From contig CALYBD010000028.1 of NCBI GenBank assembly GCA_944393745.1, positions 1 through 33,757 of the forward strand: a DNA stretch of 33,757 nt. The letters are read 5' to 3'. Of the stretch, positions 1 to 33,757 are shown in pieces (positions within the stretch are counted from its first letter, which is position 1; each line of letters begins with the position of its first letter). The notes beneath the pieces are model-generated. The model was not told the origin of the DNA and ran no database searches. It was given only the letters and a program-made list of their open reading frames with translations. Source of the stretch: an uncultured Alphaproteobacteria bacterium (GTDB taxonomy: Bacteria > Pseudomonadota > Alphaproteobacteria > CAAGCB01 > CAG-977). Position numbers and translations under genes: made by a program.

Positions 1-327
1 GCAACTCTCTATCGGACATAAACAGCCTAAATGCCTGTTTACTAAATTAGAGTATACATCTTTTCTTTCTAACAATGATGGCGTTATAAGGCTATGCGCG
101 AAAGCGTCATGCCGTCTTATTACGAACGGTTTCTGATCATATGGACAAGAGATTTACTTGGTTTCGTTTGTTTTCCTTATGTCTTTCTTGTTGTTTCCAA
201 CCTATTGATACTCCTTAATAAATCAGTTTTTCTTTCTTTGGCGGTCAAGCGCGGACTTTTCCTGTTTTGAACGGATTTTTTCTCCGCTTTGTTACCCGTG
301 TGTTACCCCGATAAAGGAGAAAAAACG
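1..327. other. Intergenic region upstream of the integrase
   Basis: I see no gene here on either strand. It holds a 7-bp inverted repeat (TAAACAG/CTGTTTA, about 18-42) without a T-tract. Just before the integrase start there is a short direct repeat of TGTTACCC (about 290-308). No tRNA or obvious attachment core could be recognised. The integrase promoter presumably lies here, but no convincing -35/-10 pair stands out. Confidence 0.5.
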
Positions 328-1523
328 ATGAATATCAATAAAGCTTTCATCAATAATCTGCGTTTTGACGGTACGGAAAAAACTTACTTTGATGCTTCTC
401 TTAAAGGGTTCGGCGTCCGTATCCGCAAAAATTCCGCAAGCTATATCGTCATGTATCGCAATGTTTACGGAAAGCAAAAGAAAGTCACGATAGCCAAAAC
501 AACTCAAATAACGCCTTCTCAAGCGCGCGAGGAAGCCAAACAAATCCTCGCTCTTGTCGTACAGGGAAAAGATCCTCAAAACGACAGAATCGAAAAAAGA
601 AAAGCTCTCACGGTCGCCGAACTGGCGGACGATTTCTACGAAAAAAGAAGACTCCGTATTAAACCGAATACGCGCACCGATTATGAAAACCATATTCGCA
701 ATCACATCAAGCCTTCAATCGGCAATATGATTGCCAAAGACGTTCTGCGCGGAGATATTCAAAGACTATATAATGAGCTGCTTTGCGGATCATATGTTAA
801 AGAACGTTTCAAACGCGAAAATCATAAATACATCGCAACGGCGAATAACTGTCTGTGCGTTTTAAGCGGAATGTTCGAGCATGCGATAGACAATGGTTTA
901 ATGGAGCACAATCCGTGCAGCAGAATCAAAAAAATGCCAAATAACAAACGGGAAATTTTTCTTGACGAGAACGGCTTCAGGCTGTTGGGAGAAGCTTTGC
1001 GACAAAGCACTTATGTTGACAAATACGCGCTTAACAGCGTTCGATTGCTGGCGATGACAGGTTGTCGATGCAATGAAATCATGACGCTGAAATGGAAATA
1101 TATCGACTTTGAAACGCAAGTGTTCCGCTTTCCGGACACGAAGACCGGTCCGCAAAATCGTCCGTTCGGCATTGCGGTAAAGAACCTTTTGTTAAAAATG
1201 AAAATGGAAATCCGTCCGGAAAGTGATGAGGATTTTGTGTTTCCTCGCATCAAGAAAACGGCGGATGTCGCAAAGAATATCTTTAAACGAAGCATCAAGA
1301 AATACCCGGGACTGGAAAATCTTTGCGCTCACGCGTTGCGTCATAGTTTTGGTCTATGGCGGCGGCGTTAGGATATTCGGACGCGATTATTGCGGGACTG
1401 TTAGGCCACAAACTACACACCGTTACGAACCGTTATACGCATTTGACAGACAAGTCGCTTATCCGAGCCGCCGATGTCGTCAGCGAAAAAATCGCCGAGC
1501 AAATGAACCTGCCTTTGAATTAA
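328..1523 (+). pseudogene. Tyrosine recombinase/integrase, frameshifted near the C-terminus
   Basis: This is a prophage- or island-type tyrosine integrase that would insert and excise DNA at an attachment site. The N-terminus has an arm-DNA-binding domain of the DUF4102 type (GFGVRIRK...). A core-binding SAM-like domain follows, then the catalytic domain with the first Arg in TGCRCNEI and the HALRHSF box. I chose the ATG at 328 because AAAGGAGA precedes it. The reading frame stops at 1371 just after HALRHSFG. The missing end continues in another frame from about 1353: SMAAALGYSD, then LLGHK and TNRYTH, which carries the catalytic Tyr, ending at the TAA at 1521-1523. Adding one T at GGTCT (1351-1355) would join the frames as HSFGSMAAALGYSD. 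Either the gene is inactivated by a one-base deletion, or this is a sequencing error. The intact downstream frame suggests a recent event. Confidence 0.85.
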
Positions 1524-1578
1524 AACAGATCACGAGATGAACGAGCGAGAGGGATTTTCAAGAGTGTTTTTTAGACAT

Positions 1579-1682
1579 AAAAAGGCTATCTTGGGACAGT
1601 CCCTCTCTTTAAAACGTTCATAAGGCTGATTTGCAAATAATTGATTTTATTGAGGGATACTTTTTTGCAGGATAGCCTTTTT
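1579..1682. repeat. Perfect 12-bp inverted repeat enclosing 80 bp
   Basis: AAAAAGGCTATC at 1579-1590 is matched exactly by its reverse complement GATAGCCTTTTT at 1671-1682. The 80 bp between contains another small palindrome (GGGACAGTCCC). The arms could form a long-loop hairpin, or could be ends of a small non-autonomous element. No flanking target-site duplication was obvious. Confidence 0.5.
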
Positions 1683-1829
1683 GTAATACAATAAAGAGCG
1701 AAAAATACCTCGTAAACCGCCTTTAAAAACGCCCTCAAATAACTGTAACATCTATCCGTCAAACACGCTTGAACGATAAAGCTGAGAGCAGAAATGAGGC
1801 TTATTGTTAAATCATTGGCAAAAATATAC

Positions 1830-1859
1830 TTGACTTTTTTATAAAAATAATAACAATAT
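1830..1859 (+). promoter_or_regulatory. Possible promoter of the tail-fibre gene
   Basis: TTGACT (1830-1835) is followed after 18 bases by CAATAT (1854-1859), in a very AT-rich stretch about 67 bp before the tail-fibre start. The match to a sigma-70 promoter is moderate, and only the spacing and the -35 box are good. Confidence 0.3.
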
Positions 1860-1925
1860 GTGATATCTTGGAAATGTCGCTTATCAGTCAGCTGGAGAAA
1901 ACCATGCTTTTTATTTGAGGTAAAA

Positions 1926-2801
1926 ATGACGATAAGTACAACAACAAACAAAGTGTCTTATATTGGGAACGGGATAGCTACAGAGTTTTCAATTCCTTTT
2001 CCCTATCTAGAAAAAACACATTTAAAGGTATATCAGCTGTTTAATGATATACAAACAGAAAGAGAAGATTGGTCAATACAGAACGATAATTTGGTTTTTG
2101 AAATAGCTCCTGCGCTAAATGCACGAATTGTGATTATGCGTAAAGTGCCGTTAACACAAGAAACAGATTATCAAGAGAATGAAATTTTGGCAGCAGAAAC
2201 CTTGGAACGAAATTTTGACAAATTAACGATGCAGATACAGCAACTAAAAGAGCAAGCCGATCGTGCAGTCACTGTAGATATATTTGATGATACGAATACT
2301 GCTAATTTAATCCCATCAATTCGCCAAGCTGTTTCAAATTGTGCGGAATCTGTAATCACTGCAACGCAGAAAGCCGATGCCGCATCGGATTCCGCGACCG
2401 ATGCAGCCGAACAAGCAGAAATTGCAACACAAAAAGCGACAGAAGCTCAAATAACTTTATCCGAGAAATCTAATGTAAATTTAGATAATCTAACAACAAT
2501 AGGGAAAGAAAACCTTATAGCTCTATTAATGCCGGATTATTCCAGAAAAGTTGTTTTGGCTGCTGGCACTACATATACGGCAAACTGTGCTGGAATATTT
2601 TGTGGTTACTACAGAGGATATCCGGGCACAGGAACATCTTATACGGTCGGAACGTTTACCCAGACTTTTAGTGGTTCATTTGACGATCCTAGCCGTCCTA
2701 CCGGGGCCAGTTTTTTTGTGTTTGTATCCAAAGGAGAAACCTATTCTGCGACACGAGCAAACAATCTGTATTTTATTCCGTTGAAAGGAACATTATCATG
2801 A
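1926..2801 (+). CDS. Phage tail-fibre protein, T7 gp17 N-terminal-like
   Basis: The N-terminus (TTTNKVSYIGNGIATEFSIPFPYL) matches the T7-like tail-fibre N-terminal domain that attaches the fibre to the virion. An Ala/Gln-rich helical stretch, probably coiled coil, follows at about residues 110-190 (SDSATDAAEQAEIATQKATEA spread). A Gly/Thr/Ser/Tyr-rich C-terminal part would be the distal receptor-binding region. I chose ATG 1926 because GAGG lies just before it and the family motif begins immediately after; an upstream in-frame ATG at 1860 lacks a ribosome-binding site. At about 291 residues it is short compared with T7 gp17 (over 550), so the shaft is reduced. It overlaps the next gene by ATGA. 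No capsid, terminase or other tail genes are present in the window, so this is an orphan fibre module next to a glycan locus. Confidence 0.72.
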   Translation: MTISTTTNKVSYIGNGIATEFSIPFPYLEKTHLKVYQLFNDIQTEREDWSIQNDNLVFEIAPALNARIVIMRKVPLTQETDYQENEILAAETLERNFDKLTMQIQQLKEQADRAVTVDIFDDTNTANLIPSIRQAVSNCAESVITATQKADAASDSATDAAEQAEIATQKATEAQITLSEKSNVNLDNLTTIGKENLIALLMPDYSRKVVLAAGTTYTANCAGIFCGYYRGYPGTGTSYTVGTFTQTFSGSFDDPSRPTGASFFVFVSKGETYSATRANNLYFIPLKGTLS

Positions 2802-3151
2802 CGATTTATTATGAAAAGAAAGACGGTAAAATTATTAAGTGGACGATGTCTGCAGAACAGGCTTCCTTGGAAAAAATGACAAATCAGTGTAGTGAAGACG
2901 ATCTGATTTGTTTAAACAATGGAGATTATTTTTTGCGCACAGAAGCTCTTGATATTTCAGAACAACAGAAAGCTCAAGAAATCAGAATAAAACGAAACAG
3001 GCTTTTATCCGAAAGTGACTGGACTCAAACGCTTGACGCTCCGCTGACAGCGCAAGAACGCGAAAAATGGGCATTATATCGGCAAGAATTACGCGACATA
3101 ACGGAACAACAGTCTTTTCCAAATTCGGTTGTTTATCCAGAAAAAAAATAG
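2798..3151 (+). CDS. Phage tail-fibre assembly protein/chaperone-like
   Basis: This 117-residue protein follows the fibre gene with a 4-base ATGA overlap, the usual place of a fibre assembly chaperone. The C-terminal half has the pattern common to such proteins: a charged helix KRNRLLSESDWTQ, then DAPLTAQEREKWALYRQELRDI, and a proline-containing end FPNSVVYPEK. The N-terminal half (YYEKKDGKIIKW) is variable, as is usual in this group. The established role of the family is to help tail fibres fold or assemble. Translation is presumably coupled to the fibre gene. A strong hairpin follows 10 bases after the stop. Family assignment is by pattern recognition only. Confidence 0.7.
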   Translation: MTIYYEKKDGKIIKWTMSAEQASLEKMTNQCSEDDLICLNNGDYFLRTEALDISEQQKAQEIRIKRNRLLSESDWTQTLDAPLTAQEREKWALYRQELRDITEQQSFPNSVVYPEKK

Positions 3152-3160
3152 AAAAATAAC

Positions 3161-3187
3161 AGAAGGACGGGGAAATCCCGTCCTTCT
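3161..3187. terminator. Bidirectional rho-independent terminator
   Basis: A perfect 11-bp stem (AGAAGGACGGG, 3161-3171, with CCCGTCCTTCT, 3177-3187) has a five-base loop. It is A-rich on the left and followed by ATTT on the right. It sits between two convergent genes, just after the tail-fibre assembly gene and overlapping the stop of the diesterase-like gene, so it probably ends transcription from both sides. Confidence 0.8.
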
Positions 3188-4055
3188 ATTTGATAGAGCA
3201 GACGGACAGATTTTTATATTTTTCTTTGTATTTTTTTGCTTTTTTACCGAAGAAAAGATGCGATAACAACCGATAACGAATCCTTTTAAATTTCGTTTTT
3301 AATCCTCTGCACATCGGCAAGTCGGTTGTTGCAACATCAATCCCCATTTGTTTGGCTTCTTTTATTTTCACTCCTTGGGGAATGGGGCAGAATACGCGCA
3401 CACCCGCTTGGCTCAAAGCCTGCCTGTCCGCAGGATAAGCTTTAATCCGCCAGAAAGAGATCGAAACATTTTTAATATTGTATTTTTTGATAAAATCAAT
3501 AATTTCTTCTATTGATTGAAATTCTTTTTCAGAGTTTTCCGATATATCAATCCAAGGTTGAATATTCGGGTAGCCAGCTTCGTACAAATAACGCGCGTTG
3601 TTTAAGGAGTATGTTTCGATAACAGAACGGTTGATAATTTCTTTATCCGTGAATTTGGCGGCGAAAGTTTGCATTAATTCGGAATTGTCACGATCGACAT
3701 ACCCTGCCAGCAAATCAAACATCACTGTTACATCTGTATATTTTTTCATAAAATCAAAAATGTTTTCAAGAGTTAGTGGTGTAAGGCCGGACGGGAAAAC
3801 GTTTGTCAGATATCTGTAATTCAAAAAAGTCTTTAAATCTGGAACAGGATTTTCTACATTAAATGGAATATGCAGGTTGTCGGCATCAGTTTTCGTCCAT
3901 AAATGATAAGCGACAAAATGCCCGTCCGATGTGCGGTGAATATCGACTTCAAAAAATCGGAAGCCTGTTTTATATGAATATTCCAAAGCTTCTTTGCTGT
4001 TGGTCATCGTATATCCAAGATAATTTCCTAAAGCATGCGCATTGTATTCCATCAT
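3186..4055 (-). CDS. Glycerophosphodiester phosphodiesterase-like protein
   Basis: The N-terminal pattern AHALGNYLGYTMTNSKEAL...GFRFFEVDIHRTSDGHFVAYH matches the GDPD TIM-barrel family (usual form AHRG...ENT...G...E.DV..T.DG..V..HD). Later barrel strands are visible: TVMFDLL near residue 120 and INRSVIETYS, PWIDIS and VSISFW beyond it. In GDPDs these enzymes cut glycerophosphodiesters to glycerol-3-phosphate. The usual Arg after the first His is Ala/Leu here and the HD pair reads HL, so activity is uncertain. The start is one of two adjacent ATGs (4055 or 4052) behind AAAGGA. The protein ends with a strongly basic tail (FKRIRYRLLSHLF...KKAKKYKEKYK). It is the last gene of the operon, directly after the CDP-glycerol genes, which hints that it trims or edits a glycerophosphate substituent. 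Confidence 0.7.
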   Translation of the reverse strand: MMEYNAHALGNYLGYTMTNSKEALEYSYKTGFRFFEVDIHRTSDGHFVAYHLWTKTDADNLHIPFNVENPVPDLKTFLNYRYLTNVFPSGLTPLTLENIFDFMKKYTDVTVMFDLLAGYVDRDNSELMQTFAAKFTDKEIINRSVIETYSLNNARYLYEAGYPNIQPWIDISENSEKEFQSIEEIIDFIKKYNIKNVSISFWRIKAYPADRQALSQAGVRVFCPIPQGVKIKEAKQMGIDVATTDLPMCRGLKTKFKRIRYRLLSHLFFGKKAKKYKEKYKNLSVCSIK

Positions 4056-4100
4056 AATTCCTTTACAAATAAAAAGAGTTTCCAAAAAGAAACAGCGTTT

Positions 4101-4526
4101 TCATTCTAATTTTATTAAACGTTCTCTTAAAACCGAGGTGGAAATACCCATCGTTCGCGGCAGACGGAAAATTTTCCGTCCGTGTTGCAAACAGTATTTT
4201 TCCGCGCGCAGAAAACCGTCATGGATTTGATCGCTACCCACAATAAAAATATCGAAATCAAATTCCTTTACGATTTTATCGACATCTGTATATATAACGA
4301 CCTGATCGACATAACGGCACTGTTCTACCATTTCAATCCGTTCCTTCGTCGTGTAAATGATTTTGGCGTTCGGTTTGTATTTTAAAATACTGTTTCCGTC
4401 CTGAACGGCTACGATTAATTTGGAAACTCCGCCGCCGTTATTGGCACATTCTTTCGCGCGCCGGAACAGCTCTTTGTGTCCGTAGTGAAACAAATCGAAT
4501 ACTCCTACCGTAAAACACGTGCTCAT
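4101..4526 (-). CDS. Glycerol-3-phosphate cytidylyltransferase-like (TagD family)
   Basis: This small nucleotidyltransferase has the nucleotide-binding HYGH motif at residues 14-17 within GVFDLFHYGH, and the second signature RTMGISTS at about 124-131. Its 141 residues fit TagD-type enzymes (about 130). These use CTP and glycerol-3-phosphate to make CDP-glycerol and pyrophosphate in the cytoplasm. Its ATG overlaps the stop of the TagF-like gene (ATGA, 4523-4526), so the donor-making and donor-using enzymes are translationally coupled. A different polyol or ethanolamine phosphate substrate is possible, since the family includes such enzymes, but the neighbour favours glycerol phosphate. Confidence 0.82.
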   Translation of the reverse strand: MSTCFTVGVFDLFHYGHKELFRRAKECANNGGGVSKLIVAVQDGNSILKYKPNAKIIYTTKERIEMVEQCRYVDQVVIYTDVDKIVKEFDFDIFIVGSDQIHDGFLRAEKYCLQHGRKIFRLPRTMGISTSVLRERLIKLE

Positions 4527-5821
4527 AATCTCAGTTCCCGTTTCAGAAAATCAAAAATGTTTTCGGATGCGCTTTTACCGTTTAAGAAAAACAAATTTTC
4601 TTTTGTAAACGAACGGCGTTTTTCTGCCAGCGGATCATTACCATTCAGAACGGTATCCTGTAAAAAAATTTCTATTTTTTCAGACATAGGGAGAGATTTG
4701 TACAATATATGGTTGTATACCTTCTCCCCCAGTTCGTTAAATTTATGGGATACGGTATCGTCACGGGTTGTAAACAGATAAGGTTTGTCGAGAGCAGAGT
4801 ATTCGCACATAAAACTGATGGAATCGCCGATCATCGCATCAGAAGTCAGAAACAAATCGATATATTCACCATCGGAACACTGTGTGTTTTTGCACTGTTC
4901 CCATTTTTGAAAATATTCTGCCGTTTTTTGTTCACCCCAACGTTTATCCTCATTTAATCGGCTGCGTAAAAGGGGGTGGGGACGGAAAGCGAATTGTATT
5001 TCATTTCGATATTTTTCCGCCAGCTCCAACATAACATTTGCCAATTCGTTAAAACATGAATAGCCGTAATGATTAAGATTGTTTTCGATCGAGTGATGCG
5101 GCGTCCAAATAACCTTCTTTTTTTCACGGTCTTGCTTTTTCCAGACGTTTTTTGGCAAATGCCCATCGAAAAACAGATCCAGTTTCGGATAGCCGAGAAA
5201 CAAACTGTTTTCTCCATGATTACGGGAGTATTGTTCGGATAAGCTCAGAGAGATAACGCTTTCGTAAAACAAATATGTCATTTTAAAATGAAAGTCCGTA
5301 TTAAATATATATTCTTGCGAATTTGACAGGAAATAGCCGTAAGGAACAAAGCAGGTAATTGCGTTTCGGGCTTCTTCGAAGAAAAAAGCAATATTTTTCA
5401 AGCCAAGAGGCGAATTGAAAAAAACAATATCCGGCTGAAATTTTTTCAACGATAGGTATTCTTTCTTTTCAAAATCATACAAAGAAACAAACTTCATCTG
5501 ATTTTGTTCCAGAAACTGAATGACTTTTTCATATTTTGACGTGTCAAATTTGATGTTTGGGTCAAGATGTTCATACGGGAAAATACCAACGACTGGAATA
5601 AATTCATCACTTTGATCCATCAGATGAAACAATTTTCCCAAGCAGAAGACATCTTTGTCTGGACACAAAAACATCACATTCAGCTTTTTTTTCCCCGATT
5701 TGTAATTGATGACAGACAAACGATGCAGAGAAACAGCATCAAGGGAGAAGTTCCATGTGGCAACTTTCGTACCGTATTTTTTATTGAGGTGTTTCCATAG
5801 TTTGTATAATATGTTCTGCAT
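4523..5821 (-). CDS. CDP-glycerol glycerophosphotransferase-like protein (TagB/TagF family)
   Basis: This 432-residue GT-B-like protein has the C-terminal signatures of the Glyphos_transf family: VIWTPHHSI near 235, FRPHPLL near 275, and SDAMIGDSISFMCEYSALDKPYLF around 325-350. Family members transfer glycerol phosphate from CDP-glycerol to a glycan or poly(glycerol phosphate). A good Shine-Dalgarno (GGAG, then TTTTAT, then ATG) supports the start. The gene is coupled to the TagD-like gene. In a Gram-negative polysaccharide locus it more likely adds glycerol phosphate to a repeat unit than builds wall teichoic acid. Its first residues (YKLWKHLNKK) closely repeat the last residues of the product of the gene just upstream. 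Confidence 0.78.
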   Translation of the reverse strand: MQNILYKLWKHLNKKYGTKVATWNFSLDAVSLHRLSVINYKSGKKKLNVMFLCPDKDVFCLGKLFHLMDQSDEFIPVVGIFPYEHLDPNIKFDTSKYEKVIQFLEQNQMKFVSLYDFEKKEYLSLKKFQPDIVFFNSPLGLKNIAFFFEEARNAITCFVPYGYFLSNSQEYIFNTDFHFKMTYLFYESVISLSLSEQYSRNHGENSLFLGYPKLDLFFDGHLPKNVWKKQDREKKKVIWTPHHSIENNLNHYGYSCFNELANVMLELAEKYRNEIQFAFRPHPLLRSRLNEDKRWGEQKTAEYFQKWEQCKNTQCSDGEYIDLFLTSDAMIGDSISFMCEYSALDKPYLFTTRDDTVSHKFNELGEKVYNHILYKSLPMSEKIEIFLQDTVLNGNDPLAEKRRSFTKENLFFLNGKSASENIFDFLKRELRL

Positions 5822-5830
5822 ATAAAACTC

Positions 5831-7987
5831 CTAAGAAATGATGTTTTTTTTCTTTAGCTTTTTATTCAGATGCTTCCAGATTTTATAGCGAAGTTTATTC
5901 TTCCAGCTCATTTTTTGCCGAGAGAATTTGGAGGAACTACATGATTTTTCTACTAAAAAATTCAGTTCTGTGAACAATTCTATAGGCGTGATGGTTCGAA
6001 AAGCATTATCGGATAAATTCCGCACAGAATGCACACTCGGAAAATTCTGATAAATGTGAAGCAATTTCTCTCTAAAAGCTTTTGGAAAGTTATTTTCTTT
6101 AAAGAATTGAAAAGCTTTCGTTTCTGTTTTATCTGTTTTTTGTAATGCTGTAATAACCTTTGCAATTAATTGTTCTTGGGAAATGCAGGAGGTATCTGTT
6201 TCATCATTTAAATCATCATGATTCATCGGTGTCAAAAGTGTAAAAGCAGGAATATTTTGTTTAGCCGCTTCATAAAATGACGTCGTTGATGAAAAAGGCA
6301 AACTGTCGAGAGCGACATCGGCTAACATAATATATTTTTTTGTTTCTTCGATGGGGATTATCCCGATTAGGCGTGTTTTTCTTTGTAGTTCCAGAGAAAG
6401 TGTATTCCATGGAAAATCTTTATCCGAAACGCCTATAACGACAAAATATGCTGCAGGTTCTTGCTGTGCTATTTTTTCAATTACAGAAAGAAAATCATAT
6501 TGATTAAAGGGTAAAAACTTATGTGGTCGAGCCATTGTAAAGACAATTTTTCCCGTTGTCGGGATATTTAGCTTTTGTAATAACTCGTTTCTTTCTTTTT
6601 CATTAATAATGGTTTGCGGTTCATCAAGCGGTAACGGAATTAAAGCGTTATTTTCTATTTGTCGTTCAGAAAAACAAAGATCTCGCGTATATTTTCTAAA
6701 GCTAATAACTTGATCTGCTATAGATGAGCCCAACCAAAAAATATGATCTGAATGATTAAAGAGAGCAATCGGACGTTTAAATTCGGGAGTACCAAAAGCG
6801 AGAATGGGAATTACATCTTCCATATGAATATGCAGAACGATTTTTTCGTAGTGTGATGCTATTTCACGTAATTTTAAAGCTATAAACAGTGGTGATTCAT
6901 TATTTTCTGATAAATAAAAAATATCCCCACCACTTTCTTTTACTGCTTTTTGTGTTGTTTTCAAAACATGTTCTCGTGGTAAATACCAAGTCAAAGCTAA
7001 ACTATTTTTAATATTGCCTGGACTATTGTTTACCCACCGATCCAAAACGGTCGAATGTCCTCCCATTATATATATTTTACTGGCGACATGCAGAACGGAA
7101 TTCGGCTCATATGTTTTTGATAAAGGAATACTGTATTTTTGTGCGATTTTGCATAAACTGTTTTCTATTTCAGGAGACGTCAATTCTCCGCAAACATGAT
7201 ATGTAGCAAAAATTGCGGCTTGTCTTAATAAATCGATTTTTTCATTGTCATTATGGGCAAAATCGGCTTCCCGGATAAGAAAATCAAGTTGTCTTTTGTT
7301 TTGATGTATATTTGTTAACAGATCTGCTTCCGAAATAATTTTTTTCCCTGATAATTTAATTTGCGAAAAAACATCATCATTTTTTTCTTTATTTCCTTGC
7401 CATTCCAAAGCCGGATCGGAAAAAGATGCATTGTCATAAGTCAATTTTAAAATATAATCAGATAGAATTTCTGTATTATTTTCTCCGTTTTCCAACACCA
7501 GAAGAAAAAGCTGTTTTTGCGGAAATTTTTGCGAAAGTTGATCATATGCAGCCAAAATGGAATTGTTAGATATTTTTTTATCTCTGCTTAACCAAACAAA
7601 AAGTATTCTTTCCGCAATATTTATTGTCTGATAAAGTCTTTTTATTCTACGCTTATACTTTTCCTTTACCTCTGGAAAAGTATTCTTTAAAGGGATACCC
7701 GCGGGAAAATCATGATAAAAGTAAAAACCCGTTTTTTTGTCTTCATAATAATCATGATGAGGATCTGACAGATCGGAAACTTTTATTAAAGGTTGCAAAT
7801 TTTCTTTTTTTAAAAAACCGGAAAAATCATTACTGATGAGATTAATGCGAGTTTCAAAAGAAGCTTTGATTAACCAATCAAATGGATAGCTGGCACAACG
7901 CAATGAATGTGTATTTAAATAAGAGGCACACCCACAATCTTCGCCAAGGCTGATAACTAGATCAAAACTATTTTCAAAAAATGTCAT
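5831..7987 (-). CDS. Fusion: DUF1796 (papain-like) domain plus GT-B glycosyltransferase
   Basis: A 718-residue protein in two parts. Residues about 8-200 show the DUF1796 (putative papain-like cysteine peptidase) pattern: VISLGEDCGCASYL, then LRCASYPFDWLI, with the conserved Cys after SLGED. Residues about 295-640 look like a GT-B glycosyltransferase: an N-terminal strand VLHVASKIYIMGGHSTVLDRW, a donor-half strand GKIVFTMARPHKFLP, and ADVALDSLPFSSTTSFYEAAKQNIPAFTL, which resembles nucleotide-sugar-binding regions of GT4/GT41-type enzymes. The end is basic (YKIWKHLNKKLKKKN). The ATG lies 1 base after the stop of the WbsX-like gene. The gene is visibly more AT-rich than those of the operon's middle. 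The donor and acceptor are unknown, and whether the DUF1796 part cleaves anything is unknown. Confidence 0.68.
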   Translation of the reverse strand: MTFFENSFDLVISLGEDCGCASYLNTHSLRCASYPFDWLIKASFETRINLISNDFSGFLKKENLQPLIKVSDLSDPHHDYYEDKKTGFYFYHDFPAGIPLKNTFPEVKEKYKRRIKRLYQTINIAERILFVWLSRDKKISNNSILAAYDQLSQKFPQKQLFLLVLENGENNTEILSDYILKLTYDNASFSDPALEWQGNKEKNDDVFSQIKLSGKKIISEADLLTNIHQNKRQLDFLIREADFAHNDNEKIDLLRQAAIFATYHVCGELTSPEIENSLCKIAQKYSIPLSKTYEPNSVLHVASKIYIMGGHSTVLDRWVNNSPGNIKNSLALTWYLPREHVLKTTQKAVKESGGDIFYLSENNESPLFIALKLREIASHYEKIVLHIHMEDVIPILAFGTPEFKRPIALFNHSDHIFWLGSSIADQVISFRKYTRDLCFSERQIENNALIPLPLDEPQTIINEKERNELLQKLNIPTTGKIVFTMARPHKFLPFNQYDFLSVIEKIAQQEPAAYFVVIGVSDKDFPWNTLSLELQRKTRLIGIIPIEETKKYIMLADVALDSLPFSSTTSFYEAAKQNIPAFTLLTPMNHDDLNDETDTSCISQEQLIAKVITALQKTDKTETKAFQFFKENNFPKAFREKLLHIYQNFPSVHSVRNLSDNAFRTITPIELFTELNFLVEKSCSSSKFSRQKMSWKNKLRYKIWKHLNKKLKKKNIIS

Positions 7988-7988
7988 T

Positions 7989-9242
7989 TTATGAAACCTT
8001 CTTAATCTGAAAAAACAACCGCAATTTCTTTGATAGTTTCATTTTTAAATGAAACAGGTCTTTTTCTTTTTTAGGTGAGGGCAGAGATTCAATATATTTT
8101 TTCCTATTACGTTTAGATAATTTGCACCATTTGTATAAAACAGCGTCATTATTTGTGTTATCCCATTCTTCTTTTGAAAGCTGAGATATTTTTTTTACGA
8201 TATTCAAAAACGTATATCCATATCGTTCATCGGGTTCCAGATACGTACCTTCGCCCCATTCGTTCCATGCATCTAAAAAAACAAAACATTCCTCTTTTGG
8301 CAGAGTTTGAAGCGCTTTTTTTGAAATTTCAGAGAGAAATACTTCATAGTTTTCAGGTGTCGCCTGATGAAAAATGACAGGATTATTTGTTTTCCGGCGC
8401 GCTGAATTATCCCATCTGGAAAAAACACTTTGAAACACAGGATACTTTTGTTCTTCACGTAAAATAGATTGTATTGCCGTTGTCCTATAATCTAAATAGG
8501 TCATTTCCATCGGTTCAAATGTTTTCGGTCGTTCTGCAGGATCAACACTTTCAATCCGAGACCAAGTCGGCGCTTTTTCAAGAACCGCATCATAATTGTA
8601 TTCGTTTGCTGAAATAGGGGCATTAATTTCGTCAACGGCTATCAAATAAAGTTCAATACCGTATTTTTCTTTTGCATATGCACGCAACTTCCCGGGAAAA
8701 TTCTTTGCATCAGGGATATTTCGGGGCTGATAAATGGACAAAACATGTTTTCCATTGACTCTGATGTATCTCGGATCCTTAAAAAATGGCATAATGTCGT
8801 CAACAAATTTTTCCCAAAACTTTGGCGCATAAGTTTGTTTTAAAAGAAGCTGTTCTTCTGCAATATCCCATTTTCTGCTCAAATTAAGATTTGCCCAACA
8901 AAGGAAAAAAGGAATATCAACTTCCGGCGTATTCAGCATATTAAAGATCGGTTTTTCAAAAAGTCTTCTTCCGTCAACCCAAGTATAATAAAAACTAAAA
9001 CCATAAATACCATGTTCTTTTGCCACCTTAGCTTGACGAATCATCAAATTAACATCTGCATTATCATAATATCCCCAATCTTTATGCGGTACTCGAGGTT
9101 GATCGTGTCCTTCAAATAACGGAAACGCGGATTTAACATTCTTCCAGTCTGTAAAACCCTTTCCCCACCATATTTCATTTTGAGGCTCTAAATATAAAAG
9201 TGTTTGATAGATAGCTATATATTTTAAAATGGAATCTGACAT
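7989..9242 (-). CDS. WbsX-like / GH99-like polysaccharide locus protein
   Basis: The sequence follows the Glyco_tran_WbsX pattern closely: NEIWWGKGFTDWKNVKSAFPLFEGHDQPRVP, then GYYDNADVNLMIRQAKVAKEHGIYGFSFYYTW, and near the end FVFLDAWNEWGEGTYLEPDERYG. The family is related in fold to GH99 glycosidases/transglycosidases and is common in O-antigen and capsule loci. Its biochemical role is not settled. The start at 9242 is preceded by GAGG and eight bases; an upstream in-frame start at 9269 would overlap the previous gene and is less likely. The length of 417 residues fits the family, which often stands alone or fused to GT2 domains. The C-terminal tail is basic and aromatic (KLSKKLRLFFQIKK). 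Confidence 0.82.
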   Translation of the reverse strand: MSDSILKYIAIYQTLLYLEPQNEIWWGKGFTDWKNVKSAFPLFEGHDQPRVPHKDWGYYDNADVNLMIRQAKVAKEHGIYGFSFYYTWVDGRRLFEKPIFNMLNTPEVDIPFFLCWANLNLSRKWDIAEEQLLLKQTYAPKFWEKFVDDIMPFFKDPRYIRVNGKHVLSIYQPRNIPDAKNFPGKLRAYAKEKYGIELYLIAVDEINAPISANEYNYDAVLEKAPTWSRIESVDPAERPKTFEPMEMTYLDYRTTAIQSILREEQKYPVFQSVFSRWDNSARRKTNNPVIFHQATPENYEVFLSEISKKALQTLPKEECFVFLDAWNEWGEGTYLEPDERYGYTFLNIVKKISQLSKEEWDNTNNDAVLYKWCKLSKRNRKKYIESLPSPKKEKDLFHLKMKLSKKLRLFFQIKKVS

Positions 9243-9258
9243 GTAAATATCCTCATCA

Positions 9259-9510
9259 TTAATGACCAATAAACGTATTTGTAAAATTAGAAAATTCCTG
9301 CCGCGAATTTTTTAAATCGTCTTTTTTAAAGACGTTATCGTCAAAAGCAAAAGCCACTTTATCCGCGAAGGATTTCAATACACCTTCGAACAAACCGTTG
9401 TCGCCACGTTTGTAAGTAGGCAAAAAAAAGCTCAGTTCCGGTTCTAAATTTTCAAAACCGGGCGCAGTGGTAAAAGTTGAGTTTTGAATCAATTCACGAA
9501 TTTTTGTCAT
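9259..9510 (-). CDS. Short ORF resembling the N-terminus of a GT2 glycosyltransferase
   Basis: This 83-residue frame lies between the metallophosphoesterase gene (overlap 17 bases) and the WbsX-like gene. The stretch PELSFFLPTYKRGDNGLFEGVLKS (about residues 24-47) looks like the first strand and helix of a GT2 glycosyltransferase (usual form P.vSviiPtYnR...l...l.S). What follows does not resemble a GT2 core, and no DXD or acceptor region exists. It may be a remnant of a GT2-WbsX fusion or of a replaced gene, or a small protein of its own. Its placement in the coupled operon and lack of internal stops make translation likely; function is unknown. Confidence 0.45.
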   Translation of the reverse strand: MTKIRELIQNSTFTTAPGFENLEPELSFFLPTYKRGDNGLFEGVLKSFADKVAFAFDDNVFKKDDLKNSRQEFSNFTNTFIGH

Positions 9511-10147
9511 TTCCTCGTCTCCGGTAATATTGGATTAAATTATCGCCGTATGATTTTTCTTTCATTCGATTGATAAAACTTTCCAAATCATAGTGATTTT
9601 CATGAAGTAAAAATAGATTGCTCTCGCTGTCAAATTCCGCCCAACAAATTGTTGATTTATTGGCTCTGTTTTGCCCAATACTGCCAACGTTAACAAGATG
9701 AACATCCGTGTTTTGGTACTCGTTCTGGTAATGTGTGTGGCCTACGCATAAATTACCGATCACACAGTTCGTTTTCGACTGATATAGATAAACCCATTTC
9801 CCGTTTTTTTTAACGGAATGGCGAAATTCAAAATCCCCCAAACAAGCACTTTCGTTGTCAGGCAAAAGGTCAAATCGTGTAAAAAGCGGAAAAGAGCATT
9901 TAAAAAACTCTTGTGCCAGAGAAGAACAATCTGACGCGTTTTTCTTTTTGAAGTTTTCTTCGTGATTCCCCTTTAAGATAATTACGTTCGACAATGAACA
10001 AACCGTTTCTAAACATAAATCACTGTCCGGCCCGTATCCGACTATGTCCCCCAAACAAATAAAAGCATCACAAAAAGAACTCGCTTCCAAGAAGGCCTTT
10101 AAAGCGGGATAATTGCCATGCACATCGGAAAACACTGCGTACTTCAT
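9494..10147 (-). CDS. Calcineurin-like metallophosphoesterase
   Basis: A metal-dependent phosphoesterase of the YfcE/Metallophos_2 type. The motifs are in order: FSDVHGN (about residues 6-12), GDIVGYGP (about 33-40), GNHE (about 60-63), and later GHTH. These supply the two-metal ligands, so the active site looks complete. The start is the ATG at 10147, which shares its A with the upstream stop (TGATG), behind GAGG; TTG and GTG codons just upstream are alternatives. Family members hydrolyse phosphomonoesters or diesters. In this operon it may dephosphorylate a sugar or glycerol-phosphate intermediate, but the substrate cannot be read from sequence. Confidence 0.8.
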   Translation of the reverse strand: MKYAVFSDVHGNYPALKAFLEASSFCDAFICLGDIVGYGPDSDLCLETVCSLSNVIILKGNHEENFKKKNASDCSSLAQEFFKCSFPLFTRFDLLPDNESACLGDFEFRHSVKKNGKWVYLYQSKTNCVIGNLCVGHTHYQNEYQNTDVHLVNVGSIGQNRANKSTICWAEFDSESNLFLLHENHYDLESFINRMKEKSYGDNLIQYYRRRGNDKNS

Positions 10148-11160
10148 CACCAAAAGACCTCTTCATAATACCGTAAAAAATGTTTACCGATCTGTGGATT
10201 CAAATTGTTGTAAGATTTTTGGAACAAGATGTTCCAAATTGTCGCTTCTAAGGCATTAAAGCCTAGATGTGCGCGGGGGCCTTCAGTTGATGAATAACGA
10301 CCATTGATTTCAAACGCTTCGGGAATCTTGCCGTCGCGAAGTCGCAACTGAACATTAAAGGCACCACCTTTAAAGCCTTCCTCAATAAAGCTTTTCATAA
10401 TTTTTCGGCAGTATTCATAAATGTTGTTATCATAAACGACATTGCCAAAGCCGGAAGCACCGTCAACCGTCAGCGTTCGTTCCATAATGATGTAAAAATC
10501 CTTATGGCTGATAAAATCCAAATAGCAACCGACTGTGTATTCTTTATCCGAAGAACCGATATATTCTTGGATTATGATGTTTTCTGGATTATCAAATAAT
10601 TTTGTTGGAAAATCTTGCGCCGATTGAATGAGATGTATATTTCGAGAAGCCGAACTTTTGCGAGGCTTGATTATGACAGGATAACCATATTGGTTACAAA
10701 AATCATTTTTATCTGAATATAAGGCCGTCGCGGGAGCAGAAATTTTTTTATTCTTGAAAAAGCGACTTAATTTATATTTATCGGTCGTAATATCGACAAA
10801 TTTTAAATCAAGTCCCATGACTTTATTTTTATATTCTTCTTCTTGCTTTAAATTCGCCAATGCGTAAATCTCATGTTCGGTGCCGCCAAAAATCAAATCG
10901 ATTTGATTTTCTTCGCAAATTTTTTTTATCGCCGAAATATACTCGGGATCTTTTGCAATCGGGACTATAAACGTTTTAACGACAGGTACTTTATAAAAGC
11001 CTGTACTGTTATAAAAAAAAGCAGCGCAAAAAGGCTCACTGTTTGTGTAAAAAACGTTAATTTTTTCCTTTAAAGAAGATAAATTCAAAGCACGAAAAAG
11101 ACTTTGCCCCATGACAGAGCCTCCGCCTGTGATCAGAATATTGATCTTATCCGATATCAT
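10147..11160 (-). CDS. ATP-grasp enzyme (carbamoyl-phosphate-synthase-like)
   Basis: A 337-residue ATP-grasp protein. The N-terminal pre-ATP-grasp Rossmann-like part reads NILITGGGSVMGQSL, then DLIFGGTEHEIYAL. The ATP-binding part has YGYPVIIKPRKSSASRNIHLI, IIQEYIGSSDKEYTVGCYLD, and the metal-binding end PEAFEINGRYSSTEGPRAHLGFN. Such enzymes activate a carboxylate as acyl phosphate and join it to an amine or other nucleophile. In glycan loci they are suspected of making amide- or aminoacyl-modified sugars. GGAGG precedes the start by nine bases; the gene overlaps the SDR gene upstream by 14 bases and the phosphoesterase by one. Substrates are unknown. It is only loosely similar to the second ATP-grasp enzyme at 16258-17325. 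Confidence 0.78.
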   Translation of the reverse strand: MISDKINILITGGGSVMGQSLFRALNLSSLKEKINVFYTNSEPFCAAFFYNSTGFYKVPVVKTFIVPIAKDPEYISAIKKICEENQIDLIFGGTEHEIYALANLKQEEEYKNKVMGLDLKFVDITTDKYKLSRFFKNKKISAPATALYSDKNDFCNQYGYPVIIKPRKSSASRNIHLIQSAQDFPTKLFDNPENIIIQEYIGSSDKEYTVGCYLDFISHKDFYIIMERTLTVDGASGFGNVVYDNNIYEYCRKIMKSFIEEGFKGGAFNVQLRLRDGKIPEAFEINGRYSSTEGPRAHLGFNALEATIWNILFQKSYNNLNPQIGKHFLRYYEEVFW

Positions 11161-11965
11161 GAAGGTAATCCTCCAAAGCAGTTTCCATCGTGTATTTGAA
11201 TTGATAACCGCTGGATATCAACGCATCATTTCTCATAGTACGAATGTCAATTGATGAGGAGCCGGCAATTTCCTCAATATCCAATCCGGTTTTTGCCGAC
11301 AAAAAAGAAATGATGTCTTTAACAGAATACGGCGTACTAAAACAAACATTATACACGCGGTGGGAAAAAAGATTTGCATTTAGAACAAAGAATTTAATTA
11401 TTTCAACTAACTCTTTGATATAAATATAATTACGAATCTTCTGCCCATCACCATAGAGCGCTAAAGGACTTTTCTTTTCGATCTTTTCCTGAATGGCATG
11501 AAACAAATTCCCATGCCTTTGATCCTTACCGAAAACATCTCCAATACGAAGTATGGTCGCTGAAAGGTCTTTATTTAAAAAACAAATCTGTTCTCCGGTT
11601 ATCTTGGATAATGCATAGTAATCGCTGGCTCTAGGAAAATCATCTGTTTCTACACAATCTGTTTTACATGAATAAATATTATTACTAGAAGCATATATCA
11701 GTGATATGCCGTTTTTTGCACAAAAATCAGTCACAGCCGAATCTGTTAAAAAATTCTGTTGAAACATATCTGACGTTGAAGGAGCGATTTTTGCTCCCAA
11801 GTGAATAAAAACAGTGGCATCGGAATCTTGTATTTCATCAAACGGATAAACAGTTAACCCATTTAAAAAAGAGCTTGCAACATATCCGCGACACCCGCTA
11901 ACAATGATTTTTTTCCCGTTTAAGGTCGTTGTCACCGTCTTTTGGCAAAAATTATTACTTAGCAT
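11147..11965 (-). CDS. NAD-dependent epimerase/dehydratase (extended SDR)
   Basis: A nucleotide-sugar-modifying short-chain dehydrogenase. KKIIVSGCRGYVASSF is the nucleotide-binding turn; the canonical GxxGxxG reads GCRGYVAS, so the third Gly is Ala. IYASSNNIYS holds the Ser region and YYALSKITGEQ the catalytic YxxxK. ILRIGDVFG and IYIKELVEIIKFF are typical of the extended family. At 272 residues it is slightly short. It overlaps the DegT-type aminotransferase gene (11 bases) and the ATP-grasp gene (14 bases). It probably epimerises, reduces or dehydrates the sugar made by this block; the exact reaction is not readable. Confidence 0.8.
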   Translation of the reverse strand: MLSNNFCQKTVTTTLNGKKIIVSGCRGYVASSFLNGLTVYPFDEIQDSDATVFIHLGAKIAPSTSDMFQQNFLTDSAVTDFCAKNGISLIYASSNNIYSCKTDCVETDDFPRASDYYALSKITGEQICFLNKDLSATILRIGDVFGKDQRHGNLFHAIQEKIEKKSPLALYGDGQKIRNYIYIKELVEIIKFFVLNANLFSHRVYNVCFSTPYSVKDIISFLSAKTGLDIEEIAGSSSIDIRTMRNDALISSGYQFKYTMETALEDYLHDIG

Positions 11966-13097
11966 ATTTTTTCACCATTTCAGCCACATACATCACATCG
12001 TCATGCGTCAAATGAATATGCAACGGTAATGACAACGTATGTTCAGAAGCATACAAAGAACATGGGCATGTTCCTTTTGCATAGGCGTACATCTTATATT
12101 CCGTATTATCACGATAATGAACTCCGGGAAAAACACCAACGTCATTTAATGCCAAAAGCAATTCATCGCGATTGTTCACTAAAATCTGATACAAGTGACG
12201 AGAAGACTCGCAATCCGGCGCAACAGGAACGATACGAACATTCGGACAATCTTGAAAAGCGACATCATACCAGCCGGCAATTGTACGACGATAGGCGTTG
12301 TCTGCATCCAGATATTTTAAAGACACCAAACCGATAGATGCCATAATGGAATTGCCGTGATCTTTATGTCCCAGATATTCAACGTCGTATTTCCATTTAT
12401 AAGCACCACCTCCGGCTGATCTGGCAAAAGTGTCTTTGTTAATACCCAGCCAAGACTTTTTGCGCACGATTTCATCATGTTCAGCGTCCTTGAAACAAAT
12501 CATGCCACTGTCACCTGTCGGACAATTTTTAACCGCCTGATACGAATAAATAATCACATCAGCAACATCTTTTCCGGGAAGCGAGCCGTCTTTGTAACGC
12601 GTCCCCGCCATATGAGCCGCATCTAATATCAATTTTAATCCGTTTTCTTTGCAGATGGACGCAATTTCTGCAAGACGTCCAGTGTTTCCGCCAAGCCCTA
12701 CAAACATAACGGCGCGCGTTTTTTCGGAAATACGTTCCTTTACCGATTGCGGAGAAAGGCAGAGATATTCATCAACATCAGCAAAAACAACTTTCATATT
12801 GTTGTATAAAACCGCATGGTTCGTTGATACAAACGTCATTGGAGTGGAAATGATTTCATCACCATCCAACCAACCGTTTTGTTCTTTTAAAATATTAACG
12901 GCCAAATCAAGCCCTACTGTTGCGGAATTTAAATAATGCGCATACGGCAACCCGGTAAATTCTTTCCATTTTTCTTCTAATTCAAGGGTTTTGAAACCTA
13001 ACCCCGTCCAACCCTTTTCCAGACATTCGCGAATTTCGCTCAAGCATTCTTCCACACGAAATGTCGGTACAAACAATTGGATTTTTTTATCAGTCAT
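11955..13097 (-). CDS. DegT/DnrJ/EryC1/StrS-family aminotransferase (first)
   Basis: A PLP-dependent aminotransferase-fold protein of 380 residues. Visible landmarks are YLNSATVGLDLA (phosphate-binding region near 55-66), LILDAAHMAGTRY (the Asp that contacts the pyridine nitrogen, about 159) and SYQAVKN with the probable PLP lysine at 190. Family members convert keto-sugar nucleotides to amino sugars using glutamate. It starts within an ATGA overlap with the HAD phosphatase gene. It is distinct from the FdtB-like enzyme at 18603-19691: the lysine context is SYQAVKN rather than SFYPGKN. It therefore probably acts on a different keto intermediate, perhaps one made by the neighbouring TPP enzyme or SDR. 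Confidence 0.83.
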   Translation of the reverse strand: MTDKKIQLFVPTFRVEECLSEIRECLEKGWTGLGFKTLELEEKWKEFTGLPYAHYLNSATVGLDLAVNILKEQNGWLDGDEIISTPMTFVSTNHAVLYNNMKVVFADVDEYLCLSPQSVKERISEKTRAVMFVGLGGNTGRLAEIASICKENGLKLILDAAHMAGTRYKDGSLPGKDVADVIIYSYQAVKNCPTGDSGMICFKDAEHDEIVRKKSWLGINKDTFARSAGGGAYKWKYDVEYLGHKDHGNSIMASIGLVSLKYLDADNAYRRTIAGWYDVAFQDCPNVRIVPVAPDCESSRHLYQILVNNRDELLLALNDVGVFPGVHYRDNTEYKMYAYAKGTCPCSLYASEHTLSLPLHIHLTHDDVMYVAEMVKKYAK

Positions 13098-13705
13098 CTG
13101 TTTAAATCCTTTATACTTTTAATTTGTTGATCCGGTTCATAGGTTTTTAAAATTTCCAAAGCAGTAAATCCGTAAGAAACAGCTACCGAACGAACATTCA
13201 ACGCTTTTGCCGTCAAAATATCATGACCGGTATCCCCGATCAAAAGATCCTCAGGATCAAGAGTGCTGATTTCCTGTCTGATTAAATCCTCTTTTGTTTT
13301 AACCGCTTCGGTAACCAGCACTTTTTTAAAGAATCCGAGCAACCCCAAAGCCTGTAATTGCCCGAGGGTTTTTTGCTTAAACTGGCGCGCCGTAACGACA
13401 TAAAGGGTGTAATCCTTTTGCAATTCGGACAGCATTTCGGGAACGTTCGGATAAATGGTGTCCATTGCCAGATATTCGTCCGTTTCAATCAGCGACAGCC
13501 ATTCTTTTTCAAAAACCTTAAAGCGTTCCTCGTCGTATCCAAAACGCTGTTGCAAAATCATCTGATGATTAACTTTATGGCGTTTCAAATCCCAGTATTC
13601 CGAATAGGTCAATTTTGATTGCGGCACTAAAAATTGGAACAGTGAATACATACGTTTCCCCGCGTTAATCAAAGTCCCGTCCAAATCAAAAAAGATATTG
13701 TTCAT
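13094..13705 (-). CDS. HAD-superfamily phosphatase (Gph/PGP-like)
   Basis: A 203-residue haloacid-dehalogenase-type hydrolase. Motif I is FFDLDGTLI with nucleophile Asp7 and acid/base Asp9; motif II is VVTARQ; motif IV is LIGDTGHDILTAKALNV. The insertion between motifs I and II is helical, a C1-type cap, as in phosphoglycolate phosphatases. It should hydrolyse a small phosphate ester in the cytoplasm. It overlaps the TPP-enzyme gene upstream and the aminotransferase gene downstream by four bases each. The tight coupling suggests that it removes phosphate from an intermediate of the same pathway. Confidence 0.85.
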   Translation of the reverse strand: MNNIFFDLDGTLINAGKRMYSLFQFLVPQSKLTYSEYWDLKRHKVNHQMILQQRFGYDEERFKVFEKEWLSLIETDEYLAMDTIYPNVPEMLSELQKDYTLYVVTARQFKQKTLGQLQALGLLGFFKKVLVTEAVKTKEDLIRQEISTLDPEDLLIGDTGHDILTAKALNVRSVAVSYGFTALEILKTYEPDQQIKSIKDLNR

Positions 13706-15345
13706 GACCTGTTTCCCCCGTAAATTTCAGGAAAATCAAAACGGGTCATCGCGCGAGATACTTCCGCGGGAAAATCTATCTCAATCAAAGCCGGAGAATT
13801 ACTGTTTAAAATCGTCGGCAAAGAGGATTTTTCAAAAAGGTGATACGCAATGCCGTAAGCAAAAGCCAGCTTTTCCAAATCAGGCACGCCGTATCCGACT
13901 TTCGTCCCGACAAAGCGGCTGTCGTGGTATTTCATTTGGGCTTCCCGAATCATGCCTAAAGAATTATTGTTGAAAATAAAAATCTTTATCGGAAGTCGCG
14001 TCGCGCTGACGGATTGCAATTCCTGCATATTCATTTGAAAGCCTCCGTCGCCCGAAAAACAAATAACGGGGCGTTCGGGATATGCGAAACAAGCCCCAAC
14101 GGCTGCTGGAAGCGAATATCCCATGCACCCCAAGCCGCCGGAAGTCAGAAAGCGTTGTCCTTTTTTCAAAGTCCAACCTTGCGCCACCCACATTTGATTT
14201 TGCCCGACATCCGTCGTGATAACTGCGTCTGCGGGGGCTAAATCGGAAATTTCCTTGACAATCCCAACCGGCTGAAATTCTTTTTGCGTATAAAGGGGGG
14301 CAAATTTTTCCTTTAACTGATCGATTTCCGACAACCATTCTTTCGGCGCTTTGAATTCGGCGAGTTCAATCGCCTTATTCAAAAACGCTTTGATGTCGGC
14401 GTGTATCTTTAAATGCGTAAAGGCGGAATGCTTTAATTCCATGTCGTCAATATCGACGTGTATGATTTGCGCGTTCGGAGCGTATTGCTTTATGTCTTTG
14501 CCGACCTGCCGTTTGGCGAAGCGCGTTCCCAAAGCCAAAATGACGTCCGCCGATTGCACCGCTAAATTTGCGGCAAAACCGCCGTAATTTCCCGAAAATC
14601 CGATTTCCGTCGTCGTTCGAATATCAAATCCCATCAATGTTTTGACGGTCGGCAGGGCGGTCTTGTTTACAAAGCGTTCCAATTCGTCTTCGGCATCGGC
14701 CAAACGAACGCCGCCGCCGATTAAGATGAGAGGTCTTTTGGCAAAACGAAGCAAAGACAAAGCTTGCGCCGTTTTTTGTTCGTCCGCTGAAAAGACGGAA
14801 GCGGTTTTCGTTTCCTTTATTGCGGAATCGTCCGTTTCGCTCATCAGTATATTCATCGGAATATCCAGAAGAACCGCGCCTTTGCGCCCCGAATAAGCCG
14901 CGTCCAAAGCTTCGCGCAAAATATCCCCGACTTCCGATACGCCAGTGATTTGTTTGGCGTATTTCGTCAAAGGACGCGCCATTGAAACGGCATCAATTTC
15001 TTGAAATCCGTTTTGGCGAACGTTTTTTTCTTTTAAATCAAACGTATTGACTTGTCCCGTGATGAACAGGCAGGGAATGGAATCCAAATGAGCCTGTGCA
15101 ATCGCCGAAACCAGATTGGTCGCCCCGGGGCCGTTCGTCACAACGGTGACCGAACATTTTTTCGTCAGTCTGGCGTAAGCTTCCGCCGCAAATCCGGAAG
15201 CCTGCTCGTGATAGCATTGAATATAGCGCAATCCGGCAATCGTCATCGCGTCGATTAAAGGCGTGACCGCGCCGCCCTGATAACCGAAAAAGCAATCGAT
15301 GTCGTTTTGTTTTAAAAACAGGGCTATATAATCACAGACGCGCAT
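13702..15345 (-). CDS. Thiamine-diphosphate-dependent enzyme, acetolactate-synthase-like
   Basis: This 547-residue protein has all three domains of the acetolactate synthase/pyruvate oxidase family. The N-terminal TPP Pyr domain carries the activating Glu in CYHEQASGFAAEAYAR (about residue 47). The middle domain has RPLILIGGGVRLADAE. The C-terminal PP domain has GDGGFQMNMQELQSV...FNNNSLGM, the GDG-to-NN metal-TPP motif. I chose ATG 15345 because AAGGGG lies before it and family homology begins there. Its place in a sugar operon argues against housekeeping IlvB: related enzymes such as YerE make branched sugars from keto-sugars and pyruvate. No small IlvN-type subunit gene is nearby. Its base composition looks richer in GC than the 3-10 kb part of the operon. 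Confidence 0.83.
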   Translation of the reverse strand: MRVCDYIALFLKQNDIDCFFGYQGGAVTPLIDAMTIAGLRYIQCYHEQASGFAAEAYARLTKKCSVTVVTNGPGATNLVSAIAQAHLDSIPCLFITGQVNTFDLKEKNVRQNGFQEIDAVSMARPLTKYAKQITGVSEVGDILREALDAAYSGRKGAVLLDIPMNILMSETDDSAIKETKTASVFSADEQKTAQALSLLRFAKRPLILIGGGVRLADAEDELERFVNKTALPTVKTLMGFDIRTTTEIGFSGNYGGFAANLAVQSADVILALGTRFAKRQVGKDIKQYAPNAQIIHVDIDDMELKHSAFTHLKIHADIKAFLNKAIELAEFKAPKEWLSEIDQLKEKFAPLYTQKEFQPVGIVKEISDLAPADAVITTDVGQNQMWVAQGWTLKKGQRFLTSGGLGCMGYSLPAAVGACFAYPERPVICFSGDGGFQMNMQELQSVSATRLPIKIFIFNNNSLGMIREAQMKYHDSRFVGTKVGYGVPDLEKLAFAYGIAYHLFEKSSLPTILNSNSPALIEIDFPAEVSRAMTRFDFPEIYGGNRS

Positions 15346-16261
15346 ATAAATCCCCTTTTTTATAATAATCGACATAGGCGCGGATACCGTCTTCAATCGG
15401 CGTTTCGATCATGCCGAAAACCTGTTTCATCTTGGTGTTGTCAAAACGATTGGAACGTCCTGCTGGCGCTTCCGTAAAAACGATATCCGGCATTTTTTCC
15501 ATAATCCGGTAAATAAGATAAACAATGTCCTTGATGCGCACGGCTTGTTCCGAAACAAGATTGATTGCCCCTTTCGGTTCATCAAAATCGATTGCTTTTA
15601 AAATACATTCGCAACAATCATCGACCAGAAGCTGACTGCGGAAGTCTTCTCCGTTCCCGAAGATGCGGATTGTCTGTCCGTTCTCAATCCGGCGAACAAA
15701 AGAAGACACGATTTTGGAATAAACTTCTTCTCCGTTGCCATAGATTTGTCCCAGTCGTAAAATCTGCAAAACAAAGCCGTCCGTTTTGGATTTTTCATCT
15801 AAATATTTTTCGCACATTATTTTTGAAGCAGCGTACATCGTATCAGCGGCTAACGGCGTTTCTTCTGAAATGATATTTCCGTTACTTTGATAAATGCCCT
15901 GATAAACATCTACAGAACTGATATAAATCACTTTTTGAGGAACAGAAGGCAAATTTTCATACAAGTGTATCGTGTTGCGGACGTTTGCAATGAATTTGGA
16001 ATCATTTTCGGGCAGATAGTCCGCTTTTGTGCGCGGAACTGCTGAGCCTAAATGAACAACAACATTGATTCTATCAATTCCGGCTTTGGCAAAATCGTCC
16101 TTTGTAAAAGTATAGTCGTTATGAGGAATACACAGATAACCGTCAACCGGTTTTCCCGAAAGCAGGATAATGCGATCCTTTGAAAAATCGCCGCTTTCAG
16201 CGATTTTCCGCAAGAGCGTCTTTCCGACAAAGCCTGTCGCGCCTGTAATCAGGATATTCAT
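15332..16261 (-). CDS. NAD-dependent epimerase/dehydratase (extended SDR, second)
   Basis: A canonical extended SDR. TGATGFVGKTLL at the N-terminus is the NAD(P)-binding GxxGxxG, VVHLGSAVPRT follows, IYISSVDVYQG holds the catalytic Ser, and YAASKIMCEKYL gives the YxxxK pair. LQILRLGQIYG and LLVDDCCECILKAI are typical of the family. At 309 residues it has normal length. It overlaps the ATP-grasp gene upstream by ATGA and runs 14 bases into the TPP-enzyme gene. It is likely a nucleotide-sugar epimerase, reductase or dehydratase; the substrate is unknown. This SDR beside an ATP-grasp gene mirrors the SDR/ATP-grasp pair at 10147-11965. Confidence 0.85.
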   Translation of the reverse strand: MNILITGATGFVGKTLLRKIAESGDFSKDRIILLSGKPVDGYLCIPHNDYTFTKDDFAKAGIDRINVVVHLGSAVPRTKADYLPENDSKFIANVRNTIHLYENLPSVPQKVIYISSVDVYQGIYQSNGNIISEETPLAADTMYAASKIMCEKYLDEKSKTDGFVLQILRLGQIYGNGEEVYSKIVSSFVRRIENGQTIRIFGNGEDFRSQLLVDDCCECILKAIDFDEPKGAINLVSEQAVRIKDIVYLIYRIMEKMPDIVFTEAPAGRSNRFDNTKMKQVFGMIETPIEDGIRAYVDYYKKGDLYARL

Positions 16262-17325
16262 AATACGACGACCTCTTTTTCAATTTCCTCCGATGTCATC
16301 AGACGCGGCGGCGTGTCCATGCCGCGTAACCAGAACAGGTTGTCCGGCAGCGGATTGATTTTCTTTTCCAGTTTGGGAAATTCTTTATATAAAGCTAGAT
16401 CTTTGAATATTTCCGGCATATTCAGACCGGCCTGCGTAAAGAATAAAATCGTCGTAAAAAAGCGGGAAATATTAATTTCCGTCGGATTTGGAATGCCATT
16501 TTCATCATACGCCATATCAACGCCGAAAATACCGTGCGGTTTGTCGCTGACCGCCTTGACCGAAGCAATGGCAATTTGATTGACGGTGTCGTCCGAAGCG
16601 GTTTGTCCGACTTTTGTGACACCCGTAACACCGGACACGCTGCGGTTTCCGTGAATCCAGCCTGTTCTGCGGCGTGTTTGCGCGACGACCAAATCCCCTT
16701 CATACCAAATCGACAGCCATGTTACCGTCTTTGATGTCAGCATTTGCGCCGCGACGAAATCGCCCCAGCCGTTAAAGCGGTCAAGCCAACATTTTGCCAT
16801 TTGGTAATCGTTTGTCGGGATAGCCCCTTTTCCTCCACCGCCGATAGAAGCTGCCCGTAACCAAATTTTTCCATCAGCATCTCGTAATTGTGCAAAAGCC
16901 TTCTTTAAGTCGCTTTCATCATTAATCATTATATTCTCAGGAACCTTGATACCGGCAGCTTTGAATTTCAGATATGTCTTGTATTTGTGAACACAGGTGT
17001 CTATCACTTCATGTGGGGGCATAAATATTTTCACGCCTTGTGCCTGAATATCCTCCCGAATTAAAGACGCGTGGAAAATTTCCAAATCGTTTTGAAAATG
17101 GATCAAATCAGGTTTTTCCGTACGCAGAATTTTTAACAAAGCATTTTTATATTCGGGAGTGTTGGCATACGGCACATAATATTTCTTCTGTGCGTGTGAT
17201 AAAACCAAATCAGTAGGCTCTGACCCCATACCGATGATTGTTTCATGTTTTTTACTTTTTAATAAAGAATTGATGACGCCTTCTGAAGGAGCACCACCTG
17301 CTCCAGCAATTAAAATTTTAGTCAT
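16258..17325 (-). CDS. ATP-grasp carboxylate ligase-like enzyme (second)
   Basis: A 355-residue ATP-grasp protein. The N-terminal part TKILIAGAGGAPSEGVINSLL looks like a nucleotide-binding Rossmann strand-loop-helix. The ATP-grasp core shows GKIWLRAASIGGGGKGAIP (Gly-rich lid loop), WGDFVAAQMLTSKTVTWLSIW and, near the end, PNPTEINISRFFTT, which would carry the metal-binding Glu and Asn. Enzymes of this fold couple a carboxylate to an amine or thiol through an acyl phosphate. It is coupled by four-base overlaps to the ketoisomerase gene before it and the SDR gene after it. A sugar- or amino-acid-linked product is likely from context only. Confidence 0.78.
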   Translation of the reverse strand: MTKILIAGAGGAPSEGVINSLLKSKKHETIIGMGSEPTDLVLSHAQKKYYVPYANTPEYKNALLKILRTEKPDLIHFQNDLEIFHASLIREDIQAQGVKIFMPPHEVIDTCVHKYKTYLKFKAAGIKVPENIMINDESDLKKAFAQLRDADGKIWLRAASIGGGGKGAIPTNDYQMAKCWLDRFNGWGDFVAAQMLTSKTVTWLSIWYEGDLVVAQTRRRTGWIHGNRSVSGVTGVTKVGQTASDDTVNQIAIASVKAVSDKPHGIFGVDMAYDENGIPNPTEINISRFFTTILFFTQAGLNMPEIFKDLALYKEFPKLEKKINPLPDNLFWLRGMDTPPRLMTSEEIEKEVVVL

Positions 17326-17726
17326 ACATGTTCTCCTTGTTTAAATATGGCGTAATCCCGTATATAATCGGCTTCATTGTAATAATCGTCTGCTAAAACC
17401 AAGAGAACACAATCTGGGGAAAAGTTTTCCATTGTGTGCCAAACCATTCCTTCAATCAAAAGACCTTTGTCTGGCGTATCCAACAGGTAAATCGTTTTTT
17501 GATCGTGCATTTCGCAGTGAATTTCAACGCTACCTTTAACGGCAATCAGTATCTGTTTCAAATTTTTATGTGCATGAAAACCTCTGGAAATTCCGGTTTT
17601 CGTAGCGTAAATGTAATAAACTCGTTTAATGTCAAATGGCAGATTACGTTGATTTTCCAGAGCGATCAACGAACCACGGTCGTCTCCATGAAGTTCAAAC
17701 GGAATCAAAGTAATGTTTGCCGTCAT
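17322..17726 (-). CDS. fdtA: Sugar 3,4-ketoisomerase, FdtA/QdtA-like (WxcM-type cupin)
   Basis: This 134-residue single-domain cupin matches TDP-4-oxo-6-deoxyglucose 3,4-ketoisomerases, whose usual length is about 135-140. Signatures are GDDRGSLIALE at about 14-24, the active-site SRGFHAHKNLKQ with conserved histidines near 50, and the C-terminal WHTMENFSPDCVLLVLADDYYNEADYIRDY. The enzyme moves the keto group from C4 to C3 of a dTDP-6-deoxyhexulose, giving the substrate for the aminotransferase encoded at 18603-19691. FdtA (galacto product) and QdtA (gluco product) cannot be told apart by eye, so the symbol is provisional. It is coupled by ATGA overlaps on both sides. Confidence 0.85.
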   Translation of the reverse strand: MTANITLIPFELHGDDRGSLIALENQRNLPFDIKRVYYIYATKTGISRGFHAHKNLKQILIAVKGSVEIHCEMHDQKTIYLLDTPDKGLLIEGMVWHTMENFSPDCVLLVLADDYYNEADYIRDYAIFKQGEHV

Positions 17727-18616
17727 TGCTTCCTCCTGATGAAGTTACGCAGTTTTTTCCATTTTGCCCGCCAACCGAAACGTTTACACCACTGTCGTTG
17801 CCACTGTTTTTTATGTCCGTTGGCTAAACAGTATTCCTTTTCGTGTCCGTAAATCTGACGATAGATTTCTATGGATTTTTTTTGAAATTCAGGACTGGAA
17901 ACAGTATTAGAATCGTGCCAACGATAGGAATATAAAATTTCAGGTATGTATTTAAATTTTCCGCATTTTGCCAATTGCAGATTCATATACCAATCTTCCA
18001 AATATATGGTTGGATCGTACTTGCCGACATCAAGAATAGATTGACGAAGTATAAGTTGTCCGTTAGGAATATAATTACCTTTTAACAAGTCACTATAATC
18101 ACCGAAATTCGGATGTTTGTTATCATCTGAATTGATATGCAACTCGTCTCCAAATGTTTTATAGACGGCCTGATCTTCGAGTACGATTTCTCTGTTTTTT
18201 CCCCAATAAACACGTTTTGAATCCGTATTTATGATTTCATTGTCTCCGACAGCCAACACATAATCCGGATTTTCAGATAAAAATTTATGTAATTTTTCAA
18301 TGCTAACAGATTTTAGCCGATCATCTGAAGCAGGAGCACAAATAAATTTCCCGTTGGCAATATCAACTAATTTGTTTAAAGTCAGACGAGTTCCCTGATT
18401 TTCCTGCGTTTCCATGACGACACGAACGAAGCGTTTTTCGCATTCGGATTTCAAAGATTGTAAGATCTCAAACGTTTTATCTTTGGAACCGTCGTCGATC
18501 ACCAGCAATTCAATATTCTGATATGTCTGTGCAATTATTGAACGGACACATTCTTCAATGTATCGTTCGTGATTATAAGCCGGAATCATTACGGAAATCA
18601 GATCATCGGTAGGCAT
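17723..18616 (-). CDS. GT2-family glycosyltransferase
   Basis: A GT-A glycosyltransferase. [21 protein letters not shown] and [14 protein letters not shown] form the N-terminal nucleotide-sugar-binding core, APASDDRL supplies the DXD-like metal motif, and [34 protein letters not shown] is the acceptor-side ED/W region with the RxHxxN-like end. I chose the ATG at 18616 because GGAGG lies six bases upstream; an earlier in-frame start would add 11 residues. The C-terminal tail is rich in Arg, Lys and Trp ([17 protein letters not shown]), suggesting peripheral membrane attachment. It overlaps the FdtB-like gene by 14 bases. The sugar it transfers may be the amino-deoxyhexose made by its neighbours; this is inferred from position only. 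Confidence 0.87.
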
Positions 18617-19691
18617 TAACAACCTCCGTGACCTGTTCAATTTCCTCATCTGTCATAACAGGGGAAATTGGAATTGAAATAATGGTACGATGGATTTCTT
18701 CACTGATCGGATAAGATCTGTCGTTCCATTCCTTATAAGCTAATTGCTTATGTGGCGGGGTCGGATAATGAATGATTGTTTGCACCCCGTTATCCGACAA
18801 ATACTGTTGGAAATGATCCCGTTCTTCCGTACGCACGGCGAAAACATGCCAAACAGCAGCCTGTTCGTCATAGGTCTGCGGCAAAACAATCAAAGGATTG
18901 ATAATGTTTTTTCTATAATAAGTCGCTATCTCACGACGACGAGCGTTGTCCGCATCTAAATGGGGCAACTTTACGTCTAAAACGGCGGCTTGCAATTCGT
19001 CCAAACGACTGTTCGTTCCTTTGTAAATATGGTGATATTTTCTGTCAGAACCATAATTTGCCAAGGCTTTGACTTTTTTATACAGATCTTCATCGTTGGT
19101 AACAACGGCTCCGCCGTCTCCCATGCACCCGAGATTTTTTCCCGGATAAAACGAAAAAGCTCCCGCATCCGACAGATTGCCCACACGTTTCCCTTGATAA
19201 AAAGCTCCGTGTGCCTGCGCGCAATCTTCAAATACTTTTAAATTATACTTCCGTGCAATTTCCCATACCTTTTGCATCTGAACGGCTTGACCGTATAAAT
19301 GAACGACCATAATCGCTTTTGTTCGGGACGTTATCGCCGCCTCGATCTTATCGGGATCAATATTGTAAGTATTTATATCCGGTTCAACTAAAACCGGTGT
19401 GCATCCATTCCCGGAAATGGCCAATATCGTTGCTATATAAGTGTTTGCCGGCACAATGATTTCATCGCCCATACCAAAATCACTCGCATGAATAATTAAT
19501 TTGAGTGCTTCAAGTCCGTTAGCGACGCCAATCGCATATTTCGTACCGCAATACTGAGCAAAATGAGCGCAAAACATCTCGTTGTGTTCGCCCTGCAAAT
19601 ACCAGCCCTTGTTCACAATATCAGTAAAACGAAACTCAATTTCTGAACGAAAACGATTGTTTACTTTAGCTAAATCAAGAAACGGAATCAT
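18603..19691 (-). CDS. fdtB: Sugar-nucleotide 3-aminotransferase, FdtB/QdtB-like
   Basis: A DegT/DnrJ/EryC1/StrS PLP aminotransferase of 362 residues. PFLDLAKVN at the N-terminus, [37 protein letters not shown] (pyridine-nitrogen Asp) and [16 protein letters not shown] (PLP lysine about 185) are diagnostic. With the FdtA/QdtA-like isomerase in the same operon it most likely makes dTDP-3-amino-3,6-dideoxy-galactose or -glucose, with glutamate as amino donor. The ATG at 19691 is chosen because GAGG lies five bases upstream; a GTG two codons earlier is an alternative. The usual third partner, an acetyltransferase (FdtC/QdtC), is not found nearby, so the amine may stay free or be acylated by another enzyme. 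The symbol is provisional. Confidence 0.83.
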
Positions 19692-19848
19692 AAACACCTC
19701 GGATATAAAGCGAACGGGATAATCTTGGAAACGTAGCCATTTTCGTTTCTCCGGTTTTTAAGCATTGAGCTCTGGACATGACCGAAGTTTCCCGTTCATA
19801 AGGGGTATTAAAGATCGTGAGTTTGAGTTCTGTATTCGCTTTTTTCAT
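19675..19848 (-). CDS. Small protein of unknown function (57 residues)
   Basis: An ATG at 19848 overlaps the stop of the ABC exporter gene as ATGA, the same coupling seen throughout this operon. The frame stays open for 57 codons to a TGA at 19675-19677, overlapping the start of the FdtB-like gene by 17 bases. The product begins [14 protein letters not shown] and ends [16 protein letters not shown]. It has no signal peptide or membrane segment and is moderately basic. I do not recognise a family. It may be a genuine small gene, or the N-terminal remnant of a longer gene whose place was taken by the aminotransferase. The coupling and the continuous tiling are the main support. Confidence 0.5.
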
Positions 19849-21617
19849 GCTGCATTTTCCTTTTTGGTTTTGAACTGCATTTCATACAGAACCGCATATT
19901 CTCCTTTTAAAGCCAACAGTTCTTCGTGATCGCCCTGTTCAACGATGCGGCCTTCGTTGATGACAAAGATTTTGTCCGCGTTTTTGACCGTCGAAAGTCT
20001 GTGCGCAATAACCAGCACCGTCCGGTTCTTCATCAAATTATCGATGGCTTGCTGAACAACGGCTTCGGATTTGTTGTCTAAAGCGGAAGTCGCTTCATCC
20101 AAAATCACAATCGGAGCGTCCTTCATGAACGCGCGAGCAATCGCAACGCGCTGTTTTTGACCGCCTGACAGCAATACGCCGCGTTCCCCGATTTGCGTAT
20201 CCAGTCCTTTGTCCAACGTTTGAATAAAGTCCGTCAAACATGCGCTCTTTATCGCTTCGTCCAGTTGTTCTTGTGTGTAATCCGTCTTGCCCAGCAAAAT
20301 GTTTTCGCGGATCGTGCCACTGAATAAAAAGTTGTCTTGGAACACAACGGCGATATTCTCGCGCAAATCGAACAAATCGATGTTCTTCACGTTGACGCCG
20401 TCTATCAGGATTTCTCCGTGTTGAATGTCATAAAAGCGGGGAAGCAAGCTGACAAACGTCGATTTGCCGCCGCCGGAGTTCCCTACAAAAGCGTACATCT
20501 TGCCGATTTCAAGCGTAGCGGAAACATCCTTTAAAACAGGGCGCTCCGCCAGATATTCAAATCCGACGTTTTTGTATTCGATCGATTTGCGAACGCCGTC
20601 CATATGAACGGGATTGTCAACGTTGCGAACGGACGGAACGGAAGCCAGCGTGTTGAACACCTGATCCATCATCATGAACGACATTTGTACGGACGTATAA
20701 CTGTTGCCCAATCCTTTTATCGGCGTATAAAGCATCAACAAAGCCGCAATGAACGACACAAAATTACCGCTGGAGATTTGTTGCGTCACAATCAGGTAGC
20801 TTCCCAACCAAATGGCGCCGGCTATCCCCAAAGAAACGATGAAGTGGATCATCGGAGACAAAATACCCGTCTTTTGAACCATTTTGATTTGGATTTTGAA
20901 CATATCGTTCAAGTCTTTGTTGAACCGCTGTTCTTCGCGCTGTTGCAAGTTATAGGACGCAATGATGCGGTTACCCGAAAACGTTTCGTTATAGTGCGTC
21001 GTAATCGCAGATATTCCGCCGATCTGTCTGCTCATCAGGCTTTTAATGCGTTTGCGTACGCTGGCCAACGGCAGCAAAGCGCCGAACATGAAAATCAAAG
21101 CGACGATGGATAACTGCCAACTGTTCCAGAACAGAACACAGATTAAAGATATCGATGAAAAGATACGCGTCGTAAACAGTTTTAAATTAGCCAAAAGACC
21201 GCTGCACGCGCTTTCGGCGCATGTGGAAAATTGCATGATTACGTTGCCCGAAGACGTGTGATCAAAAAACGCGGGATCGCAATGCAACAGCTTTTTATAC
21301 AGGTCGCGCTTCATACCCATCGTAATCTTCTGACCGACCCAAGTGTTCAAATACGTCGCGCCGTAATTGCACAAGCTTTGCAACAAACTGCCGATAACAA
21401 TCACCAACGGCATCAGAGATACGGCGTGAACCTGCTTTTCCACAAGAACAACGTCCATGTACGGCTTCAATATCCATGCCGTCAACGCATCAAACGATCC
21501 GATAGGAATCGTAATTAACACCGCCAACAATGCGCGTACCCAATACGGGCGAACGTACGGATACATCTTGCGATAGTTCCTGATTATTTGCGTATTCAAC
21601 AGGCGGTTAAAAAACAT
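19845..21617 (-). CDS. ABC exporter, MsbA/PglK-type (fused permease and ATPase)
   Basis: A 590-residue half-transporter. Residues about 25-310 form a six-helix exporter permease (helices visible near 28-50, 68-88, 150-185 and 255-300). The C-terminal ATPase has Walker A GNSGGGKST at about 379-387, the signature LSGGQKQR, Walker B VILDEATSALD and the H-loop VIAHRLST. MsbA flips lipid A-core, and similar-sized PglK/Wzk flips lipid-linked oligosaccharide; eye inspection cannot separate them. Because no Wzx, Wzy or Wzm/Wzt is present, a role in moving the lipid-linked product of this locus is plausible. The start follows AAAGGAGG and five bases and overlaps the RgpF-like gene. Confidence 0.87.
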   Translation of the reverse strand: MFFNRLLNTQIIRNYRKMYPYVRPYWVRALLAVLITIPIGSFDALTAWILKPYMDVVLVEKQVHAVSLMPLVIVIGSLLQSLCNYGATYLNTWVGQKITMGMKRDLYKKLLHCDPAFFDHTSSGNVIMQFSTCAESACSGLLANLKLFTTRIFSSISLICVLFWNSWQLSIVALIFMFGALLPLASVRKRIKSLMSRQIGGISAITTHYNETFSGNRIIASYNLQQREEQRFNKDLNDMFKIQIKMVQKTGILSPMIHFIVSLGIAGAIWLGSYLIVTQQISSGNFVSFIAALLMLYTPIKGLGNSYTSVQMSFMMMDQVFNTLASVPSVRNVDNPVHMDGVRKSIEYKNVGFEYLAERPVLKDVSATLEIGKMYAFVGNSGGGKSTFVSLLPRFYDIQHGEILIDGVNVKNIDLFDLRENIAVVFQDNFLFSGTIRENILLGKTDYTQEQLDEAIKSACLTDFIQTLDKGLDTQIGERGVLLSGGQKQRVAIARAFMKDAPIVILDEATSALDNKSEAVVQQAIDNLMKNRTVLVIAHRLSTVKNADKIFVINEGRIVEQGDHEELLALKGEYAVLYEMQFKTKKENAA

Positions 21618-22467
21618 GTTTTCCTCCTTTGCTTTTTGTTACAAAGACAGGAATTTTGAAAAATTTGATGATGATTTTTCCCGAAGACGTCTCTTTCTTT
21701 CGCCAAAAGAAATTTTGCAAAATAGAAATCGTTCTCTTTAATCCTTGAACGATAGGAACAGTCAAAACGTCTTTGATTAAAAGATTCTGTGCCGCCACCA
21801 AAAATCCGAACAATCGTTCAAAAGCGTAGGGGAGGACATCGTCAGAACCGTGTTCGGACGTTTCAAACTGATCTGCCGTTATATTTATATCCTGAAGTTT
21901 CGAAAACACTTCGGCTCTTGCCATAAACATCGTGCCCATGACATAAGAAAACCTCTTTGCCGAATATCCGAGAGCCGTTAATAATTTCCGAGCCTTCCGG
22001 ACGGCTTCCGGATTGGATCGGTCATTTCTGACAATCAAGCGATAATCGGCAATCATTCCCAAATGCCGATCCCGTTCAAAAGCCTGAAGGCTTTTTTCAA
22101 AAGTTTCTCTGCTTTGCAAAAAAGCATATAAATATCTGCGCCATTTGTTCCCGGAAACATCAAAACCGTTTCGGATCGTTCCTGTCGGCAAATCACGCTT
22201 TGTGTGCAATTTTATAACGTATTGATACCGGCTCAGATCAACACTCTTTAACACTTTTAAAAACGGCCAGACATCAAACCCTTTGTTTTCAACCCTCAAA
22301 ATACGTGCTTGAGGGGTAAGCTCCGAAACATCTTTTTCAACGCTCGTATTGTCCTGTGTCATCGTCACAATGAGATCGTACGGTTCCGTTATATTTTGAA
22401 GAACCTGCTTTAACTCGCTCCACAGGTTCAAATAGTATACGTGTACATGAACAAGGATCCGGCTCAT
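21607..22467 (-). CDS. RgpF-like glycan assembly protein
   Basis: The pattern follows the RgpF (rhamnan synthesis F) family: ILVHVHVYYLNLWSEL at the N-terminus, then VENKGFDVWPFLKVL, the hallmark YQYVIKLHTKRD (about residues 83-95), and FSYVMGTMFMARAEVF with FERLFGFLV further on. The family acts in assembly or modification of rhamnose-rich and other surface polysaccharides and probably has glycosyltransferase activity. At 286 residues it is normal for single-domain members. The start overlaps the stop of the GT61-like gene and has GGAG nine bases upstream. The C-terminal segment (KIIIKFFKIPVFVTKS) is a basic-aromatic tail. Confidence 0.8.
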   Translation of the reverse strand: MSRILVHVHVYYLNLWSELKQVLQNITEPYDLIVTMTQDNTSVEKDVSELTPQARILRVENKGFDVWPFLKVLKSVDLSRYQYVIKLHTKRDLPTGTIRNGFDVSGNKWRRYLYAFLQSRETFEKSLQAFERDRHLGMIADYRLIVRNDRSNPEAVRKARKLLTALGYSAKRFSYVMGTMFMARAEVFSKLQDINITADQFETSEHGSDDVLPYAFERLFGFLVAAQNLLIKDVLTVPIVQGLKRTISILQNFFWRKKETSSGKIIIKFFKIPVFVTKSKGGKHVF

Positions 22468-23759
22468 TTCGGTGATCTCCTGACTTTGAAAGAAAAACCG
22501 AAAAGGGTGTAAATACGGAACACTCCGTCACTGCGTTTCATAAACAGGCGTTGACGCAATGTTAAAAAAGCGGTCGAACAATATTTTTTTATGCGCCGGA
22601 CATAAACCGGATCGATCCCCGTCAAAGCCCCGTTATATTTGTTTGAAGAATAACGAGCAAAAAAAGCGTGATTAAATTTTTGAACGGCCCTGTCGGACAC
22701 ACGGTTTAAATCTTTTTGATTAAACGAAAACCCTCTGTCGTTAAAAAATTCTCCCAAATGATCCGTTATGCCTAACAGCAACGGAGAAAACTCATGACCG
22801 ACCGGTAAAAAATTCTGACAAACAGATATGCTGTATCCGTCAAGTCCCGCCGCTTGGTTAATCAGAATTTGTTCATCTACAATATTCTCAGAACGTTCCA
22901 AAACAATGTTCTTTGTTCCTTTGTCGGCAAACAAAGAAAGATGTGTCGCCGTCCCCATAACGGAAGCCATCTCTTTGGCTCCTTTGATATAGGCGATTTG
23001 TTCTGATAAACCGAGCCGTTCCGGATAAATCACTTTAAAGCCGTTCGCTTTAAAAGCTTTTTCCAATTTCTCTTCGCCGATGATCGTGATGCCTGTCTTG
23101 AATTTTCGTCTGGACAGATAAATGCGTTCATATGACTTTGCCTTAATGCCGGCGGCAGCGACCTGATACGGAACCAAAAACAATTCACTGTAATAATTTG
23201 CAAAAACACTGCTTTGACAGGGCACAATGATTTTTGAAAACTTTGTCGGGACATCAACAAAAAGCAATCGTTCCTTTTCAACACCGATCAGTTTAAAAAA
23301 TTCGATGATTTGAGAAGAAACTTCCCGATTTTTTTCCTTGATGAACACAATCGGATAAGACAAGTTTCGATTTTTAACGACAAACCATAATCTGTTGACG
23401 CTTTCCGTTAAAAAATGTCCGAAATGGTCAAATAAAATCCCGCCGTATATAACCGTTCCGGGATCATAAAACACCGTATTCGGATCAAACGGATATCCCT
23501 TTTTTAAGGATCCTGTCTCTGTCTTGAAATCATGAATATGTGCCGAAGGTTCGAAAAATTTCCCTTTTTCGTCCGTGATGCCTCCCAGAAAAAACCCTTT
23601 TCCTTCTTTATCCAACCGTTTTTTTAACGGCAAAACAACGGCGTTTTCGACTTTATCTGTTTTTTCGGCAATGGATTTAAAATAATCCCTTGAAAACGCT
23701 CGCTCGTAACGTTGATAAATCTCCGGATCCGTATAAATGCGTCTTTGATGTTCCGCCAT
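22464..23759 (-). CDS. GT61-family (DUF563) glycosyltransferase
   Basis: This 431-residue protein matches the GT61/DUF563 family. DHFGHFLTESVNRLWFV is its N-terminal hallmark, followed by IYLSRRKFK near 220 and the C-terminal GTATHLSLFADKGTKNIVLE, which resembles the family's G.hGA.l.n..F motif. Bacterial members are capsule and LPS glycosyltransferases. The start is supported by AAGGGGG six bases before ATG. The C-terminus ends with a basic, aromatic tail (GVFRIYTLFGFSFKVRR). It lies between the first GT2 gene (12-base gap) and the RgpF-like gene (ATGA overlap). The donor sugar is not readable. Confidence 0.82.
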   Translation of the reverse strand: MAEHQRRIYTDPEIYQRYERAFSRDYFKSIAEKTDKVENAVVLPLKKRLDKEGKGFFLGGITDEKGKFFEPSAHIHDFKTETGSLKKGYPFDPNTVFYDPGTVIYGGILFDHFGHFLTESVNRLWFVVKNRNLSYPIVFIKEKNREVSSQIIEFFKLIGVEKERLLFVDVPTKFSKIIVPCQSSVFANYYSELFLVPYQVAAAGIKAKSYERIYLSRRKFKTGITIIGEEKLEKAFKANGFKVIYPERLGLSEQIAYIKGAKEMASVMGTATHLSLFADKGTKNIVLERSENIVDEQILINQAAGLDGYSISVCQNFLPVGHEFSPLLLGITDHLGEFFNDRGFSFNQKDLNRVSDRAVQKFNHAFFARYSSNKYNGALTGIDPVYVRRIKKYCSTAFLTLRQRLFMKRSDGVFRIYTLFGFSFKVRRSPK

Positions 23760-23771
23760 AAAGAGCCCCCT

Positions 23772-24758
23772 TTAAAAAACAGACAAACAAAAACGCAACG
23801 CTTCAAAGCGGCGCTTTAAAAATAACGCACTGAATAAACGATTGCGAATATCCAAATATCGCGGCTGATATAAACCGTCATGTCTTAATCTCAACAATAA
23901 AGGTTGATACTTATCCCAAAATTTCAGATAGCCCCGATTTGTCTTGACTCGTTTGTAAGGAGTGACAATGCAATCTTTACATAACATTTTCATTAAACGA
24001 TAGTTCAGCCTGTTTCGGATATGCGGGGATAATTCTTTGTCTTTAAAATCACTAAGAACCAAACGAACAGCTGTTATACCATTATGAATGTCTTCTTCTT
24101 TTAATTCTCTGTGAATCAAGCTGTCGGAATGTTGACGGTAATAAATTAATTCGGCTTGAACATAACTGATTTTTTTTGCCGCAAACAGTAACGAATGCAT
24201 TACCACGAAATCTTCTGCGATCGTAAGTTCTTCCGGCAAACGGATTTGTTTAAACAAATCCGCTCGATAAAGCTTGTTCCATAAAGCAACTTTCGGATTA
24301 TTTACTTTGTTCAGAACAAATGATTCAAAATGATTAGAAATTTCTTTAAACGAAGGAAAAGAAATATTATCAAAAGAAATTTTTTCACCATCTTTAAAAC
24401 GATTGATATCGCAGTAAACAATATCACTGTCCGTTTCAATGAGGGCTTTTAACATGATTTCCAGCATTTGCGGATGCATCATGTCATCTGAATCCAGAAA
24501 CGCGATATATTCTCCGCCGGCTTGATCCAAAGCAGCGTTACGTGCCGCTGATACGCCTCGATTGTTTTGTTCGACAATTTTAATCCGATTGTCTTTCGAT
24601 GCGTATTCACGTAAAATCGATAAACTGTTATCCGTACTGCCGTTATCAACACAAATTGCTTCATAATCTTCAAAACTTTGAGCTTTTAAAGATGACAAAG
24701 CGGCCGATAAATACTTTTCAACATTATATATCGGAATAATGACGGATATCTTAGGCAT
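23772..24758 (-). CDS. GT2-family glycosyltransferase (first glycan gene of the operon)
   Basis: A GT-A enzyme with a typical GT2 core: ISVIIPIYNVEKYLSAALSSL, YEAICVDNGSTDNSL and IAFLDSDDMMHPQML, with the DXD-like metal site at about 90-94. LWNKLYRADLF and EDFVVMHSLLFAAKK follow as in EpsJ/WaaV-like enzymes, including the catalytic-base ED. The 328 residues fit. The Shine-Dalgarno GGAGGGG lies four to five bases before the ATG and inside the end of the degenerate recombinase gene, which it overlaps by eight bases. The recombinase-like protein and this transferase are therefore made from one transcript. Confidence 0.88.
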   Translation of the reverse strand: MPKISVIIPIYNVEKYLSAALSSLKAQSFEDYEAICVDNGSTDNSLSILREYASKDNRIKIVEQNNRGVSAARNAALDQAGGEYIAFLDSDDMMHPQMLEIMLKALIETDSDIVYCDINRFKDGEKISFDNISFPSFKEISNHFESFVLNKVNNPKVALWNKLYRADLFKQIRLPEELTIAEDFVVMHSLLFAAKKISYVQAELIYYRQHSDSLIHRELKEEDIHNGITAVRLVLSDFKDKELSPHIRNRLNYRLMKMLCKDCIVTPYKRVKTNRGYLKFWDKYQPLLLRLRHDGLYQPRYLDIRNRLFSALFLKRRFEALRFCLSVF

Positions 24759-25335
24759 TACACCCCTCCGTTACTTCGGGGTGATCTTTGATGTAGTAGT
24801 ACAAAGAGGTCGGTGCGATGGACAGCAACCGGCAAACTTCCGCCTTTGTCTTTCCGCTTCTAAGCAGACTTCGAATTTCTTTTTTCTTCTTATCCAATTT
24901 ATAGGCGCCGTTCTTTGCGCCTTTCGGACGACCGATCGAACGACCTTGAGACTTCACTTGTCGCAAAGCCTCTTTCGTTACCTCCGAACGCACTTCGTCC
25001 GTTATGTCCGCAACAAGTCCGAACACATACGCCATGGTCGCGGCCGATACGGCATCCCCGCCAAACTGAATTCCGTCCTCGCAAGAATAAATAACAACTC
25101 CCTTGCGTAATAAATCCTGCAATATTTTCAAAATGGAGCTGACACCGTTGCCCAAACGAAAGGTCTTTTCCAATAACAATACATCATATTCTTTGAAGCG
25201 TCTGGTACTGAATGTTTCCGAATAAATCCACGCGTCAACCGTCATATCGTGCGTTTCGGCATAAGCGGAAATCGTTTTTTCCTGCCGCTCTGTAATGTCC
25301 GTAAACGCGCTGTCTTGAACAAATCCGTAAATCAT
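24751..25335 (-). CDS. Degenerate serine recombinase-like protein, possible regulator
   Basis: A 194-residue relative of the resolvase/invertase family. The N-terminal start IYGFVQDSAF aligns with IYGYxRVST, so the nucleophile position is still Ser9 but the catalytic Arg8 equivalent is Gln7. Further on EKTFRLGNG replaces ELSRLGRK, keeping one active-site Arg (R60) but changing the second to Asn63. The region between is about 13 residues shorter than in the intact neighbour. The long helix region (MAYVFGLVADITDEVRSEVTKEAL) and the C-terminal HTH (SIGRPKGAKNG...TKAEVCRLLSIAPTSLYYYI) are well kept. It probably binds DNA but may not cut it. Its overlap with the first glycan gene suggests a regulator or partner subunit for the operon. 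No strong Shine-Dalgarno precedes the ATG. Confidence 0.75.
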   Translation of the reverse strand: MIYGFVQDSAFTDITERQEKTISAYAETHDMTVDAWIYSETFSTRRFKEYDVLLLEKTFRLGNGVSSILKILQDLLRKGVVIYSCEDGIQFGGDAVSAATMAYVFGLVADITDEVRSEVTKEALRQVKSQGRSIGRPKGAKNGAYKLDKKKKEIRSLLRSGKTKAEVCRLLSIAPTSLYYYIKDHPEVTEGCNA

Positions 25336-25564
25336 TTATATCAACCGCTTTCATCCTTAAAAGTGCGATTAAATATTCTCCGTTTGATCTAAAGATTTTC
25401 GGCTTTGACGACATTTTAGAAAAAGCTCATAAAATAAAGGGTGAGACAAAAAGACAGTTGTCAAAAAGCGACAATTAGTGTACACAAGAAAAACGGACGT
25501 TTTTTCTGAATGATTCCGGCTTTAAACGCAAGTTATTCTGCGTTATTGAAGCAAAATAATGTGT
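25336..25564. promoter_or_regulatory. Leader of the glycan operon, between the two recombinase genes
   Basis: This 229-bp non-coding stretch should hold the operon promoter if the operon is not read through from the recombinase gene upstream. On the - strand there is a TTGACA (about 25457-25462) but no well-spaced -10 box. It holds closely spaced repeats: GACAAAAAG (25445-25453), TTGTCAAAAAG (25458-25468), the inverted pair TTGTC/GACAA (25458-25474), GTGTACAC, and an imperfect palindrome centred on CGGACG. These look like binding sites for dimeric DNA-binding proteins such as the adjacent recombinases. Confidence 0.4.
25484..25509. repeat. 26-bp imperfect palindrome, invertase-crossover-like
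   Basis: Two 12-base half sites around a central GA: ACAAGAAAAACG and, on the other strand, TCAGAAAAAACG, agreeing at 9 of 12 positions. A 26-bp site of two 12-bp inverted halves and a 2-bp core is the layout used by Hin/Gin-type serine invertases. Alternatively it is an AT-rich transcription-stopping hairpin after the invertase gene. I did not find a second, inverted copy in the window. Confidence 0.3.
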
Positions 25565-26161
25565 TTATTTCTGTTCTAAAAAAGAGTAGATCGAGCCAAC
25601 ACTCATTCCCGTTAAACGTGCAACTTTTGTTTTACAATGACCTTGATTTAATAATGAAACGATCTTCTTTTCCTTGCCGTTCCAGATGTGTCTGGCGTTC
25701 TTTTTGCCTCTCGGACGCCCCAGAACTTTCCCGTTTGCTTTCCGGCGTTGCAAGGCCTCTTTCGTGCGCTTGCTGATCATCTCCCGTTCCAACTCGGCAA
25801 CCAAGCCGAAAGCAAAAGCCAAAACCTTGCTTTGAACGTTATCGCCTAATTCATATCCGTCTTTGACGGTCAATACCTTTGCCCCGACCTTCATACAATG
25901 TTCAAGAATAGAGATAATCATAAACAGTTTGCGCCCTAATCTGGACAGTTCCGAACAAATGATCACGTCTCCGGATCGTATTGTCTTGAGCAGTTTGCCG
26001 AGCTTGCGTTTCTCCGGCTCTTTTGTTCCCGAAACGCCGTCGTCAACAATCCAATTTTCAATGGACAGCCCGAGCTTTTGAGCTAAATCCGTAATCCCGA
26101 TTTTCTGATTGTCGCAATCCTGTTTGTCCGTTGATACTCTTAAATAACCGTATACTGTCAT
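25565..26161 (-). CDS. Serine recombinase (resolvase/DNA invertase family)
   Basis: A complete 198-residue small serine recombinase. VYGYLRVSTDKQ carries Arg8 and nucleophile Ser10; CSELSRLGRK carries the active-site Arg74 and Arg77. FGLVAELEREMISKRTKEAL is the long dimer helix, and the C-terminal KVLGRPRGKKNARH...KTKVARLTGMSVGSIYSFL is the Hin-type HTH. All catalytic residues seen in the family are present, so it should resolve or invert DNA between paired sites. AAAGGAAC lies before the ATG. It sits upstream of, and in the same direction as, its degenerate relative and the glycan operon, and is surrounded by repeats. Its target could be a promoter inversion; a transposon resolvase role is less likely because no transposase is nearby. 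Confidence 0.88.
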   Translation of the reverse strand: MTVYGYLRVSTDKQDCDNQKIGITDLAQKLGLSIENWIVDDGVSGTKEPEKRKLGKLLKTIRSGDVIICSELSRLGRKLFMIISILEHCMKVGAKVLTVKDGYELGDNVQSKVLAFAFGLVAELEREMISKRTKEALQRRKANGKVLGRPRGKKNARHIWNGKEKKIVSLLNQGHCKTKVARLTGMSVGSIYSFLEQK

Positions 26162-26194
26162 CGTTTAATGTTCCTTTCTGTAATTGTTTCAAAA

Positions 26195-26209
26195 AGACCT
26201 ATTTGGTCT
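26195..26209. promoter_or_regulatory. Possible operator of the serine recombinase gene
   Basis: The palindrome AGACC-TATTT-GGTCT lies 34 bp upstream of the recombinase ATG, between start codon and probable promoter. The position suits autoregulation, but only symmetry and position support it. It adjoins another CAAAAAG motif (26190-26196). Confidence 0.25.
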
Positions 26210-26290
26210 GAGGAAACATTTTACGAGGCAATCTGCCGATAAAAATCGCTGTTTACAAGAATATCTTTGCACTGTATTTTACTAAAAAGT

Positions 26291-26350
26291 GCTAATGAAA
26301 CTGCTAATGAAACTGCTAATGGATTTGCTAATGAAATTGCTAATAAAATC
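26291..26350. repeat. Tandem repeat of a 12-bp unit, five copies
   Basis: The unit GCTAATGAAACT recurs at 26291, 26303, 26315, 26327 and 26339 with a few changes (GGATTT, AAATT and AATAAAATC in the last three). A single further GCTAATAAAA occurs at 26516. The period is exact. It could be an iteron-like protein-binding array or a slippage-prone tract. In-frame reading gives a Leu/Met/Lys repeat with no good ribosome-binding site. Confidence 0.7.
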
Positions 26351-26444
26351 GGACTGGCGGGGAATTTTTATGGCGTATCTTATTGATTTTCAACAAAAAC
26401 CAATCTGTCTCGGGGATTATCCCCCCCTCTCCGCCATTTTGGAC

Positions 26445-26478
26445 AAGAACCCATTGTTTTCAACGGGTTCTTTCGTTT
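26445..26478 (+). terminator. Terminator-like hairpin inside the non-coding region
   Basis: AAGAACCC (26445-26452) pairs with GGGTTCTT (26465-26472); three further inner pairs are possible (TTG/CAA) around a T-rich loop. It is followed by TCGTTTTTT. This is a good rho-independent terminator on the + strand, yet no + gene ends here. It may end a short RNA or a leader that starts within the repeat region. Confidence 0.5.
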
Positions 26479-26580
26479 TTTACAGCCCCTTCAAAAACTT
26501 ACTGTTCATCAAACTGCTAATAAAACGTTCCCCGCCGATATTTTTCGGGAACTTTAATCCCATACGGGGGAGGACATGTC

Positions 26581-26712
26581 ATGCGCCGATATGAAATTTT
26601 ACACCCTGTTTTAGACCGGTTAAGTCTGAAAACAAACGTAAAAAAAAAGAGCTTTAAAAACTCTTTAAAAGTCCGTTTCTGCCAGTCTAAAAATGATTGT
26701 CAAAAAGTCTAA
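26581..26712 (+). CDS. Possible 43-residue small protein
   Basis: An ATG at 26581 lies seven bases after a strong Shine-Dalgarno (GGGGGAGG, 26566-26573) and opens 43 codons to a TAA at 26710-26712. The product is basic (begins MRRYEILHPVLDRLSLK). I recognise no family. The frame overlaps the weak hairpin at 26646-26666 and the direct repeat at 26684-26723, which lowers the odds that it is a conserved gene. The strong ribosome-binding site is the only real support. Confidence 0.2.
   Translation: MRRYEILHPVLDRLSLKTNVKKKSFKNSLKVRFCQSKNDCQKV
26646..26666 (-). terminator. Weak rho-independent terminator after the DUF3800 gene
   Basis: On the - strand AAAGAG and CTCTTT form a 6-bp stem with a 9-base loop followed by a run of T (the complement of the A-run at 26640-26648). 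It lies about 65 bp after the stop of the DUF3800 gene and could end that transcript. The stem is short and AT-rich. Confidence 0.4.
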
Positions 26713-26723
26713 AAATAATTGTC
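26684..26723. repeat. Direct repeat of an 18-bp unit, period 22
   Basis: AGTCTAAAAATGATTGTC (26684-26701) and AGTCTAAAAATAATTGTC (26706-26723) differ at one base. Between and across them runs TTGTCAAAAAG (26697-26707), which also occurs at 25458-25468 on the other side of the serine recombinase gene. They start 10 bp beyond the DUF3800 stop codon. They look like paired protein-binding sites. Confidence 0.6.
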
Positions 26724-26732
26724 GTGCTATAT

Positions 26733-27605
26733 TTAAAAGTGTTTTTCCTGTTTTTCGATTTCTTTAAACATAGCAATGGCGTTTTGTTTTTGTATGGGAT
26801 CGGAAACGACTATTCCGCCCATATTAAAGCCTTCTTTGTTCGTAAAACGGTGTTGCAGTTCGCGTAAACGATGGCCGTAGCGGCTGCGTAATTCCAGGGC
26901 TCCGGGTTGAATATGAACGTTATGGACGACATTGGCGCAATAAACATAGCTGGCGATCGGAAACAAAAAAGCGGAACAGAGAATATCGCACAGTTGTAAT
27001 CCGGCCAGATTATTGCTGTGTCCGAAGCAGGGCATTTCAACAATGTTTTGATACAAAGGGTACAGCAATCTGAACTTTTGCGTAAAAACAGAGTGGGACA
27101 GATTAATGTTTTTCATATAATCCCGGCTGTCGGCAATAACGATTCCGTAATCGCTTTCCTGCTGCAGGTAATTATCAAAATAAGTATAAATGCTTTGAAT
27201 GGAGGAGGTATAAACAGCTTTGCCGTTAAAAGGTTTTCCGGGAATTTTCACCCAGATTCGGCCGACAATACGGATATCATATTTATAAAACAAATCAATG
27301 ATACGATCCAGAAAGCCGATAGCATGCCGTTTTACGCGTCGTCCGCCGCGCATTGCATTGCGGCGCAAATCGGCCCCTTTAATTTCGGGAATAATGCGAT
27401 CCAGAAACTTATCCGTAGGGTAATTCAGTCCGGGATAATACCGATATTTTAATTTGATAAAATCGTGGGTCAGGTTATAGAGGTTTTCATGATCAATAAA
27501 AATACCGGCAATAGCCAAAACTGGCTGATGATTACCGTCGGAATCCGCCCTAATCGGCAGAGTACCCAAATCACCGGATTCGTCAATATAACAGATCTTA
27601 ACCAA
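26733..27605 (-). CDS. DUF3800 domain protein
   Basis: A 290-residue protein of the DUF3800 family. The N-terminal KICYIDESGDLG carries the family's conserved acidic residues. GIVIADSRD near 150 and LAGLQLCDILCSAF near 200 are the later conserved acidic motifs, giving an RNase H-like arrangement. The family is widespread, often beside mobile or defence genes, but its biochemical function is not established. The start is a TTG at 27605 behind GGAG and five bases; no ATG suits better. It is transcribed divergently from the RsbW-like gene across 128 bp with a perfect palindrome. Regulatory sites for both genes probably lie in that gap. Confidence 0.8.
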   Translation of the reverse strand: MVKICYIDESGDLGTLPIRADSDGNHQPVLAIAGIFIDHENLYNLTHDFIKLKYRYYPGLNYPTDKFLDRIIPEIKGADLRRNAMRGGRRVKRHAIGFLDRIIDLFYKYDIRIVGRIWVKIPGKPFNGKAVYTSSIQSIYTYFDNYLQQESDYGIVIADSRDYMKNINLSHSVFTQKFRLLYPLYQNIVEMPCFGHSNNLAGLQLCDILCSAFLFPIASYVYCANVVHNVHIQPGALELRSRYGHRLRELQHRFTNKEGFNMGGIVVSDPIQKQNAIAMFKEIEKQEKHF

Positions 27606-27624
27606 AACTGCTCCGATACAACTA

Positions 27625-27644
27625 AGGTCACCGGACGGTGACCT
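27625..27644. promoter_or_regulatory. Perfect 9+2+9 palindrome between divergent genes
   Basis: AGGTCACCG (27625-27633), central GA, then CGGTGACCT (27636-27644) is a perfect inverted repeat 20 bp upstream of the DUF3800 start. A second smaller palindrome, AGCAG-GA-CTGCT, follows at 27662-27673. They may be operators for a dimeric repressor or hairpins in the DUF3800 leader RNA. The same CGGACG centre occurs in the palindrome at 25484-25509. Confidence 0.5.
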
Positions 27645-27733
27645 CAGGATTTGCAGCCTTTAGCAGGACTGCTGAAAAAATTACTTGATCAGAATATAAA
27701 AAACAGCTCTAAATGTCAATAAAAAAGGCAAAA

Positions 27734-28141
27734 ATGACAGGCAATTTCGAAAAACAACATCTGTTCTGTTCCACACACCCGAAAAGCTTTCCTTTGTCTG
27801 CGAAATGGGGTGTGCGGATCGTTCTGAAAAAAGAAGAAGACGTAATACCCGAATTGATGCTTTTTATCACCCGTCTTGATTCTTTGCCGCGTCGAAAAGC
27901 TTTTTACAGGCGTTTGGCAGTACATGAAGCCGTTTCGAATGCGCTTTGTTACGGCGGGCCCGATCCGATTTTAACAGCATGGGGAACGCAAAATTTTATG
28001 CAAGCCGCAATTGAACAAAAAAATAATATCCGGTGGCCGCAAAAATCAAATGAATACGCCGGTACGGCTTTGATAAAGCGCTATGCTTCGGAATATATGA
28101 TTGCAGCTGATAAAAAGACGCTGCTTTTGCGGTTTTATTAA
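27734..28141 (+). CDS. RsbW-like histidine-kinase-type ATPase domain protein (probable)
   Basis: A protein of about 135 residues with a GHKL-type N-box, RLAVHEAVSNALCYGG, resembling anti-sigma-factor kinases (E-x-x-x-N-A.xH). A later GTALIKRYASEY resembles the G2 region (GlgLi..l.d), and KKTLLLRFY the last strand. The DxGxG loop expected between them is not evident, so ATP binding may be weak or lost. Family members sequester a sigma factor and phosphorylate its antagonist; no partner gene is beside it. I prefer the ATG at 27734 (AAGG five bases before) over 27713, which lacks a Shine-Dalgarno. Function remains tentative. Confidence 0.55.
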   Translation: MTGNFEKQHLFCSTHPKSFPLSAKWGVRIVLKKEEDVIPELMLFITRLDSLPRRKAFYRRLAVHEAVSNALCYGGPDPILTAWGTQNFMQAAIEQKNNIRWPQKSNEYAGTALIKRYASEYMIAADKKTLLLRFY

Positions 28142-28176
28142 AGTATTCTTAGAGTTTCTTTTTTATTGTCATCAGT

Positions 28177-28896
28177 ATGGTCGAGATAAAAAACACGCTC
28201 AAAACATTCTATGCGACAAAACCGATGCCGTGCGATTATTTACCAAACCGCACGGAATCCAAAACGGCAGTCGACTTAAACGGTCCGAATGCACAAAGCT
28301 GGGCCAATGCTTTGTCTCGGGCCGGATTCAGGCGATCCCACACCGTTTGTTATATTCCGGCCTGTCCGGAATGTCGATCCTGCGTTTCGGTACGTATTTG
28401 TGTCGATCGTTTCCGGGCGTCGAAAAATTTAAAAAAAATTTTGCGGCAAAACGAAGACTCTGCCGTTCATTTTGTGCCGAACATAGCAACGGCGGAACAA
28501 TACGATTTGTTTAAAAAGTACCTTTCCGTCCGTCACGCCGGCAGTGCCATGGAAAATATGTTTTTTGAAGAATACCGGGCAATGATAGAGGATTGCCCCG
28601 TTGATTGCTGCCTTTTAGAGCTCAGACAGGAAAAGCGTTTGTTCGGGGTCATGCTGGTTGATATTTTAGATGACGGATTATCGGCGGTATACAGTTTTTT
28701 TGATCCGGATTTTGCCTGCCAAAGTCCGGGAACTTTCATGATTTTGGAACTAATCGCCCGAGCGTGTAAAGAACACAAACCGTACGTTTATCTGGGATAC
28801 CTGATCAGGGAATTGTCAAATATGGCTTATAAAGAACGATTTACGCCGTTGGAATACTGTCGCGGCGGACAGTGGTATTCGTCATTCCCCGATTAA
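28177..28896 (+). CDS. bpt: Bpt-type aminoacyl-tRNA:protein transferase
   Basis: The N-terminus FYATKPMPCDYLPNRTESKTAV and the block GFRRSHTVCYIPACPECRSCVSVRI, with its CxxC-containing cysteine cluster, are characteristic of the ATE/Bpt family. The C-terminal YVYLGYLIRELSNMAYKERFTPLEYC is its second conserved block. Bpt transfers leucine (related enzymes arginine) from charged tRNA to N-terminal Asp or Glu, making proteins substrates for ClpS-ClpAP. The 239 residues fit the family. It lies 35 bp after the RsbW-like gene, possibly co-transcribed, and converges with the YjbQ-family gene, overlapping it by 15 bases. The ATG has only a poor Shine-Dalgarno. Confidence 0.88.
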   Translation: MVEIKNTLKTFYATKPMPCDYLPNRTESKTAVDLNGPNAQSWANALSRAGFRRSHTVCYIPACPECRSCVSVRICVDRFRASKNLKKILRQNEDSAVHFVPNIATAEQYDLFKKYLSVRHAGSAMENMFFEEYRAMIEDCPVDCCLLELRQEKRLFGVMLVDILDDGLSAVYSFFDPDFACQSPGTFMILELIARACKEHKPYVYLGYLIRELSNMAYKERFTPLEYCRGGQWYSSFPD

Positions 28897-29301
28897 ATGC
28901 AAAACAATATGACGGATATGCGCCCGGTTGCGATGTTCGCACAAGTAAACAGCCTGCCATGTGCCCAAAGCAACTTTGCCGTCGGTGACAGGGATCGTAA
29001 CGGATACGTTTGTCAGAACGGTTCGGATATGGGCCGGCATATCGTCTTTTCCTTCCAGTGTGTGAGTATAAAGAGCATTATCCTGCGGCACCGTTCGGTC
29101 AAAAAAGTTTTTTAAATCGGTCAGTACATCGGGATCGGCGTTTTCCTGTATGGTCAGTCCGGCCGAAGTATGCCTGACAAAAACGGTCAAAAGGCCTGTT
29201 TGAATCCCCGAATTTTGAAGACATCTGTTGATTGCCGGCGTAATATTCGTAAAGCCGGACGGGGTCGATTCAACGTCCAAAGTAAACTGTGCCTGTTTCA
29301 T
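28882..29301 (-). CDS. YjbQ-family (UPF0047) protein
   Basis: A 139-residue single-domain protein of the YjbQ/UPF0047 family. VRHTSAGLTIQENADPDVLTDLKNFFDRTVP in the first half and GTWQAVYLCEHRNRAHIRHIVL at the end are its typical blocks, with conserved His residues that may bind metal. The E. coli member has weak thiamine-phosphate-synthase activity, and the true physiological role is uncertain. Its ATG overlaps the stop of the upstream hypothetical gene (ATGA), so the two form a small operon. The 3' end overlaps that of bpt on the other strand by 15 bases. Confidence 0.87.
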   Translation of the reverse strand: MKQAQFTLDVESTPSGFTNITPAINRCLQNSGIQTGLLTVFVRHTSAGLTIQENADPDVLTDLKNFFDRTVPQDNALYTHTLEGKDDMPAHIRTVLTNVSVTIPVTDGKVALGTWQAVYLCEHRNRAHIRHIVLHLIGE

Positions 29302-29681
29302 TTGTACAGATTTCTTTCATCGATTTGCAGGGCGTCTTGTTTGTCCAACAAAGGTTTGATTGCGGCATTGTCGATCGGCAGATTTTTGACGCGCCGGCAG
29401 ACGGCCGTATATTCGCGCACAACCTGATAATTTTGTGTTTCCGCAATCAATACCCGGTCGGCTTTCAACAGGTAAGGGCGGACGTCGGGGTGAATAAAGT
29501 CCAATAACACGGAAGATTCCGGCGTTCTGTACAGCAAAGCATGATCGCCGCCGTCATAAATCAAAACGGCCGACTGAGGTTCCTGTGACCGAGCATGCAG
29601 AGAAATCATCAGTTCGTCGTGTTTGTTCAGATGAATTTCGTAAAATGATTCCTGTTCAGTTTTTTTTACCAAGGCTGTCAT
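29298..29681 (-). CDS. Conserved-looking hypothetical protein
   Basis: A 127-residue protein I cannot assign. It has no signal peptide or membrane helix. Visible features are an N-terminal KKTEQESFYEIHLNKHDELMISLHAR, a mixed strand pattern SAVLIYDGGDHALLYRTPESSVLLDFI, and a charged C-terminus. The strand-rich first two thirds suggest a compact beta-fold. The ATG is directly preceded by AAAAAAGG with almost no spacer, which is unusual; a later ATG at codon 25 has no better site. It is coupled to the YjbQ-family gene by ATGA, and it lies divergently from ppa across about 120 bp. Confidence 0.6.
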   Translation of the reverse strand: MTALVKKTEQESFYEIHLNKHDELMISLHARSQEPQSAVLIYDGGDHALLYRTPESSVLLDFIHPDVRPYLLKADRVLIAETQNYQVVREYTAVCRRVKNLPIDNAAIKPLLDKQDALQIDERNLYK

Positions 29682-29804
29682 CCTTTTTTGTTAACGAAAT
29701 CAGTATATCTTTTTCAGCCTTTTGCCGCAAGATGCCTTCATTCTTTCTTAACATATTCGGCGTGATATTACTTTATACAGATATTTTTTTAAGGAGTTTT
29801 CACC

Positions 29805-30356
29805 ATGCATCCGTGGCATGACGTTGAATTGGCCGGAAAAGTACCGCAGTTTGTCCCGGCCGTGATCGAAGTTCCGAAAGGATCAAAATATAAATACGAA
29901 CTGGATAAGCCCAGCGGACTGATCCGGGTGGATCGTGTATTGTATTCCAGTGTGCACTATCCGGCAAATTACGGATTAATCCCGCGCACATATTGCGAAG
30001 ATCACGATCCTTTGGACATTTTGGTGTTAGGACAGGAATCTGTTTTTCCTTTAACGATTATGGCCGCCCGCCCGATCGGCGTGATGAAGATGATTGATCA
30101 GGGCGAGGCAGACGATAAAATCATTGCCGTTCATGCAGACGATCCCGAATACGCGCATTATTCGTCCATTGACGAACTGCCGCCGCATCGCATGATCGAA
30201 GTTCAGCGTTTTTTCGAAGATTATAAAAAACTGGAAAACAAAACGGTTGTCGTCGAGGGGTTTTTGGATCAAAATGAAGCTTTTAACGTCATTATGAAAG
30301 CTGTCGCCGAATATGAAAAGGTCAAGGAAACCCTGACCGGATACGTTAAACGGTAA
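29805..30356 (+). CDS. ppa: Inorganic pyrophosphatase (family I)
   Basis: A 183-residue cytoplasmic soluble pyrophosphatase that hydrolyses pyrophosphate to phosphate, pulling biosynthetic reactions forward. Diagnostic are [20 protein letters not shown], the metal-binding signature [11 protein letters not shown], and later [14 protein letters not shown] with its additional acidic ligands. Length and order match bacterial family I enzymes. AAGGAG lies 10 bases before the ATG. It appears monocistronic, with a possible weak terminator downstream and long spacers on both sides. Confidence 0.95.
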
Positions 30357-30601
30357 AAAAACAGGCGGGGCGGAAATTCTCTGCTTTGTTTTTTATTTTT
30401 TGATCAGAATCGACCTGACACCAGAAAAGCGGCGGACAAACAAAGGTTTTCTGTCGGAAATAATTTTCTTTTGATGTCTTTTTAAACAGAAATCATAAAA
30501 AATAAAGATCGGGGTTGTCCGCAAAAAGCAAAAAAAGCGTTTATAAAAAGTATTGAAAAGAAGCGTCCGGGGAAAAAGATTCTTTTTTCAATATTCATTA
30601 T

Positions 30602-30617
30602 CGTGATTTTTTTCACA
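30602..30617. promoter_or_regulatory. CRP/FNR-family-like binding site, distal
   Basis: CGTGA-N6-TCACA (30602-30617) matches the CRP-type palindrome TGTGA-N6-TCACA at 9 of 10 defined positions. It lies between two hairpin repeats, about 140 bp upstream of the candidate adhE promoter. It is not the TTGAT-N4-ATCAA form of FNR. Confidence 0.4.
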
Positions 30618-30718
30618 AAGAAAGAAAAGCATTCTTTTCTGAATTTTCCGGGGAAAAAGGCCTTTTTTCTTTAAAAACGAAACAAACAAAAAAAATCGTT
30701 GACATTTGTAGAAAAATC

Positions 30719-30747
30719 TTGCTTTTTGTGTCCAGTCGTTTTATATA
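30719..30747 (+). promoter_or_regulatory. Candidate adhE promoter
   Basis: TTGCTT (30719-30724), a 17-base spacer, then TATATA (30742-30747) fit a sigma-70 promoter about 95 bp before adhE. A better -35 hexamer, TTGACA at 30699-30704, has no good -10 box at the right distance. Confidence 0.35.
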
Positions 30748-30753
30748 TCTAAC

Positions 30754-30769
30754 TGTGAAATAAATCACG
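30754..30769. promoter_or_regulatory. CRP/FNR-family-like binding site, proximal
   Basis: TGTGA-N6-TCACG (30754-30769) matches the CRP-type palindrome at 9 of 10 defined positions. It lies a few bases downstream of the candidate -10 box, so a protein bound here would be expected to repress or to act on another start. Confidence 0.42.
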
Positions 30770-30841
30770 ATTGTTGTTTTCGGGTGTTAAACGACGGATT
30801 TTGCGAAATCAATTCGCAACAAGCTTGAAAAGGTAAAAAGT

Positions 30842-33433
30842 ATGGTAAGCGAAGTTAAAACAGCAGAAGATTTGGAACGGATCATCGCTAAAGCGCATGA
30901 AGCGCAGGCCGTTTATGCGACCTATTCGCAGGAACAGGTGGATAAAATTTTCAGGGCAGCGTCTTTGGCCGCAAATAAGATGCGTATTCCTTTGGCTAAA
31001 ATGGCTGTTGAAGAAACAGGCATGGGCGTTGTTGAAGACAAGGTGATTAAAAATCATTTTGCCTCCGAATACATTTATAACAAGTACCGCAACATGAAAA
31101 CCTGCGGCGTGATTGAAGAGGATAAAGGCAACGGTATTAAAAAGATTGCCGAACCTGTCGGCGTGATTGCCGGGATTATTCCGACGACGAATCCGACGTC
31201 TACGGCTATTTTTAAAACGCTGATTGCTTTAAAAACCCGCAATGCCATTATTTTTTCGCCGCATCCCCGGGCCAAAAAGTGTACGATTGAAGCCGCAAAA
31301 ATCTGTCTGGACGCTGCTGTCAAAGCCGGTGCGCCCAAAGGAATCGTTGCCTGGATTGACGAACCGTCCATTGAATTGTCCGATCTGTTGATGAAACATC
31401 CGCATGTCGATATGATTCTGGCGACCGGCGGCCCCGGAATGGTTAAGGCGGCTTATTCTTCCGGCAAACCGGCGTTAGGTGTCGGTCCCGGAAATACGCC
31501 TGCCGTTATTGACGAAACGGCTGATATTAAAATGGCCGTGTCTTCCATTTTGCTCAGCAAAACGTTTGACAACGGTGTGATTTGCGCGTCCGAACAATCA
31601 ATTATTGCCGTTTCCGACGTTTATGAAGCGGTCAAAGACGAACTGCGTTATCGCGGAGCTTATATTTTAAATGCGGACGAAAAAAAGAAAGTTTCCGATA
31701 TTCTGTTAACGCCGCGGGGGGTCAATCCCGAAATTGTCGGCCAGACAGCCTCGAAGATTGCGGCTTTGGCCGGGTTGCAGGTGCCCGAAGAAACGAAAGT
31801 TTTAATCGGCGAAGTCGAAGATGTCACAACGGCGGAACCGTTCGCGCATGAAAAATTGTCGCCGGTTTTGGCTTTGTACCGTGCCGAAAGTTTTGAAGAT
31901 GCGACGGAAAAGGCTTATACACTGGTTGATCACGGCGGGGCGGGACATACTTCTGTTCTGTACACGGATCCCAGAAAAGAAGACCGGATAAAAGCTTTCG
32001 GAAACAAAATTCATACGGGGCGCATTTTAATCAATACGCCGGCGGCACACGGGGCGATCGGCGATCTGTATAACTTCAGGCTGGAACCGACGCTGACAAT
32101 CGGCTGCGGATCGTGGGGCGGCAATGCAACCAGCGAGAATGTCGGGCCGAAACATTTGTTGAATATCAAAACCGTCGCAGAAAGGAGAGAAAATATGCTC
32201 TGGTTCAAAGTTCCGCCTAAAGTATACTTCAAACGCGGGGCAATTGATCTGGCTCTGCGCGAATTAAAAGGCAAAAAGAAAGCCTTTATCGTTACCGACA
32301 GATTCCTGTTTGATTCCGGCATGGTCAGCAAGATTACCAATGTGTTGGAAGATATCGGAACGGATTTCCAGATCTTTTTCGATGTTAAACCCGATCCTGA
32401 TCTGTCAACGATCAACACGGCGTTTACGATGGTCAAAACGTATGAACCGGACGTCTTTATTTCCATGGGCGGCGGTTCACCGATGGACGCGGCCAAGATT
32501 TTATGGCTGATGTATGAACAGCCGAATGTAAAATTCGAAGACGTGGCGATGCGTTTCTTGGACATTCGCAAAAGAATCTGCGATTTGCCGGCTTTGGGTA
32601 AAAAGGCCGATATGGTCGCGATTCCGACAACCTCCGGTACCGGATCCGAAGTCACGCCGTTTGCCGTTATTACCGATGACAAAACGCATATCAAATACCC
32701 GATTGCAGACTATGCTTTGACGCCGACGATGGCAATTGTTGATCCGGATCTGGTTGATTCCATGCCGCCGGGACTGTGTGCGGCGGGCGGGATTGACGCT
32801 TTGGTTCATGCGATTGAAGCTTATGTTTCCGTCATGGCGACAAACTTTACGAACTCCATGGCTTTGGAAGCGGCAAAGAAAGTCTTTAAATATCTGCCGC
32901 GTTCGTATCATGAAGGCCGAAACGATCCGCTGGCGCGCGAAAAAATGCATTATGCCGCAACGATTGCCGGCATGGCTTTTGCAAATGCTTTCCTGGGATT
33001 GTGCCATTCCATGGCGCATAAATTGGGGGCAGCGTTTAATATTCCGCACGGAATTGCGAATGCCTTGCTGATCAGTCAGGTGATTCGTTTCAATGCCTCT
33101 GACGCGCCGACAAAGCAGGCGGCTTTTTCACAATACAGGTACCCGAATGCCAAAGAAAAATATGGCCAAATTGCCAATCAGCTGAAGCTGGGCGGAAATT
33201 CCGATGATGAAAAAGTCGATTTGCTGATCGAAGCAATCCAAGGATTGAAAAAGGAAATCAATATTCCGTTGTCTATCAGAGATTACGGCGTTTCGGAAAA
33301 AGATTTCTATGCCAAACTGGACGAATTAAGCGAAATGGCTTTTGACGATCAGTGCACCGGCGCAAACCCGCGTTATCCGCTGATATCGGAAATCAAAGAC
33401 ATTTATATCAAGGCTTATGAAGGAACCGTTTAA
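30842..33433 (+). CDS. adhE: Bifunctional aldehyde-alcohol dehydrogenase
   Basis: An 863-residue AdhE that reduces acetyl-CoA to acetaldehyde and then ethanol with NADH, regenerating NAD+ during fermentation. The N-terminal CoA-acylating aldehyde dehydrogenase (about 1-440) has [14 protein letters not shown], the catalytic Cys at about 248 in [10 protein letters not shown], and [17 protein letters not shown] near its end. After a short linker the iron-dependent alcohol dehydrogenase (about 450-863) has [10 protein letters not shown] for nucleotide binding, [15 protein letters not shown], and [23 protein letters not shown] with iron-ligand histidines. It is slightly shorter than the roughly 890-residue E. 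coli enzyme but complete. AAAAGG lies before the ATG, and a strong terminator follows. The protein usually forms helical filaments called spirosomes. The long upstream region with CRP-like sites suggests regulated expression. Confidence 0.95.
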
Positions 33434-33757
33434 CCCCTTTAGAGGTTTCTTCTAAGAAACAGGCTCCGAATCCGGGGCCTGTTTTTTTGCCTTTTGTGTC
33501 AAAAAACAGAAAATGCAGAAAAATCTGACAGCCGTAACACGTTCCCTGCAAAAGTTGGGCAGAGTAAGATCAGGATCAAAACCGGTTTATTGCTGACCTT
33601 TTTAGCACCGGGCGGAACCTTTTTTGAAATCAAACGGACAAGATGACGGATCAAAAGAATAGCGATCCGATTGTTTTAGGAAACAAGGATGTCATTTTAT
33701 CAGAGATGTTATTAAACCAAAACGTGTGTCAAAAAAGATTAATATAACAACAACGTC
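33434..33757. other. Region downstream of adhE
   Basis: Apart from the terminator just after adhE I see no supported gene. A 34-codon frame on the + strand (33643-33747) lacks a ribosome-binding site and was not called. The end of the window may cut into the upstream region of the next gene. Confidence 0.5.
33457..33488 (+). terminator. Rho-independent terminator of adhE
   Basis: AAACAGGC (33457-33464) pairs with GCCTGTTT (33477-33484), with inner TCCG/CGGG pairing, followed by a run of T to 33488. It lies 24 bp after the adhE stop. A second perfect hairpin, GTTTCTT-CT-AAGAAAC (33445-33460), overlaps its first bases, so only one can form at a time. Confidence 0.85.

Follow-up and report, generated by a model that had tools for sequence, protein, structure and literature searches.

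The best-known phase-variable glycan promoters are those of Bacteroides and Akkermansia. The capsule (PS) loci of Bacteroides begin with UpxY/UpxZ, whereas the glycan operon described here opens with a catalytically dead recombinase. The small serine invertases Hin and Gin have the same fold as the recombinases of our locus, and their crossover sites have a 2-bp core with a half-site on either side, as is also the case here. The hin gene lies inside its own invertible segment, whereas the invertase gene of our locus lies outside.

The Mpi recombinase of Bacteroides fragilis inverts 13 regions and controls the capsule (PS) promoters (PMC4747536). The similarity to our locus is considerable, i.e. 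an Mpi-family serine recombinase, short inverted repeats and a small segment with a putative promoter, with a surface polysaccharide operon downstream. Unlike that of Mpi, the invertase gene studied here lies next to its own segment, and its genome yielded no distant sites. The same source describes Tsr19/BF2766, the recombinase gene of which is immediately beside the invertible exopolysaccharide promoter of a B. fragilis EPS operon. In that respect it is close to our locus, but Tsr19 belongs to the tyrosine recombinases and has a distant site of action as well, and the part of the account used here describes no dead paralogue (PMC4747536). The cps1 inverton of Akkermansia muciniphila is likewise an invertible element before a capsule locus, with mixed populations, but it has the repeat motif CGGATT..AATCCG, is found in a different phylum, and no recombinase is mentioned in the report (PMC13343947).

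The DNA that we have analysed (the window) is a stretch of 33,757 nucleotides from an uncultured alphaproteobacterium, comprising contig C28. A second locus of the recombinase pair is found on contig C33 of the same genome. These were compared with loci in other genomes of one alphaproteobacterial family, all of which are apparently draft assemblies. The features are collected in Table 1. The two recombinase open reading frames are present where the first-pass annotation had placed them, and both lie on the minus strand together with the glycan operon, as it had stated. Many of the operon genes past the first six carry no annotation here. The structured RNA within the operon belongs to a widespread family that is absent from Rfam.

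Table 1. Features assigned in the window, and the basis of each assignment.
Feature	Position	Strand	Basis
Glycan operon: GT2, GT61, RgpF, ABC exporter, DegT, GT2 and further genes	3186..24758	-	Pfam (first six genes) and ORF layout (remaining genes)
Structured RNA element within the operon, 5′ of the DegT gene	19689..19819	-	Covariation and distribution
First glycosyltransferase, GT2	23772..24758	-	PF00535, 5e-40
Serine-recombinase paralogue, catalytically dead, 194 aa, at the head of the glycan operon	24751..25335	-	Residue losses, selection, AF2 fold
IRR, operon-proximal crossover site, GATCAAACGGAGAATATTT	25371..25389	-	Conserved at homologous positions
Invertible segment between the recombinase genes, 117 bp from core dinucleotide to core dinucleotide	25380..25496	.	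Equivalents at seven other loci; inverted in G006:C88
Candidate promoter TTGTCA-17-TACACA in the segment, directed not at the operon but at the 3′ end of the invertase gene (OFF)	25458..25486	+	Homology
IRL, invertase-proximal crossover site, CAGAAAAAACG-TCC-GTTTTTCTTG	25484..25509	-	Palindrome of the first-pass annotation; C28 and C33 only in its own genome
Intact Mpi-family serine recombinase, 198 aa, presumed local invertase	25565..26161	-	PF00239, 3e-35; NF009949, 249.6 bits; residue alignment

The two recombinase genes

The intact protein is matched by PF00239 with 121.9 bits (3e-35). Its best family by far is that of Mpi (NF009949), where it scores 249.6 bits against a curated cut-off of 272, and Gin and γδ resolvase are sequence relatives. 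In an alignment to γδ resolvase and other intact proteins the equivalents of R8, S10, R45, R68 and R71 are all present; the equivalent of D67 is S in the clade of intact recombinases. The dN/dS values lie between 0.02 and 0.13 where they can be estimated, indicating strong selection.

The second protein is matched more weakly, with 37.9 bits (2.3e-09) for PF00239 and 107.6 bits for NF009949, against the same cut-off of 272. In the alignment R8 is replaced by Q and R71 by N, the loop bearing R45 is deleted and F occupies the position of D67. Similar losses are found throughout the nine dead paralogues compared. The R45 loop is deleted in all, R8 is replaced by Q in eight and R71 by N or K in eight, and the catalytic Ser is retained solely in the C28 and C33 copies. 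By contrast the helix-turn-helix (HTH), the GRP arm and the core motifs are retained. The AF2 model (pLDDT 81) has Tn3/γδ resolvase and a resolvase-Hin chimaera as its best folds, so that PF00239 and the model together point to a resolvase fold with a C-terminal HTH. The dead paralogues form a single clade with one origin (tree support 100/99) that is confined to one alphaproteobacterial family, the members being full-length and mostly opening differing glycan operons. No member of the clade was found beyond the family in 299 genomes of the phylum, viral contigs, plasmids and phages; the matches there were ordinary Mpi-like proteins. The second gene had been termed degenerate. This label is misleading, since the reading frame is complete, its relatives match it in length, and dN/dS of 0.06-0.12 among close pairs indicates purifying selection. 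Judged by these comparisons, the second gene is a conserved, selected and catalytically dead protein that is not decaying. We found no relevant report in the literature of a dead serine recombinase regulating inversion, nor a described small serine recombinase that has lost catalysis and been retained as the first gene of its operon.

The dead gene is full-length at seven of seven loci that have the inverted repeats. In C37 and G006:C128, where the recombinase and IRL are missing, it carries in-frame internal deletions while the operon is retained. With two broken copies among nine loci, this fits a job linked to the switch. The dead paralogue might instead act on the glycan operon as a plain transcription factor, or as an autorepressor, with no role in modulating inversion. 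The retained HTH and GRP arm would suit such a regulator, and the gene opens the operon in the manner of pathway-specific regulators; in G011:C11 it sits within the operon. Against this stands the internal deletion of the gene in C37 and G006:C128, where the operon persists, and we regard this explanation as somewhat unlikely.

The overlap of the second recombinase gene with that of the first glycosyltransferase, previously proposed, is borne out by the junction sequence. The start codon of GT2 lies inside the end of the dead-recombinase reading frame, the two sharing 8 bp (24751-24758). Both the overlap and a GGAGG within the dead reading frame are conserved, and both ends of the gene stay in frame in the broken copies. 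It might therefore be supposed that the gene is a translational lead-in only, i.e. a decaying recombinase kept for its ribosome binding site and coupling to the glycosyltransferase. This is improbable given that purifying selection extends over the gene, that the paralogues form one clade with conserved core motifs and are full-length at all seven switch loci, and that in four loci the dead gene is followed by an RNA element with no overlapping gene.

Crossover sites and the invertible segment

The palindromic site at 25484-25509 is real, and its outer half AAAACGNCC is conserved across loci. The first-pass annotation had expected a distant inverted copy and an invertible stretch of 25336-26732. 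The partner is instead a short imperfect repeat only about 115 bp away, with the motif AAMSGGWGAATATT conserved at homologous positions, and the invertible unit comprises 25380-25496 only. The core-to-core spacing is 116-120 bp at eight loci (the window and seven others). Inverted repeats in the window alone (TCCGTTT, an exact 7 bp) do not exceed chance by repeat statistics, and the sites are therefore recognized as real only by comparison with relatives; in all, inverted repeats flank a short non-coding segment before the operon at eight loci. In G002:C14 there is a perfect repeat of 13 bp that is above all shuffles. Another invertase of the family (G005:C22) has a 22-nt inverted repeat (95%) with a related core directly downstream.

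In the genomes of the family the IRL and IRR motifs occur outside coding DNA at the pair loci only. Additional pattern matches were considered as distant copies; these apparently fall within coding sequences and resemble chance occurrences. Within its own genome the sites are found only at C28 and C33, so the intact recombinase looks to act locally, and not as a genome-wide master like Mpi. A 54-bp element common to C28 and C33 was rejected as a recombination site, as it is a covarying RNA.

In locus G006:C88 the 113-bp intergenic segment has the opposite orientation to that in G006:C21 and G002:C3. Comparison with G006:C21 gives 88.5% identity when the segment is flipped, whereas the direct alignment gives 56% over 46 alignable bases; with G002:C3 the flipped identity is 86.6%. 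The flanks are collinear in these comparisons, with identities of 88-96%. Inversion of the segment is thus well supported from comparison of the sequences. The central proposal of the first-pass annotation, that inversion by a recombinase governs an entire glycan operon, is for the most part supported; the size of the stretch, the distance to the second site and the degenerate label had to be corrected.

It could be argued that the inversion is a single old rearrangement in a system that no longer switches. The ON orientation is clear in just one of the seven aligned loci, and the C28 and C33 segments share one orientation. Against this, the crossover sequence forms the end of G006:C49 (...AAAACGAC) and the beginning of G007:C64 (GGTGAATATT...), and the termination of contigs at this sequence in two assemblies suggests mixed populations. 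Together with the strong selection on the invertase and the conservation of its sites, this leaves a frozen arrangement with little likelihood.

The promoter half of the segment is 100% conserved in three loci, and its homologue is at IRL in both C28 and C33. The end of the C28 segment with the candidate promoter resembles the conserved promoter end of G006 and G002 (54% identity, p=0.011; p=0.28 for the opposite end). Using a sigma-70 weight matrix the candidate promoters are almost never significant at individual loci, the exception in C28 being one site outside the conserved position (p=0.017), and the orientation of the promoter is therefore argued from homology. By homology, the window copy would be assembled in the OFF orientation. 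The segment probably holds the promoter of the operon.

The same gene pair precedes differing glycan operons, a point that the first-pass annotation had proposed to check in related genomes. Some pair loci adjoin T4SS genes or prophage remnants, and the homology between C28 and C33 is limited to 24723-26177, ending on one side shortly upstream of where the invertase gene starts and on the other a little way into the glycosyltransferase gene. While these observations might suggest a resolvase or cassette shuffler that moves or exchanges whole glycan operons, with inversions as occasional by-products, we very much doubt this, because the sites are inverted and keep a constant distance of about 117 bp, as in invertible promoters, and non-coding sites were neither found away from the pair loci nor seen at operon ends.

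The repeat-rich leader to which attention had been drawn does contain a 12-bp tandem repeat (26286-26349) and other repeats, upstream of the intact gene. Some portions of the leader match DNA that lies, elsewhere in this genome, on the 3′ side of a tRNA-Ser gene (C10) and of a tRNA-Met gene (C22), and so look like scars of island insertion. We have therefore rejected these repeats as a component of the switch; the leader is mainly repeat DNA resembling tRNA flanks, and probably lies outside it.

A proposed mechanism for the switch

We think it likely that a local invertase flips the promoter of the operon, and that the dead paralogue, made only in the ON state, modulates the switch. The Mpi-type invertase would recombine IRL (25484-25509) with IRR (about 25371-25389), presumably by the chemistry of its family, flipping the 117-bp segment that lies between its gene and the operon. 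The segment would carry the operon promoter next to one end. In the ON orientation the promoter would read into the dead paralogue, and then into the glycan genes via translational coupling. In the OFF orientation, the predicted state of the window as assembled, it would read back toward the invertase gene.

The dead paralogue would be the first product of the ON state, and it keeps the parts for dimerization and for DNA binding by the minor groove and HTH contacts. It would most likely bind the same or adjacent sites and exert feedback on the switch, for instance stabilizing the ON state or damping inversion. More tentatively, and at somewhat less than even likelihood, we suggest that by binding the sites of the invertase in the ON state only, the dead recombinase endows the switch with memory (hysteresis) or with bias, and that this pairing of an enzyme with a dedicated regulator is repeated across glycan operons of the family.

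In gut-type Alphaproteobacteria there would thus be a complete local switch in the form of a compact module, comprising invertase, flippable segment and dead paralogue, that stands at the head of one glycan operon or another. If the dead paralogue does bias the switch, it may provide a simple model for how inversion frequency or memory could be set locus by locus.

Gene order and recurrence of the recombinase pair

Contig C28, which makes up the window, belongs to a 60-contig, 2.25-Mb assembly, and its genes are listed below in order of transcription. The intact recombinase is Mpi-like, but its score falls narrowly under the NCBI family cut-off; on testing, it lacked the genome-wide-master property of Mpi. 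The second recombinase-like ORF, which is catalytically dead, shares its last 8 bp with the start of the GT2 gene, and its last codons hold a GGAGG motif immediately before the GT2 start codon, which suggests translational coupling of the two genes. Genes related to the tail genes at the far end of the operon also flank a glycan operon in G011:C26 (L058) of a relative, and are present in contigs C10 and C25.

Features of the window
Feature	Position	Strand	Remark
DUF3800 gene	27605-26733	minus	first in order of transcription
Repeats in leader	26429-26729		upstream of invertase gene
12-bp tandem repeat TGCTAATGAAAC	26286-26349		five copies; upstream of invertase gene
Intact Mpi-family serine recombinase	26161-25565	minus	after DUF3800 gene
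Invertase-proximal crossover site (IRL)	25484-25509
Candidate promoter TTGTCA-17-TACACA	25458-25486		would point away from operon; by likeness to G006/G002 half
Invertible segment, between core dinucleotides	25380-25496		117 bp
Operon-proximal crossover site	25371-25389
Dead recombinase-like gene	25335-24751	minus	after intact recombinase
Glycan operon, GT2 gene first	begins 24758	minus	after dead gene
Covarying structured RNA	19689-19819	minus	about 110 nt; inside operon
Tyrosine integrase, tail-fibre-like protein, tail fibre assembly chaperone (PF16778)	289-3151		far end of operon

The same gene pair occurs in contig C33 of this genome, with 85% DNA identity across 24723-26177, preceding a glycan operon different from that of the window. 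The first-pass annotation asked whether related genomes keep the pair before different glycan operons, and the pair does precede different ones. The pair is also found in relatives G006 (C88) and G002 (C3, C14); the dead gene lies alone, or at contig ends, in G006:C21, G007:C64, G011:C26 and G011:C11. The genomes compared appear to be draft assemblies, and the loci are few.

The DNA upstream of the pair varies, with a DUF3800 gene and tRNA-flank scars in the window, and type IV secretion genes in G006 (VirB8, VirB10, VirB11, VirD4 and a TrbL/VirB6-like protein, identified by Pfam in stretch L053); the arrangement in G002 and G004 matches that of G006. In three genomes the secretion genes (L053:7366-15968, with counterparts in L056 and L062) stop directly ahead of the intact invertase gene. 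In the window leader, the end of the C10 tRNA-Ser gene and its 3′ flank are matched at 92% identity by 26429-26573, and the 3′ flank of the C22 tRNA-Met gene recurs at 26685-26727; these copies are probably scars of mobile-island insertion. The repeat-rich leader first assigned to the switch is present, but its repeats are probably not switch parts.

The invertible segment and its orientation

In whole-locus comparison a stretch of the DNA separating the two genes in G006:C88 can be aligned to G006:C21 and G002:C3 solely in reverse. With the cuts placed at AAAACGACC and GGTGAATATT, the conserved cores, the flipped 113-bp inner segment is 88.5% identical to G006:C21 and 86.6% to G002:C3, while its flanks show 88-96% identity without flipping. 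The length between core dinucleotides is 116-120 bp at eight loci. Perfect repeat arms of 13 bp occur in G002:C14, longer than any in shuffles; those of G002:C3 span 9 bp, those of C33 8 bp and those of the window 7 bp. The crossover sequence forms the end of contig G006:C49 and the start of G007:C64, as expected if the assembler met both orientations.

The segment half ending TATTGCTAAAAAAGGCAAATTGGTATAACCAAGAAAAAGGG is invariant in three loci of G006 and G002. Resemblance to this half is found at the IRL end in the window (54%, p = 0.011) and in C33 (p = 0.014), and is absent at the other ends of both segments. From this likeness we infer that the candidate promoter faces away from the operon, so that OFF is the most likely state of the assembled window. 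By standard promoter scoring the site was not significant.

Directly after another Mpi-like invertase gene, G005:C22 (L065:10525-10629) carries a 22-nt, 95% inverted repeat with arms 61 nt apart; this is likely a further invertible promoter, and it does not lie at a glycan operon. In the family it thus looks usual for an invertase to be followed by a flippable segment of its own. A third Mpi-like invertase of the window's genome (contig C3; L047:10523-10678) has imperfect inverted repeats directly downstream, 116 bp core to core, ahead of genes with apparent signal peptides.

A structured RNA within the operon

The RNA lies downstream of the dead recombinase at all such loci searched with the model (C28, C33 and C37; G002 C3 and C14; G006 C88, C21 and C128; G007:C64; G011:C26). 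It is present in 34 of 385 alphaproteobacterial genomes (E 1e-4), with up to seven copies per genome; copies lie in stretches L046, L051, L052, L053, L056, L058, L060, L074, L076, L084 and L126-L141. The outer stem is formed by GAACGGGA/TCCCGTTC or GGUCGGGG/CCCCGACC, and the core is UAUGUYCAG...UUAAA. Among 33 copies, both partners vary in 18 of the 22 base pairs, and covariation scores 0.628, compared with 0.273 in shuffles. No matching Rfam family was found. Several divergent copies have an outer stem whose 3′ arm continues into a terminator-like hairpin with T residues after it, which suggests an attenuator or riboswitch-like design; alternative pairing is possible in these copies, as in riboswitches or attenuators.

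The dead paralogue

Alignment to the intact proteins reveals R8 changed to Q in eight of nine dead proteins, R71 to N or K in eight of nine, and deletion of the R45-bearing loop in all nine; the catalytic serine is kept only in the two copies of the window's genome. The dead proteins form one clade (support 100/99). The second recombinase, first described as degenerate, has lost catalytic residues, but dN/dS of 0.06-0.12 between close copies argues that the gene is not a decaying pseudogene. The DNA-binding arm and HTH are retained. Full-length Tn3 and gamma-delta resolvases, together with a resolvase-Hin chimaera, are the structures matched by an AlphaFold2 model (pLDDT 81).

The dead gene is full length at seven loci having inverted repeats. 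In C37 and G006:C128, which have neither recombinase nor IRL, it carries in-frame internal deletions with both ends kept. This pattern, small at nine loci, links the dead protein to the switch and not to glycan expression alone. Since the dead protein would be produced only in the ON state and its recombinase-like dimerization and DNA-binding parts are kept, we infer that it acts back on inversion. It may instead be a plain transcription regulator.

Searches of genome, virus, plasmid and phage collections found no dead paralogue outside this bacterial family, and none of such a kind was found in the literature searched. The switch of the window would operate in the manner of the capsule promoters that invert in Bacteroides and Akkermansia; the new feature is the dead paralogue as first gene of the operon.
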